Assembly: GCF_000186865.1 (NCBI RefSeq)
Contig: NW_008705579.1
Location: 62,001-126,000, forward strand
Reading direction: 5' to 3'
DNA from: Aureococcus anophagefferens
Lineage: Eukaryota; Sar; Pelagophyceae; Pelagomonadales; Pelagomonadaceae
DNA: 64,000 nucleotides
Each line of letters starts with the position of its first letter. Positions within the stretch are counted from its first letter, which is position 1. Positions 1 to 64,000 of the stretch are shown piece by piece. The notes under the pieces are model-generated. The model was not told where the DNA came from. It did not search any database and saw nothing but the letters and a program-made list of their open reading frames with translations. Made by a program: the position numbers and the translations under genes.

Positions 1-3000
1 TCCTGCGCGTCGCTCGCCGACATCAACGCCGAGCTCGCGCTTCTGGCAACGTCGCGCACGCCGCTCGCCGAGGCCGAGCTGAACATCACGCTCGCGGCGG
101 ACGTGCTCGTCGCCGAGGCCGTCGCCGTCGACCACGGCCGCGTGACCATCGACGGCCGCGGCGCCCACGCGCTCGTCGGGAACGGCACGGACCGCCTCCT
201 CTACGTCGCCGGCGGCGCGACGGCCGTGATCGCGAACGTGCCGCGCGCGAGCGGCGGCTCGGCGCGCGGCGACGGCGGCTTCGCGCTCGTCGACGAGCGC
301 GGGTCGCTCCGGATCGCGAACTCGACGATCGCGGGCCACGCCGCGACGACCCACGGCGGCTGCATCATGGTGAAGAACTACGGCGCCCTCGACGTCGAGG
401 ACAGCGCGATCTCGGACTGCGCGAACGCGCGGAACGGCGGCGGCCTCGCGGTCTACCGGTACTCGACGACGACCCTGAAGCATTCGTCCATCGCCCGCGC
501 GACGGCCGGCGCCTTCGGCGGCTGCGTCTACACGAACGCCTTCGCCACGCTCGATCTGGTCGACAGCGTCCTCGAGGACTGCGTCTCGGGCGCGAAGGGC
601 GGCGCGATCTCCATCTTCCAGGCCGCGGCGGCGACGCTGACGCGGACCACCGTGCGCCGCGGCGCCGCGGCCATCGACGGCGGCGGCCTGCGCGCCTACC
701 GGAGCTCGTCCTACGTGCTCGTGGACTCGACCGTCGAGAACTGCACCGCGGGCCAGGACGGCGGCGGCGCGTTCGTCGACCAGAGCGCGACGCTGGCGCT
801 CTCCGGCGCCTCGGCGATGGACGGCAACGCCGCCGCGCGCAACGGCGGCGGCGTCGCCTGCGCGTCGTCGGCGCTCGTGGCGCTCGACGGCGCCGCCGTG
901 TCGAACAACGTCGCGCTCGGCGGCGGCGGCGGCGTCCACGCGCCCGCGGCCGTCGTCGCCTGCTCGAGCTGCGCCGTCGTCGGCAACCACGCCCCGAACG
1001 GCGGCGGCGGCGGCGTCGGCCTCGCGTCGGCGGCGGCGCTGCGCGTCGACGGCGCCGCGGTCTTCGCGGGCAACTCCGCGCTCCGCGGCGGCGCCGTCGA
1101 CGCGGACGCGGCCGCGGTGGACGTGCTCGGCGCGGCGACGTTCGCGAACAACAGCGCCGTCGAGGCCGGCGGCGCCGTCGCCGTGCGGGGCGGCGCGCTC
1201 GTCGCGTCGGGCACCTGCGCGGTGCTCGCGCTCACGGTAGACTGGTCGGCGTCGACGGCGGCGGCGGGCACGGGCACGTACCTCCTCGAGTGCGGCGGAT
1301 CCCACCTCGACGCGACGGGCGCGTCCATGGCGGGCACGATCGACGCGGGCGCGGCGACGACGACGTACTGCGTGGCCGCGGGCGCCTGCGAGCTCCGCGT
1401 CGGGTCGACGCTCGACTTCAACGGCTGGGTCGGCGGCGTCTTTTCGCTCGCGGGCTCCGCGGACCTCGCGCTGGAAGGGACCCTGCCTCCGGGCAACGCG
1501 TCCTACACCTTCGCCTTCGACGTTGCGGCGCAACCCGGCGACGCAGCCGCGTCCTTCGAGGGCAACGCCGCGGCCCTCGGCGGCGCCCTGGCCGTCGACG
1601 AGGGCGGCGCGGCGACGGTCTACGCGGCGCGCTTCGCGGGCAACGCCGCGGAGGGCGACACCGTCGGCGCGGGCGGCGGCGCGGCGCGCGTCGGCCCGGA
1701 GAGCGCCGCCATCTTCGTCGAGTGCGTCTTCGACGGCAACGGCGCGCCGTCGGCGTCCGGCGGCGGCGTCGCCGTCGCGTCGGGCGGCGGCGTCAGCTTG
1801 CGGGCCGTCGACGCGTTCGGGAACGTCGCGGGCGGCAGCGGCGGCTTCCTGTACCTGGACCGGAGCCCGTCGGCCGCGGCGGAGGATTTAGAATGCGCCG
1901 GCAACGTCGCGGGCGACGCCGGCGGCGCCGTCTACGTGGCCCAGTGCGACTCCGCGGCCGTCGCGTTCACGCGGCTGAACGCGACGGGCAATCGCGCGGC
2001 GAACGACGGCGGCGCCGTCGCGGTCGTCGACTCGACGGTCGCGCTCTCGGCGCCGCGGATCGTCGGCAACGCGGCGCGCGGCGGCGACGGCGGCGGCCTC
2101 TATTCCGTGGCGTCGGACGCGTCGCTCGCCGTCGTCTTCGCGGACCAGAGCTGCGGCGACGCGCACGCGGTCGTCGACTGGTCCGTCGCGGAGCCGTGCG
2201 CGGCGGCCTTCGGCACGGCCGCGAGCGAGTTCAACTGCGACCAGGCGACGCCGACGTGCGCCGCGCTCACCGAGGGCGACCCGGACGCGAACATCTGCCG
2301 CGGCTGCACGTGCAACAAGAACGGCGAGCTCTTCCGCTGGTACGAGCTCGCGCCGCTCGCGGGCGGGGACGTCGTGGTGGGCACGCCGGCGGCGAACGCG
2401 AAGCGCGCGGAGGCGCCGTGCCTGGCGCCGGGGCTCTGGAACGCCACCCTCTACGACGCCGAGAACGCGTCGTGGTACGGCGGGACGCTGACTATTGGAG
2501 AACTCACCCTGGGCGGCGGCCGCTGGGGCGCGGCGACGTCCGGCGTCTTCGAGGTTCCCGAGACTTCGGCGCGCGTCGCGAGGCTCGCGGGGAACGAGGC
2601 GCCCCGCGGCGGCGGCGGCGCGATCTACTACTCGGGCGTGGCGCCCACTCTGGTCGGGGCGCCGCGGGGCATACTCGCAAACAACGCCGCCGCCTACGGC
2701 GACGCCTACGCGACGCCCGTGTCCGCGCTCGGTGCGACGAACGCGTCCTACGAGGGCAAGCCCAACTACGACCCCGTCGACGATCCCGTCGTCGTCATGC
2801 TCTTCGACGATCTGGGCCAAGTCGTCAAGACGGCGAACGACGTCGTCGCGACGCTGGTCGTCGCGGACCGCTTCCTCGGGAACGCGTCCATCATCGACCC
2901 GACGGCGCTTTTTGTAGAAGGCGTCGCGACGTTCTCGCGCGCGGTCTACGTCGCGGAGCCGGGGGCCCGGCTCTCCGTGCGCGTCCAGGTGTCCCAGTAC

Positions 3001-6000
3001 GACCTGGCCACGCCCTGGCTCGCCGTGGCGATCCGCGCCTGCGTGCCGGGGGAGATCAACGTCGGCGGCCGGTGCGTCCCGTGCGAGCCCTTCACGTACT
3101 GGAAGGCGTCCGCGACCGCGAACGCGGGCACGGGCTCGTGCAAGGCCTGCGAGAAGGGCATGGCCTGCGACGACGATTTTGAATTAGCCGTGGACCCGGC
3201 GCGCCTGTTGGACACGCTCCTCGTCGACGCGGGCCACTGGCGCGGCGCGGCGGCCGCGGAGACGGTCTACGAGTGCCCCTGGGGCCGGTCCGCGTGCCTC
3301 GGCGGCTCGGACGCGACGGGCGACGATTCTTGTGTTGATGGCCACCGGGGCCCGCTCTGCGAGGCTTGCGATGTGGATTGGCACTTCAGCATGGCCAGGG
3401 GCAAGTGCCAGAAATGCGAATCGTCGTCCAAGGCCGCGACGTACGCGCTGTTCGCGAGCTTGGCGCTCGTCGCCTGCGTCTGCTTCTACTACGGCGACTA
3501 CGTCGCGACGCGCTACCAGGTGCGCTACCAGGCGTCGCGCGCGTCGCAGCTCGTGACCTTTGCACGCTTGAAGGTGCTCTGGGTCGGGGTCCAGAAGATC
3601 TCGTCGGTGGAGCGCGTGTTGAACGTGCGACTTCCCGACCCGCTCCGGTCCTTCGTGGACATGTTGAGGTTTGTGAACTTCGACCTGGGGCTGGCGCCCG
3701 TGTCCTGCGTGTTCTCCTACTCCTACTACCCGAAGCTCCTCGTGAACACGCTGGTGCCGCTGGGCCTCGTCGTCGCGATCCTCGCGGCGCTGCCGTTACG
3801 TTTGGCGATCTACGACGGCCACGACCTCCGGTCGTCGCTCAAAAAGTCCTTCAGCGCGGGCTCTTTGTCCTTCGACGAGGGCGACGGGCCGCCGTCGCCT
3901 CTCGCGCCCGCGGAGACGATCGTCGAGCGGGCCGTCGCGGACGCGCGGACGCGGCGCGTGCGCAGCAGCCACTTCCACATGGCCGTCGCCGTCGCCTTCC
4001 TCGTCTACCCGACGACGTCCGCCGTCATTTTGGAAGCCTTCGCCTGCGAGACCTACGACCGCTACCCGACGACGCTCGCCTCGGACGCGGTCACGCGGTG
4101 CGGCACGCCGCGGCACCGCGCGTTCCAGATCTACGCGGGCGCCTGCTGCGCCATCTTCGCGCTCGGGACGCCCCTCGTCTTCTCCGTCCTGCTCTACGCG
4201 AATCGGCGGCGCATCCACCCGCCGGCGAAGGACCGCGCGATGGCGACGCGGCTCCGGAGCTACGACGCCACGCTCGACACGATCCGGAGCCTCTTCGACG
4301 CCTACCGCGTGGACCGCTTCTATTTTGAAGTCATCGACATGTGCCTGCGCGTCGTCATGATCGCGCTCATCCGCTACGTGGGGCGCGCAGGGCTCCGCGC
4401 GTTCGTGGGATGGCTGCTGGCGCTGCTCGGCGTCGTCGTCTTCCGCGAGGTCATGCCCTACGCGGACCGGTCGACGAACCTGCTGGCCGTGGCCATGCAG
4501 TGGTGCGTGCTCGCGGTCTACGTCGCGGGGTTCATCGTGGCGGCGCGGCCCTTCGGGTACGGCGCGCTCGGCGAGAGCGGCGTCGGTGCCCTGGTGCTCG
4601 CCGCGGTGCTTTTTGTGTTTGGGCTCTTCTTGGTTTTTGGGCTCGAGGAGAAGCAGGTGCAGAAACGTTTAAAACTGGAGCTGCGCGAGCACGAGTTCCG
4701 CGAGGTCGAGGCGGATCTGGACATTATGGAGATGCGGGCGGCGATCGCGCAGCTCCGGGAGAAGTACGAGCCCCGGACGTCCGAGGACGAGGAGGCCATC
4801 GACGTCACTGAGGAGCAAAAAAAAAGCGAGGGCCGCCTCACGCTCCAGGCGACGACGCTCCGCCGGCCGTCGTCCTCAGATCTTTTGGGGAAGGCCTGCG
4901 GCGCGTGCCGGCCGCAAATAAAAGCCGCGAGCGAGCCGGACCTCGGCGGCGACTTCGACCGGGGCCTTTATCCTTGTTTTGTGATTTCCCTGAGCCGCCT
5001 GGAGAAGTACCGGCGCTGCCCCTGCCACGAGGACGCCTTGCTCGCCGGCGATTTAGAAAAACTGACGCCGCTGTCGTCCGCGCCGAGCTCCGCGTTCACG
5101 TACTTCATCTCGCAGAACTGGGAGACGTTCGGCGACGACCCCCACCCGGACAACGCGCGGAACACGAAGCTCGAGTGGCTCAAGAACTTAAGATCCCACA
5201 TGCAGCTGCCCGACTCCGTCGCGGACGTCTGGATCTGGTGGGACGTGATCTCGATCCCGCAGCGGAACCGCCGCGAGCAGGTCGCGGCGATCAAGAGCCT
5301 GTGCTACTACACGACGCTCTGCAGCCGCTTCATCCCCCTGGTCCGCGACGAGGACGAGTGGCGCCGGCTCTACGGCGAGGCCATCGGCCACCCGAAATTT
5401 CCGACCGCGGGCACGCTCCGCACGTACTCGGGCCGCGGCTGGTGCCGCCTCGAGGTCGTCGCGGCGCTGGCGCCGAAGAAGTTCGCCGGCGGCGGCGTCC
5501 TCGTGACCGACGCCTGGCGCCCGGGCCCGCGCAACGTGCGCTTCCGCTTCCACCACGACCCGTCCGACCCCGGCGTCGGGCCCTTGGTGACGTCGAAGCT
5601 CCTGGCGAACCCGGCCCTGGGCAACTTCACCGTGGCCGGCGACCGCGAGACGATCCGGCCCGTGCTCGTCAAGTTGGCGCGGCGCTACGCCGAGTACGCC
5701 GCGTCCGGCTCCGACGTCTGGGACGCGACGGTCGACGTCCACGCGCGGCCGGACTGGCTCAAACAGCTCGCGGACGTGGACCCGCGCGAGGTCGAGCACG
5801 CGTCGCTGCTCCCGGAGTACCTGTCCCTGCGCCTGCGGCCGTCGCTCCACGGCAGGTGGACGCGGCTGTCCGGGGCGCCGTCGTCGCCCGCATCGTCGCG
5901 CGCGGAGTCGCCAAGGTCGTCGCGCGCGGAGTCGCCCGGCGCGCTCCGCCACTCGCCGCGCCTCGCCGCGCCGCCGCCGGCCGCCTGGGCCGCCGTCGTC

Positions 6001-6060
6001 GTCGCGCCCGACGACGCCGCCGCCGACTGTAGCTGCTTCGGCGGCGAGCCGCTTAAGTAG
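1..6060 (+). CDS. Beta-helix / Cys-rich / multi-TM receptor-like protein, 5' partial
   Basis: The frame is open from base 1 with no convincing start, so the N-terminus lies upstream; the stop is TAG at 6058-6060. Bases ~200-2700 encode many short Gly/Ala-rich repeats of the GGAV...F.GN type, resembling polymorphic-outer-membrane/parallel beta-helix repeats. Bases ~3030-3420 encode a Cys-rich GCC2/ephrin-receptor-like segment (CVPCEPF, CKACEKGMAC, CEACDVDW). Bases ~3430-4660 encode several hydrophobic helices, followed by a coiled coil (~4640-4800). Bases ~5090-5480 encode a conserved cytosolic domain with YFISQNWE, WIWWDVISIPQ and RGWCRLE, of a kind seen in protist membrane proteins and loosely recalling HET/TIR-type folds. 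I infer a plasma-membrane receptor or adhesion protein with an extracellular beta-helix and a cytosolic signalling domain. The ligand is unknown. It converges on the ABC1K gene with only 10 bp between the stop codons. Confidence 0.8.
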   Translation, partial: SCASLADINAELALLATSRTPLAEAELNITLAADVLVAEAVAVDHGRVTIDGRGAHALVGNGTDRLLYVAGGATAVIANVPRASGGSARGDGGFALVDERGSLRIANSTIAGHAATTHGGCIMVKNYGALDVEDSAISDCANARNGGGLAVYRYSTTTLKHSSIARATAGAFGGCVYTNAFATLDLVDSVLEDCVSGAKGGAISIFQAAAATLTRTTVRRGAAAIDGGGLRAYRSSSYVLVDSTVENCTAGQDGGGAFVDQSATLALSGASAMDGNAAARNGGGVACASSALVALDGAAVSNNVALGGGGGVHAPAAVVACSSCAVVGNHAPNGGGGGVGLASAAALRVDGAAVFAGNSALRGGAVDADAAAVDVLGAATFANNSAVEAGGAVAVRGGALVASGTCAVLALTVDWSASTAAAGTGTYLLECGGSHLDATGASMAGTIDAGAATTTYCVAAGACELRVGSTLDFNGWVGGVFSLAGSADLALEGTLPPGNASYTFAFDVAAQPGDAAASFEGNAAALGGALAVDEGGAATVYAARFAGNAAEGDTVGAGGGAARVGPESAAIFVECVFDGNGAPSASGGGVAVASGGGVSLRAVDAFGNVAGGSGGFLYLDRSPSAAAEDLECAGNVAGDAGGAVYVAQCDSAAVAFTRLNATGNRAANDGGAVAVVDSTVALSAPRIVGNAARGGDGGGLYSVASDASLAVVFADQSCGDAHAVVDWSVAEPCAAAFGTAASEFNCDQATPTCAALTEGDPDANICRGCTCNKNGELFRWYELAPLAGGDVVVGTPAANAKRAEAPCLAPGLWNATLYDAENASWYGGTLTIGELTLGGGRWGAATSGVFEVPETSARVARLAGNEAPRGGGGAIYYSGVAPTLVGAPRGILANNAAAYGDAYATPVSALGATNASYEGKPNYDPVDDPVVVMLFDDLGQVVKTANDVVATLVVADRFLGNASIIDPTALFVEGVATFSRAVYVAEPGARLSVRVQVSQYDLATPWLAVAIRACVPGEINVGGRCVPCEPFTYWKASATANAGTGSCKACEKGMACDDDFELAVDPARLLDTLLVDAGHWRGAAAAETVYECPWGRSACLGGSDATGDDSCVDGHRGPLCEACDVDWHFSMARGKCQKCESSSKAATYALFASLALVACVCFYYGDYVATRYQVRYQASRASQLVTFARLKVLWVGVQKISSVERVLNVRLPDPLRSFVDMLRFVNFDLGLAPVSCVFSYSYYPKLLVNTLVPLGLVVAILAALPLRLAIYDGHDLRSSLKKSFSAGSLSFDEGDGPPSPLAPAETIVERAVADARTRRVRSSHFHMAVAVAFLVYPTTSAVILEAFACETYDRYPTTLASDAVTRCGTPRHRAFQIYAGACCAIFALGTPLVFSVLLYANRRRIHPPAKDRAMATRLRSYDATLDTIRSLFDAYRVDRFYFEVIDMCLRVVMIALIRYVGRAGLRAFVGWLLALLGVVVFREVMPYADRSTNLLAVAMQWCVLAVYVAGFIVAARPFGYGALGESGVGALVLAAVLFVFGLFLVFGLEEKQVQKRLKLELREHEFREVEADLDIMEMRAAIAQLREKYEPRTSEDEEAIDVTEEQKKSEGRLTLQATTLRRPSSSDLLGKACGACRPQIKAASEPDLGGDFDRGLYPCFVISLSRLEKYRRCPCHEDALLAGDLEKLTPLSSAPSSAFTYFISQNWETFGDDPHPDNARNTKLEWLKNLRSHMQLPDSVADVWIWWDVISIPQRNRREQVAAIKSLCYYTTLCSRFIPLVRDEDEWRRLYGEAIGHPKFPTAGTLRTYSGRGWCRLEVVAALAPKKFAGGGVLVTDAWRPGPRNVRFRFHHDPSDPGVGPLVTSKLLANPALGNFTVAGDRETIRPVLVKLARRYAEYAASGSDVWDATVDVHARPDWLKQLADVDPREVEHASLLPEYLSLRLRPSLHGRWTRLSGAPSSPASSRAESPRSSRAESPGALRHSPRLAAPPPAAWAAVVVAPDDAAADCSCFGGEPLK

Positions 6061-6070
6061 GATACGAGAC

Positions 6071-8497
6071 TTACGGTCCGAGTCGTCGCGCCGACGTCGG
6101 CCCGCCGACGGCGTCGTCGATGGACGCGGCGAGCTGGCCGAGGGCCCCGGCGCCGGCGCCCGCGAGGCGGCCCCCGACGGCCGAGAGGCCCGGGGCGTCG
6201 CGGCGCGCCTCGAGGCGCTTCGCGCTCTCCGCGGCGAGCTGCCCCGCGAAGCGCGCGCCGACCTTGGCGACGGCGCCGCGGCGCGCGCCCGCGGCGCTCG
6301 CGAGGCTCGAGAGCCGCGACGCCGCGGACTCGAGGTCGGCGAAGGCGGCGGTCGTCGGGGCGCCTCTGGGCGACGCCGGGAAGAGCGACGCGAGGATCTC
6401 GAGCGTCTCGAGGCGCCGCGCGTCCGTCGCGTCGAGCTCGTTGACCTCGGCCGCCGCCCGCAACAACTCGAGCGGGAGCGCGGGCGCGAGGGGCAGCAGG
6501 TCCGCGCCGAGGGCCGGGAGGCGCGCGAGGGGCGCGAAGGGGCGGTTCAGCGCCTCGCGGACCTTGGCGTCGAGGCCCACGGCGGCCTCGCGGAGGATGA
6601 GGTCCTGGACGAAGCTGCCCTTCTCGCCGAAGACGACGTCGACGATCTGGTCGCGCGCGGCCGCGAGGCCCGCGTCGGACTCGCCGCGCCCGCTCGCGAC
6701 GGAGACGGTCGACGAGCTATAGGTCTGTAGGCCCGTGGCCACATCCCGCAACTTGTCGAGCTTGAGCTCCGTGCCGTCGGCGCCGTAGAGCAGCGTCCGG
6801 AGCGCGCCGCGCGCGCGCGGCGAGTCGTCCGAGAGGAGGCGCTTCGCGAGGTAGGGGAAGCACTCCTTGAGGATGGCGTAGTTTTCATCGGAGGACAGGC
6901 CGATGCCTTCCAGCGTCGCGAACGCGCGGGACATGTAGAGAAAATATTCCGGAATGGCGAAGACGTTGGCATTTTGCTGTTGGAGCTCCTCGATCTTCGA
7001 CGTGATGTCCGCGGTCGTCGACGAGGTCCGCCCCATCGCGTCCTCGGCCTGGTTCTTCTTCCAGTCTTCCCGGAAGAGCGCCTGCCGCTTCTTCGTCGCC
7101 TCGGGCGAATCCAGGTCGTCGAACTCGGCGAGCGCGTCCGCGTACTTCTCCTTGTTCTGCTGGACCATGCGCTGCATGGCGCCCTTGGGCCCGCCGCCCT
7201 CCGCCGCGAGCTTGAGCATCGTCGAGATGCCGTAGGTGAGCCCCGAGGACCGCAGGTCGTCGATCTTGTCCTCCGGCACGAAGCCCAATTTCACGAGGTC
7301 GTCGGGGACGCGCTCGTACTCGTCCGCGCTCAGGTCCGCGATGAACTCCAACAGCGACAGCTGGAGGTCTGAGCGCACTTCGAGGCACATGCCGAAGTCG
7401 AGGATGCAGAGCCGGCCGTCCTTGGTGCGCAGGAGGTTGCCGGGATGCGGATCGCAGTGGAGCGCGCCCGTGTCGAGGAGCATCGTCAGATAGGCGTTGA
7501 GCGCGACGCCGCACAATCGGGGTACGTCCGCCGCGTCCGACGTACTGAGTCGCTCGCCGTCGACCCATTTTGTGGTCAGGACGTGCTTGGAAGACAGATC
7601 CTCGACGACCTCCGGCGCGAAGACGGAATTCAGGCCCCGCGCGGCCATGGCCTCGGAGAACGCCGCCGTCGCCGCGGCCTCCTTCTCGTAGTCGAGTTCG
7701 TCGATGAAGCCCGCGCCCCACGCGTCCACCAGAGAAACGAGATCCGTGTTCGACTCGGTCATTTTCGCCCAGGTTGGCGCCAGCCGCCGCAGGAGGTAGA
7801 CGTCCAAGGCCACCTCGCGGAGCACCTTCGGCCGCTGCACCTTCAGCGCGACCTCCTCGCCCGTACTCCGCAGCCGCGCGCGGTAGACCTGGCCGATGGA
7901 CGCCGACGCGACGGGTTCGGTGCTAAAAAACGAAAAGGTCTCGTCCACGCTGATCCCGAGCTCGTCCTCGATGATGCGGCGGCCCTCGGCCGCGGGGAAC
8001 GGCGCGACGGAGTCCTGCAGCTGCGTCAGGCCCGCGACGTACGCCGCGGGCACCAGGTCGCTGCGGATGCTCAGCGCCTGGCCGACCTTGATCGACGTCG
8101 TGCCGAGGCGCGTCACGACGTCGAGGAGCTCGTCGGACCGCCGCGCGGCCGTCGCGGCCTCGCGGCCGAGCTTCTTGTCGAGGACGACGTTCGCGACGAA
8201 GCCGCCGCTGACGCGCGCCAGCTCCAGCAGCCGCCCCAGCGACTCCAGCGGCCGCGCCGCGAAGTAGGACTCCGCGGCCGCCGCGTCGTAGCAGGCCTCG
8301 GCGTACGGCACGTCGGCGGTGTAGGCGCCGCCGGCCAGCACTGCGATGCGATCGGGCGCGCTCGACCGACCCACCGGCGCGATGCGAGCGCGCCGAGACG
8401 ACGGCGCGGTCTGCAAGCGAGGCGCTGGCGCGAAGGCACCGCATGCCACGAGCAGCAACGCTGCGGTGCTTGCGACGCTGCCAGCGTGGCGCATCAT
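6071..8497 (-). CDS. ABC1/UbiB-family atypical kinase, plastid-targeted (ABC1K)
   Basis: An 808-residue protein of the ABC1/ADCK/UbiB family, whose plastid members act on plastoquinone/tocopherol metabolism and plastoglobules. Family motifs are visible in order: the inhibitory KxGQ segment (IKVGQALSIRSDLVP), the Ala-rich loop ASIGQVYRA, the catalytic Lys in ALKVQRP, the HCDPHPGNLL catalytic loop and the metal-binding DFG in ILDFGMCLEV. The N-terminus reads as an ER signal peptide ending at CG|AFAPAPR, the classic heterokont bipartite plastid signal with Phe near +1. I chose the ATG at 8497; the next codon is also Met (8494). The C-terminal ~200 residues are Ala/Leu-rich and extend beyond the kinase core. 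A GTTGCACC motif lies about 27 nt upstream of the start. Family and plastid targeting are secure; the substrate is not known. Confidence 0.9.
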   Translation of the reverse strand: MMRHAGSVASTAALLLVACGAFAPAPRLQTAPSSRRARIAPVGRSSAPDRIAVLAGGAYTADVPYAEACYDAAAAESYFAARPLESLGRLLELARVSGGFVANVVLDKKLGREAATAARRSDELLDVVTRLGTTSIKVGQALSIRSDLVPAAYVAGLTQLQDSVAPFPAAEGRRIIEDELGISVDETFSFFSTEPVASASIGQVYRARLRSTGEEVALKVQRPKVLREVALDVYLLRRLAPTWAKMTESNTDLVSLVDAWGAGFIDELDYEKEAAATAAFSEAMAARGLNSVFAPEVVEDLSSKHVLTTKWVDGERLSTSDAADVPRLCGVALNAYLTMLLDTGALHCDPHPGNLLRTKDGRLCILDFGMCLEVRSDLQLSLLEFIADLSADEYERVPDDLVKLGFVPEDKIDDLRSSGLTYGISTMLKLAAEGGGPKGAMQRMVQQNKEKYADALAEFDDLDSPEATKKRQALFREDWKKNQAEDAMGRTSSTTADITSKIEELQQQNANVFAIPEYFLYMSRAFATLEGIGLSSDENYAILKECFPYLAKRLLSDDSPRARGALRTLLYGADGTELKLDKLRDVATGLQTYSSSTVSVASGRGESDAGLAAARDQIVDVVFGEKGSFVQDLILREAAVGLDAKVREALNRPFAPLARLPALGADLLPLAPALPLELLRAAAEVNELDATDARRLETLEILASLFPASPRGAPTTAAFADLESAASRLSSLASAAGARRGAVAKVGARFAGQLAAESAKRLEARRDAPGLSAVGGRLAGAGAGALGQLAASIDDAVGGPTSARRLGP

Positions 8498-8523
8498 TGC
8501 GGCCAGCTCGAGCTTGCGAGCCC

Positions 8524-8531
8524 GGTGCAAC
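8524..8531 (-). promoter_or_regulatory. GTTGCACC motif upstream of ABC1K
   Basis: GTTGCACC on the minus strand, 26 nt before the ATG at 8497. The same GTTGCAC core recurs just upstream of five other starts in this window (21212, 23749, 25603, 29475 twice, 61940), so it is a candidate core-promoter or transcript-start element. This is inference from recurrence only. Confidence 0.35.
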
Positions 8532-8615
8532 GCTGGCTCAATGAAGCTGAGCGAACGCGCTTCGCGCGCGCGCCCGCGGCTCGACGAGCGTGTCGGCGCC
8601 TTTTAAACCTGCGGG

Positions 8616-9220
8616 CTAGAGTCGAGAACCAACGCGTGCTCGTGGTGTCGTCGCACGGATCCTCTTCTTCGGCGGCGGCGGCGGCAGGGGCGAGATGCGG
8701 ACGGTGTTGCACCGGATCATCTCGTCGAGGTGCGGCTTGAGGTGCTTCCAGTTGCGGTTGTCGTAGACGCCGACCTTGTCGCCCTGCAGGTTCGTGGACA
8801 GGGTCGCGCCGATCCAGCGGTCGTCCCGCTCGCGAATCTCCAGTCGCGTGCCCTCACGTGAGCCGAGGCCTCGGCGGCCGCGGAGGCGCCACGGCGTGCC
8901 GCGTGCTCGTCGTCTACCGACCGCGCGGCCTCGAGGCCTTCGACACCATCGAGGCCCGGGCGGCGGAGGCCGCCGCGAAGGCTGAAGGCTGCCTTCTCCT
9001 CGTCGACGCGGTGTTCGTCGACCATGCGGCGCACCTCCTGGACGTCCACCACCTTGACCTTGCCCCCCTCCGCGCGCGCCTCCAGCTCTTTTATCGCGAC
9101 CGCTACCTGGTTTTGCATTCCACAGATCGCCTTCCACAGCTCGCCCTGCGCGCGGCCCGGGGGAAAGAGCGGCGCGGCGTCGTCTCGGACCCCCCGCCTC
9201 GATGCGGAGAGCTCGAGCAT
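8616..9220 (-). CDS. Probable small intron-containing gene, exon structure unresolved
   Basis: Two minus-strand segments look protein-like but lie in different frames. The upstream segment (from an ATG at 9220) contains GELWKAICGMQNQVAVAIK and a charged helical stretch. The downstream segment, ending at a TAG at 8616-8618, contains RWIGATLSTNLQGDKVGVYD, then a WKHLKPHLDEM helix and a basic Pro-rich tail. At least one intron must join them, somewhere around 8860-9110; I could not fix its ends. The start would lie 94 bp head-to-head from the BRO1 gene. No family recognised. The opposite strand is also open here, so this call is tentative. Confidence 0.4.
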
Positions 9221-9314
9221 CGAGCTGCGGCCCACCACCAGAGAGCTTGCCTTCCGCAGTCGCGCGTTTCCGTCGACGCGCGCGCGGTCGCACCCGCGGT
9301 GCACCAAAAAAACC

Positions 9315-12300
9315 ATGCTCTCCATCCCCGTGAAAAAGTCCCAGTCGAGCGAGGGCTTCGGCCCGGCGCTGCTGACCTACATCCAGCGCAACTACGGCGA
9401 GGGCGAGGCGGCGCGGTTCCGCAACCTCGCGAGCTCGCTGGACGGCGCGCGGTCCGCGTCGGCCGAGGCGGCGGCGGAGCTCTGCCGCCTCGAGAGCGAG
9501 AGCAGCGGCGAGTCGTCGGCCGTCGCCGTCGCGCGCGTCGCGCTCGCGTCAGGGCCCGACCGGAGCGTCGAGGGCGCGGCCGTCGAGGCGTGCGCGCGCG
9601 ACCTCCGGCGCTACGGCGTCGAGCTCCTCGCGGCGCAGCGGCGCGTGCCCGACGCGGACTCGGCCATGGAGTCGTTCATGTGCGAGTGGGACGACGGCTG
9701 GGCCCGGAGCCGCGCCGCGGCCGACGCGCCCGAGAAGGAGGAGAAGAAGGACGGCGCGCGGAGCTTCCTGCAAAAGGCCAAGGGCCACCTCAAGGAGCTC
9801 AAGAAGGGGTCCCTGAAGAAGAGCGGGTCCAAGTCGAGCCTGCCGCCGCTGGAGCGCCAGCGGGGGAGCTTGCGGCTCGAGCGGGGCGCGACGCTCTACA
9901 ATTTGGCGTGCTGCGAGTCGTTCGCGGGCGCGGCCGTGGACCGGTCCGGCGAGCGCGGCGTCAAGCAGGCCTGCCGCCACTTCTTGAAGGCCGCCGGCCT
10001 CTTCGAGTACCTGCGGCGCTCTTCTCGAGCCGCGGGCCGCCGGGGCGCGGCCGCGGCCTGGGGGTGCCTCGTGCTCGACGGCGACGACGTCGTCGTCGAC
10101 TTGTCGGTGGGCGCGCTCGACTTCTGCGAGCACCTCATGCTCGCCCAGGCCCAGGCCTGCTTCTACGAGAAGGCCATCGCCGCGCGCCACGCGGCGGAGG
10201 CCGAGGGCCGCGCGAACGGCGCGGCGCTGGGGCCCGGGGTGGTGGCGCGGCTGGCGGCGCACGCGGCGCACTGCTACTGGAAGGCGCGCGCGTCCTGCGC
10301 GGAGCCCGACGTCGAGGACGAGGACCCCAAGGCTCTCGAGGAGCTCCTCGGCACCAACGCCAGGGAGCAGGCGTGCTTCGCGGAAGGGGCCCATGAGTCT
10401 TTGTTGCCGTCGTTTTTAGGATCCGCGCCCGCGGCGAAATCGAAGCTCCGCAACGTCGACGACTCCTGGGCGAACCACGCGGAGTTTCAAGCGCGATGCT
10501 TCGAGGCCGCGGCGTCCTTCTGGAGCGCCAAGGCCAAGGAGGAGGAGGCGGCCGCGTCGGGCGAGGGCTACGGGCTGCTCGTCGCGTACCTCGACCTCGC
10601 GGACCGCCACTGCGTCGGCGCGCTCCGCGTCGCCGCGCGGCCCCGGTGCCGCGCGTCCGGCGACGCGCTGAAGACCGTCCAGGGTCTACGGGAGCTCGCC
10701 AAGTCCCTCCGGGACGCCGTCGCGGCGGACAACGCGCAGATCTACCGCGAGACCGTGCCGCCCTGGTCCGACCGCGACGCCGTGCCCCGGCCCAAGGGCG
10801 CGCGCCTCGCCAAGGCGACGCTCCCCGACGCGCGCTTGATCGGCGCGCCGGGCACGAAGCCGTCGGCCATCGTCACGGCCGCGGACAAGGCCGCGGAGCA
10901 GCTCTTCGGCGAGGAGCGGCAGGCGCGGTCCGCGTTGCGCGGGCTATTGCCCAACTCGGCGCGGTCCGCGGTCGAGGCCCACGCGGAGGCGGCCGCGCGC
11001 GACAGCAAGGACGCGCTCCAGCGCTGCGCCGACGCCGACGAGTTCGTGCGCGCGGCGCTCCGGTCGCTCGACGTGCCCCAGTGCCTCGACGACTTCGACG
11101 ACGCCGTGTCGTTCGCGACGCACGGCGCGCTGCCCGAGGGCCTGCGGCGCCAGTGCCAGGCGTCGCGGAGCCGCGCGGCGACCTTCTTCCACGCCGGCGA
11201 CGGCGACAGGGACCTGAGCGCGTGCCTGGACGCGCTGCGGGACGAGCGCGCGCGCGCCGAGGCCGCGCGCGCCGACGCGGCCGCGGCCGTCGACCGCGCG
11301 CTGGCCGAGGAGGACCCGGACAAGGATGATGATGATGGGACGAAGCAGGACGACCAGGCGGCCCTCGCCGTCCAGCGCATGCTCGGCGCGCTGCCCGGCG
11401 CGGCGCCCGCGACGGCGGAGTCGGCGTTCGCGGCGACGCGGCGCCGCGCGTTGGCCGCGAAGCAGCGCCTCGCGGCCTGCGCTGCCTCCGACGCGCCCAT
11501 CGACGCGGAGCTCGACGACCCGGCGCTGGAGGCGGCGCTGAAGGCGCTCGACGACGCCCTGGACCGCGACGCGGCGCCGACCGTCGCGCATTCCTTGGAA
11601 TTCGGCGCCGACCTCGTGGACGCGGCCGCGGCCTGCCGCGGGGCCTACGGCGCTTTGGCGGCCCACGGCGACGCGCGGCGCGTCGCCGCGCGCAATTTGG
11701 CCGCCGTCGCGGAGAAGGAGCTCGGCGACGCGCTGGGCCAGGTCGACGTGCTCGCGGACGGCGGCCTCCCGCTGCTGAGCAACGACGAGCCCGCGGACGA
11801 GGCCGCCTGGCGCGACGACGGCGACGCGCTGGACCTCGCCGTGCCCGACGAGTCCGAGGACCGGCGGCCCGAGGACGACGACGTGCCGCCGCCGCCGCCG
11901 CCCGCCGTCGCGCGGTCGCCGCGCGGCCGCGAGCGCGACGCTGTCGAGGCGTCGCGCGCGCTGCTCGCGGCGCTCCAGCTCCGCTACGACGCCGTCGTCG
12001 CGCCGGAGGTCGACGCGGCGCGCCGCGCCTCCGAGGCGCTCCAGGCGCTCGTCGACGATTTGGCCGCGCGCCGCGCGGACTTCGACACGGCCGCGCGCCG
12101 CGACCCCGCCGCGCGCGCGGCCGAGGACGCGCTGCGCCGCGTCCACGCCGGCGCCGCGACCTTCGAGCGCCTCGCGGCGAGCCTCGCGGAGCGCACGTCG
12201 ACCTACGCCGACATCTGCCGCGAGGCGAACCGCCGCGACGCCGAGGCCGTCGACGACGCCGCCGCCGACGCCGCGGCGGCGGCCTCCGCGGCGCCGCCGG

Positions 12301-13696
12301 TCTACGGCGACGCGCCGGCGGCGCCGCCCGTCTACGGCGACGCGCCGGCGGCGCCGCCGGTCTACGCGGACGCGCCGGCGCCCTACGCGGCCGCGGCTCT
12401 CCCGGCCTACGGCGCCGCGCCGGCTCTGCCGGCAGGCTGGGCCGCGCCGGCGGCGCCCGCCTACGCCGCACCAGCGGCGCCGGCCTACGGCGCACCAGCG
12501 GCACCCGCCTACGCCGCACCAGCGGCGCCGGCCTACGGCGCGCCGGCGGCGCCCGCCTACGGCGCGCCGGCGGCGCCGGCCTACGGCGCCGCGCCGGCGG
12601 CGCCGGCGTTCGCCGCGGCGGCGCCGACGTACGGCTTGCCGTCGCTGCCGNNNNNNNNNNNNNNNNNNNNNNNNNNNNNNNNNNNNNNNNNNNNNNNNNN
12701 NNNNNNNNNNNNNNNNNNNNNNNNNNNNNNNNNNNNNNNNNNNNNNNNNNNNNNNNNNNNNNNNNNNNNNNNNNNNNNNNNNNNNNNNNNNNNNNNNNNN
12801 NNNNNNNNNNNNNNNNNNNNNNNNNNNNNNNNNNNNNNNNNNNNNNNNNNNNNNNNNNNNNNNNNNNNNNNNNNNNNNNNNNNNNNNNNNNNNNNNNNNN
12901 NNNNNNNNNNNNNNNNNNNNNNNNNNNNNNNNNNNNNNNNNNNNNNNNNNNNNNNNNNNNNNNNNNNNNNNNNNNNNNNNNNNNNNNNNNNNNNNNNNNN
13001 NNNNNNNNNNNNNNNNNNCCGACGCGGCCCTCGCGGCGCGCCTCGCCGCCGAGGACGGCCCGCGCGCCCGGCGGCGAGTCCGACGCGGCCCTCGCGGCGC
13101 GCCTCGCGCGCGAGGAGGGCACGTACCCGACGCCGGACTACCACTTCAAGGCGCCCCGGGCGCCCGCGCCGCCCCCCGCGCCCCCCGCGCCGCCGGCCTA
13201 CGGCGCGGCGCCGCCGCCGGCCTACCCGCCGGCGTCCTTTGGCGCGCCGCCGCCGTTCCCGGGCGCCGCGCCGGCCTACGGCGCCGCGCGGCCGCCGCCG
13301 GCCTACGGCGCGCCCCGGGGCAGCGCGGGGGCGGCGCTGCAGGCGGCGTCGTCCGGCGCGCCGCCGCCGCCGGCGTCGGCCTACGGCGCGCCGCCGCCGC
13401 CGCCGTCGCGCGCCGCGAACGCCTACGACGACGCGCGGCCCCGCGGCGCCTTCGACTCGCCGCGCGGGCCCGGCGGGCGCCGCGCGGACTGGGACGACGC
13501 GCGGCCCGGCGGCGCCTTCGGCGGCGCCTACGACGCCGCGCGGCCCGGCGGCGCGTTCGGCGGCGGCGCCTACGACGACGCGCGGCCGGGAGGCGCTTTT
13601 GGGGGCGGCCGCCCGGGCTACGACGCCGCGCGGCCGGGCGGCGCCTTCGGCGGCGGCGGCGGGCCCAGCGGCATGCCGCCGTCGGCGTTCGGGTAG
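9315..13696 (+). CDS. BRO1-domain protein, ALIX/Bro1-like ESCRT-associated protein
   Basis: The start ATG at 9315 opens with MLSIPVKKSQSSEGFGPAL, the usual opening of BRO1 domains. The BRO1 domain covers roughly residues 1-420, including ALYNLACCESFAGAAVD-type TPR-like helices (written here TLYNLACCESF). It is followed by a long charged helical region matching the ALIX V-domain/coiled coil, then a C-terminal Pro/Ala/Tyr/Gly-rich tail with many AYGAP repeats. This layout fits ESCRT-III recruiters that act in multivesicular-body sorting, cytokinesis and membrane repair. An assembly gap (12651-13018) breaks the tail, and the frame before the gap differs from the frame that ends at TAG 13694-13696, so the gap length is not a true distance. 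After the gap the tail contains SDAALAARLAREE, a short motif resembling ubiquitin-binding helices, partly duplicated out of frame at the gap edge. Confidence 0.85.
12290..12650 (+). repeat. AYGAP/AP-rich tandem coding repeats in the BRO1 tail
   Basis: Short in-frame repeats encode VYGDAPAAPP (three copies) and APAAPAYGAP-type units (about seven) right up to the N gap. Similar PAYGA units resume at 13185-13400. Tyr/Pro-rich tails of ALIX proteins bind ESCRT-I and other partners; that role here is inferred. The repeats are the likely reason the assembly failed. Confidence 0.8.
12651..13018. other. Assembly gap (368 N)
   Basis: A run of N inside the BRO1 gene's repetitive tail. The sequence just after it (from 13019) duplicates the GACGCGGCCCTCGCGGCGCG segment found again at 13082, in another frame, which suggests a repeat collapse or overlap at the contig edge. 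Confidence 0.99.
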
Positions 13697-14129
13697 CTTG
13701 TTTGTATATAGTACTACTCGATCGTGTGTGTGTGCGGGAGGGAGTGCGAGGCCTCGCGCGGCCGAAGCTGGCTGCCTGTTGGGGGGACCCCCGGCCACGT
13801 CGCCGCCGCCTTCGCGCGTGACGACCACGCTCGTCGGCGCCACAGACCTGAAATTTTTAACTAGGATTACGTCCTATGTTAGCCCGCGTCCACCGCTTGT
13901 TTCGGCCGACTGCGGGCGTTCACGCGGTCGCCGCCCGGCTCATCACGTCGCCAAGAGGCGCCACTGCCCTCGGAGAAAGTTTCTCCGCATTTATCGGCCC
14001 GCTTCGATCGTCGTGCGAGTCGATCGAGTTTGAGCCCCCGAAAGTCCGCCTGCGGCGACGCTCCGCTTCCAATCACAGGCACCGCAAGCGAGAAATCGCA
14101 CCCAGCAAGCCGACTTCGGCACCACCACC
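13697..14129. other. Intergenic region, BRO1 3' side and SRCR-gene 5' side
   Basis: Holds the BRO1 3' flank, with a short T/A-rich patch and a GT dinucleotide run (13700-13735), and the presumed promoter/5' UTR of the gene at 14130. An open frame at 13876-14133 reads as low-complexity basic sequence and I do not call it a gene. Confidence 0.6.
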
Positions 14130-17100
14130 ATGAAGCTCCACGCCGCCCTCTGCCTCGCCACCGCGACGTTCGCCGCGGCGCAGATCCAGCTCCTCGACGG
14201 CCCGGACGCCTACTCGGGCACGATCCACGCGTTCAACCCGGCGACGAACCTATGGGGCAACGTTTGCGACGACGAGTGGGATCTCGCCGACGCGGACGTC
14301 GTCTGCCGGCAGGTCTTCGGGACGAACTACGAGGCCTACACGGCGACGTCGCATAACTACTTCGGGTCCGCGGACAACAACAACAACTTCGTCTACGACG
14401 ACGTGGACTGCGGCGGCTCCGAGAACAACCTCGTGGAGTGCCCGAGTATGGGGTTGCACAACTGCGGCCACGGCGAGCAGGCGGGTGTCATCTGCGTCAC
14501 GCCGTTGACCCACCCGACGCCCAACCCGACGCCCGCGCCGTCGACCACGCCGACGCCCGTGCCGACGCCCGCGCCCTCGGTGTCGCCGACGCCCGCGCCG
14601 ACGACCTCGCCGACGCCCGCGCCGTCGCCCGCGCCCACGGCCTCGCCGACATCCGCGCCAACCGTTTCGCCGACGCCGGCTCCCTCGACGTCGCCGACGC
14701 CCGCGCCGTCGCCCGCGCCGACGGCCGCGCCCACGGCTTCCTTCATCGAGATCATCAGCATCGGCACCGCTTCGACGTGCGTCGCCAACCACGAGTGCGA
14801 GCTGGTCTGGGTCTACCGCGGCGACCCGGGCGCCTGCGAGACCGTGATCATCGAGACCGTCGACCTCACGGACGGTGTCCTCGCGGAGGAGACGACGACC
14901 AACGACGGCAATCACACGACCTCATTCTTCGGGGACGCGGGGGCCAACGAGTTCACGGTGCGGCTCACCTGCGACCCGGACGCTTCGCTGACGGACTCGA
15001 AGCAGTTCGCCGTGTCGTTCACGCCGGCCCCGACGTCCGCGCCCTCGGTGGCGCCGACGCCCGCGCCTTCCGTGGCGCCGACGCCGTCGCCCTCGACGTC
15101 CCCGACGCCGGCGCCATCGACGCAGGCGCCCACAAACTCCTACGCCGCCGGTCCTTACAGCTACTCCTACGACAGCTACTCCTACGCGACGTACGCGCCC
15201 TCGCTGACGCTCGTGCCCTCGACGCTCGCGCCCACGATGGCCCCGACGCTCGCGCCCACGGCGCCGACGCTCGCGCCCACGGAGACGCCGACGCTCTCGC
15301 TTGCGCCGACGCTCGCGCCCACCTCCCCCCCCACGGTCTCGCTTACGCCGACGCTCTCGCTTGCGCCGACCACGGCCTCCCCGACGCTCTCGCTTGCGCC
15401 GACGCTCTCGCCCACGCCCCCACCCTCTCGCGCTCCGACGACCGCCGCGCCGACGACGTTCACGAGAGCGCCGACCGCGACGCCGGTCGTCGTCGTCTTC
15501 GACGCGCCGAAGACCGTCGGCACCTGCGACGAGCTCGTCGTCGACGCGTCGTCGACCCAGGGCAGCGGCGGCAGGCCCTGGCAGAGCGTGACGTGGAACG
15601 CGACGGCCGCGGGCGCGTCGCCCGAGCAGGCCCGGATCGTCGCCGACGCCGCGGCCGCGGCGGAGAACGAGGACACCTACGTCGTCGCGGCCGCGGCCCT
15701 CGGCGGCGTCCAGCTCCGGATCTCCGCGACGTTCGTCAGCGCCCTCGGCGCCGCCGGCAGCGCGTCGCACGCCGCGAGCGTCGCGGCCGGCGCGCTCCCG
15801 TCCGTCAAGATCGTCGGCGGCGAGGCCCAGACCGTCCGGCGCTCCGAGGGGCTCCGCGTCGAGGCGCAAGCGTCGGCGGCGACGGCCTGCGGCGACCTCG
15901 ACACGTCCGCGCTGACCTACGCCTGGGAGCTGACGGCGACGGACCCGGCGGACGCGACGCTCGGGATCGACGAGTCCCAGGACCCGCGCTACTTCGAGGC
16001 GCTGCCCTTCGAGCTGGACGGCGGCGCGACGTACGCGCTGCGCGTCGTCGTCACCGACGGCGCCGGGCTCTCCAACGCCGCGGAGGTGGCCGTCACCGTC
16101 GCGGCGGCGCCCCTCGTCGCGCTCGTCGCGGGCGGCTCGTTCCGCACCGCGTCGGCGACGGACCTGCTCGTGCTCGACGCGTCCGAGTCGTACGACCCCG
16201 ACGTGGTTCCCGGCGACGAGAGCGACCTCGCCTTCCTCTGGACGTGCGCCGGCGACGGCTGCGGGTCCCTCGAGTCCTGGGACGAGGGGGCGTCGACGCT
16301 GGCCCTCGTCGCGTCGCCGGGCTCGTACGCCTTCGACGTGGAGGTGAGCGCCGGCGACGGCCGCTCCGCGCGCGCGAGCCAGGCCGTCGACGTCGTCGCG
16401 GCGCCCGTGCCGTCGCTGGAGATCGCGCCCGTCGAGACGGGCAAGGTGAATCCTTCCGCGAGCCTCGTCCTCGAGGCGACCGTGGGGCCGAACGACGCGG
16501 CCTGCGTGGTCTCGTGGTCGCTCGCGGAGGGCGCGACGGCCGGCGGCTCGGCGCTCCAGGAGCTGGCGCTCGCGGACACGTCGAAGTCGATCGCCGCCGC
16601 CGCGTCGGCCCGGATCCCCTTGGTGCTCGCGCCGGCCGCGTTGACGGCGCGGAGCCGCTACGTCTTCGCGCTCGAGGCGGACTGCGGCGCCGGCGGCGTC
16701 GCGGCCGGCACGATCTCGCTCCTGACCAACGGCGTGCCGACGTCCGGCATCGTCGCGGCGACCCCGGACCGCGGCACGTCGCTCGAGACGCCCTTTAACG
16801 TCGCCGCGAAGCTGTGGGTCGACGAGGATTTGCCGCTCAAGTACTCGTTCTTCAGCCGCGTGGGCAACACAAGCGCGGAGGCGCAGATCGTCGGCGGCAC
16901 GCTCAGCAACTCCTACGACGGCGCGATCCTGCCCGCGGGCCTCGAGGCCGCGGGCTTCGCCGTCGCCGTCGTCGCGCACGTCGCGGACGCGTTCGGGGCC
17001 GTCGCCGTCGCGACGACGTCCGTCGCCGTCGAGCCGCTCTCCACGGCGAGCACCGCGGACCTCGCCGACGTCGCGGACGCGCTCCTGTCCAGCGCGCTCG

Positions 17101-20100
17101 AAACGGGCGACTCGCAGGCCGTGGCCATGGTGACCGTCGCGGCGTCCGCCGCGCTCGAGACCGAGGACTGCGGCGTCGACGCGGACGGGTGCCCGGCGAC
17201 CTGCGGCGCCAATTCCACCGCGCCCTGCGGGGGACGCGGGACGTGCGTCGACGACGCGTGCGCGTGCGACCGAGGCTGGAACGGCCCGGCGTGCGGCTCG
17301 TCGAGCGCCGACTACGAGGCGGAGCTGGGCCTCCGCGGCGACCTCGTCCTCGCGCTCGGGTCGTCGAAGACGAGCCCGAGTCGCGACGCGTTCAACCAGC
17401 AGGCGACGGCCCTCGACTCCGTCGTCGTCGAGGACGTGACGAGCCTCTCGCCGGAGGCGACGGACGCGGCGCTCGGCCTCGCGCTCGACATCGCGACGGG
17501 ATCGAGCGTCCTCGGCGCGGCCCCGGAGACGTCGACGGCCGTCGCGAGCATCCTGAGCGATCTCATCGGCGTCCTCGCCGGGGACCCGGCGAGCGGCCGC
17601 CGGCGCCTCGAAGACGGCCGGTCGCTCGAGGACGACTTCGCGGCGGCCGTCGACGGCCTCGGCGCGTCGCTGATCGTCGACGTCGTGCCCGATCAGTACG
17701 CCGCGTCGACGGTCAGCGGGAGCATGTCCATCACGTCGCAGCGGCTCTCGAACGCGTCCGGCGCGTCCCTGGTCGCCGCGGCCGTCGCCCCGGGCGCGGC
17801 GACGTCGTCCGCGTCCGTCGGGGCCGCCGCGGGCGGCGACGGCGTCGAGGACGTCGTCTTCGTCGAGTACCAGGAGAACACGCGCCCCAACGCGAACGCG
17901 TCCGACGTCGAGAGCACGGTCGTCCGCTTCGGGTCCCAGGCGCGGGGCGAGGAGGACCCGACGCTCGCGCGGCGGCGCCTCGGCGCGTCGACGTCCGCGC
18001 GCGGCCGGCGGCGCGAGCGGCGGCGGCGCGCGCTCAAGTCCAAGGGCGACGGCGACGTCGCCGGGGCCTGGACCGCCGGCAAGTCGCTCGCGACGAACTA
18101 CGAGTTCGTCATCCAGCGCGTCGCGCCCGCGGCGAACGTCTCCGGCGACGGCGCGAGCGTGACGGTCGACTGCGGCGTCGGCGCGACGGACAACGCCACG
18201 TGCCCCGGCTACGACGCGGCGGAGGTCCGCGAGCTCGTCTGCGTCAACGCGACGGGCCTCGTCGACGTCAACTGCAGCGTCGAGGCCGTGCCGACGTGCC
18301 TCCGCTACGCCGAGGACGTCGGCGACTGGGACGCGTCGTCGTGCTTCGTCGTCGCGGAGACGGCGACGAACACGACCTGCTCCTGCCGGCAGGCGCCCGC
18401 GTCGGACTACGCGTCGGCGACGAGCGGCAACGCGTACCTCAACTATTACGAGCAGGCCTTCGCGGACCCGCTCGCGGGGTCCTTGGTCGAGCACGCGTCG
18501 TCGCTCCTCAAGCTCATCTACGCCATGATGGGCATCTGCGGCGGCTGTGCTCTCATCGGCGGGTTCTTGGACCGGCGGCATCGGGACGACGACGGCGGGC
18601 GCAAACCGGCCCAGAAGCGCCCGTCGGTCGAGGCCGGCCGCGGCGGCCGCGGCGACGACGCGGACGAGCCGCTCTCGCCGGGCGCCTCTCGCATTCGCGA
18701 GCAGTCGCTCGCGGACGCGCTGCCCTCGGGCCTCGTTCACGACAACGTGGTGCTCAAGGGTCTGCACAAGAGCCTGGGCGGCGACCCGCTCCCCAAGGAC
18801 GGGCGCGTGTCGACGTACAAGAAGCTCAAGGCCCTCGCCGCGATCGCGGTCCGCGAGCACGAGTGGTTCGGGGCGCTGCTCTACTTTGACGAGGACGAGC
18901 CGCGGCCCGTGCGCTGCCTGTTGTGGTTCGTCGACATGCTGCTCATCGTCTGGGGCACGGCGCTGGTGTCGTGGTACCAGTTCCCGGCCGGCATGTGCGA
19001 GATGGAGACCACGGAGGCGAGCTGCCTCAGGGTCAAGTCGACGGCGTCCTGGGGCCAGCGGTCGCTTTGTGAGTGGGACCCGATCTTCGAGGACCCGTGC
19101 ATGATGGCGGAGCTCTCCCCCGAGGACGAGTTCTACTCGGAGCTCCAGGTCGCGGTGCTCGCCGTCGCGTTGACGCTCCCGCTCATCAAGCTCATCGAGT
19201 ACCTCTCCGCGCGCTACTTCTTCGCGCCGTCGAAGCCCTGCTGCGGCGAGGAGCTGGACGATGGCCCCGCCGAGGACGACGACGCGGCGGTCGAGGGCGG
19301 CCGCCGGCTCTTGGCGGGTTTAGGCATCGACGAGAGCGTCGACGCCGCGGGCGACGCGCGAGCCGCCGCGGCGCACGCGGCGCTCGAGGAGACCATGCGC
19401 CTCGTGCTCGCGCGGCGTCTGGAGCTGGTCGACGCGCTCGACGCCGAGATGGATGCGATGGCGAAGGCTAACCTGAAGACGCTGCTGAAATGCCACGAGC
19501 GCGCCTGGGCCTGCGAGCCCGAGGGCCTCTACTGGCAGCGGCGCTTCGCGCGGCGCGCGCGCGCGCGGCTCGTCGAGTCGCTCGAGTGCTTCGAGGCCTT
19601 CGCGCCGGGCTTAGAGGACGACGACCCGGCGATGCGCGCGGCGGCGCTCTGCCAGGTCCACTACGCGTCGGCCCTCCGCCCCGGCACGGAGCGCCTGGTC
19701 TTCCGCGACGGCGCGGGCGGCGCGGACGCCGAGCCCGCGCCCGTCGCCGCCTGGGCCAAGGGCCTGGCCTACGGCGTCGTGTTCCTCATGGCCGGCGGCG
19801 CCTTCTACTTTACGCTCTTCGCCACGCGGATGATGGAGGGTAAGGGCACGGCCGTCATGGTCGACGCGGCGTGGATGGCGCTGGTCCAGTGCGCCGTCGC
19901 GTTGATCCCGCTGCGCATCTACTTCCGCTACAACTTCGTGCCGCGGGCCATCGAGGACCGCGTGGCGCATGTGGGCGATCCCTTCCGTCGACCCGTTGTC
20001 GCGTTCCGCGCGCCGCTGCCCGTCGAGCCCTCGGACCTCGCGGACGCGGACGCGGAGCCGCTCACGCCCCGCGTCCGCGCCGCGGCGGCGCCGCGCGCGC

Positions 20101-20930
20101 CCGAGACGGCGCGCGAGGCCGTGGCGCGCGCCGCGAAGCGCGCCGGCGACCTCGCGGCGGAGGTCGAGGCGGAGCGCGGCCGCGCCGAGGCGAACCTCCT
20201 GCACCGCGCGTCGAGCCGCCGGTGGGACCCGGCGCACCTCGCGCGCGCCGCGGCCTACCAATCCTGGAGCCCACCCCGGTCGAGCCGGAGCTCCATCGTT
20301 CTCGTGGGCCTCTTCCTCGCGCTCAACATCGAGCTCCAGCAGACCGTCGTCGACGAGCTCGCGAACGTGCTCCTGTTCCTCTGCATCCTCATCGGGCAGG
20401 TGACGTACGGCCTCTCCGAGCGGGGCCCCGGGAATCCCCTCTTCTGGGTCTCCATCTCGGTGATCCTGGTCGTCGTCCTCTGGCAGCGCAAGGCCATCCT
20501 CGGCGCGCCGAAGGCGCTTCGCAAGGTCTACCGCAAGGGCACGAAAGCTTGGGCGCGGCACGCGGAGGGACAAAAGGCGGGCGCCGAAGACGAGGACGAG
20601 GACGAGAAGCGCGGCGCTGAGGGGGCGGACCTGGAGGGCGCCATCGTCGTCTCCTTTGGCGAGGAGGCGGACCTGGAGGAGCCGCGGAGCCCGCGGAGCC
20701 CGCGGAGCCCGCGCGCGAGGCGCGCGCGGCGGACCCGGGGCCCGCGGACGCCGCGCGCGCGGCGGCCGCGGCGCCAGGCGGAGGTCGCCGCCGGAGGACC
20801 GGGGCCCGCGGAGGACGAGATGTTCGCCGTCGGCGACGTCGACGACGTCGCGTTCTCCGCCTGGACCGCCAACCTGCTCGTATTCCCCCCGCATCGGCAT
20901 CACCGCCGCAACTCCGCGCTGGACGGGTAA
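14130..20930 (+). CDS. SRCR-PT-rich-REJ/PKD-EGF-GPS multi-TM protein (polycystin-1-like)
   Basis: 2266 residues with a signal peptide ([18 protein letters not shown]). Residues ~19-119 form an SRCR domain ([20 protein letters not shown], then [13 protein letters not shown] and a final GVICV). Two Pro/Thr-rich linkers follow, built of SPTPAP and TLAPT units. Residues ~455-990 look like PKD/REJ-type beta repeats. An EGF-like module ([18 protein letters not shown]) lies near residue 1040. Residues ~1390-1425 match a GPS motif ([20 protein letters not shown]), although the usual HL|T cleavage tripeptide is replaced by RQA. About eight TM helices follow, near residues 1459, 1595, 1673, 1877, 1913, 2055, 2080 and 2104, and then a basic [11 protein letters not shown] tail. 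The order is that of polycystin-1/REJ proteins, which act in surface sensing; the role in this alga is inferred. I see no intron. Confidence 0.85.
14508..15480 (+). repeat. Pro/Thr-rich minisatellite-like coding repeats
   Basis: Two blocks (14508-14740 and ~15025-15480) of short in-frame repeats encode TPAPS/SPTPAP and then [11 protein letters not shown] units. They separate folded extracellular modules and are probably O-glycosylated stalks. A Tyr/Ser-rich patch ([15 protein letters not shown]) sits between related units. Confidence 0.85.
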
Positions 20931-20974
20931 TGCATGCATGTACTGAACACAGGGCTCGGGTCGCCTAGCCGGTC

Positions 20975-21093
20975 CGTCTCTCGCTGATACGTCCCGCGCA
21001 GTGCCAGCGGCGGAGGCCTCACGGAGGCCTCGGCGCCCGTCTCTAGCTGATCCGTCCCGCGCGGTGCCAGCGGCCGAGGCCTCACGGAGGCCT
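20975..21093. repeat. 63-bp tandem duplication
   Basis: Two adjacent copies of a ~63-bp unit, starting CGTCTCTCGCTGATACGTCC at 20975 and CGTCTCTAGCTGATCCGTCC at 21038, differ at only a few positions. They lie between the SRCR gene and the small gene at 21212, so in the latter's 5' region. No function is evident. Confidence 0.8.
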
Positions 21094-21186
21094 CTGCCGC
21101 GGCGGCGCCAGTCGCGAGACCGGCTCACCATCTCTGGGCTGCAGAGCTGGCAGAAGCCGCGCTGGTGGCACCGACGGCTGCGCGCT

Positions 21187-21194
21187 GTTGCACC
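21187..21194 (+). promoter_or_regulatory. GTTGCACC motif upstream of the 21212 gene
   Basis: GTTGCACC ends 17 nt before the ATG at 21212. It is one of seven occurrences of the GTTGCAC core placed shortly 5' of predicted starts. A candidate core-promoter element, by recurrence only. Confidence 0.35.
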
Positions 21195-21211
21195 TGAATC
21201 CGACGCAGACG

Positions 21212-21409
21212 ATGCGCCGGACGTACGATTTATGGTTCAAGCGCCTGCCCGAGGCCTGGTGGCCGTATGTGCCGCAGCCGCTGAAGGAGAGCAACTTCTC
21301 GGAGGTCATCTTCTTCGTCTTCACCATCGGCTGCGCCGGCGGCGGCATGGCGAAGCTCTTCTCCACGCCGACGCCGAAGATCATTCGCGACGACGACACG
21401 CGACGATGA
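21212..21409 (+). CDS. Small one-TM protein, unknown function
   Basis: A 65-residue protein from ATG 21212 to TGA 21407-21409. It begins MRRTYDLWFKRLPEAWWPYV, then a Pro-containing link and one hydrophobic helix (EVIFFVFTIGCAGGGMAKLF), then a basic/acidic tail. Size, basic start and single helix resemble small inner-membrane subunits of mitochondrial respiratory or ATP-synthase complexes, but I do not recognise a family. Composition is less GC-skewed than neighbouring intergenic DNA and the aromatic-rich sequence is unlikely by chance. An upstream exon cannot be excluded. Confidence 0.6.
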   Translation: MRRTYDLWFKRLPEAWWPYVPQPLKESNFSEVIFFVFTIGCAGGGMAKLFSTPTPKIIRDDDTRR

Positions 21410-21713
21410 GCGCGTGGACGGCGCGCGCGCGCCGCCGCGCCAATCGCGCGCGTCGTCGACGATTAGTCGATTGCGCGCGCGCGAATGCATCAAAAAAAAA
21501 AATCGCACCGATTGCGCATGCTGTCGCGCCGATTGCGCACGCTGTAGCGTTGCGCACCGCGTCGTCACTGTGCACTCCATCAGCTGTGGCGCATCGTCGC
21601 CGCTGCGCGCCGGCCGCGTCGGCCTAGCTCGCCATCGCGCGCGCGCACGCACGCGTAAATGGCTCTGCTCTTGTGTGCTGCGGGCTGCTGCGCAGGCGGG
21701 CTTCTGCAGACAG
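21410..21713. other. Intergenic region with GCGCGC runs and a short tandem repeat
   Basis: CG-alternating stretches flank an A-run at 21490-21500. A ~21-bp unit of the type CCGATTGCGCAYGCTGTMGCG is repeated twice at about 21509-21552. No credible coding sequence seen on either strand. Confidence 0.5.
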
Positions 21714-21731
21714 TAAAAAAACAAAAAAAAA
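21714..21731 (-). terminator. Pol III T-run terminator of tRNA-Ala
   Basis: Immediately after the tRNA 3' end on the minus strand come runs of nine and seven T, separated by a G. This is the standard RNA polymerase III termination signal. Confidence 0.85.
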
Positions 21732-21732
21732 T

Positions 21733-21803
21733 GGAGATAGAGGGGTTTGAACCCTCGGCATCCCGCATGCAAAGCGGGCGCTCTACCACTGAGCTATATC
21801 CCC
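21733..21803 (-). tRNA. tRNA-Ala (UGC anticodon)
   Basis: 71 nt without CCA. The 7-bp acceptor stem GGGGATA/TATCTCC contains the G3:U70 wobble pair that marks alanine tRNAs. The D-arm/A box reads TAGCTCAGTGGTAGAGC. The anticodon stem CCCGC/GCGGG encloses the loop TTTGCAT, giving anticodon TGC. The T-arm/B box reads GGGTTCAAACCCC. There is no intron. It is followed by a T-run terminator and has a TATA-like sequence upstream. Confidence 0.95.
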
Positions 21804-21871
21804 GAACCGCTGACCGCAAAAATCGTCCTCCGCGTGCCCACCAGTTTCCAAGAAGAGCCTCACTCGGGGCT

Positions 21872-21883
21872 CCTTTTATATTT
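21872..21883 (-). promoter_or_regulatory. TATA-like box upstream of tRNA-Ala
   Basis: AAATATAAAAGG on the minus strand lies about 70 bp before the tRNA 5' end, in otherwise GC-rich DNA. Upstream TATA elements assist pol III transcription in several lineages. It could instead be part of the ankyrin gene's 3' flank. Confidence 0.35.
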
Positions 21884-21982
21884 GCCCCGCGATCGACCCC
21901 CCCAGATCGAACTTTGGAAAAAAAACGCAACAACCCTCCCGAATCGAACGCCTTACTCCCCCCCCTCCCCAAAAACCAAGCC

Positions 21983-23749
21983 TCACGGCGCCTTGGCCGC
22001 GTTCCGGATCTCGGACGTCTTCGTGCCGCGTCGTCGCTCGGCCTTCTCCGGGTTGTTTTTCGCCTGGATGGACTTGTTGATGATCTCGATGATGTTTTTG
22101 TGGTCGCCCTGCTGGGCCCAGAAGAAGGCCGTGCGGCCCGTGTCGTCCTTGGCCTCGACGTCGACGTTGACGGACTCGGAGCACAGGTACTCCACGACGC
22201 GGACGTGGCCGTTCTTCGACGCTAAAGTCAGCGGCGACGGGCACTTGTCGCGCGGCGCGTTCGGCGACGCGCCCGCGGCCACCAAGCGCCGCAGGTAGCC
22301 GTCGCGGCCGAAGGCGGCGGCGTAGGTCGCCGCGGTCCAGCCCTTGGGCGTCGTCACGTTCACGTCCGTCGGGCTCGGCGTGTTGACGCCGAAGAGCATG
22401 TCGAGCAGCTTGAAGCTCTTGAGGATGTTGAGCGACTTGGGCGCGATCATGAGGGGCGTCGCGCCGTCGCCGTCGTCGGCGAGGCCCGTGTCCGCGCCGG
22501 CCTGGAGCAGCGTGACGCACACGTTCACGTGGCCCGACTCGAGCGCCACCAGCAGAACCGTGCGCCCCGCGGCGTGCTTCGGCGCGCTGCTCGACGTCGA
22601 CAGGCTCGGCCGGCGCGCGCTCGACTCGGACGCGCCCTCGAAGTAGCCGTCGCACTCGCGCTGCCGCGTGTTCGGCGGCGCGCCCTTGGCTAAAGCCTTC
22701 TTGACGCCGTCGACGTCGCCCGTCTCGCACGCGAGCATGAGCGCGGTCCGCGCGAGGGCCAGCGCCTTGTCCTGGGCGTCGGCCGAGGCTTCCGCGACCA
22801 GTTTCTCCGCGTCGTCGTCGTGGCGGTCGCTCGTGAGGATGCGGACGACGGACGCGGCCAGCGCGCCGACCTCGGCCGTCGTCGTCGCGTTCCGATGCAG
22901 CGCCGAGAGCGCGGCCCCGACGGCGACGTGCTTGACGCGCTCCTCCTTGCGCCGCTCCTCGTGGAGCTCCTTGAGCGCCTCGCCGATGCCCTCGTGGTGG
23001 CCCTTGGCGATCTCGACGAGGTTCACGAACTCGTCGAACTCGATGGACCCCGAGCCGTCCTTGTCGAGAAACCGAAAAAGGCCCAGGACGTCCGCCGCGG
23101 ACGCCTCCACGCCCACGTCCCTCAAGAGCTTGCCGATCTCGCCCGAGCCGACCTTGCCGTGGCTGCCGAGGCGGTCGAACGACTCGCGCGCCGCGACGGC
23201 CTCGACGTCGCTGAGCTTCTCGCGCGTCGCGCCGACGTTCTCCACGGCGAGCTCGTCGCTCGCCCGGAGCGTCGCGAACATCTCGACGAACTCGCCGAGC
23301 TCGATCTTGCCCGAGCCGTCGGCGTCGAACGCGCTGGTGGCCGCGTCGAGCATCTTCTTGTCGTACTTGACGCCGAGCTTGTGGAGGCAGGCGCCCAGAC
23401 GCCGCACGTCCATGGAGCCCGTGCCGCCGTCGAACATGCAGAAGACGGCCTCGAGGCCCGGCTTGGACCGCGGCGTCACGGGGCGCGGCGCGGACCCGGG
23501 CCGCTTGAGCTCGTCGTCGCCGGGCTTCCAGCCCAGCGGCTTGTCCGGGTCCGCGTCGAGCGCCGACGCGTCGAGGCCCGCGTGGAGGAGCTGCGTGCTG
23601 ATCTCGCCCCGCGTGAACTTGCCCTCCTTGAGCCAGCGGAAGTACTTGCCGTAGTCGCGGTGCTCCCGGAGCGGCACGGGCTTGGGCAGCGCGTCGAGGC
23701 GCTTGATGCGCGCCGCCCGCTGCTCGAGCAGCTCCGACAGCGGCGCCAT
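21983..23749 (-). CDS. EF-hand and ankyrin-repeat protein
   Basis: 588 residues from ATG 23749. After an N-terminal basic helix, residues ~100-265 form a calmodulin-like four-EF-hand region. Two loops look competent for Ca2+ (FDADGSGKIELGEF and LDKDGSGSIEFDEF) and two are degenerate (MFDGGTGSMDVRRL, RLGSHGKVGSGEI). Residues ~320-565 hold about five ankyrin repeats (ALMLACETGDVDGVKKAL, LVALESGHVNVCVTLLQAGA, PLTLASKNGHVRVVEYL, TAFFWAQQGDHKNIIEIIN). This suggests a soluble Ca2+-responsive scaffold; partners are unknown. The start was chosen at the Met that opens the compact domain; upstream in-frame sequence is low-complexity. A GTTGCACC motif lies 13 nt upstream. It ends with a basic RRRGTKTSEIRNAAKAP tail. 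Confidence 0.85.
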   Translation of the reverse strand: MAPLSELLEQRAARIKRLDALPKPVPLREHRDYGKYFRWLKEGKFTRGEISTQLLHAGLDASALDADPDKPLGWKPGDDELKRPGSAPRPVTPRSKPGLEAVFCMFDGGTGSMDVRRLGACLHKLGVKYDKKMLDAATSAFDADGSGKIELGEFVEMFATLRASDELAVENVGATREKLSDVEAVAARESFDRLGSHGKVGSGEIGKLLRDVGVEASAADVLGLFRFLDKDGSGSIEFDEFVNLVEIAKGHHEGIGEALKELHEERRKEERVKHVAVGAALSALHRNATTTAEVGALAASVVRILTSDRHDDDAEKLVAEASADAQDKALALARTALMLACETGDVDGVKKALAKGAPPNTRQRECDGYFEGASESSARRPSLSTSSSAPKHAAGRTVLLVALESGHVNVCVTLLQAGADTGLADDGDGATPLMIAPKSLNILKSFKLLDMLFGVNTPSPTDVNVTTPKGWTAATYAAAFGRDGYLRRLVAAGASPNAPRDKCPSPLTLASKNGHVRVVEYLCSESVNVDVEAKDDTGRTAFFWAQQGDHKNIIEIINKSIQAKNNPEKAERRRGTKTSEIRNAAKAP

Positions 23750-24162
23750 GGCTGCGGCCGCCGGTGCAACTCGACGCGTGCACGGCGACGGAGCGACAGG
23801 GGCTGCCGCAGATGCGCGAGAACAGTTGCGCCAGGATACCGGGCAGCTTGGCCTATAATCACGGCGCAGCATGTTCAATGAAGCGTTCAAGGACCTGCTA
23901 ATTGCCACAAGCTCCGGCGGGTCTCGAACGCGGCGCGCGCATCGGTGCTTGCCTGCGCTGCACGCCGTGCGACGCGACCGTCGAGCGTTCGACAGCAGAG
24001 CGCGCAGCAGCGCGCAGCAGCTTCGCACCGCGCTGCTTCGCACCGCGCTGCATCTGCCGCCGACGCTCGCGCCTGCTGCGACGCGCGTCCGCCGCGACAC
24101 CCTGCTGCGACGCGCGTCCGCCGCGACAGCTGCGACGCGCGTCCGCCGCGTCCGTCCCCGCC
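23750..24162. other. Divergent intergenic region with tandem repeats
   Basis: The shared 5' region of the ankyrin (-) and DUF1294 (+) genes. CGCGCAGCAG/CTTCGCACCGCGCTG-type units repeat at ~23998-24056. A unit beginning CCTGCTGCGACGCGCGTCCG is repeated three times at 24072-24153 (periods 29 and 25 bp). No gene seen. Confidence 0.6.
23763..23770 (-). promoter_or_regulatory. GTTGCACC motif upstream of the ankyrin gene
   Basis: GTTGCACC on the minus strand, 13 nt before ATG 23749. The closest spacing of the recurrent GTTGCAC core to a start codon in this window. Confidence 0.35.
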
Positions 24163-24402
24163 ATGCGGCCCGTGCTCGTCGTTGCCTGCGCCTGCGTCTG
24201 CTACGACAAGTTCGCGTCGAAGCACTCGCTCGCGAGGGTCCCCGAGAACGCCTTCTACCTCCTCGCCTTCGTCGGCGACGCCGCGGCGCTCGTCGCGACG
24301 CTCCTCTGCCTCTGGGCCGCGAACCACAAGACGCGGAAGTCGTCGTTCAAGCTCCGCTGGGCCGCCGCGGCCGCCGCGGGGCTCCTGTTTAAATATTCCT
24401 AG
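24163..24402 (+). CDS. DUF1294-family small membrane protein
   Basis: 79 residues from ATG 24163. The pattern YDKFASKHSLARVPENAFYL, then LAFVGDAAALVATLLCLW and HKTRKSSFKLRW, matches the DUF1294 signature (YDK.A..RVPE..L..L...GG..G......HKT.K..F). Two hydrophobic helices flank the conserved core. The family is mostly bacterial and its function is unknown. It lies 13 bp tail-to-tail from the GNAT gene. Confidence in the family is high; nothing can be said of its role. Confidence 0.8.
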   Translation: MRPVLVVACACVCYDKFASKHSLARVPENAFYLLAFVGDAAALVATLLCLWAANHKTRKSSFKLRWAAAAAAGLLFKYS

Positions 24403-24415
24403 GCCGAAGATCCCT

Positions 24416-25423
24416 TTACCCCTTTACGACGGACAGCGCGAAGACGGCCGCGACGGCGAGGGACGAGGCCCACTTGCCGCCCTCGGCGAGCACGGCGACG
24501 ACGCGGACGAGCGGCGCCGCGGGGTCCGGGTGCGCCGCGAGGACCGTGTAGTGGCAGGCGTTGGCGACGAGGTCGCAGAGGCCCGGCGCGACGAGGCAGG
24601 CGCGGGGCATCGCCGCGAGGCGGTCGCGCGCGAACGCGAGGAGCAGCGCGGTGTAGAGCAACGGGAACGCGACGTCGGCGCCGGACGCGTAGAGCGCCAG
24701 ATGCTCCCGTCGCCCCGCGGCGCCGAGCTCGTCGCAGAGGTCGCGCACGTCCTGGGCGTCGAAGAGGCCGAAGGGCACGAGGTCCAACACGCCCGCGCGC
24801 ATCCGCGGAGGCAGCGCCGCCGGCGACGCGACCGCCGCCCGGATCTTCGCGCAGCGGCGCAGGACGTCCGCGTAGGACGCGACCGCCAAAACCGCGAGCT
24901 TCCGGCGCCAGGCCGGCGGCGCCGGCGGCGGCGCCCAGTCGAGGCGCCGCGAGAGGCGCACGCAGCGCACGCCCTTGTCGTCGTACTCGTCGCCGATAGC
25001 CGTAAAGCCAATCGCCTCGTAGAAGCCCCGCGACGCCGCCCAGGCGCGGACCTCCAACGCGCCGCCGCCGCCGTCGACGGCGCGGCGCCGCGCCACGGCG
25101 GCCTCGACGAGCGCCGCGCCGACGCCCGCGCGCCGCGCGTCGGGCCGCACCGCGAGCTGCCTCAGCCGCGGGCCGTCGAGGCTCGCGACGCCGTACAGTA
25201 CGGCGTCGCTGCCCCCGGCCGTCTCCCAGGGGTCGCTCGGCACGCAGGCGAGGTGCTCGCCGCGCATGTCGGCGTCGTGGTAGTCCGCCGCCGTCGCCGG
25301 CGGCGTCTCCGCCGCCCAGAGCACGGCCGACCGCAGCTCCAGGGCGCTCTGCCACTGCATGGGCTCCGGCAGCGTCGGATGGATGGAGATGACCTCAAAG
25401 GTTGGAATTGGTGTTTTCGCCAT
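24416..25423 (-). CDS. GNAT N-acetyltransferase with C-terminal membrane domain
   Basis: 335 residues from ATG 25423. The N-terminal ~160 residues form a GNAT fold: LRQLAVRPDARRAGVGAALV supplies motif A with the R-x-x-G-x-G/A acetyl-CoA loop, and SRGFYEAIGFTAIGDEYDDK supplies motif B. The C-terminal ~130 residues are hydrophobic (ADVAFPLLYTALLLAFARD, CLVAPGLCDLVANACHYTVL, SSLAVAAVFALSVVKG) and suggest two to three membrane helices. The acceptor substrate cannot be told. The GNAT-membrane combination in one frame is unusual. It shares a 179-bp divergent promoter region with the MRH-EDEM gene. Confidence 0.8.
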   Translation of the reverse strand: MAKTPIPTFEVISIHPTLPEPMQWQSALELRSAVLWAAETPPATAADYHDADMRGEHLACVPSDPWETAGGSDAVLYGVASLDGPRLRQLAVRPDARRAGVGAALVEAAVARRRAVDGGGGALEVRAWAASRGFYEAIGFTAIGDEYDDKGVRCVRLSRRLDWAPPPAPPAWRRKLAVLAVASYADVLRRCAKIRAAVASPAALPPRMRAGVLDLVPFGLFDAQDVRDLCDELGAAGRREHLALYASGADVAFPLLYTALLLAFARDRLAAMPRACLVAPGLCDLVANACHYTVLAAHPDPAAPLVRVVAVLAEGGKWASSLAVAAVFALSVVKG

Positions 25424-25436
25424 GGCGGCTCGACGG

Positions 25437-25506
25437 CGGCGTCGCGCGGCGAGGACTGGCCGGGCGTTTTTTTTCAGGCGCGGCGTCGCGCGGCGAGGAC
25501 TGGCCG
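25437..25506. repeat. 26-bp perfect direct repeat in a divergent promoter
   Basis: A 26-bp sequence beginning CGGCGTCGCGCGGCGAGGAC occurs at 25437-25462 and again at 25481-25506, with a GTTTTTTTTCAG stretch between. It sits between the GNAT (-) and MRH-EDEM (+) starts. Either a regulatory duplication or part of a 5' UTR; the T-run plus CAG could be a 3' splice site. Confidence 0.6.
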
Positions 25507-25562
25507 CGCGGCGCCGGCGTCGCGATCGAGGCAGCCCGCCAACATCTGTGCAAGGCAGCCGC

Positions 25563-25570
25563 GTTGCACT
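25563..25570 (+). promoter_or_regulatory. GTTGCACT motif upstream of the MRH-EDEM gene
   Basis: GTTGCACT ends 32 nt before ATG 25603; an instance of the recurrent GTTGCAC core. Confidence 0.35.
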
Positions 25571-25602
25571 TCTTGCTGTGCGAGCTGCTATCTCGAGCAA
25601 AC

Positions 25603-28600
25603 ATGTGGCGCCGCCGGCGGCCCGTCTGGGCCGCCGCGCTCGCCGCCGTGTGGCTCATGACACCACACGCCAGCGCGCTGCGACGGCGGTCGAGCAACGC
25701 CGCGCTCGAGGACCGCGTGCGGCCGCTCGAGGGCTCGTGCTACGCCTTCGTCCAGGCCGGCGAGTACTGGGGCTACGAGTGGTGCCACCGGCGCTGGGTG
25801 AAGCAGTTCCAGGCGGCCTGGGCCGTGTCCGCGGGATCGAAGCGCCAGGAGACGACGCTGGGCACCTTCTCCAATTCGCTGACGACCGCGCGGTCCAAGG
25901 TCAACGCGTCCGAGCACGTCTTCGCCGACGGAGAGCGCTGCAAGGGGTCCGCGGGCCGCGGCGACGGCGCGCGGAAGCGCCACGCCACCGTGCGGTTCCG
26001 CTGCTGCACGCACGCGCCGAAGCTCGCGGGCGTCGCCGGGCGCAACGTCTTCATCGAGAGCGTCGACGAGCCGGAGACGTGCTCGTATGTGGTCACGGTC
26101 TGCGCGCGCTTGGTCTGCGACGCGGCGGACCGCCAGCGCTTCGGCGGGTCGCGGCGCGCGCTCGCGGAGGCGCAGCCTACCGTCGGGCCCGCGCCCTTCG
26201 GCGGCACCGTGGGCATGGCCTTTGGCGACGAGCTCAAGGCGGAATACCGCGAGAAGGCGCGGCGGATGTTTCAGGCGGCGTCTCGTTTTTTTCGCCGTTT
26301 TCTCAATTGTCGCTTATAGGTTCTACAAGGGCTACGACGCCTACATGGCCCACGCCTTCCCCAAGGGCGAGCTGCTGCCGCGGTCCTGCGTCGGCGCGCA
26401 CTTCGACCTCGTGAAGCTGCCCGTCGTCACGCTCGTCGACGCGGTCGACACGCTCGCGATCCTCGGGAACCGCTCCGAGTTCCAGGGGGCGGTAAGACGC
26501 ATCACCGAGGTCCTGCCGGACTTCGACGTCGACGTCAACGTCTCCGTCTTCGAGACGAACATCCGGGTATTGGGCGGTTTATTATCGGCGCACCTCTTCG
26601 CGACGGACGAGCGGCTCGACCTCATGGAGCCCCACGGCGACCTGGCGACGGGGGGCTACGACGACGAGCTGCTGAAACTGGCCGTGGACCTGGGCTGGCG
26701 TTTATTGCCGGCCTTCGACACGGCGACGGGCATTCCGTACGGCACCGTGAACCTCGCCTACGGCGTGCCCCGGGGCGAGACGACGGTGTCGAGCCTGGCC
26801 GGCGCCGGGTCGCTCTCCCTTGAGTTCTCCGTGCTCAGCGCTCTCTCGGGGAACCCCGACTTTGGGCGGAAGGCTCGAGCGTCCGCGCGCGCGCTCTACG
26901 ACCGGCGGTCCGTGCTCGGTTTACTCGGAAAGCACATCAACATCCGCAGCGGCAAGTGGGTGGAGGCGTTGAGCGGCATCGGCTCTAACAGCGACTCCTT
27001 CTACGAATATTTATTGAAGGTCTACCTCGTTTTCGGCGACGTCGACCACTGGGACATGTTCCTCGAGACGTACGCGCGCATCGGCGACCACGTGCGCCAG
27101 GGCGACTGGTACGCCGACGTCGACATGTTCGCGGGCAAGCCCCGGCGCCAGCATTTCGAAAATCTGCAGGCGTTCTGGCCGGGGTTGCAGGTCCTCGCGG
27201 GCGACGTCGCGCTGGCCGCGCGGTCGCTGAACGCGTTCTGGGGCGTCTGGGCCGACTGGGGCGTGCTGCCGGAGGAGTACGACTATGGCACGTCTCATTT
27301 GGTAGCGACGACGTCGGCCCTCCGGTATCCTCTGCGGCCCGAGCTCATCGAGTCGACGTACCTGATGCACCGCGCGAGTCGCGACGATTCCTGGCTCCAC
27401 GCGGCCAAGCTCGCGCTCGACTCCATCGACGCCTACTCGGCGACGGACTGCGGCTACGCGTCCGTGCTCAACGCGGCGACGCACGCTTTGGACGACGAGA
27501 TGCCGTCGTTTTTCTTGGCGGAGACGACGAAGTACCTGTACCTGATCTTCGACGACGACAACTTCGTGCACGCCGAGGACTACGTCTTCTCCACGGAGGC
27601 GCACCCCTTCTCGCCGAGCCGCGTGCGACAACTGCGGGAGGAGAGGCTCGGCAAGCGCGGCGCGGCCGACGACGACGACGACGACGACGCGGCGGCCGCG
27701 GTCTTCCCGGAGGACGACGACGACGACGCGGGCGCCGGCGGCGCCAAGTCCCTGGTCGGCATGCTCTGGAAGAAGCTCCAGGACAAGGCGCGGCGCAAGG
27801 AGGCCATCACGCAGCGGGCGGCGTCGAAGCGGCCGCGGTCCAAGCGGCGGAACGTGCTCGAGGCCATCGTCGAGAACCTCAAATCCGAGGACGGCGACGC
27901 GCGCGGCGCCGCGCGGCGCCGCGCGCGGCGCTGCCACGAGCCCGAGTGGTGGGAGGGCGTGGGCTACAAGGTCGACTTCGAGGATTCCCTGGAGAACGCG
28001 CTCGAGAGCGTCGTCGTCGGCGGGCCCCGGACGACGCGCGCGCCCCGGCGGCCGCTCCGGTGCGGCCTCGACGACGACGCGGAGCGCGAGGACGGCCCGG
28101 GCGAGGAGGAGAGCGACGAGGACCGCGTGGCGAGGGTGGCGCGGGAGCTGCTGGGCTTCGGGTCCGGGACGCCGTCGACGTCGAACGTGCACCGGCCCCG
28201 GCTCGGGTTGCCGCGCGCGGCGGGCGACGAGCCCAAGCGCGGCCGCGCGGAGATCGAGGCGCTGGGCGCCTTCGACGTCGAGGTCTTCTCCGACGGCTTC
28301 CACGTCGCGAACAGCGCCGACGACGAGACGCTGGAGATCTCGAACGTGGGCTCTTCTATTATGTTGGTATCATCCACCGTCGGCGACGACGTCGTCTCCG
28401 TGACCGTCGCGTCCGACGGCAACGAGGTCGCCTGCGACGTCGCCGTCTTCGACGACAAGGCGCGCGAGGTGCGCGTGCCCTGCTCCGTCGCGCGCGTCTC
28501 GGAGCCTGTTTCTCGCGCGTCTCGCGTCCCCGACGGTCCGCGCTCCCTAGGTCCTTCGGCGGCAGCGGCGACGTCGCCGAGTCGAGCGCCCCCGACGCGG

Positions 28601-29283
28601 AGCTGAGCGTGCGGGGCCCGCTCTTCGCGCCGCCGGACGCGCAGGCCTGCGACTACGAGGTCGAAGACGGAGCCCCGCCGCGGCTCTTCGTCGCGAAGCG
28701 CGGCGCCTGCATGTTCGAGGAGAAGGCCTTGAAGGCCCAGCGGAGCGGCGCCGGCGCTTTATTGGTCGTCAACAGCGTGCCGGGCCAGCAGCGCTTCATC
28801 ATGGCGCGCGCGGGCAGCGACGACGACGACGAGGGCGCGGCGCCCGACGGCGACGACGTCGCGATCCCCGCGGTCATGGTGAGCGCCGAGGACGGCGCCG
28901 CGCTCGCCGAGGGCGTCGCCGCGGGGCGCCTGGCCCACCTGCGCGTCTACAAGCGGCCCGTGGCGTCGCCGCGCGTCGCGGTCACCGTCGTCCAGGGCCG
29001 GTCGATCCACGTCGCGGGCCGCGGCAAGTGGGGCGTGTTCCTCAACGCGCGGCCGGAGACGGACGACTGGCAGTTGTTTATCGTCAAGACGGAGGACGAG
29101 GACGACCCCCATTTCCTCGACGTGCCCTTCGGGGACGCGTATTTGGACGCGTGCCGCGCCGCGGCGGTCGGCGCGCCGCGGCGCGACGCGCACGCGTCCC
29201 GCGGAGGGCGGTCCGTGGCGCCGCTGGACGTCGCGGACTTCGCCGCCGCGTCGTTGATCGCGCGGTGCGTCTGCCCGCTCTAG
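25603..29283 (+). CDS. MRH lectin - EDEM-type GH47 - PA-domain fusion protein
   Basis: Exons 25603-26279, 26320-~28491/28518 and 28551-29283. A signal peptide (MWRRRRPVWAAALAAVWLM) leads into an MRH lectin domain (YWGYEWCHRRWVKQF; RHATVRFRCC; DEPETCSYVV), retaining the Gln, Arg, Glu and Tyr that bind mannose in OS-9/Yos9. Then comes GH47 of the EDEM class: YREKARRMF...YDAYMAHAFP, SNSDSFYEYLLKVYL, HFENLQAFWPGLQVLAGD, YPLRPELIESTYLMHRAS, FFLAETTKYLYLIFD and FSTEAHPF. After acidic/basic linkers a PA domain follows (FVAKRGACMFEEKALKAQ, IPAVMVSAEDGAAL), as in EDEM3. EDEM proteins trim mannose from misfolded ER glycoproteins for ERAD; an MRH lectin reads that mark. The first 40-nt intron splits the conserved GH47 start, so the fusion is real at sequence level. 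The second intron's donor is unresolved. Confidence 0.85.
26280..26319 (+). other. 40-nt GT-AG intron
   Basis: GTCTCGTTTTTTTCGCC...CGCTTATAG, phase 2. Removing it joins ARRMFQAA to FYKGYDAYM and restores the conserved GH47 N-terminus in frame. U-rich, with no stop-free reading in the upstream frame (TAG inside). Confidence 0.8.
28492..28550 (+). other. Second intron of the MRH-EDEM gene, donor uncertain
   Basis: A frame change is needed between the GH47 tail and the PA domain. The acceptor CCCTAG at 28550 is phase 2. Two phase-2 donors fit: a GC at 28492 (59-nt intron) or GTCTCG at 28519 (32 nt, same hexamer as the first intron). The tempting GT at 28496 is phase 0 and breaks the frame. Confidence 0.5.
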
Positions 29284-29365
29284 GTTGCTCGTCGTCGCTT
29301 CGCTTTCGTAACGATTTACGCTCGAGGGGGGTGTCTTTTTGGTCACAGCTTTTAGAGCCCGCTTT

Positions 29366-29395
29366 GTTGCACTTACAAATCCTCCGTGTTGCACT
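29366..29395 (+). promoter_or_regulatory. Two GTTGCACT motifs upstream of the 29475 gene
   Basis: GTTGCACT at 29366-29373 and again at 29388-29395, 22 bp apart and 79-101 nt before the ATG. The only doubled instance of this core in the window. Confidence 0.35.
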
Positions 29396-29474
29396 TCCTG
29401 ACTGCGCCCGCGGACGACGTAGCCCGTACTATTGTAGCCCACCCGCTGGAAGTCTCTCGTACGTCCCGTCCACC

Positions 29475-30230
29475 ATGGCCCTCGCTTCACGATTCGCGAC
29501 GATGTTCGAGGTGACGGTGTCGAAGATCATCCCCGCGGGGATGGGCTGGCAGGCGTCGAGCGTCCTCGCCGACGGCATGGGCCACGCGGCCGACAGCGCG
29601 TCGTTCGCGGCCATCACGGGCGTCGGGGACGGCCTCGCCGTCGTCGCGGGCCACACGGGCTACATGGCCATCAAGAAGGCCGTGACGTCGGACCCGTCCA
29701 TCGACATCGGCGAGCAGGGGGGCCTGGGCATCTGGCTCGGCTCGGCCGCCGTGTGCTCGGGCGGCATCTGGCAGCCGGCCGTCAACGTCTTCCAGGCGTC
29801 GGAGAAGATGCCCTTCGTGGGCATCGCGGGCATGACGGCCGTCGCCTGCGGCGGCGCCTTCTTCACGGGCCTGCGCCTCGGCCGCTCCGCCTTCCCCTGG
29901 ATGCCGGCGCCCGACAACTCGAACTTCGCCGGCGACGCGAACCTGTCGATGGCCATTGGCGGCGCGTCGTCCTTCTTCGTCGGCACGGACGTCGCCTACC
30001 TCGGCGGCGACGGCAACTTCCTCCGGCCCCTCGTCGGCGTCGAGGACGTCGACAGCGACCTCCTCGGCGTCGCCAAGGCGGGCACGTCGACGGGACTCGG
30101 CTTCATGGCGTTCCAGTCGGTGCAGAACGTCGTCTTCAAGGAGGGCGAGGCCTGGCTCGACGCGCCGCCGCCGGAGGAGCCCGAGGCCGCGGCCGAGCCC
30201 GAGCCCGAGGCCGCGCCGGCCTCGGCGTGA
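29475..30230 (+). CDS. Gly/Ala-rich multi-pass membrane protein, unknown family
   Basis: 251 residues from ATG 29475 to TGA 30228-30230. Four or so hydrophobic Gly/Ala-rich segments are visible (FAAITGVGDGLAVVAGHTGY; GLGIWLGSAAVCSGGIW; FVGIAGMTAVACGGAFFTGL; LSMAIGGASSFFVGTDVAYL), followed by a short Glu/Pro/Ala tail. There is no clear signal peptide or plastid motif. A conserved-looking amphipathic start (FEVTVSKIIPAGMGW) precedes the helices. I do not recognise the family; a mitochondrial or other endomembrane protein is possible. Confidence 0.7.
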   Translation: MALASRFATMFEVTVSKIIPAGMGWQASSVLADGMGHAADSASFAAITGVGDGLAVVAGHTGYMAIKKAVTSDPSIDIGEQGGLGIWLGSAAVCSGGIWQPAVNVFQASEKMPFVGIAGMTAVACGGAFFTGLRLGRSAFPWMPAPDNSNFAGDANLSMAIGGASSFFVGTDVAYLGGDGNFLRPLVGVEDVDSDLLGVAKAGTSTGLGFMAFQSVQNVVFKEGEAWLDAPPPEEPEAAAEPEPEAAPASA

Positions 30231-30513
30231 GCGGGTTTTGGGATCATGCACATACGACCGCCCCCGCGATTGTGATCGCGGCGAGGCGAGCCCCTCCACC
30301 GCCGCCGCGATTGTGCTCGCGCGCGGCGACGACCGACTCCCACGAAAATCCAACAAGAAAAATCCAACAACATCAAGAATCACACCGAAAATCACACCGA
30401 AAATCACGCGGGGCGGACTCCGGCCGCGTCGCGCGGAGTCCGCGCCGTTACCTAACACTGTTTCCCCCCTGAGCTCGACTAGACTCGTCGGACGACTTCG
30501 AACTCCCGTCGGA
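30231..30513. other. Intergenic region between convergent genes
   Basis: 283 bp with two CCGCGATTGTGMTCGCG imperfect palindromes (about 30264-30325) and an AT-richer stretch of AAAATCACACCG/AAAATCCAACAA short repeats (30350-30410). The likely 3' UTRs of both genes. No coding sequence. Confidence 0.6.
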
Positions 30514-33272
30514 CTACTTATACAGGTTGAGCGTGAACCCCTGGGGGTCGAGGCGGCCGCAGTCGCGGCGCGTGCCCACGTTGCCGGCGCCGTCGCTGCC
30601 CACGTAGCCCGCGAGGCACTGGCAGTGGCCCGTGGTGTAGTCGCAGACGCCGCGGTTGCCGCACTCGGCGCTCTCCTTCGTGCCGCGCTGCGTCTCCGTG
30701 ACGTTGTAGGCCGGCGTCGTCTCGAGCAGCGGCAGATCGCCGAGCTGCGAAATGAAGGTGATCTGGAGGCCGTCCTCGACGCCGTTGGACCCGTCGGCCA
30801 TCTCCCAGCCGACGCGGCAGGCCCGCGTCCCCGCACTCGCCGACACGGTCACGTCCTGGATCGTCGTCAGGTTCTCCAGCGCGGCCTCGACGGCGGCCAA
30901 AGACGCGTTCGCCACGATCGGCCGCGTCTCCTGGCCCCGGAAGGTGAAGGTGAAGGTCGACGGGTGGGACGCGTAGCAGCGCACGGTCTGGACCTCGGGC
31001 ACGCCCGGCGTGTGCACGTCGTCGCCGACGGGGCAGCGGCGCCGCGAGCAGTCGTAGCCCGTCCAGCCGCCCACAAAGTCCGGGTTCAGCACCGGCACCC
31101 CCGAGACCAGGCCCACGGGCCCGACGGCGGGCTGGTCGCCGTCCCGCGAGTCGCAGACGCACTTGTAGACGCGACGGCTGTCCCAGGTCGCCAGCGGGTT
31201 CTGCGTCGCCGCGCCGTAGCTCAGGCCCGCGTCGATCCCCGAGTACTGCGTCACCTCGGCGACGCGCCACATGGGCAAACACACCCCGTTGCCCGAGCAG
31301 TAGTCGCCGTCGGCGCCCGAGGGGCACAGCAGCTTCTCGCAGGCCTCGCCGCCGAAGCCCGACCGGCAGTCGCAGATGCCCGAGTTCCGCCTGGGCAGCA
31401 CAAGAGTGATTCAACGTCGCTTCAACGTGAGTGTTCCGCGCGCGCGCGTTCCGAAAAAAGCATCCACGCGTCGAGACCGTTCCGAGGGATGATCGCTCGT
31501 CCAAAGATCAGCCAAAACGAGTGGAAAACGGCCGAGATAGGAGCCTTTGAAGTTGGGAATTTCGCTCTCTTGTCCTGCCCCGAGTTCCGCTCGCACTCGC
31601 CCATGTTCGAGCACTCCGCCGCCGCGTGCGCGACCCCGCCGCCCTGGGGCTCGGCCCACCACGACGGCCCGAAGGGGCAGCGCCGGAGCATGCAGTCCGC
31701 GCCGTAGTACTCGTCGGCGCATTTGCAGGTGAAGGTCGAGTTGTCGCACACACCGCGCTCCGGACCGCCGCACTCCTTCCACGTCGCGCCGTCCTCGAAG
31801 TAGACCGCCGGGCAGCTCGTCGCGCGCGAGTAGGGCCAGCCGCAGTCGCCCCGGTCCCCCGGGCCGCCGTAGCCGTCGGAGGAGCGGTAGTCGTAGTCGA
31901 AGGGCGGCCGCAACAGCGTGTTGCACATGCACGTGCCCGTCGCGAAGTCGCACCAGCCGCGGTCGGAGCAGTAGACGTCCTCCTTCGTGCCCTTGTCCGC
32001 GCGCAACATGAGGTTGACGCGCATGCCGTTGGTCATGAAGTTCTGCAGGTTGCCGTAGGGCACGCGCTCCCGCAACGAATTGATGAGGGTCAGGTTGTAG
32101 ACGTTGCCGTAGGCGCCGCGGAACTCCACCGTCGTGTTCCGCCCGCCGTCGCGCCCGCCCGCGGACCCGAGCGGGTCGCAGACCGTCGAGCCCGAGACGT
32201 TGATCATCATGTCCCCGAAATCGTTGTCGACGCCCAAAGAAGACAACCCTCGTAACTCGCGCTCGACGTCCGCCGCCGTCGCGTTCCAGGTTAGCTTCGA
32301 AGTATACACATCGTCGTAGCCGAGGTAGAAGCCGCCCGTGCAGTTCCACTTCGTGTCGCAGGAGCCCTGGGGGCAGTGGAGGGACTGGCGCGTGACGAAG
32401 CGCACGGCGCCCGCCTCCGACCCCTCCGTCAAATCCAAATTCGTCGCCCGGAGCGCGGGCAGGGATCCGAACTCGGAGCGGAACTCGATCTCCGTCTCGA
32501 CGAAGGACGACGCCCCGCAGGGCTTGGCGCCCGTGGAGAAGGTGATCTGAACGTCGCCGATGGACGGTAAATCTTCGAGATACTGCTCGAGCTGGCCGTA
32601 GGGCACGTCGTAGGGGATCGCGCGCGTCCGTTCCCCTCTAAACTCGAGCGCGAAGGTGCCGCCGTCCGCGCGGCACTCGAGGCGCGCGACCTCGTTCTGC
32701 TGCCCCAGGGTCTCCGGGATGTCGCCCCGCGGGCACTCGACGCGCGAGCAGTTGAAGCCGCCGTAGCCCGCGTCGCAGAGGCAGCCCATCATCTTCTCGG
32801 CGTCCCACAGATCGTAGGACACGTTCGGCCGCACGAGCGTGCGCCCGTCCCACCCTCGGGCCGCGCCGCCCGTCGTCACGCAGCGGCCGTGGCCGCTGCA
32901 GGGCGTCCCGCCGTCGTCCGTCGGGCACGCGAGGCGCTCGCACGCGGGGCCCTCGAAGCCGTCGCGGCAGTCGCACTCGCCCGAGCCGTGGTCGCAGTAG
33001 CCCATGCCGCTGCACTCGACGTCGCCCGCGTGGGCCTCGTCCGTCGCCGTCGGGTAGTCCGCCCAGGCGACGCCGTGGGGGCAGGCCTTCATGCTGCAGT
33101 CCGGGCCCGTGTACCCGCTCATGCAGGTGCAGACGAAGGCGTCGTCGCTCGTCGTCCGCCCGTGGCCGCTGCAGTGGTGGTAGTCGATGGACGCGCACGA
33201 GGCGAGGGCGACGAGGCACAGGACGGCGCCGACGCGCGCCATCGCGACGATCGACGTCGAACGAGCTCTCAT
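30514..33272 (-). CDS. Secreted tenascin/EGF-repeat protein with an introner-derived intron
   Basis: Exons complement(31591-33272) and complement(30514-31390), 852 residues. The signal peptide is MARVGAVLCLVALASCASI; the in-frame ATG at 33242 is an alternative start to 33272. At least six EGF-like modules are seen (CSGHGRTT..CTCMSGYTGPDC; CSGMGYCDHGSGECDCRDGF; CLCDAGYGGFNC; CSDRGWCDFATGTCMC; CDYTTGHCQCLAGYVG). They are interspersed with repeated ~100-residue beta domains of the type FALEFRGERTRAIPYD...LEQYLEDL and FTFTFRGQETRPIV...VEAALENL. Similar EGF-plus-repeat proteins occur across stramenopiles; an adhesion or matrix role is inferred. The 200-nt intron is an introner element; splicing rebuilds the module ECERNSG|ICDCRSGFGG exactly. 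Unspliced, the frame is shifted. Confidence 0.85.
31391..31582 (-). mobile_element. Introner element (family 1, copy C)
   Basis: A 192-bp element in the coding orientation of its host gene, flanked by the 8-bp duplication GCGGAACT (minus strand; plus-strand 31383-31390 and 31583-31590). The imperfect terminal inverted repeat reads GGGCAGGACAAGAGAG at the left and GGGCAGCACAAGAGTG at the right (inverted). The intron is complement(31391-31590): donor GC from the upstream duplication, acceptor CAG at the element end. About 94% identical by eye to copy A. Confidence 0.92.
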
Positions 33273-33490
33273 CGGGCTGCCCCCATAAAGTGAGCGGACA
33301 AAATCGGCAGCCCCATGCGGCGTGCTGCCGCTGCGCGGCGCTCGGGGCCGCCGATTCGAGTAGGAGAGCCCGTGATGCCGGCAACGCCGGCGTCGGTCGC
33401 GTAGGGCTGCAAAATCGGCCACTTTCGCCGGGGTCGGCCATACCGTCCTCGACACAGCCTGGGCCTCGTCGACGCGCGCACACAGACACA

Positions 33491-34396
33491 TTACAGCGTC
33501 GTCTCGGAGAGGCGGCCCTGGCACGTCGACGTCGCGTCGACCCTCCACTTGCCGTGGCTCGAGACGAACTGCTGGAGGACGTACTTGTCGCCCCCGACGG
33601 GCGGCTCCGCGCGGTGCATGGCGTTGCCGTCCGCGCGGCCGCCGGCCTCGGGGACGAGGGACGGGAAGTGGAGCACGGCGGTGCCCCGCTTCGGCGCCAC
33701 GGCGACGGCGCCGCAGAACGCGTCCCACTTCGCGTCCTCGTAGAAGGGCGTCGTCGCGTCGTCGACGGGCGACCCGTCCGGGTACGCGGTCGCGTCGAAG
33801 GGCCCCGGCGCGTCGTAGAAGGACGCGCCGCCCGGTCCGCGGTGGATGCCGATCGTCGGGAAGATCGTGCGCCCGCCCTCGGCGACGTCGTTGAGGTACG
33901 CGAAGACCGTGCAGCTCACGTTGTGGTTCGGGTTATAAAACGCGGGCCAGCTGCCCTCGAGCGCGACGCCCGCGTCGTCGAAGTAGTCGCCGTCCGACGG
34001 CTCGTCGCCGCTCCAGGCGTCCGTGTGCAGGTCGAAGCGCTGGCCCGGCGCGTAGCGGCTCAGCTTCGTGCCCTGGAGCCGCTCCAAGGGCGCGGCCGCG
34101 AGGTCCGCGAGGCGCTCGCGCAGGGCCGGCACCTCGGCGTCGTCGCACACGACGCACGTGGACGTCCGCGCGAGGCCCTGGCCGACGCGGGCCGCGCCGT
34201 CGCCGGCGGCGCGGCCCGCGGCGTGCTTCGCGATCAACGCCTCGCACTCGGCGGCGCTCAGGAAGTCGTCGACGAGGAAGATGTAGGGCCGCTCGTGGAT
34301 GAGGCGCAGGCCCGGGTACTTGAGATTGATCTTGGCGAACAGCGGGCACGCTTCGTAGGCGCGCGTGTCGAGAGACCTCGGTGTAAAAGTGGCCAT
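33491..34396 (-). CDS. Prolyl 4-hydroxylase-type 2OG-Fe(II) oxygenase
   Basis: 301 residues from ATG 34396. The P4H-alpha catalytic pattern is complete: TSTCVV, LSRYAPGQRFDLHTDAW (His and Asp of the iron triad), TVFAYLNDVAEGGRTIFP, VAVAPKRGTAVLHFPS, NAMHRAEPPVGGDKYVLQQF (distal His and the Lys that binds 2-oxoglutarate). It hydroxylates proline in secretory or cytosolic substrates in the known family. No obvious signal peptide is visible in this frame (MATFTPRSLDTRAYEACPLF), so location is open. It is head-to-head with the giant IQ/WW gene, 140 bp apart. Confidence 0.88.
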   Translation of the reverse strand: MATFTPRSLDTRAYEACPLFAKINLKYPGLRLIHERPYIFLVDDFLSAAECEALIAKHAAGRAAGDGAARVGQGLARTSTCVVCDDAEVPALRERLADLAAAPLERLQGTKLSRYAPGQRFDLHTDAWSGDEPSDGDYFDDAGVALEGSWPAFYNPNHNVSCTVFAYLNDVAEGGRTIFPTIGIHRGPGGASFYDAPGPFDATAYPDGSPVDDATTPFYEDAKWDAFCGAVAVAPKRGTAVLHFPSLVPEAGGRADGNAMHRAEPPVGGDKYVLQQFVSSHGKWRVDATSTCQGRLSETTL

Positions 34397-34536
34397 GCCT
34401 TGCCACCGCGGCCGAAAGTTGCAGAAATCAAGCGACACACCGCGGTAGATCCTGCCGAAGGCAGCGCTCTTTGCCCGCGGGCAGCCGCGCGGCGCCGGTA
34501 GCAAGACCGCCTCGGCGGCGGCGGCCCGGACCGGCC
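34397..34536. promoter_or_regulatory. Divergent promoter region
   Basis: The 140 bp between the P4H (-) and IQ/WW (+) start codons must hold both promoters and 5' UTRs. No TATA or GTTGCAC motif seen; a CCGCGG/GCCGCGCGG GC-rich patch dominates. Confidence 0.4.
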
Positions 34537-37500
34537 ATGGTCAAGGAGGCGCGGCCGTCGTCGGCGGGCGGGCGGCGCAAGGGCCAGGTCAAGGCCTGGG
34601 AGCCCGAGCGGCCGAGCAGCGCGGACCGCATGAACGCGACGTGGGGCGGCAAGTCGCTGGGCCCGAGCGTCGCGTCCCTCGCGCGCGCGGAGATGGCCGC
34701 GCGGGAGAAGCGGGGCCTGAAGCAGGAGGTGCTCCACCAGCTCGCGTTGAAGGGCAACGCGTCCCTGAGCAGCGGCTCCAAGGTCGGGACGAGCCTGGGG
34801 CCGTCCGCGTCGTCCTTCTCCGACGAGGTCCGGTGGAAGCGCGCGCGCGAGGCGTCCTGGGCCGAGAACCTGACGTCGCGGGGCATCCCGGCCTACGACG
34901 CCGCGCGGGACAAGCACTGCAAGTTCTCCAAGTCGAGCGCCTTCAAGCGGTCGCCCTACGGCCGCGCGGCCGAGGCCGCGGCGGCGAAAGAACTCAAGCG
35001 CCTCGCGAAGCCGTCCGCGTCGAAGCAGCGGCACCCGACGCGGCGCAACTCGGACGTCAACGGCTTCGCCATGACGGCGCAGGCCTACGGCGAGGCGGCG
35101 CGGCGCGAGGTCGTGGCCATGTACAACCGCGCCGCGAAGGAGGTCACGCGGCGCGAGCTCGCGCTGGACCGCGTGTTGGACGAGTTCGACAAGCACAAGA
35201 CGGAGGATCTGGTGGACGGCGAGGGCCGCGACTTCCGGCCCCAGATCCGCCTGGCATCCCGGGAGCTGCGGGACCGCACGCTCGGCGCCGTCGAGGCCGT
35301 GCTCGACTGGCGGCGCGCCGTCGAGGACTTGGACGACGTCCGCGACGACGTCTCGGGCGCGCCGCCGCCCTTCCTCTGGGAGGGCCAGAACTACCTCGTG
35401 CGCCTCGCGTCCGCCGACGACGTCGAGCAGTTGCTGCTGAGCGTGCCCAAGTTCGGGCCGGGCGTCGGCTCCGACTTTGGGCTCGAGACGGTGCCCGTCA
35501 AGCGGAACCCGCTGCTCCTCGACGTCGACGTCGACGGGTTGGCCGAGGAGGTCGACGGCGACGACCTGCCGGCGGACGCGCCGCCGGGCGCCGCCGAGGA
35601 GCGCGCGGCGTCGACGATGCGGCGGTTGGAGCGGCTGCGGTGCCGCCGCGTCGCGCGCGCCGTCACCGCGGAGGAGCGCGCGACGGCTGCGGCCGCGTTG
35701 CGCGACGCCATCGGCGGCGAGACGCCGGCAAGCTCGCTCGCGGAGCAGCACACCGTGGACAAGACGCGCCTGGTCCTAAGCGAGAGCGAGCAGAAGCGGC
35801 TGCGGCCGCCGACGGTCGACCCCGCGGAGCTCGAAGCGCTCGGCCACGACTCGCGGCCTCCCTTACCAGTCGTCGCGACGTTCACCTGCCTCCACCTCGT
35901 CCTCCAGCCCGAGGTCATCTCGACGAACGGCCGGGGGCTGCCGGACGTGCACCGTTTGAGGAGTCGGCCCCTGCGCCACACGCTGCTGCGCGCGCCCCGG
36001 AAGCTCACGGCCCGTCTCAGCGCGTACGACCCGGGCCGGTGCCTGCCCCAGGAGGTGCTGGGCTTGCTCTGGCCCGTGCTCACGGCGGAGCGCTTCACGG
36101 CCGACGAGGTGCGGAGCCACTCCACGGCGGCGGGCGCCATCTTCGAGTGGATGCAGACGCTGGTGGTCTTCCAGTTCACGCGCGCCGCGGACGACAAGAT
36201 CGGCAAGGGCCCGCGCGAGGACACGAACACCCATTTGAGAACGAACGCGGCCCAGTTCGGGAACCGCTTGGGCGTCGCGCGGGGCCGCGCCGCCGGCGGC
36301 GCGCCCGAGTACGCGAACCGCGTCGAGCCGACGATCCGGCGGTTGATCGAGGGCGACGGCGCGAACCTTCGCGCCGCGGACTACGAGCCCCTGAGCGACG
36401 AGTCCTTCGGCGACGACTCGGCGCCGGAGACGGGCATCGGGTCGTCGAACCCCTTCGGGGACCGGAGCGGCCGCGGGGCCGCGTCGGTCGACGACTCGCG
36501 GACCAAAGCGCCCGGCGACGGCGAGGTCCGGTCCATGCTCAGCGAGCTCTGCCGCGACGTCGCGGCGCTGAAGAACGAGATGCTCAACGTGACGTCCGGC
36601 GGCGCGAGCGGCGCCCACGGCTACGCGTCGAAGCTCACGTCCTTCGGGACCATGGTCCGCGCGGCCGTCGACGCCGCGGGCGGCCAGTCGGGCGACGGCG
36701 CGGACGACCTGCAGCTCCGGGGCCCCCAGACGGCGACGGCGCGGGCCGCGGACGCCCACGCCGAGTCCGGCGCCCTCGTGACGACGCTGCTGTTCGCGTC
36801 GCGGGACTTTTCTTTAGGCGACCAGGTCGTGGAGCTGACGATCCACGCGGTCTACCGCGACGACCACGACTCCGCGGAGTACAAGCTGGGCCTCGTGTCG
36901 CCCGAGTACCTGCTGCTCCAGGTCGCGGACAAGGCGACGCACTTCGGGTGGCCCGCGCGGGCGCTGCCGGCCGTCGAGGTGGACCGCATCACGGGCTTCG
37001 CGCCGTCGGAGATCGCCGCGTTGCCCGGCGACGACGAGCGCCGCGGCGCATTGAAGCCGCTGCTGAAGATCCTGACGGCGATCTCCACGAAGCTCGGCAC
37101 GAACAAGCGCGGGCGGAAGAAGCGCAAGGGGTTGCTGAGCGCGGAGACGGACGTCGACGACCTCGAGGTCGTCGAAGCGGTCGCGAAGGACGAGGCGTCG
37201 GGCACGCTCGCGGGCCTCGCGGCGCGCGGCGCGGGCCCCGCCGCGGGCCACAAGCGCTGGCAGCAGCTCGCCGTGCCCGCCGTCAAGGACGGCGTCCTCG
37301 AGCGGTCCGAGCGCGTCATCAACTCCGTGCAGCTCGACGTCGTCCTCTCGCGGCCGCTCGGCCCGGCCGGCGACGCGGACTGCACCGTGTCGCCCGTGAC
37401 CATGGCGACGCCGACGCGCCTCCAGCTCCACGTGACGGCGGCGCCGACGGCGCGGGAGCGCGAGAACATCGACGCCCACGGCCTGGACCCCATCGAGGTC

Positions 37501-40500
37501 ATGCACCTCGACGCGTACGACAACGAGCTCCAGCTCCTCCTCGTGCACCAGCCGGGCCTCTACGAGCGCTCCCGAAGCCGCTGGGCCGCGCTCAACGCCG
37601 TCGCGTCCTGGATCGTGGCGCGCCTCAGGTTCGAGCGGCGCGCGCGCCAGTGGCACAAGGCGACGTCGGAGTCGCCGGACCCGCAGCTGAAGAACCGTTT
37701 GCTGTTGGACCGCGCGATCCCGCTGCCCCCCTCCATCGCCCAGCCGCCGCCGCTCCCGGCGCCCTGCGTCTTCACGGCCATGCAGGAGGGCGACACGCTC
37801 GTCGTCTCGCTCCAGGCCGCGGGGCCCGTGGGCGAAGCGCAGAAAGAAACGCCGTACGCGACCGTCGCGCTCCACATCGACGAGGCGCGCGCGCTCGCCG
37901 CGCCGCCGCGCAACGCGCCGCGCTGCGACAAGCACATGGGCATGCTCCAGTCCCTGCGGCAGCGCATCACCGTCGAGTGGCTCAAGGCCGACGCGCTGGA
38001 CTTCTTCGCGTGGCGCGGCGACGGCGACGCGCCGACGTCGCAGGGCTCCGCGGTGCTCCACGTGGACCGCGTCGTCTACCAGGAGGTGCGGCGCGTCTCC
38101 GGCGTGTCCCTGACGCTCCAGGCCGTCGTCCAGGGGCGGGATCTGCTCTTCCAGGCGGCGCTCGTGGGCCCGCCGCCCAAGGTCATCGGCGACGCGGCGC
38201 CCAAGGGCTCCGACGACGAGGACAGCGAAAACGAGGACTCCGAGGACGACGAGGGGCTCGCCCTCGTCCCCGCGGCGCCCCAGCGCCGGCGCAACCAGGC
38301 CGTCCGCGCGAAGAAGCCGCCGCCGCGCGCGGCGTCGCCGGGCTCGGGCGACGACGACGGGCCCAAGGCGCCGTCCTTCGACCTGACGCGCCTCATCCCC
38401 GAGCGGGAGATGGTCGCCCTCGTCGGGTCCGAGCTCGGCGAGTCGAAGCGGGCGCTCTTCTACCCGCACTACCGCGGCGCGCTCGCCGCGATCCTCGCGA
38501 CGAAGCTCAAGCTCGTGCAGAAGTCGGACAAGGCGCTGGAGCCCGGCGTCGACGTGCACCACGCCACGGCCCCGGGCCGGCGCTACGACCTCGAGACCAT
38601 GCTCGTCCACGAGAAGCACGTCCTGCCCGTGGGCGTCAACGGCTCCGCGAAGCGGCACCTCATCGGGTCGCTCAAGATCGACGACTCGACGACGCTCGAC
38701 GACGCGCGGCGCCTCATCGCCCTGGAGTTCGACGAGGAGGACGTGCCGCCCCACTTCCGCTTCGTCTACCGCAACGCGCCCTGCGCGAAGAAGCAGGAGA
38801 AGTACCGCTACGCGGTCGAGTGCCGGCCCGCGCTCGTTTTAGCCATGCGCCTCGGCGCGGACCTCAACGAGCGCGACGACGACAGCGACGAGGGCGGCGC
38901 GTCCAAGCGCAGGCGGCGGCGCAAGCGGGGCAAGAAGGTCAAGGTGCGCGGCGGCTACGACTGGGAGAACGAGTCGGACGACGAGCGCCGCGCGATGCGG
39001 CGGGAGCTCGCGCGCATGTCGTCGATCCTAGAGTCGGGCGGCACGGAGTCCATGGTCTTCGACGCGAGCCGCGAGAGCCTCGCCAAGGGCTCGGGGTCGA
39101 AGCGGCGGCGGAAGAAGCGGGGCCGGAGGAGCCGCATGCTCTCCAAGGTCCGCGGCGCGTTCCGGGGCCGCGACAAGGGCAAGAAGAAGGAGGAGTTCGT
39201 CGACGACGACGCCGCGCAGCCGGCCTTCGAGCCCGCGCTCGCGGACTCGACGCCGCCGCCGCTGGAGATGGTCGCGGTGCCCCTCGAGACGACGGCGTCG
39301 ACGAAGCAGGAGTCGCGGCTCGTGACCTTCAACGACGACCTCTTCCAGTTCGACATCACGTCCGCGGACCTCCTGCGCCTCGGCAGCCTCCACGGCCGCG
39401 ACTGGGCCATCGAGGCGCGCGAGGAGTGGGCGAAGGTCGCGGACGTGTCCGACGAGCTCGTCGACCGCGCGTTCGTCGACGACGCGGAGGAGCGGCGCCA
39501 GACCGGCGCCGAGGATCTGAGTCTCGGCTACGAGGACAACTGCGTGCCCATGCTCGGCACTGTCCTCGTCATCGCCGAACAATACGACTTCCACACCGCG
39601 GCGCCCAAGGAGCCCCAGAAGAAGAAGAACAAGCTCCCCGGCGAAAAGGCCAAGGAGAAGAAGGACGGCGAGAAGAAGGGGGCCGCGTCGAAGAAGGAGG
39701 AAAAGAAGGAGGACGAGGAGTCCATCGTGACCATCGCCGAGGGCACGGCCATCACGGAGCTGCCCGTGTACAAGATGATCCCGAAGGCGCTGGACATGCG
39801 GCCCAAGTGGCGCGTCGAGTTCGACGAGGGCCGCGTCAAGCCCCTCAAGGACTTCCACCGCAGCGACCTGAGCGCGACGAACTTCCGCGTGCCCCTGCGC
39901 TACGCGCACCTCGAGCGCTTGGTCGTCGACGTGCGGTCGCGCGCGCGGCAGATCCACATGCAGCGGATCCACTATTTCGAATTGGTGAACCCGGACCATC
40001 TGGTGGACGAGGTCTTCCACATGCTCTGCCAGTGGTACCCCCACAGCGACGGCGTCGACGGCGCCAAGTGGGCCAAGTTCGCGCGCGAGATGACGCTCGT
40101 GCCGAACATCACGGACCCCGTGCGCGCGGCCCAGGTCGACATCGCCTACAAGCGCCAGTTCAAGTCGTCCGACGGCAAGATCCAGAAGGGCGGTCGGTTG
40201 GACCCCGCGGGGCTCAAGGAGGCGTTGATCGAGATCTCGTTCATCCGCTTCCCCATATGGCAGGACCCGGAGAAGGAGGCCAAGGAGGAGCGGGCCAAGG
40301 CCGAGGAGGAGGCGCGGAAGAAGGCCGAGGAGGAGGACGTCGAGGACGCCGTCGAGGAGCCCATTTTACATATTGAGCCCAAGGTCGAGCAGCACGACGA
40401 CCTGAGTCTGGAGGGCGCGCTCGCGGGCCCCGAGGACGCGTCGCTCGTCACGGAGGACGAGGGCGTCGAGACGGCCGAGGGCATCCACATCAACACGGCC

Positions 40501-43500
40501 GACGCGCTCCACCACCGCCAGGAGGAGGCCGTGGACCCGGAGTGGCTCCGCGACGACACGCTCATGCACCTGCTGCTGGAGCACGTCATCATGATCCCGG
40601 AGGTGAACAAGCGCGCGTGGCGCGAGGCCAAGACGCTGGCCATGCTCGACGAGGGCGAGCGCCAGTCCGCGGCGATCCGCATCCAGGCGCTCCACCGCAT
40701 GCGCTGGCAGCGCGCGGACTACCTCGTGCACCTGCACGCGATCATCCGCATGGAGGCGTACGGGCGGCGGCGCCTCTTCCGCAAGTTCTACAACGACCGG
40801 CTGCACTACCTGAGCGTGTGCCGCTTGTACCGGTACCGCGCGTCGGCGGCGTTCCGGCTCCAGGCCTGGTACCGCTACTGCGCCATCTCCCGGGACTACC
40901 GCGAGCGCGTCATGGCCGCGAAGCGCGAGCACGAGGAGCGGTGCCGCCTGCGGCGCCTGGAGCAGCACGAGGCCTACCTCGTGCGGAAGCGGGCGACGGT
41001 CTTTCGACGGTGCAAGTTCGTCAACGGTACTTTGGTGTTCACGCGGATCACGCGGCTCGACCCGTCGCGGGAGATGGCCGTGCTCGACTACGGCCTGAAG
41101 CTGGAGGTCTACGTGCCCCAGACCCAGGAGACGTTCACGTTCCGCATGAGCGATTTGGAGGTGCGCCTGAGCATCGAGGCGGCCATCGGCGTCGACGGGC
41201 TGAGCGGCGACGAGATCCTCGATTCCAAAAACATCTCGACGATCGCGGATCGTCTATTGGTGCGCGTCATCAACCAGCGGCCCATCGTCATCTTCACGCG
41301 GCGGGGCCACAGCGAGCGCGGCCGGCAGGTGCTGCGGCGGGGCAAGATGGTCGACGGCCAGGTCTACGTCGTGTCCTGCTTCCACAGCGACGACGAGATC
41401 GTCTTCCACGCGTACAACTACAAGAGCTGCGAGACGCTGCGGACGTCCATCACGACCAAGTTCGTCAAGGAGTGGCTCACGAAGGACGAGGAGACGAAGC
41501 AGAACAAGGCGCGGTCCGAGCGGCTCGCGGCGATCGTCGAGGCGAAGCGCGTGCTGCGCCTGCAGGCGACGGGCGTCGACGTCGAGCCCGAGGAACTGGA
41601 GAAGTCGAAGAAGATCGTCGAGGAGGCGAACATAGAAGCGGCGAAGGAGGCGGCGAAGCGGCCGGAGACGCCCGAGTCGCCGAAGCGCCAGCTGACGACG
41701 GGCAAGGACGACGAGGCCAAGGCCGACGGCGGCGGCGACGGCGACGCGGCCGCCGACGGCGGCGACGCGGGCCACCACGACGACGACAAGAAGAAGCCGC
41801 GCCTCGAGCACCCCTTCTTCCTCCCGGAGAATCTCATCAAGTTGCTCGAGTGGCTCATGGAGCGGCTGCGGGTCGTCGTCTACCAGCGCGCGGGCGAGCA
41901 GTCGAAGCGCGAGCGCCTGGTGCTCGAGTACGAGCTCGAGGAGGTGCAGATGGAGCAGGCGGCCATGAGCCTCCAGGGCATGTGGAAGATGCTCCAGGCC
42001 ATGAAGCGCATCCGCAAGATGCTGCGGACGAACTGGGAGAAGCGCTGGGACCGCGACGCGGGCTGCTGGTTTTACGTGAACCTCCGTGCCGAAACCAAAT
42101 CTTCAACCCGACTTCAATGTGAGCGTATTCGAACGATTTGGACCAGACTTTTTCACTGTGCTTCGAGAACTCGACGAGAGCGATCGATCCGTCCAAAAAT
42201 CAGCCGAATCGACTTCGATGTGACCGAGCTAGAGAATTCTCAAGTTTGGTCAGGACCACCCAAACCAGTGGTTGAATTCGGCACAGGTGAACCTCATGAC
42301 GGGCGAGATGTCGTGGGAGAAGCCGCGCATGCTCGGCGCGCTGGACCTGCCGGACCCGCCGGACGAGTGGCGCACGATGTACGACGAGTTCGAGGAGCTC
42401 TTCTACATGAACCCCTACACGGGCCAGACGTCCTGGCTCTCCGTCGACGACGCCGCGCGCGCGCTCCAGAAGAGCTACCGCGCCAAGGCCGCGCGCGACT
42501 ACGGCACGCCGTCCTTCGAGGACATCGTCAAGGCGTTGCGCATGCAGCGCGAGGTCGAGGAGAAGTACGAGGAGCACCCGGACCGGCTGAGCTCCATGGT
42601 GAACTTCGGGCTGCTCCTCGCGACGCAGCGCTTCGACGTGCCGGGCGCGCGGAAGCTGTACAAGGCGGCCATGGAGGTGAGCCCCGAGAACCCCGTGCTC
42701 CTGCGGGCCTACGGGATCTTCCTCCTGGCCGTGCTCGAGGCGCCGCGGCTCGTCGTGTTCCGCAAGGCGCTGGACATGTTCAAGAACGCGGAGCTGCGCG
42801 ACGCGGGCCGCGAGCGGTTCAAGCTCGCGGAGGAGTCCATGTTCCACTGGGCCGTCGTCGCCCAGCGCGACAACCCGCTGGCCCTGCTCAACTACGCGCT
42901 CGTGCAGCAGTGCCTCGTGCGCGACCTCGCGCGCGCGGAGCGCTTCTACCACCGCGCGCTCGGCGCGCTGACGGACGACGACCCCGCGCGCGACAACGTC
43001 GTGGAGAACTTCGAGCTCTACGAGGTCGAGCGGCTGCCGGGCGGCGCCTTCCACGACGACCAGCCGTCCATCACGGTCGTGCGCAACTCGAAGATCGCCG
43101 AGGAGCGGCCCGAGTGGGGCGAGTGGGGCCGCTACAGCCACGAGAACGAGCTCCGGCCCAAGGCCGTCTTCTACTTCTGGCTCAACCCCATCACGAAGCG
43201 CGCGTCCTGGTCCGACCCGGACTGGCCCCTGGCCTACCAGCAGCGCATCGCGCGGTCCCAGCTCATCGGCGAGAAGCAGGGCTGGGAGCAGTACTGGGAC
43301 CCGCGGCTCGACGCGGAGTTCTACTACAACGTCATGGACCAGACGCTGACCTGCGAGGACCCCGTCGGCGGCCTCGGCCAGACGCCGCCGGCCCAGGAGT
43401 ACGCGGCCATCGCGCCGGACGCGCACGGCGCCGCGCCCCCGCGCGACCCCCACCTGTCGGCCGCGCTGTCCGCGCAGACGACGCCGAACCTCCTCCTCGA

Positions 43501-43510
43501 GGCGAGCTAG
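34537..43510 (+). CDS. Giant IQ-motif / WW-domain protein
   Basis: Exons 34537-42075 and 42287-43510; 2920 residues. Residues ~100-330 form a domain also found at the start of the neighbouring gene at 45013 (GIPAYDAARDKHC, FLWEGQNYLVRLA, VKRNPLLLDV). A possible ubiquitin-like segment lies near residue 1390 (LDDARRLIALEFDEEDVPP). Residues ~1690-1740 are a Lys/Glu tract. IQ motifs at ~2045-2115 (AIRIQALHRMRWQRADYL, AFRLQAWYRYCAISRDY) suggest calmodulin or myosin-light-chain binding. WW modules follow: NWEKRWDRDAGCWFYVN|LMTGEMSWEKP, split by the introner; FYMNPYTGQTSW; FYFWLNPITKRASW; and a weaker FYYNVMDQT. TPR-like helices (LARAERFYHRALGAL) lie between. I infer a large cytoskeletal or axoneme-like scaffold. 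Its stop codon overlaps that of the convergent GT31 gene by 4 bp. Confidence 0.8.
42084..42286 (+). mobile_element. Introner element (family 2, copy D), inverted relative
   Basis: A 203-bp element flanked by GTGAACCT duplications (42076-42083 and 42287-42294). Termini are CCGTGCCGAAACC and (inverted) CTGTGCCGAATTC. The intron is 42076-42286 (211 nt, phase 0): donor GT from the duplication, acceptor GGCACAG at the element end. It shares GTCCAAAAATCAGCCGAA and a CTTCAAYGTGAGYGT block with the reverse complement of family 1, so it is related but inserted in the opposite orientation. Confidence 0.9.
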
Positions 43511-44910
43511 CGCGTAACGAGGTCGAGGAGCGGCAGGGTCGCGTCGGGCGCGTAGGCGGGCCGGAACCCGAGGGTCCAGTCCCGCGGCGCGCGCGGCGCC
43601 GCGGCGTCGCAGACGCTCCGCAGCGCGGCCGCGATGGCCGCGCACTCGCCCGCGGGCAGGCGGAGCGCGGGCTGCGCGCAGGCCGCGCCCGCGGCGCGCG
43701 CCGCCGACGCCTCGCAGGCCGCGGCGGTCTCCCGGACGGGGTCCGCGAGCGTGAAGCGCACGGCCGCGCCGTCGACGTCCGCCTCGACGGCGAGGAGGTC
43801 GTCGACCCGGGACCAGGACGCGGGCGCGAGGCCCACGGGCGCGCCCCCGAGGGCCTCGCCGCTGTGGATGCGCTCGAACTCGGCGTCGGTCTGGACGCCG
43901 TTGACCGCGAGGGACCCGTGGCCGAGGCGCGCCGCGTGCGGCCCGCGCGACGGCAGGTCGTGGAACCGCGGCTCGTCCAAAAAGTCGACGGCGAGCGGGT
44001 GGAGCAGGAGCCCCAGGTACTGGTCGTCGCACCAGAAGGCGTCGCGCACCCAGCCGCCCTTGGCGCCCGCGGGCCGGCCGCTGCCGCCGTCGGCCGCGGA
44101 TCGAATCCCAAAGCCCACGGTGTCGTCCAAGACGGCGAGCGCCGCCGCGACGCGCCGGGGCAGGACGACGGCGAAGCCCCGCGGGTACGTCAGCCCCCGC
44201 AGCACCGTGGCGTTGGCGCTGAAGGCGCCGAGGACGCCGCGGTCGCCTCGCGGCTCGTAGAGCAGCGAGAAGCAGAGCCGGTCCGGGAACAGGTAGACGT
44301 CGTCCTCGACGCGCACGAAGTGCGTCGCGGGCGACGCCGCGAAGTAGCGCAGGGAATACAGCAGCTTCGCGCTCACGTTCGTCGCGGCGTCGACGAGGCC
44401 GGGCGCGCGGACGACGTCGCCGGCGGTCGCGTTCTCGGCTCTAAGAGCGTCTTCCGCCTCGAGCGGCGGGGCGCCGACGAAGAAGCGGACGGCGACGCTC
44501 GCGCGGCCGCCGCTCAGGCCGTGCGTCGCCGCCGCGCGCCGGCACCAGCTCCCGCGGATCGCCGCGCGGCGCCGCGCGTTCGTCGCCGCCGAAGGCACGG
44601 CGACGAGCGCGCGGACCGCGGCGCCGCGGAAGTCGCCGGGGCAGCCGGGCGCCGCCTCCGCCGGCGGCGCCAGGAGCTCGACGAGCAGCGCCGCGAGGCA
44701 GGAGCTCTCGCGGGGCGCCTCGGCGTCGCGGCACGCCGGCGACCCCGGCGCGAGGGCCAGCCCGTTGGCGCCGATCGTGTCCGCGGCGGCGCGCCAGACG
44801 TCGCCGCCGTCGACGGCGCCGGACCGCGCCTCGCCGTCGATGCGCACCTCGAGGATCCGCTCCGCTCTGATGCAGAGGAGCGCGAGGGCTGCCCATTGCG
44901 CGCGGCCCAT
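43507..44910 (-). CDS. GT31-family beta-1,3-galactosyltransferase-like
   Basis: 467 residues from ATG 44910. GT31 landmarks: ARRRAAIRGSWC (the R..IR.TW motif), VRFFVGA, SAKLLYSLRYFAASPATHFV followed by RVEDDVYLF (the DxD-like metal/UDP-sugar site), and TYPRGFAVVLPRRVAAAL. The N-terminus has a short hydrophobic stretch (WAALALLCIRAE) that could be a Golgi signal anchor or signal peptide. Family members extend glycans in the Golgi. The terminal TAG lies in a CTAG shared with the opposite gene's TAG. It is divergent from the EF-hand gene over 102 bp. Confidence 0.78.
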   Translation of the reverse strand: MGRAQWAALALLCIRAERILEVRIDGEARSGAVDGGDVWRAAADTIGANGLALAPGSPACRDAEAPRESSCLAALLVELLAPPAEAAPGCPGDFRGAAVRALVAVPSAATNARRRAAIRGSWCRRAAATHGLSGGRASVAVRFFVGAPPLEAEDALRAENATAGDVVRAPGLVDAATNVSAKLLYSLRYFAASPATHFVRVEDDVYLFPDRLCFSLLYEPRGDRGVLGAFSANATVLRGLTYPRGFAVVLPRRVAAALAVLDDTVGFGIRSAADGGSGRPAGAKGGWVRDAFWCDDQYLGLLLHPLAVDFLDEPRFHDLPSRGPHAARLGHGSLAVNGVQTDAEFERIHSGEALGGAPVGLAPASWSRVDDLLAVEADVDGAAVRFTLADPVRETAAACEASAARAAGAACAQPALRLPAGECAAIAAALRSVCDAAAPRAPRDWTLGFRPAYAPDATLPLLDLVTR

Positions 44911-45012
44911 CGTGCATCAAGCCAAAGAAGTCGGCATTGTAGACATTGTATCGTGTGTAGACAGCGCGCGTTGGAAGAGCTTGGGCTGTGTCCGGCAGCC
45001 CGGCGACCGACG
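44911..45012. promoter_or_regulatory. Divergent promoter region
   Basis: 102 bp separate the GT31 (-) and EF-hand-array (+) start codons. It contains an AT-richer block with a repeated element, TTGTAGACATTGTATCGTGT followed by GTAGACAG. No TATA box is evident. Confidence 0.4.
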
Positions 45013-48000
45013 ATGGACCCGGCGATGCGGGAGGCGACGGTCGCCGTGCAGACCGCGCGGCGCGGCCGGTCGCAGGAGAAGCAGATGACCATGGAGGCCA
45101 AGGAGAAGGGTTTCAACAACCGGGCCCCGCTCTGGGAGCGGCGCATCCCCGTCTACGACGCGCTGCGCGACCCCTACTGCCGCATGTTCCAGGGCCCCGA
45201 CGCCGCCGCGCCGCAGCTCCGGGCCGGCGGCGAGCCGGGCGACGACTTCGCCGGCGGCGGTGCGATCCCAGGCGCCGCGGGCTTCTCGTCCGTGGCCGCC
45301 GCGTTCGACTTCGAGCACCACGCGGGCACGGACCCGGCGAGCGAGCTGCTCGTATTAAAGGCGATCCTGAACCGGGAGGCGTTGCTGTCGCGGCTCGAGG
45401 TGCTGGCCGAGGATTTGGTGCGCCGCGCGCACCGCGCGTGGGCTTTACGGGAAGCGCCGCCGCCGCTCGACGCGCCGCAGCGGCGCGTGGCCGTGGACCT
45501 CATGTCCAAGCTCCGGGACGCGACGCTGGGCGTCTGCGAGGCCATCGCGCACTGGCGGTCCGCGTCGGCGGCGCTGGCCGCGGAGGTCGCGCGCGAGGAG
45601 AGCGGCTTCGCGCCGGAGAGCTACGAGACGGGCGGCTTGGAGCACGCGTTCCTATGGCACGGGCGCAACTACGCGCTGAAGATGGCCGTGTCCGACATGG
45701 ACTTTGTCGGCGCCATCGAGCCCCTCGCGGAGGCTTTGGGCGTCCCGTCGGCGAAGATGCGGCGGAACCCGCTGATGCTGCCGCGGACGTTGGACGAGGC
45801 GCGCGCGGACGGCGCCGGGTCGCCCCTCGGCGGCGCGCCCGAGGAGGACGAATTGGCGACGGACGCGCCCGAGGACCCGCGGCGGCGCGAGAAGCGGCGC
45901 TTGGAGGCGGCGGAGCGCCTCCTGCTCGACGAGGAGCGCCTCGAGGCCGCGCTGCGGCAGGAGATGGTCTTGGCGGGCGCGCCGCCGGAGGTCGTATCGG
46001 AGTCGCCGCCGCGGCGCGGGTCGCTGCCGGCGATCCCGGCCCAGGAGACGAGCCAGGGCGGCCACCTGCGGGGCATGGCGGCCTTCGCGGCGGGCGCGGT
46101 CGGCGAGACGACGTGGGCCGGCGGCGCGGTAGCCGCGCGCTTCGGCGCGCTGCCGCCCGGCCCGCCGGCGCCGGCGACGTTGAAATCCTCCGCCGACGCC
46201 GGCTGGGGCCCGCGGAAGCACGAGCTCGTCACCTGGTTCGACGAGGCCCAGGAGCAGCTGAAAAATTTACAGACCAAGGCCGCGTTCGGCGACGCGGGCC
46301 TCGCGCCCAAGACCCAGGCCCTCCTCCGCGCGGCCGCCTCGACGAAGCGCCGCGCCAAGCCCAAGCAGCTCAAGCCCCTCAAGGCGTCCGTCTCGACGCA
46401 GCCGTCCGTCGCGACCGCGGACAGCGGCCACCCGTACATCAAGGAGGCGACGTCCGCGAACTACAGCTTGGAGCGGTCCGCGCCCCACGCGGAGCCCAAG
46501 CCCATCAAGCGCAAGCCCCGGCGCGGCAAGAAGAAGGGCGTCGCCGCGGCGACGCCGACGAAGTTCCGCCCCGGCCGCGCGACGTTCGGCGACGATGTGG
46601 TCGCGGCGCCGTCGCCCGCGGGCTACCTCGCGTCCGCCGCGCCGTCGCCCGCGCGGGCCCCCGGCGCCACGCCGGCGGCGCTCGAGTGCGCGCGGGCCGC
46701 GCGCGACTTCGCGGAGACCGCCGCGGGCCACGTCCTCCCGTCGGACCTGTCCGTGCTCGCGGATCTCGACGCGCCGACCGAGGGCCTGGCGCTCATCGCC
46801 GCGGCGACGCTGACGTTGATCGACGGCGGCGAGGGCGTGCCCAGCGACGTGCGCTGGCCGACCTTCGTCGCCCTCGTCGACGGCGACGCGGCGGGCACGG
46901 CGTCGAAGCTGCGGTCGCTCGATCCCGAGAGCGTCGCGGCGTTCAAGCGCCGCGCGCTGCACCGCTTCCTCGACGCGGCGAACCGGGAGGCGCGCCACTG
47001 GAAGGCCCTACCGTCGCCGCCGGCCGTCGCCGCGGCGAAGAAGCTCGACGGCTGGGTCGGCTGCGCGCTCGCGGCCGCGGACGCGTGCGCCGCCGCCGTC
47101 GCCGCCGCGACGGGCGCGGAGCCGCCGGCCGAGTGCGACGAGGCCGCCGCCGACGCCCTGGACACGGCGGCGATCTGCTGCCGCCGGGCGCGCGGCGCGG
47201 CGCCGAAGCGCAAGAAGAAGAAGAAGGCGCCCGCGGGCGGCGGCGCCAAGGCGGGCGTCGACCTCAAGCGGCGCCACTCCGCGCGGCTCGCCAAGGACGA
47301 GATCCTCGTGACCGTGCTGCGCGAGGACCTGGGCCCGGACCCCGGCTCGACGTCTTCGGCGGACTCGCCCTGGCTCGTGACCATCTTCAAGCGCAAGGGC
47401 GGCGGCTTCGACCAGGGCGGGACAAGAGAGCGAAATTCCCAACTTCAAAGGCTCCGATCTCGGCCGTTTTCCACTCGTTTCGGCTGATTTTTGGACGAGC
47501 GATCATCTCTCGGAACGGTCTCGACGCATGGATGCCTTTTCCGGAACGCGCGCGCGCGGCACACTCACGTTGAAGCGACGTTGAATCACTCTTTTCCTGC
47601 CCAGGCTTCGAGGCGCGCGCGTACCACCCGGGCACGTCCGTGGAGTGCTCGCTGCGCGTCGCCGACGAGGAGGCGCCGCGGGGCTGCGACCTGCGGACCT
47701 GGGCCACGGACGGCCTACCCTTCGCGCTCGACATGTACCGCCGCGGCGGCTCGGAGCTGCCCCGGCTCCGCCTCGGCCCGCCGGGCGCCACGGGCAAGGG
47801 CAAGAAGACCAAGGGCGGCGCCAGGGGCGCCAAGCGGGGCAGCGCCGGCGGCGCCTACGCCGAGGCGAGCGACGCGGACCACGTGGAGCGCGCCATCGCG
47901 GCCATCTCCGCGGGGAAGGACGACGTCCGCGGGCTGCTCGCGCTGCTGCCCCAGGAGCTGTTGGACTACCTCGAGTCCGACGCCTTCGAGGAGGAGTGCT

Positions 48001-51000
48001 GGGCGCGCTACGACGCTTTGGACGCGGACGGCAACGGCACGCTGAGCGCCGACGAGCTCATCCCCGTCGTCGCGGAGTTGGCGGGCGCGCGCGACGAGCT
48101 GTCGGTGTCCGTCGCGCGCTGCGAGACGCTCGTGCGCACCTTCGACCGCGGCGACAAGGGCGCCGTGGACCGCGCGGAGTTCGCGACGCTCTGCCGCTAC
48201 GTCATCACGGTCGCGTTCCTGCGGTCGCGCGAGGCCGCGCGCGTCGACTCGATTCTGGGCGCGCTCCGCCACAAGGGCGACGTCGAGGCCATCTTCGACA
48301 AGCTCCCCGAGGGTTTAAGGGCGGAGCTGACGTCCGACGCCTTCCGCCGCAAGTCGCTCGAGCTTTTTGAAGCTTTGGACGCGGACGGCGACGGCGTGCT
48401 CCAGTCGTCGGAGCTCCCGCCCTTGGTCGCGGAGCTGAGCGGCACGCACGCGTCGGCCATCACGGCGGACCAGTGCGCGGAGCTCACGAAGCTCTACGCG
48501 ACGGGCGAGGGCGGCATCGACCGGGCCGACTTCGTGAACTTCGCGGCCTACGCGCGCATCGTCGCCTATTTGGAGAGTTTGAAGGACCAGCTCCGCGACG
48601 ACGACGAGCGCCGCGTCGAGTCGCTGCTGAACATGCTGCGCGCGGGCAAGGAGAACCTGGACGCCGTGCTGGACGCCCTGCCCGGCGACTTCGCGGCCTA
48701 CGTGACGTCCAACGAGTTCCTGGACGCCTGCATGGACCGCTTCGACGCGCTCGACGCGGACGGCAACGGGTCGCTGTCGCCGGACGAGCTCTGGCCCGTC
48801 GTCGTCGACATGTCCGGGGCCAACGACCTGACGAACATCACGCTGGACATGTGCGAGCGGCTGAGCCAGCTCTTCGACGAGGACGGCGACGGGACCATCG
48901 ACCGCGGCGAGTTCGTGCTCTTCAGGGCAGCACAAGAGAGCGAAATTCCCAACTTCAAAGGCTCCGATCTCGGCCATTTTCCACTCGTTTCGGCTGATTT
49001 TTGGACGAGCGATCATCTCTCGGAACGGTTTCGAAGCGTGGATGTGTTTTCCGTAACGCGCGGCGCGCGGAACACTCACGTTGAAGCGACGTTGAATCTC
49101 TCTTGTCCTGCCCAGGTGCTCTTCAGCCAGTTCGTCATGGCCGTCGACTTCCTCGAGACCGAGGCGAACCGGGCCGACGACACCGAGGCCGTCGAGGATC
49201 TTTTGGCGAAGCTCAAGGAGGGCCAGCGCTACCTCGCCGACGTTGTGGACGCGCTGCCGGACCAGCTGACGGGCTACCTCACGTCCGACGACTTCGTGGA
49301 CCGGTGCATGGCCGACTTCGACGCGCTCGACGCCGACGGCAACGGGTGCCTGACGCCCGACGAGCTCTGGCCCGTCATCGTGAATTTGGCGCAGACGCCC
49401 GACGACGTGAACATCACCATGGACCAGTGCGAGGACCTGAGCCGGACCTTCGACGCGAACGGCGACGGCGTCATCGACCGGGGCGAGTTCGTCGCGTTCT
49501 CCCAGTTCGTCATGGCCATGGACTACCTCGAGAACGAGGCCAACGCCGCCGAGGACACGATGCGCATCGAGGACCTGCTCGCGAAGCTCCGCGAGGGCCA
49601 GAAGTACCTCGGCGAGGTCGTCGCGTCGCTGCCCGACCAGCTCACGGAGTACCTGACGGGCGACGACTTCATCGAGCGGTGCATGGCGGAGTTCGACGCG
49701 CTGGACGCCGACGGCAACGGGTGCCTCACGCCCGACGAGCTCTGGCCTTTGATCGTGTCGCTCGCGCAGACGCCCGACGACGTCAACATCACCATGGAGC
49801 ACTGCGAGGCGCTGAGCCGCACCTTCGACGCGAACGGCGACGGCGTCATCGACCGGGGGGAGTTCGTCGCGTTCTCCCAGTTCGTCATGGCCATGAACTA
49901 CCTCGAGGACCAGCGGAACGCGGCGGCCGAGGACGACGACTTCCGCGTGGACGCGCTGCTGGCCCGGCTCCGCGAGGGCAAGGAGCACCTCGACGAGGTC
50001 ATCCGGGCCATGCCCGAGGACCTCGTGGCCTACCTGACGTCGACGGAGTTCGTCAACGGCTGCATGGCGCGCTTCGGGGAGCTCGACGCGGACGGCAACG
50101 GGCGCCTGACGCCCGACGAGCTCTGGCCGATTCTGGTGTCCCTCGCGGGGACGCGCGACGAGTTCTCCATCACGATGGACCACTGCGAGACGCTGGGCGC
50201 CTACTTCGACACGGACGGCGACGGGTCCATCGACCGGGGCGAGTTCGTCGCGTTCTCGCAGTTCGTCATGGCCATGAACTACCTCGAGATGGAGGCGGCG
50301 CAGCGGGCCCAGGCCGAGGAGCTCCGGCTCCGGGACGCGCGGGGCTTCGTCGCCTTCGTGCGGGAGCGCTGCGCGGACGTGCCCGCGCTGCTCTCGGACC
50401 TCCCGGAGGCGCTCGTGGGCTACCTCGGCAGCGACCAGTTCGCCGCCGAGGCCGCGGCCAAGTACGACGCCCTGGACGCCGACGGCAACGGCGCGCTGAC
50501 GCCCGACGAGCTCGCGCCGCTGATCGTGGACCTCGCGGCGAACGAGGCGAGCCTCCGGGACGTCGCCGTGAGCCTCGACGAGTGCCTCGAGTTCGCGGAT
50601 TTGTTCGACGGCGACGGCAAGGGCTACGTGACCCGCGGCGAGTTCGTCACGCTCTGCCAGTTCAGTTTCGGCGCCGCGTGGCTCAAGGGCGCGGAGGCCG
50701 CGCGCGTCGAAGAGACGCTGGCGACGCTCCGCGCGAACGCGCGCCGCGCGGACGAGCTGCTGCCCAAGCTCCCCGCGGAGGTGTCGGCCTACCTCACGTC
50801 CGACGCCTTCCGGGCCAAGTGCGACGCCGAGTTCGGCAAGCTCGACGCGGACGGCAACGGCGCGCTGTCGCCGGACGAGCTCTGGCCGTCCATCATGGAG
50901 CTCGCGGGTCTGAGAGATGATCTCGTGGTGGAGCCGGAGCACTGCGAGGACCTCGCGCGCATGTTCGACGCCGACGGCAACGGCGTGCTGGACCGCCGCG

Positions 51001-51947
51001 AGTTCTGCGACTTCGCGATCTTCGTCTTCGCGGTCAAGTACCTCGAGCAGCTCAAGGCCCAGCTCGACGCGGCGCTCGACGGCTCGAGCGCCGTGCGCAT
51101 GATCGACGCGGGGAAGCCGCGCAATCTGTACGCCGACAAGCGCCGCGTGTCCGCGCTGCTGTCGACCGTCGAGACGAACCTCGCGAACATCGGCTCGGTG
51201 ATCGCGGAGCTCCCGGCGGATTTGGTGGACTTTCTGTACGCGCCGTCGTTCAAGGAGGACGCCGAGGCCCAGTTCGACGCGCTCGACGCCGACGGGGCGG
51301 GCTTCCTGAAGCCGGACCAGCTCGCGCCCGTGATCGTGGCTTTGGCCCAGTCGCGCGACGATTTGGCCGTGGAGCCGCACCACTGCGAGCGGCTCTGCGC
51401 GAACTTCGCGACGACGAAGCCGGGGCTGGTCACCAAAGCGGAGTTCATCGGCATGTCCCAGTTCATCCTCGCGACGACGTACCTCTACGTCGCGGAATCC
51501 GCGCGCGTCGACGGCCTCCTCGACTCGCTCAAGGCGGGCAAGGGCGCGCTGGAGACGCTCATCCAGACGCTCCCCGAGGACTTGATGGACCGGCTGAGCG
51601 CCCAGGCCTTTGTGGAGGACTGCGACCTGCGCTTCGCGGCGCTCGACGCGGACGGCAACGGCACGCTGGACGCGAAGGAGTTGTTGCCCCTCGTCGTCGA
51701 GCTCACGCAGGCGCACCACGCCGTGTCCGTGACGCCGGACCACTGCGAGGCCCTCGTGGCCATCTTCGACACGGACGGCAACGGCGTCATCGACAAGAAG
51801 GAGTTCGTCGAGTTCACGCAGTACGTCGTCATCCACGCGCACGCGACGGCGACGCGGAACGACCTCGCGGCGACCTTCGACGACGCGGCCTTCGACGCGG
51901 CCGTCGACATCGTCGGCACCCACGACGTCGTGTCCAGCGACGAGTAG
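45013..51947 (+). CDS. Ten-repeat, twenty-EF-hand protein with two introner introns
   Basis: Exons 45013-47404, 47605-48914 and 49116-51947; 2177 residues. Residues ~40-330 carry the domain shared with the gene at 34537 (RIPVYDALRDPYC, FLWHGRNYALKMA, MRRNPLMLP). The middle is Lys/Ala/Pro-rich, then a beta-rich segment (DEILVTVLREDLG, PWLVTIFKRKGG|FEARAYHPG) is reconnected by splicing. From about 47900, ten ~120-residue units follow, each with a helix of the type LPxxLxxYLxSDxF, one EF-hand (ALDADGNGxLxPDEL) and a second EF-hand (FDxxGDGxIDRGEF). The second loops of units 1, 2 and 9 are degenerate. I infer a Ca2+-buffering or Ca2+-responsive scaffold. The intron phases (1 and 0) match exactly across both element insertions. 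Confidence 0.85.
47413..47604 (+). mobile_element. Introner element (family 1, copy A)
   Basis: A 192-bp element; duplications GCTTCGAC (47405-47412) and GCTTCGAG (47605-47612), 7 of 8 matching. Left end CAGGGCGGGACAAGAGAG; right end TTTTCCTGCCCAG. The intron is 47405-47604 (200 nt, phase 1): GC donor from the duplication, CAG acceptor from the element. It is the only join that connects the two large open frames of this gene. Confidence 0.92.
47900..51880 (+). repeat. Ten tandem ~360-440-bp EF-hand-pair coding repeats
   Basis: The ALDADGNG codons recur near 48013, 48374, 48757, 49323, 49695, 50079, 50468, 50838, 51280 and 51637. Units 3-6 are the most alike (CMAxFDALDADGNGCLTPDE), suggesting recent internal duplication; units 1, 2, 9 and 10 are more diverged. 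Confidence 0.9.
48923..49115 (+). mobile_element. Introner element (family 1, copy B), in-frame
   Basis: A 193-bp element; perfect duplications GTGCTCTT (48915-48922 and 49116-49123), matching for three further bases. The intron is 48915-49115 (201 nt, phase 0): GT donor from the duplication, CCCAG acceptor from the element. It sits inside an EF-hand unit; splicing gives IDRGEF|VLFSQFVMAV, matching sister repeats. Being a multiple of three and stop-free, retention would add 67 residues. About 93% identical by eye to copy A. Confidence 0.93.
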
Positions 51948-52085
51948 CGAGGTTGCGCGTAAGGGCTCTTGCTTGGACTTGTGTTTTTAGCTTCAACACG
52001 GCTTCAAGCAGAGCATCTGGGTCAGTGTTGCAGGCCGTCTCAGTTCGAAGCTGGGCGCGCGCGCCGGTCGAGTTTCGAGCCCACG

Positions 52086-53018
52086 ATGTCGGCCGCGAAG
52101 CGTGCGACGGAGGTCCCGCGACGACCGTCGACGATGTGGTCTTCGCTGCCAGGCGCGCAGCAGCTCGAGGTCTGCGCCTTTCTCGACCCGCGCTCGCTGG
52201 GTCGCCTGGAGCTCTGCGGGAGCCGTCAATTCGAGGAGGCGCGCGCCCGCGCCTGGATGCAGGCGGCGGCGGGCACTCCCCGCGGCGCCCTTGCTATACT
52301 CCAGAGCGACAAAAAATTCCTGGCCGCGCACACGCAGTTGCGATCGCTCTACCCGACGTCGATGCAGCAAGCGCGAGGTTTCGGGGACCACCCGCGCCCG
52401 ACCGACCATGCGCTCTTCGAAGACTTCGTGTTCACCTTCGTGATTAGCTGGGAGGATTTCGGGGGAGATTTTCATACGGCCGCGTTCGAGCACATGAGGT
52501 GCAACGACCCTCGTCAAATGCGACGTTTTGGCAATATTTCAACCTTTTTTTTTGCAGTTTCAGACGCTGATCCTGGTCGCGACATCCTTAAATGGCCGCT
52601 ATTAGGATCACAAGAGTTCGTTGACAGCCGTGCGTTCACTAATTATTGGCAGCCGGTGGCGAGCCAATACTGCACTAGAAAACGCGATGGCGTCACGATC
52701 AAGATTGCAGAATGGGAGTGTGTTGAATCAGATATCAATAGTATGGGCTGGGGTGAGTTGGGGTCGATTTCCTTTGAAAATGGGCTGCTCAACCTGGATC
52801 ACGATATGGACACGCATTCTACCCTGCACCTGCTTTTCGACACAGCTACCGGGCGGTTGCGCTGTTTGACCTCATCGCATTTCGAAGAGAGCGACGATCC
52901 GGACGAAGAACGTAGCTTGTCCAATCGCACCTTCCGCGCCCTCTTGCTCGCAAAGTTCGAAGACGCGACTGCGGTGCGGGTAGTGACGCGACTACCCACA
53001 CCTGTAAGCCTAGCTTAA
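52086..53018 (+). CDS. F-box-like protein, compositionally distinct
   Basis: 310 residues from ATG 52086 to TAA 53016-53018. The N-terminus (WSSLPGAQQLEVCAFLDPRS, then LGRLELCGSRQFEE) resembles an F-box, the Skp1-binding part of SCF ubiquitin ligases. The rest (TFVISWEDFGGDFH, GSISFENGLLNLDHD, LHLLFDTATGRLRC) is a beta-rich region of unknown type that would hold the substrate-binding part. From about 52440 the DNA is much less GC-rich than anything nearby. A possible 45-nt in-frame intron (52513-52557, ending in nine T then GCAG) lies inside. Its stop overlaps the convergent gene's stop by TTAA. Confidence 0.65.
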   Translation: MSAAKRATEVPRRPSTMWSSLPGAQQLEVCAFLDPRSLGRLELCGSRQFEEARARAWMQAAAGTPRGALAILQSDKKFLAAHTQLRSLYPTSMQQARGFGDHPRPTDHALFEDFVFTFVISWEDFGGDFHTAAFEHMRCNDPRQMRRFGNISTFFFAVSDADPGRDILKWPLLGSQEFVDSRAFTNYWQPVASQYCTRKRDGVTIKIAEWECVESDINSMGWGELGSISFENGLLNLDHDMDTHSTLHLLFDTATGRLRCLTSSHFEESDDPDEERSLSNRTFRALLLAKFEDATAVRVVTRLPTPVSLA

Positions 53019-54088
53019 GCCTCGCAATCCTCCGGTCGAAAGGCGGTGAAGGCGTCGCCGCCGCCTCGGCCCGCGCGCGGCGCGATGCCGCCGCCGCGCG
53101 CGAGGTGGCCGAGCGCGAGCGGCGCCGCGGCGCGCGCCTTCGCGAAGAGCGCCTCGACGGCCTCGAAGGACGGGTAGTCGTTGCCCCGGCCGACGCGGTG
53201 GACGGCGATGGGCGCGGAAGCGAGCGGCTTCAGCGGGCCGTGGGGCCGGCGCGGGCCGCGGACCGGCCGCGCGTTGACCTTGCGGGCCGGCTGGGGGCCC
53301 TCGTCCGCGGTCGGCAGGCCCGGGAGCCGCCGCGCGTCGCGGACGTAGAAGTCGGGCTCGGGCATGCCCAGGGGCTCGATGCCGAGGCTCCAGAGGAAGA
53401 CGCCGAGGCCGCCCTCGTGGGACACGGAGAAGAGCGCGCACTCCTCGGAGACGCCGCGGCGCTCGAGGCCCGCGCGCGCGAGGGCCAGCGCGCCGCGCGA
53501 GAGGATCGCCGGCTGGGCCCAGTAGCTCTGGCGCATGACGCTGCGGCAGGCGACGGACGCCTTGAACGGCGGCCGGTTCCGCGCGCCGGACGGCACGACC
53601 GCGAAGGCCTTGTTTGAGTCCAACGGCTCGAGGCTCGCGCGGAGGGACTCCGCGTCGAAGAAGACGTCGTCGTCGGCGAAGGCCGCCCACCGGGCGGTTC
53701 CCGTGCGCGCCGCGTGGGCGAGGCCGACGTCGCACTTGCAGCACGGGCCCGCGCCGCGGTACTCGTTCGTGCAGTTGCTCAGGAGGAACGTCGCGCCGCC
53801 GAGGTCGGCGCACGCGAGCTCCTGGCCCGTCGCGCCGGCTTCGCACCGCCGGCCGTCGTCCGAATCCGCGAAGGACGCCTCGACGACGAAGTAGACGGCG
53901 TCGAAGTGCCTGCCCCAGGTCGCCAGGGCCGGCAGGGCCCGCTGGCGGATCCAGTGCAGCGGCTCCGCGTGCGTCTTGTTGACGCGCTTCGTCTGCGCCG
54001 TCGAGAGCACGTAGAAGGCGACGTCCGTGTCCGCGGCGGCGATCACCGTGAGCGCGGCGAGCGCGGCGAGGGCTGCCCGGGAGGCCAT
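53015..54088 (-). CDS. Fringe/GT31-like glycosyltransferase
   Basis: 357 residues from ATG 54088, with a signal peptide (MASRAALAALAALTVIAAAD). A WAAFADDDVFFD motif gives the DDD metal site of Fringe-like GT31 enzymes, preceded by AVYFVVEASF and followed by a C-terminal SHEGGLGVFLWSLG segment. Six to eight Cys in the first half (CEAGATGQELAC, CTNEYRGAGPCCKC) suggest a disulphide-bonded luminal enzyme. The donor and acceptor are unknown. Its TAA lies within the TTAA shared with the F-box gene on the other strand. Confidence 0.7.
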   Translation of the reverse strand: MASRAALAALAALTVIAAADTDVAFYVLSTAQTKRVNKTHAEPLHWIRQRALPALATWGRHFDAVYFVVEASFADSDDGRRCEAGATGQELACADLGGATFLLSNCTNEYRGAGPCCKCDVGLAHAARTGTARWAAFADDDVFFDAESLRASLEPLDSNKAFAVVPSGARNRPPFKASVACRSVMRQSYWAQPAILSRGALALARAGLERRGVSEECALFSVSHEGGLGVFLWSLGIEPLGMPEPDFYVRDARRLPGLPTADEGPQPARKVNARPVRGPRRPHGPLKPLASAPIAVHRVGRGNDYPSFEAVEALFAKARAAAPLALGHLARGGGIAPRAGRGGGDAFTAFRPEDCEA

Positions 54089-54217
54089 CGTCCGCGTGTT
54101 TGAAGAAACATCAACTTGAATAGTGAAGTCCGAAAGAAAACACATCGTGCTCCCTCGAGAGGTGTCCCTGCGCTTCTAACGAGCGCGCGGGCGGCGGGGG
54201 TCGGACGATGGCGGCGG

Positions 54218-55537
54218 TCACGCGAGCTTGATGGTCGTGGGGACGTGGTGGGTCCTCTTGCCGACGGGGAACTCCTTGTCCGTGGCGGCGGAGCCGACGG
54301 AGACGTTGTAGTGGTCGAAGGGGATGTTCGACTCGAAGGTCTTGGACTTGCCCTTGTCGCCCGCGGGCGGCTTGGCCTCGTCCATGAGCTTGGCGAAGTA
54401 GCCGTGGGGCGTCGCCTCGATCTTGCCCGCGCCCCAGGACGTGATCTCGAGGGTCTCGCGCACGACGGGCCGCGGGCGGCGCTTCGTCTTGGACTTGGTC
54501 TTGCCGAGCGGGTCGCCGTCGCCGTCGCCGCCGCCGTCGTCGTCGAGCATCGACGTCTCCTCGTGGTGCTTGTCGAGGACGCGCTTGACGGGGTCGCGGA
54601 TGCCCTCGGTCTTGACCTTGATGCAGTTGCGGTTCGGCTCGAGGGGGTCGTACTCGGACCTGCGCGCGACGTGGGTGAGCGTTCCATCCCCGAGTGTCAT
54701 CTCTCGGCGCGTTCTCGAGCTCCGCCGCGCGCCGACGCCCGAACCTCTACACCCGAACCTCCGGCTCTCGGCGCGTCTTCGAGCCACGTCCTCCGCCGCG
54801 CGCCGAATCCCGAATCGCCGCCGACACCCGAATCTCCGCCGCGCGCCGACCCCCCCCCGGTTTCGAACCGCGACGCGGGCGCGGGACTCGATGATGATGT
54901 CGCGGAAGATCGCGCCCTTGGCGTTCGTCGTGTCGAGGAACTTCTGGAACTCGTGGCGCCGCCGCCGGTTGATCTCCGACGAGTCCATGCCGTCGAGGCG
55001 GTCGTTGATCTGGTCCTGGATCGCGCCGTAGACGCCGTCGTTCCACTCGTCGAACTGCCTTTTGAGCTTCGTCCGCGCGTTCATCTCCTGGAGCGACAGG
55101 TGCTGCTGGATCTCGTCGGCGAGCTTGTGGCCCTCGACGATGTCGGACCGCAGCTCGTTGAACTTGCGCTCGCGCCGCGCCGCGCTCTCGATGAGCTGCT
55201 CGCGGACCGCGCGCTCCGCCTCGGCTTGGCGCTTGTTCGCCTCGTCGCGGTGGCGCTCGTAGCGCCGCACGCGCTGCTCCTCGGCCTCGCGCGCCTGGCG
55301 CCGCTTCTCGCTCCGCTGCTGGGCGCGCATGGCCGCGTGGATGGACCGCGTGCGGCCCAGCGTCACGCTCTGGTGCGTCGGCGGCGGCGCGTCCCCTAAA
55401 AGCATGGCCAGCTTGTCCTCGTCGTAGACCTTGACGCGGCTCGGCGACGGCGGCGGCGGCTTCCAGTGGTCGCTGACCGACGCCGCCACGCGCTTCCCCG
55501 TCTCCCCGAGCATCGTCGACGACGCCTGCGCCTCCAT
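54218..55537 (-). CDS. Coiled-coil protein with conserved YDPLEPNR tail
   Basis: Exons complement(54888-55537) and complement(54218-54659); 363 residues from ATG 55537 (an in-frame ATG at 55570 is an alternative). A short N-terminus leads to a long Arg/Glu/Gln-rich coiled coil (RAQQRSEKRRQAREAEEQRV onward), then EFQKFLDTTNAKGAIFRDII joined by splicing to ESEYDPLEPNRNCIKVKT and DPVKRVLDKHHEE, and a C-terminal Lys-rich region ending HHVPTTIKLA. The pattern recalls axonemal or centriolar coiled-coil proteins, but I cannot name a family. The 228-nt intron is a multiple of three and stop-free, so unspliced it looks like an Arg/Gly-rich insert. Confidence 0.65.
   Translation of the reverse strand: MEAQASSTMLGETGKRVAASVSDHWKPPPPSPSRVKVYDEDKLAMLLGDAPPPTHQSVTLGRTRSIHAAMRAQQRSEKRRQAREAEEQRVRRYERHRDEANKRQAEAERAVREQLIESAARRERKFNELRSDIVEGHKLADEIQQHLSLQEMNARTKLKRQFDEWNDGVYGAIQDQINDRLDGMDSSEINRRRRHEFQKFLDTTNAKGAIFRDIIIESRARVAVRNRGGVGARRRFGCRRRFGIRRAAEDVARRRAESRRFGCRGSGVGARRSSRTRREMTLGDGTLTHVARRSEYDPLEPNRNCIKVKTEGIRDPVKRVLDKHHEETSMLDDDGGGDGDGDPLGKTKSKTKRRPRPVVRETLEITSWGAGKIEATPHGYFAKLMDEAKPPAGDKGKSKTFESNIPFDHYNVSVGSAATDKEFPVGKRTHHVPTTIKLA
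54660..54887 (-). other. 228-nt in-frame GT-AG intron with internal repeats
   Basis: Donor GTCCCGCG at 54887 and acceptor CGCGCAG at 54660, phase 2; the next exon also starts GTCC, so GTCC flanks it directly. Inside, a unit like GTCGGCGCGCGGCGGAG plus ACGCGCCGAGAG occurs twice. Splicing restores IIIES|EYDPLEP; retention gives a low-complexity Arg/Gly insert. Confidence 0.65.
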
Positions 55538-55658
55538 CGGGTAGTTATGATGGGCAGCGGCGCGTTGCATTTCTTCATCGCCGTGAGCTGAAGCCGATAT
55601 TGCCGCGTCTAGCGCTCGGCAGGATGTAGGACTCAGTAGGCTATGGAGGCGCTCGTCG

Positions 55659-56111
55659 ATGGAGAGCGCTGAGCTGGAGGCGCCGGCCGACGCCGCGCCC
55701 GCGAAGCGGCCGCGTGGCCGACCGCGCAAGAAGGTCCGAACGCCGACCCACTGCGCGGGCACGTGCGGCGCCGACGGGAAGGGCCGCCGCTTCGTCAAGG
55801 ACCACACAAGACTTCGGGTGGTAGCCGACGGGCTCTGCTGCGACTGCTGGGATGCGCGCAACCGCAGACCCTCGACGGGCGCGACGAGGCGCGCGGACGC
55901 CGACCGCGCCATGCGGCAGCGCTACGAGGCGCGCGTGCGTCCTGGAAGTTGCACGCGGAGCTCCGCAGCCGCACCCGCGTAGCGCGTGACGGAGGGCGCC
56001 TCCGCCGCGGAGACGCACATCCGCCAGTCCTACTGGAGCTCCTCGTGGCAGCCCTACTTCGACTCCGCGAAGCGCGCGGCGGAGATGCTCCTCGGCTCGG
56101 CCGAGAATTAA
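55659..56111 (+). CDS. Small AT-hook protein
   Basis: Exons 55659-55934 and 55983-56111; 134 residues. Residues ~16-25 form an AT-hook (KRPRGRPRKK), which binds the minor groove of AT-rich DNA. Next comes a four-Cys segment (HCAGTCGADGKGRRF, GLCCDCWDARNRR) that could bind zinc. The second exon encodes ETHIRQSYWSSSWQPYFDSA and ends at TAA 56109. The 48-nt intron (GTGCGTCC...CCGCGTAG, phase 0) is well formed; without it the frame stops at its own TAG. Start ATG 55659 is 121 bp from the divergent coiled-coil gene. Probably a nuclear protein. Confidence 0.7.
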
Positions 56112-56384
56112 GAGGCTACGCCGCCCGTCGCCTAAGTCGCCGCCTAGACCATCCGGGCCGCCAGGCGAATAACTTCAATTTGTGACCGAAGCACTTGCAG
56201 TGTCTGGATCGACGTGTCCGCGTCATATCGTACGCGCGCACCTCGAGGCCATCACGCCGAAGGACACGCTTCAAAGAGGTCGTAACTCGGTCCCAAGGCG
56301 CCGACACTCGCCGCTGGTGTCTCCGAGGCATTGCAACCCCCCTGTGGGCACTCGGACGCGGAAAAAAAGTCGTCAGAGAGCGTC
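56112..56384. other. Intergenic region
   Basis: 273 bp, AT-richer than average, between two genes on the same strand. It holds an A-run (GGAAAAAAAGTCG) about 20 nt before the ATG at 56385. No gene seen. Confidence 0.5.
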
Positions 56385-57797
56385 ATGAGCGAGCACGCTT
56401 CTGCGCCGCACGCGCCGCAGCACGAGCCCGTTCCAGCGGCCTCGGAGGTCCCCGGCTCCGTGCCCGCGGCCTCGGACGTCGTCGGGAACGCGTCGGCGGC
56501 GGCGCCGGACGCGCCGGGGGCCGCGGAATCCTCCGCGGTCGCGGTCGAGTCTTCGAATGATATGACCGCAACCTCGACGCTCGCCGGCGCGAATCCGGTC
56601 CAAGCCCCGGCCGCCGCGCTCTCGCCGCTCCCGGCGACCTCCCCGGCGTCCTCGAAGGCGACGACGCCCGTCGACGCGTCCCGGACGCTCCCCGCGGCGT
56701 CCGAGGCGGCGCCGGGCGCGTCGTCGAGCGTCTACGCCGCGTCGTCGTTCCACCTGCGGCCCACGCACACCGTCGCCGACGCGGCGGCCGCCGCGGCCGC
56801 CGCCCAGGCCCAGGCGGGCGGCGCCCCGCCGGGCCACGACGCGAAGAAGCATGCCGCGTCGTCGAGCTCCGGGACGGCGTCGTCGAGCGGCGGCGGCGCG
56901 CCGTCGACGGCGGCCGCGCGCGCGGCGGCCCAGCGCGAGCGCGCGCCGCTGCGCAAGGGCAAGTGGACCATGGAGGAGGAGCACTTCACGACGGCCATCA
57001 TCCGCGAGTTCGAGCGGGGCATGCTCAGCTGCCCGCCGGGCACGACGCTCCGGAGCTACCTGAGCGAGAAGCTCCACTGCGACCCCATGCGCATCACGAA
57101 GAAGTTCGCCGGCGACGCGTCCATCGGGAAGCGGGTCTTCACGCCCTGCAAGCAGACGCCGGAGAACGTGGCCGAGGCGCACCGCGTCCGGTCCGAGCTC
57201 GGCGACATGGAGCGGCGCTTCGCGAGCCACCTGCAGCACGCGTCGCTCGCCTACGCGGCGTCCGCGGCCTTCAAGGCCGCCAACGGCCGGGGCCGGAGCG
57301 CGTCGAGCCCGAACCTCGGCGGCGGCGCGCGCGGCCGGTCGACGTCCGCGGGGCCGCGCGGCGGCCGCGCGTACGCGGAGCCCCTCGACGTCGGCCGGCC
57401 CATCGCCGTCGACGCGAGCGGCAACCTCCTCCAGGCGCCGTCCTACCGCCGCGGGCCCGCGACGAAGCGCGCGCGCGACGACGCGGCGCCGGTCAAGGCC
57501 GAGGACAGCCAGCTCCTCCTCGACTTCTTCGTCGCGGTCCAGGAGCGGTCCGCGCGCCCGGCGGCGGCGGCGGCGGCGGCGCCCCTCGACGGCGGCGGCG
57601 CGCCGCCCGCCGCGGGCGCGCCGCCGGGCTCGCCGCGGGCCGCGACGCCCTGCGAGACCAAGGACCGGTCCGACTCCTGCGTCACGCGGGCGACGGCCTG
57701 CCCCTCGCCGACGCGCGACCTCCTCCTCGGCGCCGCCGCGCCCATGGACGTCTCCGCGGTCACCGCGGACGACAGACCCGCGGCCGAGGCGCGGTGA
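56385..57797 (+). CDS. Nuclear-type protein with KGKWT / CDPMRITKKF domain
   Basis: 470 residues from ATG 56385. A ~190-residue Ala/Ser/Pro-rich N-terminus precedes a conserved block: RKGKWTMEEEHFTTAIIREF, GTTLRSYLSEKLHCDPMRI, then TKKFAGDASIGKRVF. The start looks Myb/SANT-like (KGKWT.EEE), but the Trp spacing of a Myb repeat is absent. I have seen this block in oomycete and diatom proteins and know no named function, so this is from memory. The C-terminus is Ala/Gly/Pro-rich with a basic patch (RRGPATKRARDD). A nuclear DNA- or protein-binding role is inferred. Confidence 0.7.
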   Translation: MSEHASAPHAPQHEPVPAASEVPGSVPAASDVVGNASAAAPDAPGAAESSAVAVESSNDMTATSTLAGANPVQAPAAALSPLPATSPASSKATTPVDASRTLPAASEAAPGASSSVYAASSFHLRPTHTVADAAAAAAAAQAQAGGAPPGHDAKKHAASSSSGTASSSGGGAPSTAAARAAAQRERAPLRKGKWTMEEEHFTTAIIREFERGMLSCPPGTTLRSYLSEKLHCDPMRITKKFAGDASIGKRVFTPCKQTPENVAEAHRVRSELGDMERRFASHLQHASLAYAASAAFKAANGRGRSASSPNLGGGARGRSTSAGPRGGRAYAEPLDVGRPIAVDASGNLLQAPSYRRGPATKRARDDAAPVKAEDSQLLLDFFVAVQERSARPAAAAAAAPLDGGGAPPAAGAPPGSPRAATPCETKDRSDSCVTRATACPSPTRDLLLGAAAPMDVSAVTADDRPAAEAR

Positions 57798-58280
57798 ACG
57801 CCGCCGCCGCCGCCGCGGGACACCCCCACCGCGCCGCCGCCGCCCGCTCACGGGCGGCGGCGCGCCGGACTCGCCGACCACCCGAGACTCGATCGCACGC
57901 TCGGATTCGTCCGCGACCCGGGGCCCGGCTGCTCTTCCACGAACGACAGCCTAGGCTCCACCCCAAGGAGCGCCACTTCCTAAGGTGGCTCACACGCATG
58001 CTCTCGTCGTTGCAAGGTGGTTCACATGCGGGCTCTCGTCGTCGCGGCCGGGCGGGGGGCGCGGGGGCCGGCCGGAGGTTCGCGGCGCGCGGCGGTAGCT
58101 ATAGCCGCGAGCCTGAGCCCCGCGCCGCCGGCGAGGCCGGCCGGCGCATCGCGCCCCGCCGCCCGTCGCGCCGCGCCGCCCTTCCTGCGGCCGCGGGGCT
58201 GTCGGCCGCCGGCGCCGTGGGATCGACATGCGCGCGGGATCGACGAAGAGGGGCTTAGGCGCCACCCGCGGGGTGGAGCG
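57798..58280. other. Intergenic region between convergent genes
   Basis: 483 bp of GC-rich sequence. TGGCTCACACGCATGCTCTCGTCG and TGGTTCACATGCGGGCTCTCGTCG-like units at ~57984 and ~58018 (a 34-bp period) form a short tandem repeat. No credible coding sequence. Confidence 0.45.
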
Positions 58281-59214
58281 CTAGGCCTCGGCCTTCTCGG
58301 CGGTCTTGATCTCGTCCTTCTTCGACGACGCGGACTCGGCCTTCTCCTGGGCGGCCTTGGCCTTGGCCTCGAGGGCCTCGGCCATGCGCTTCTTCTCCAT
58401 GATCTCCGCGCTCTTGATCATCTGCATCGCGTTCGCGACCTTCTCCTGGTACTCCTTGAGCAGGCCCGCGTTGCGCTGGACGGCGGGCGCGCGCATGCCG
58501 AAGGCCTCGGTCCATCGCGCGAGCGACTCGTCGTCGGGCTTGCAGCCGACGGCGTCCATGACCGCGACGAGGCCGACGTTGCTCGGGCGCGTGTGGTGGA
58601 ACTCCTCCTGGCCCTTGATCGTCGCCGCGGCCGACGCGACCTTGGAGCCGTCGTTGGAGGCCACGGCGGCGAGGACGTCGGCCTCCGTCTTGCCCGCGAG
58701 CCACTCGGTGACGGCCTTGTGGTCGCCGCGGAGCGTCGCCGGGTCCATGTCGAGCGCGGCGATGAGCGCGTCCGTGATCTTCTCGCCGTCGCCGGCGACG
58801 GGGTAGGGCGACATGATCATGTCCATGAGCGTCACGAAGCCGAAGCCGAAGAGCTCGTCGTAGACGAACCGCTCGTTGACCTATCGTGGCGTTGACGTTC
58901 GGCGCGCGTCGCGCGCGCGCGCGTCCTTAAAGTCTCTCTCCTTTCGCTCGACGCGGCGCGCGCGCCTTGGAGATGTGCGTCGTCTGGAGCATGTCGTTGA
59001 TCGGCGACGCCCACAGCGACACGATGGGCTTCGTGTAGCCCGCGTCGAACAGCTTGATGGTGTCGGACACGGTCTTGACCGTGTTCTGGAAGGACGCGCC
59101 GCCCTCCTCTGACCGCACGCTGACGGCCGCGCAGCGGCCGCGCGACGGGGCGACGAAGGACGACGCCGGCGCGAGCGCCGCGAGGGTGACGATGAGGCTG
59201 GTAGCAGTAGGCAT
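58281..59214 (-). CDS. thf1: THF1/Psb29 thylakoid formation protein, plastid-targeted
   Basis: Exons complement(58966-59214) and complement(58281-58880); 282 residues. The THF1/Psb29 signature runs across the splice: TVSDTIKLFDAGYTKPIVSL, then RFVYDELFGFGFVTLMDMIM and ALIAALDMDPATLRGD. THF1 proteins act in thylakoid biogenesis and photosystem II turnover. The N-terminus is a signal peptide ending ASS|FVAPSRGR, a heterokont plastid motif, followed by a short transit peptide. The C-terminus is a Lys/Glu/Ala-rich helix ending KTAEKAEA. The 85-nt intron starts with GC (AAG|GCGCGC) and ends CGATAG; no GT donor of the right phase is available. It is divergent from the small plastid gene at 59854. 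Confidence 0.88.
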
Positions 59215-59853
59215 CGTGCTGAGTCGGCCGCGAGCTGCGAGCGTCGGGAGCTGGCCTCACTGTCGACTGGCCTGGGCTTATTAGGGTGGGCGCGTGCTCG
59301 CTGTTGCGCAGAGCGAAGCGGCCCAGCGCGATGGCGTCGCGGGTTTCCCTGGTTTTGATCCCGGGAAGGGGCTCGGGTCCTGCGTGCTCGTGGCGCGTGT
59401 GATTCGTGTCGTAGGACGGCGGTCCTTGGGTTCGCGCGGCGCTCGGCGATCGCCGATTCAGCGACGCTGACGTCACATCGCGGAGTCCAGCGATGCGGCG
59501 CATGAGGTGGGCCCGTTGGCCGTGGGCGACGCGCCTGCAGACGAGCACGTGGCCGAGTCGATCGCGTCGCGGGCGTCGCCAGGCCGCGCCGCGCAGGGCA
59601 ACACCCAGGCGTACACCCCCGGCTCACTCATTGCACTGACGTTCTCTCCCGATCCCCACCACCACCACACCAGCACCTACAGCGGGTTCGCAGCGTCCTT
59701 CAAGGCAGCGCGCGCGCGCCCCCCGCGGCATCGCACCGCCCGCGCACCTCCCCGCGGCCTCCCCCACGCCCGCGGAGGGCATCCACGCCCAAAAATCCCC
59801 GCGGAAACGCGCGGAACCAGCGCCATCAACTTGCTGACGCCCCGCAGGTCAAA
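59215..59853. other. Intergenic region between two plastid-protein genes
   Basis: 639 bp separate THF1 (-) and the FQAP protein (+). It includes an ATTGCACT at ~59629, a C/A-rich run (CCCACCACCACCACACC) at ~59656, and CCCCGCAGGTC just before ATG 59854, which could be a 5' UTR splice acceptor. No coding sequence I can support. Confidence 0.5.
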
Positions 59854-60239
59854 ATGAAGTTCTCCGCCGTCATCGTCGCCCTCGTCGCCACCTCGGCCTC
59901 GGCCTTCCAGGCCCCGACCAAGACGGTCCGCGGCATGGTGCGCCCCCGGCGCCCCGCATCTCCCCCGCGCGCGACGCGAAGAGCGCGGAGCACGGACCGT
60001 TTTCGGCGGCCGAGCGCCGCGCGCGCGCCCCCGCACCCCCGCGCATCTCACCCGCGTGACCCCCGCAGGCCCTCAACTCCACGCCCCCCCCGCCCAACAC
60101 GGGCGAGGGCAAGGAGGGCGCCGGCAAGGGCGGCATGTTCGACACCCGCGACCCGGAGCCGTTCAAGAACGAGTCTGACCCCCGCCAGTCCATCTCCGCG
60201 GCGCCCTCCTTCGAGGAGTACCTCAAGTCCCGGCAGTAG
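59854..60239 (+). CDS. Small plastid-targeted protein with SAFQAP presequence
   Basis: Exons 59854-59937 and 60069-60239; 84 residues. The signal peptide MKFSAVIVALVATSASA is followed by FQAPTKTVRGM, a heterokont bipartite plastid signal. Exon 2 gives a ~55-residue mature chain with FDTRDPEPFKNESDPRQSIS and APSFEEYLKSRQ at the C-terminus. The intron (131 nt, GTGCGCCC...CCCGCAG) falls between the presequence and the mature part, consistent with exon shuffling of a targeting sequence. No named family; the acidic, soluble, conserved-looking C-terminus suggests a small stromal or thylakoid-associated factor. Confidence 0.75.
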
Positions 60240-60734
60240 GCGCCGCCACCGGCGCCTACCCCCCCCCAAGCGGATCCTCGCGCGCCACGACGCTCAGAGC
60301 GCGCCCGCGCGAACTTGCGCGCGGTGGGAGCCGCCTTCGCCCCCAATAAACCGAAGCAAGTGTAGTCGCACGGCACCGGCGGTCGACGGAGCCCGCGGGA
60401 CGATGCAGCGGGTCGGTTCCTGCTCGGCTTCGCGAGTGGGCTTCGGGAAGTGCTTCGGGTCGCTGGCCGTCGTCTTCACGAATGACGACCTCAAGATGGA
60501 CAGCGCGGACACGGCCGCCGTCGTCTTAAGCTTCGCTTTCCCCGCAGGCGCTCGCCGTGCGGCTCATGGACAGGCTCGGACGTGTGCGCGGGGCCGAAAC
60601 TTGCAGTGAAAGTGAATAGGGGCGTGAGATCGCTATGGAAGCGTGACGCCAGCGTTTCATCCAGGAGTACGGCGTCACGCCCTACTGAGTACGCATATTA
60701 TAGCCCCGCACAACCATCTGGAGACCGTGAAACA
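60240..60734. other. Intergenic region
   Basis: 495 bp between two plus-strand genes; the short open frames present read as low-complexity. CCCCAATAAACC near 60342 contains AATAAA and may serve as a polyadenylation signal for the small plastid gene, ~105 nt past its stop. Confidence 0.5.
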
Positions 60735-61706
60735 ATGCGCCTTCGACCGCTCCTTTTATGCTCTTCGCTGGCGTTCGCCGTCGCCTGCGTCGTCGAGCGC
60801 GCGCCGACCGCCGCCGGCATCGACCGCATCGGCGCCGTTGTGGATCGCATCCGGACGACGCAGCGCTTCGCCGCCGGCGTCGCCGACCGCTGCGCGCCGC
60901 TCGTCGACCCTTTCGGCGAGCTCGGCGCCGACCCGGCGGTCGACGAAGAATTTCGCGCGCGCCTGCGGCGCTGCGGCTACGCCGTCTGCCGCGCGCCGAC
61001 GCCGCTCGCGCCGGTCGTGGATCGCGCAACGGCGCTGCTCCGGGACGACGCGGCGCTCGTCGCCGCGGGCGGCGCCGTGTCGCTGTCGTCCGAGGGCCGG
61101 AGCGGCGAGTACTTTGGGGCCTACGGCGACGAGGCGACGCGTTTCGTCGACGTGCGCTTCGACGGCGCCGGCCGGCCGCTGCCCCGGGAGCTCGGCGCGT
61201 TCCCCGTGGACGACGCGACGGCCGCGCTCGCGGACCTGGGCTTTCGCGCCTGCGCGGCCGCGGGCCTCGACCCGGCCCTCGTCGACGACCCGCGGAGCTC
61301 GATTCGCGGCGCCGTGTCGTCGACGGCGCTCCGCCTCGCGTGGTACGACGCCTCCGACGAGACGCCCTTCGACGCGCACACGGACGCCACGTTCCTGACC
61401 GTGGCGCCCTTTTCGCCGGGCCTCGAATTCTACGACGGCGCGGCGTGGCACGCGCCCCGGGCCGCCGCGGACGACGACCTCGCGGTGGTCTGGGCCGGCA
61501 GCCTGCTCGAGATCGTCGACGCGACCTTCGCCGCGACGGTCCACCGCGTCGTCGGGACGCCGGAGCCGCGGACGTCGACGCCCCTCCTCCTGCGCGGCCA
61601 CCCCGCCGCGCGGCCGCTCGGCGTCCCCATGCAGGACTGCTGGGAGGCGCTGCAGAAGCGGGACGCCGGCGAGGCCGCGGACTACCTCCGGGCGCGCCTC
61701 GAGTAG
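60735..61706 (+). CDS. 2OG-Fe(II) oxygenase (isopenicillin-N-synthase-like fold)
   Basis: 323 residues from ATG 60735. The iron site is visible: FDAHTDATFLTVAPFSPGLE supplies H-x-D, ATVHRVVGTPEPRTSTPLLL supplies the distal His and an Arg-x-Ser/Thr that would bind 2-oxoglutarate. The N-terminus (MRLRPLLLCSSLAFAVACVV) is a likely signal peptide, so the enzyme probably enters the secretory pathway or, less likely, the plastid (there is no FAP motif). An upstream ~170-residue helical region contains RLRRCGYAVCRAP, the usual N-terminal cap. The substrate is unknown. Confidence 0.75.
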   Translation: MRLRPLLLCSSLAFAVACVVERAPTAAGIDRIGAVVDRIRTTQRFAAGVADRCAPLVDPFGELGADPAVDEEFRARLRRCGYAVCRAPTPLAPVVDRATALLRDDAALVAAGGAVSLSSEGRSGEYFGAYGDEATRFVDVRFDGAGRPLPRELGAFPVDDATAALADLGFRACAAAGLDPALVDDPRSSIRGAVSSTALRLAWYDASDETPFDAHTDATFLTVAPFSPGLEFYDGAAWHAPRAAADDDLAVVWAGSLLEIVDATFAATVHRVVGTPEPRTSTPLLLRGHPAARPLGVPMQDCWEALQKRDAGEAADYLRARLE

Positions 61707-61754
61707 GCGGGATGAGTAGCAGCGCGGCGCTCGCCGGGCCCGACGTCGCCGGCG

Positions 61755-61815
61755 AAATAAATCTTTTACACATTAAATATTGTTGCACATATCATGCACT
61801 TTTTATTATCGTGCT
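61755..61815 (+). promoter_or_regulatory. AT-rich promoter-like block with GTTGCACA
   Basis: A 60-bp AT-rich island (AAATAAATC, ACATTAAATATTG, TTTTTATTATCG) in GC-rich DNA, 125-185 nt before ATG 61940. It contains GTTGCACA at 61782-61789, an instance of the recurrent GTTGCAC core. It could also hold the 3' processing signal (AAATAAAT) of the upstream oxygenase gene. Confidence 0.45.
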
Positions 61816-61939
61816 CAAGTGTGTACGCGAGCTCTGCGCCATAGAAGTCGACTTTGGTCTGGGGGTGAAGAAAGACCGGCGCCGCGGCGCCCGGTCCATC
61901 GCTCGGCCGGGTCCGCCCGCGCCCGCGCCGCCCCCTCGC

Positions 61940-64000
61940 ATGGATCCGCAGCGGCCCACGGACTGGGCCGCCATGAACGGGCAGCTGCCGCCCATGTTCG
62001 TGCCGCACCACGGCGGCATGGCCATGCGGCCGCAGATGGTGCCGCAGGGCGGCGGCCAGATGCTCCTCCCGAGCGAGCACATGTTCGTGCCCCCGGGCGT
62101 CGTCCTCGACGCGTCGCAGTTCGCCGCGCACGCGGCCGCGCGCGCGCGCCACGACTACGGCGCGCCGATGCGCCCGGAGCACTTCGCGCCGCGCCTGCCG
62201 GCGCCCGCGCCGGCGCCCGGCGCGCCGGGCCACGCGGCCCACGCCCCGCACCCGGGCGCGGCGCACGCGGCGGCGGCCCACGCCCACGCGCAGCACCAGG
62301 CGCACGCCGCGCACGCGGCGCGCCGCGCGGCCGAGGTCCACGCGGCGCAGCGGAGCGCGCCGGCGCCGCCCTTCGCCGGGCCGCCGCCGGTGGCGCCGCC
62401 GCCGGTGGCGCCGCCGCCGGTGGCGCCGCCGCCGGCGCCCTTCGCCGCGGCCCCGGCGCCGCCGCCGGCCCCGGCGCCCGCGGCGCCCGCGGCGCCCGCG
62501 GCGCCCCCGGCGCCCGCGGCCGAGGCGCCCCCCTCGGCGGCCGCGGCCGCGGCCGCGGCGCCGGCGCCCGCGGCCGAGGCCGGCGCGGCCAAGGCCGACG
62601 ACAAGGCGAAGAAGCCCGCGGCGAAGAAGGAGAAGGGCGCGCCCAAGCCGAAGAAGGCGCGCGCGCCGAAGGCGCCCGCCGGCGACAAGGCGCCCAAGGC
62701 CGACGGCGACGGCGGCCCCGACGGCAAGGCCAAGGACGGCGAGAAGAAGAAGCCGGCGAAGCGCGCGCGGGCGAAGAAGGAGCCCAAGCCCAAGGCGACC
62801 GGCGACGGCGCGTCGAAAAAAGAGGGCGAGGCGAAGAAGAAGCCGTCGGGCTCCGGCGGCGGCGGCGCGGGCGCGGCGACGAACAAGCCGCCGGACTTCG
62901 TCGTCAAGCTCTACGCCATGTTCAGCGAGCTCGGCTCCGAGCTCATCACCTGGGACAGCGGCAAGATCGTCATCCCCGGGCCGTCGAGCCGCCTCGCGGC
63001 CGTGCTGCCCAAGTACTTCCGCCACGGCAAGTTCACGTCGTTCCAGCGCCAGCTCAACAACTTCGGCTTCCACAAGAAGATCTCCGAGTCGTCGTCGAAG
63101 ATGCGCATCTACACGCGCGCCGACATGCTCGGCTTCCCCGCGGAGGCGCTCCTCGACCTCCGCCGCAAGCCCGGCGCGTCGTGCGCGTCGTGGGAGCCGA
63201 CGGCGAACGTCTGCTCCATGCTCGAGAAGGTCGGCGCCGACGACCCGTCGCCGGGCGGCGTCCGCGAGCATCGTCGGAGTCGGGGGTTCGACCGGGGGGT
63301 CGACCGGGCGAGGGGCCGCGTTTCGGAGTCCGCGCGCGGCGGGTCGAGGCGGGCCGTTCCGACCGCGCGGCTCCCGGGAGGGGACGCGCCGCGCGCGCGC
63401 CGTTCGACGAAACACATTCCCAGGTCCCTCCTCGACGACGGCGTCATCGGCGGCGACGCCATGCTCGACGACGAGTCCACGGGCGGCGACGACGGCGTCT
63501 TCGCCGCGCGCGTCGCGAGCCTCGCGCCGCCGGCGCCGGCGCCGGCCGCGGCGACGAAGCGGCGCAAGGGCGAGGCCCGGGAGAAGCCCACGGCCCTCGA
63601 GGCGGCGCCCCCGCCCCTCGACGCCTTCGGCGACGTCGACATGGAGGACCTGAGCGACGACGGCGGCGGCGGCGGCGGCGACGCCGGCCCCGCGGCCGCG
63701 GAGCTCGTGCCGCTGAGCGCGAACATCCCCCTGAGCAGCGACATGGACGTGAGCGGCCTCGTCGACGGCGGCGCCGAGGACGAGATGGAGGGCTTCTTCG
63801 CCTTCCTCGACAACCAGGTCTGCGGGTCCGTCGTGTCGGCCGAGCGCGGCGACCTCTTCAAGGACGACAACCTGAGCCTCCTCGTCTCCGTGCGGCCCGA
63901 CGCCGGCCCGGCGGGGCCCCTCGCCATGCTCCAGCTCGACGCCTTCGCGGACCACGTCCCCGGGGACCACGAGGCGCCGGGCGACGCCATGGACGACGAC
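61940..64000 (+). CDS. Heat-shock-factor-type DNA-binding protein, 3' partial
   Basis: Open from ATG 61940 to the window edge (687 codons). Residues 1-215 are Pro/Ala/His-rich; ~220-310 are Lys/Ala/Pro-rich. Residues ~319-410 form an HSF-type winged helix: DFVVKLYAMFSELGSELITW, KIVIPGPSSRLAAVLPKYFR, then SFQRQLNNFGFHKK, the recognition helix. HSF-family proteins bind nGAAn arrays and are expanded in stramenopiles. There is no clear heptad trimerisation region. Bases 63247-63423 probably form a 177-nt in-frame intron (phase 2; retained it gives an Arg/Gly insert); joining gives DDP|SLLDDGVIGG. The C-terminal part is acidic (DVDMEDLSDD, EDEMEGFFAFLDN), like an activation domain. The very long disordered N-terminus is unusual for the family. 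Confidence 0.85.
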   Translation, partial: MDPQRPTDWAAMNGQLPPMFVPHHGGMAMRPQMVPQGGGQMLLPSEHMFVPPGVVLDASQFAAHAAARARHDYGAPMRPEHFAPRLPAPAPAPGAPGHAAHAPHPGAAHAAAAHAHAQHQAHAAHAARRAAEVHAAQRSAPAPPFAGPPPVAPPPVAPPPVAPPPAPFAAAPAPPPAPAPAAPAAPAAPPAPAAEAPPSAAAAAAAAPAPAAEAGAAKADDKAKKPAAKKEKGAPKPKKARAPKAPAGDKAPKADGDGGPDGKAKDGEKKKPAKRARAKKEPKPKATGDGASKKEGEAKKKPSGSGGGGAGAATNKPPDFVVKLYAMFSELGSELITWDSGKIVIPGPSSRLAAVLPKYFRHGKFTSFQRQLNNFGFHKKISESSSKMRIYTRADMLGFPAEALLDLRRKPGASCASWEPTANVCSMLEKVGADDPSPGGVREHRRSRGFDRGVDRARGRVSESARGGSRRAVPTARLPGGDAPRARRSTKHIPRSLLDDGVIGGDAMLDDESTGGDDGVFAARVASLAPPAPAPAAATKRRKGEAREKPTALEAAPPPLDAFGDVDMEDLSDDGGGGGGDAGPAAAELVPLSANIPLSSDMDVSGLVDGGAEDEMEGFFAFLDNQVCGSVVSAERGDLFKDDNLSLLVSVRPDAGPAGPLAMLQLDAFADHVPGDHEAPGDAMDDD
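62385..62520 (+). repeat. Short-period coding repeats (15 bp and 9 bp)
   Basis: A 15-bp unit GCCGCCGCCGGTGGC encoding PPPVA is repeated about 3.5 times (62385-62445), then GCGCCCGCG units encoding APA repeat around 62475-62520. Slippage-prone low-complexity DNA in the HSF N-terminus. Confidence 0.8.

Follow-up and report, generated by a model that had tools for sequence, protein, structure and literature searches.

The window, a stretch of 64,000 nucleotides from Aureococcus anophagefferens, contains three closely related elements of about 192 bp and a more distant fourth one, each flanked by an 8-bp duplication (Table 1). Element 3 lies in a long gene with tandem EF-hand-like repeats (47927-51827; families D4, D5, and D7). 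Element 2 is located just upstream of this gene and perhaps belongs to it. The first-pass annotation had described three ~192-bp elements, about 93-94% identical by eye, whose upstream flanking duplication supplies the splice donor as its first two bases. Direct reading confirmed the positions of all three, with lengths of 192-193 bp, and alignment gave pairwise identities of 93.8, 92.2, and 93.8% over 192 aligned bases, i.e. 92-94%. The duplications were found again at all three elements, with the single mismatch in element 2, and GC, GC, and GT were read as the donors of elements 1-3. The 16-mer ACAAGAGAGCGAAATT occurs three times in the window with at most 3 mismatches, compared with a mean of 0.09 in 100 shuffles.

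Table 1. Candidate introner elements and their flanking duplications, numbered by position in the window.
Feature	Positions	Strand	Description
Introner element 1	31391..31582	-	192 bp; start CGGGGCAGGACAAG, end TTGTGCTGCCCAG (acceptor AG)
Element 1 upstream duplication	31583..31590	-	GCGGAACT; GC donor source
Element 1 downstream duplication	31383..31390	-	GCGGAACT; first 3' exon bases
Introner element 2	47413..47604	+	192 bp; CAGGGCGGGACAAG...TTTTCCTGCCCAG
Element 2 upstream duplication	47405..47412	+	GCTTCGAC; GC donor source
Element 2 downstream duplication	47605..47612	+	GCTTCGAG; 1 mismatch (7/8 vs upstream copy)
Introner element 3	48923..49115	+	193 bp; CAGGGCAGCACAAG...TTGTCCTGCCCAG
Element 3 upstream duplication	48915..48922	+	GTGCTCTT; GT donor source
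Element 3 downstream duplication	49116..49123	+	GTGCTCTT
Fourth element, second introner family	42084..42286	+	203 bp; CCGTGCCGAAACC...TTCGGCACAG
Fourth element upstream duplication	42076..42083	+	GTGAACCT; GT donor source
Fourth element downstream duplication	42287..42294	+	GTGAACCT

The window was scanned for exact duplications of octamers beginning with GY, 60-420 bases apart and with AG before the second copy. The scan gave 57 matches on the plus strand and 89 on the minus strand, most of which are chance matches or coding repeats (without inverted ends, or GC-rich coding repeats). Ranking by inverted ends placed elements 1 and 3 at the top (12/14); element 2 was missed because its duplication has a mismatch. 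The fourth element has inverted ends at 11/14 and lies within a stretch of 49% GC. A match at 13198-13302 on the minus strand, with inverted ends at 11/14, was set aside; it sits in an 89% GC coding repeat. A run of N at 12651-13018 adjoins GC-rich coding-like repeats, and a GC-rich repeat with a 12-base period at 14481-15476 would be Pro/Thr-rich if coding. The body of the fourth element shares 50-53% identity with elements 1-3, on the opposite strand. The alignment score was 130, compared with a mean of 56 in shuffles (sd 9, largest 93) and 85 for the other strand. Judged by these alignments, the fourth element is a distant homologue of the first family in reverse orientation (mirror type). 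The best 40 matches listed for it in the genome all have 92-100% identity.

Full-length matches were counted in the source assembly (49.05 Mb, 86 contigs) by exact end motifs. Among the A- or T-left copies, 675 have left CAGGGC and right AG (AG-right), 360 have left CTGGGC and no right AG (AG-left), and 8 have left CTGGGC and right AG ('both'); left CAGGGC without right AG ('neither') has 0 matches genome-wide. For left CGGGGC, the count covered copies without right AG and likewise gave 0 genome-wide. The reversed control patterns gave 0 matches for every end-motif count. The 'both' and AG-left counts include a few double counts (two such pairs among the AG-left rows listed), and a pair of the 8 'both' matches, each 197 bases in length, may themselves be second readings of this kind. 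The 675, 360, and 8 matches represent many similar introns at different sites, as expected for introners. Neighbouring introners were also observed (L058 and L078): the pair at C2:567563-567754 and 567928-568116 is separated by 173 bases, and the pair at C1:2490559-2490744 and 2490804-2490995 by 59 bases.

A sample of 98 copies, consisting of 90 loci plus those of the window, was analysed. The sample is not random; the loci are the best 30 of the 40 element-1 matches listed, the first 30 of 382 places, and the first 30 of 447. It contains 66 forward and 32 mirror copies, a share fixed by the sampling choice, and the shifted-end copies L041 and L057 were assigned by rule. Nine left ends without a partner were excluded when the 98 copies were defined. 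The mismatch rate was obtained from 94 of the 98 copies, the coding context from 96 (two have short or masked flanks), the end covariation from 97, and the folding from 92; column conservation covers 55 of the 66 forward and 25 of the 32 mirror copies (length 192 only).

The flanking octamers were tabulated in this genome-wide sample, along the lines that the first-pass annotation had proposed. The two octamers of a copy agree at no fewer than 6 of 8 bases in 94/98 (8/8 in 78, 7/8 in 12, and 6/8 in 4). The annotation had named copies that lack 8-bp duplications and lie equally often outside genes as evidence against its reading; the octamer matches and the single coding frame kept in 87/96 copies in the spliceable orientation speak against such a pattern. 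A target site duplication of fixed length (8 bp) is as expected for a MITE. The donor dinucleotide, which opens the upstream octamer, is GC in 51, GT in 43, GA in 1, CC in 2, and CT in 1 of the 98 copies. The proposal that the target octamer must begin with GT or GC is thus borne out in 94/98. The copies with neither GY nor GA (L025, L043, and L041) have gained or lost 1-2 bases at the boundary, as judged by eye, and in all three the change adjoins a duplication that itself contains GC or GT. The coding frame is kept in L035, which has the GA donor and the duplication GAGCGGCT. Genome-wide, 19 copies have a non-G base at duplication position 1, compared with at least 675 copies that have the same left end.

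The dinucleotide frequencies in the neighbouring exons are 0.041 for GT, 0.164 for GC, 0.069 for GA, and 0.100 for GG. Relative to these frequencies, the donor yields are 10.8, 3.2, 0.15, and 0, respectively. The yield per available site is therefore about 1 : 0.29 : 0.01 for GT : GC : GA (98 copies), which provides a ranking of donors by natural insertions. Positions +3 to +8 mostly track the local coding background. In GT donors, +3 is C in 60% (background 59%) and +5 is G in 21% (background 27%). Three deviations, all uncorrected for the number of positions, are T at +6 of GT donors (9/43, 21% vs 9% background), G at +3 of GC donors (34/51, 67% vs 50%), and C at +8 of GC donors (63% vs 39%). 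The first two both lean toward the usual U1-pairing consensus. Since +3 to +8 largely follow the coding background, the GY pair carries most of the donor information, and the further positions add weakly at best.

Coding context was assessed with a codon model. After training on three long ORFs of the window, it found the correct frame in 35/35 overlapping tiles of a held-out EF-hand gene stretch. The splice-sense strand reads best in 94/96 upstream and 93/96 downstream exons, and the best coding reading is on the predicted splice strand in 92/96 copies. After leaving out the duplication and the element, one sense frame is kept in 87/96 copies (forward 61/65, mirror 26/31). At random window positions in random orientation, 39.4% of 5,927 keep the frame, the window including the training ORFs. 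The nine copies without a single sense frame are three with a shifted boundary (L025, L043, and L057) and six ambiguous ones. This frame continuity in the coding sense supports the earlier introner reading, and an acceptor borne by the element and a donor drawn from the duplicated octamer also held up across the genome-wide sample. From these data, we infer that the elements are spliced.

Domain and homologue searches gave further information on the individual junctions. After removal of 31391-31590, the EGF_2 domain (PF07974) spans junction 1 with 36.6 bits in the spliced form scanned (cut-off 22.1). After removal of 42076-42286, the WW domain (PF00397) scores 51.1 bits in two stretches, the best of which crosses the junction. 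The unspliced form scores 21.5 bits (cut-off 26.9) in one stretch cut at the element; part of the drop reflects a second WW lost downstream. Exact removal of the element thus restores a genic frame in 87/96 copies and at two domain-spanning junctions. The public protein cluster P0001, which has 43 members and a longest contig of 1,005 bases, crosses junction 1 without the element, and is continuous through it with 99% identity over 67% of the query. P0005, a relative of the WW gene with 70% identity over 59% of the query, crosses the 42-kb junction without the element. P0001 and P0005 represent either spliced transcripts or empty alleles. The element-2 junction gave no homologue in the protein search and no Pfam match. 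Element 3 and its duplication together are 201 bp, in frame and open if retained; hence the frame continuity of this element proves nothing, and the EF-hand scores barely change with its presence.

Comparison of the two ends showed that the family has two mirror forms, in which the acceptor AG lies at either inverted-repeat end, as decided by position 2. When read on the body strand, the acceptor is on the right as GCCCAG, or on the left as CTGGGC (GCCCAG on the other strand). The first-pass statement that the element ends in its acceptor therefore holds for the three elements of the window, but not for the whole family. With independent ends, the marginal totals of these counts would predict about 241 'both' and 233 'neither' copies, whereas 8 and 0 were seen. 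Seventeen repeat positions were compared between the ends of 97 copies, with shuffles that ignore relatedness. The ends match beyond the shuffles at position 7 (87 vs 81), position 9 (72 vs 48), and position 11 (74 vs 52); in the mirror form alone (31 copies), positions 9 and 11 match in 29 vs 19 and 27 vs 16. At position 2, the ends match in 1 copy, compared with 33 in shuffles. The elements thus have the terminal inverted repeats of a MITE, with ends that covary at positions 7, 9, and 11 and are opposed at position 2. The 42-kb copy follows the same one-end rule with a different repeat (CCGTGCC / GGCACAG). L091 and L092, the two of the 8 'both' copies that were examined, have coding sense in the reading with the GT donor. 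A tree built without the end columns requires 7 changes of the acceptor end (bootstrap 6-8), and its well-supported branches force 3. The AU test did not reject a single clade (p 0.116), so that repeated switching of the acceptor end is only suggested.

Folding was predicted for 92 introns, including exon flanks of 20 bases. In these predictions, the inverted repeats form a stem, with mean pairing of 0.84 in forward and 0.93 in mirror copies. The acceptor A has an unpaired probability of 0.90 (forward) and 0.87 (mirror), and the acceptor G of only 0.43 and 0.30. When sense-side position 2 was changed to T in silico, the acceptor A became paired (unpaired 0.03 and 0.02); it stays free with A, C, or G at this position. 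The folding thus predicts that T is rare as the sense-left base and that the sense-right base is always A, a prediction identical to the one-end rule.

Age and placement of the copies were also considered. In 94 copies, the upstream and downstream duplications diverge at 2.7% of sites; an even split would assign about 1.3% to each. The recent insertion proposed in the first-pass annotation agrees with the high identity (92-94%), and has to be read with caution given this divergence. With an even split, about 9 of the 675 copies would have lost the acceptor A if it were unconstrained; none has. Coding sequence makes up about 0.74 of the window and 0.64-0.66 at 400-1,300 bases from the elements, and GY occurs at about 0.205 of positions. 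Random insertion followed by purging of unspliceable genic copies would leave about one fifth in coding sense, because about 0.74 is coding, half lies in sense, and about 0.205 is GY; 87/96 was seen. By this estimate, insertion would be strongly directed toward genes, or else copies in non-coding DNA would disappear. That almost only spliceable copies are left is presumably due to selection, to a bias of insertion, or to a combination of the two.

Introner elements of ~200 bp in Aureococcus anophagefferens were reportedly established by Huff, Zilberman and Roy (2016, Nature). The present elements are like them in length (~200 bp), direct repeats, terminal inverted repeats, and co-opted splice site; they differ in that GC donors are the majority (51/98). 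The 8-bp duplications and CAGGG-type ends resemble those of the hAT superfamily, including hAT-type MITEs. The differences are that the present acceptor tip is CCCAG, in place of the CCCTG expected from the other end, and that searches of the genome for PF05699 and for repeat-like ends found no transposase or autonomous partner. The hAT dimerisation domain (PF05699) has 0 matches in this genome and none in the control genomes either. Nineteen candidates for an autonomous partner, with repeat-like ends and other sequence, were dropped, since the reversed control gave 20. Spread to viruses or prokaryote assemblies was looked for with a 25-base core of the body, which gave 0 exact matches in both viral_contigs and genome_contigs, from which near records were possibly omitted.

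Aureococcus introners are cited in passages of PMC9481584 and PMC9860276, and PMC9481584 gives a characteristic introner length of ~210 bp. In the passages of Gozashti et al. 2022 (PMC9860276) on Symbiodinium (Fig. 2B), the element bears the 3' splice site and the duplication the 5' splice site. The present family shares this division; its duplications are 8 bp, whereas those of Symbiodinium are 4 bp. The same passages report GC and GA donors and an enrichment of introners in genes in 161/175 genomes. Fig. 2F describes an Aureococcus sp. family 4 with an 8-bp duplication; as described there, this family brings its own donor and acceptor and lengthens the mRNA by 12 bp, whereas the predicted excision in the present family adds nothing. 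The methods allow 'opposite-orientation' similarity, and no AG-end rule was met in these passages. Intron-end inverted repeats in Amoebophrya were proposed to form a hairpin joining the exon borders, according to part of PMC7789003. The present family is similar in its inverted repeats at the intron ends; Amoebophrya has non-canonical splice sites and direct repeats of 3-5 nt in that account, in contrast to GY-AG and 8 bp here. Part of PMC12768974 describes 69 candidate introners in mirusviruses. An acceptor choice between two ends was not found in the titles and abstract openings searched, and the rule may be in print. The basic introner trick is already known; what may be new is the strictness of the one-end rule.

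Taken together, the elements are almost certainly introners, i.e. short non-autonomous DNA transposons with terminal inverted repeats and an 8-bp duplication, which are predicted to be removed as introns. Their anatomy, copy number, duplications, coding-sense placement, frame continuity, and one-end rule are shown by the data. Insertion into a coding exon would duplicate 8 bp, and the element would then leave the pre-mRNA as an intron. The intron would start at base 1 of the upstream duplication (host GT or GC) and extend to the AG ending the element, and the original reading frame would thus be restored exactly. The AG would be the inverted-repeat tip whose position 2 differs from the other end, and would set the strand on which the element is habitable. 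A transposase acting in trans presumably mobilises the elements. An alternative is that ordinary MITEs landed in genes, with the AG and the GT or GC being coincidental and the genes broken or the element translated. The MITE-like anatomy and the open, in-frame element 3 would agree with this. It is very improbable in view of the coding-sense placement with frame continuity (87/96), the acceptor A kept in 675 A-left copies and lost in 0, and the octamers starting with GT or GC (94/98). Spread through RNA, in which an excised intron enters mRNA by reverse splicing and is then copied back, was proposed for fungal introner-like elements (PMC9860276), and would explain the genic, sense-only placement without selection. 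New introns would then be expected to carry over the initial 8 nt of their source. Instead, their first 8 nt match the new site rather than a common source (78/98 perfect), and the inverted repeats agree between the ends of each copy, as for a DNA transposon. The absence of target duplications and terminal inverted repeats that marks the fungal RNA type is not seen here; both are present. A reverse-splicing origin was therefore rejected as scarcely credible.

The one-end rule itself is open to two explanations. The introner may be two-headed with a structural switch, a tentative model derived from the predicted folding. The inverted repeats would pair in the pre-mRNA, and the stem would bring the donor and the acceptor together, so that the donor would require little beyond GT or GC. 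An unmatched base at repeat position 2 would leave the acceptor A unpaired at the stem foot. The pyrimidine-rich repeat is common to both ends; a change at this position would therefore move the acceptor to the opposite end and flip the habitable strand. Such a switch would explain the single AG end in all but 8 of the ~1,043 counted copies. The acceptor G, mostly paired in real copies, counts against it, as do the weak preferences of the donors at GT +6 and GC +3; L091 and L092, in coding sense, indicate that a paired acceptor A is rare, not fatal. Alternatively, the rule might reflect a transposase chemistry that requires a CTGGG end in combination with a C(A/G/C)GGG end. Unlike ends are common among transposons. 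This explanation concerns the one-end rule alone and is compatible with the introner reading. The 675/0/8/360 count pattern agrees with it, as do the two readable 'both' copies in coding sense, in which a matched position 2 permits genic retention. It leaves unexplained why the AG end faces the gene sense (92/96) and why no A-left copy has lost its A since insertion, and seems on balance unlikely.

In summary, the bulk origin of new introns has been a question for a long time, with introners as the best living example. A natural experiment on donor use and acceptor-end choice is available in this genome. The few copies outside the coding sense raise the question of strong gene targeting versus loss of unspliceable copies. 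A one-base rule in ~1,000 copies may couple the end structure of a transposon to splice-site exposure. The elements are of a known kind, and their sharp regularity allows a direct test of how transposon ends are linked to the choice of splice site.
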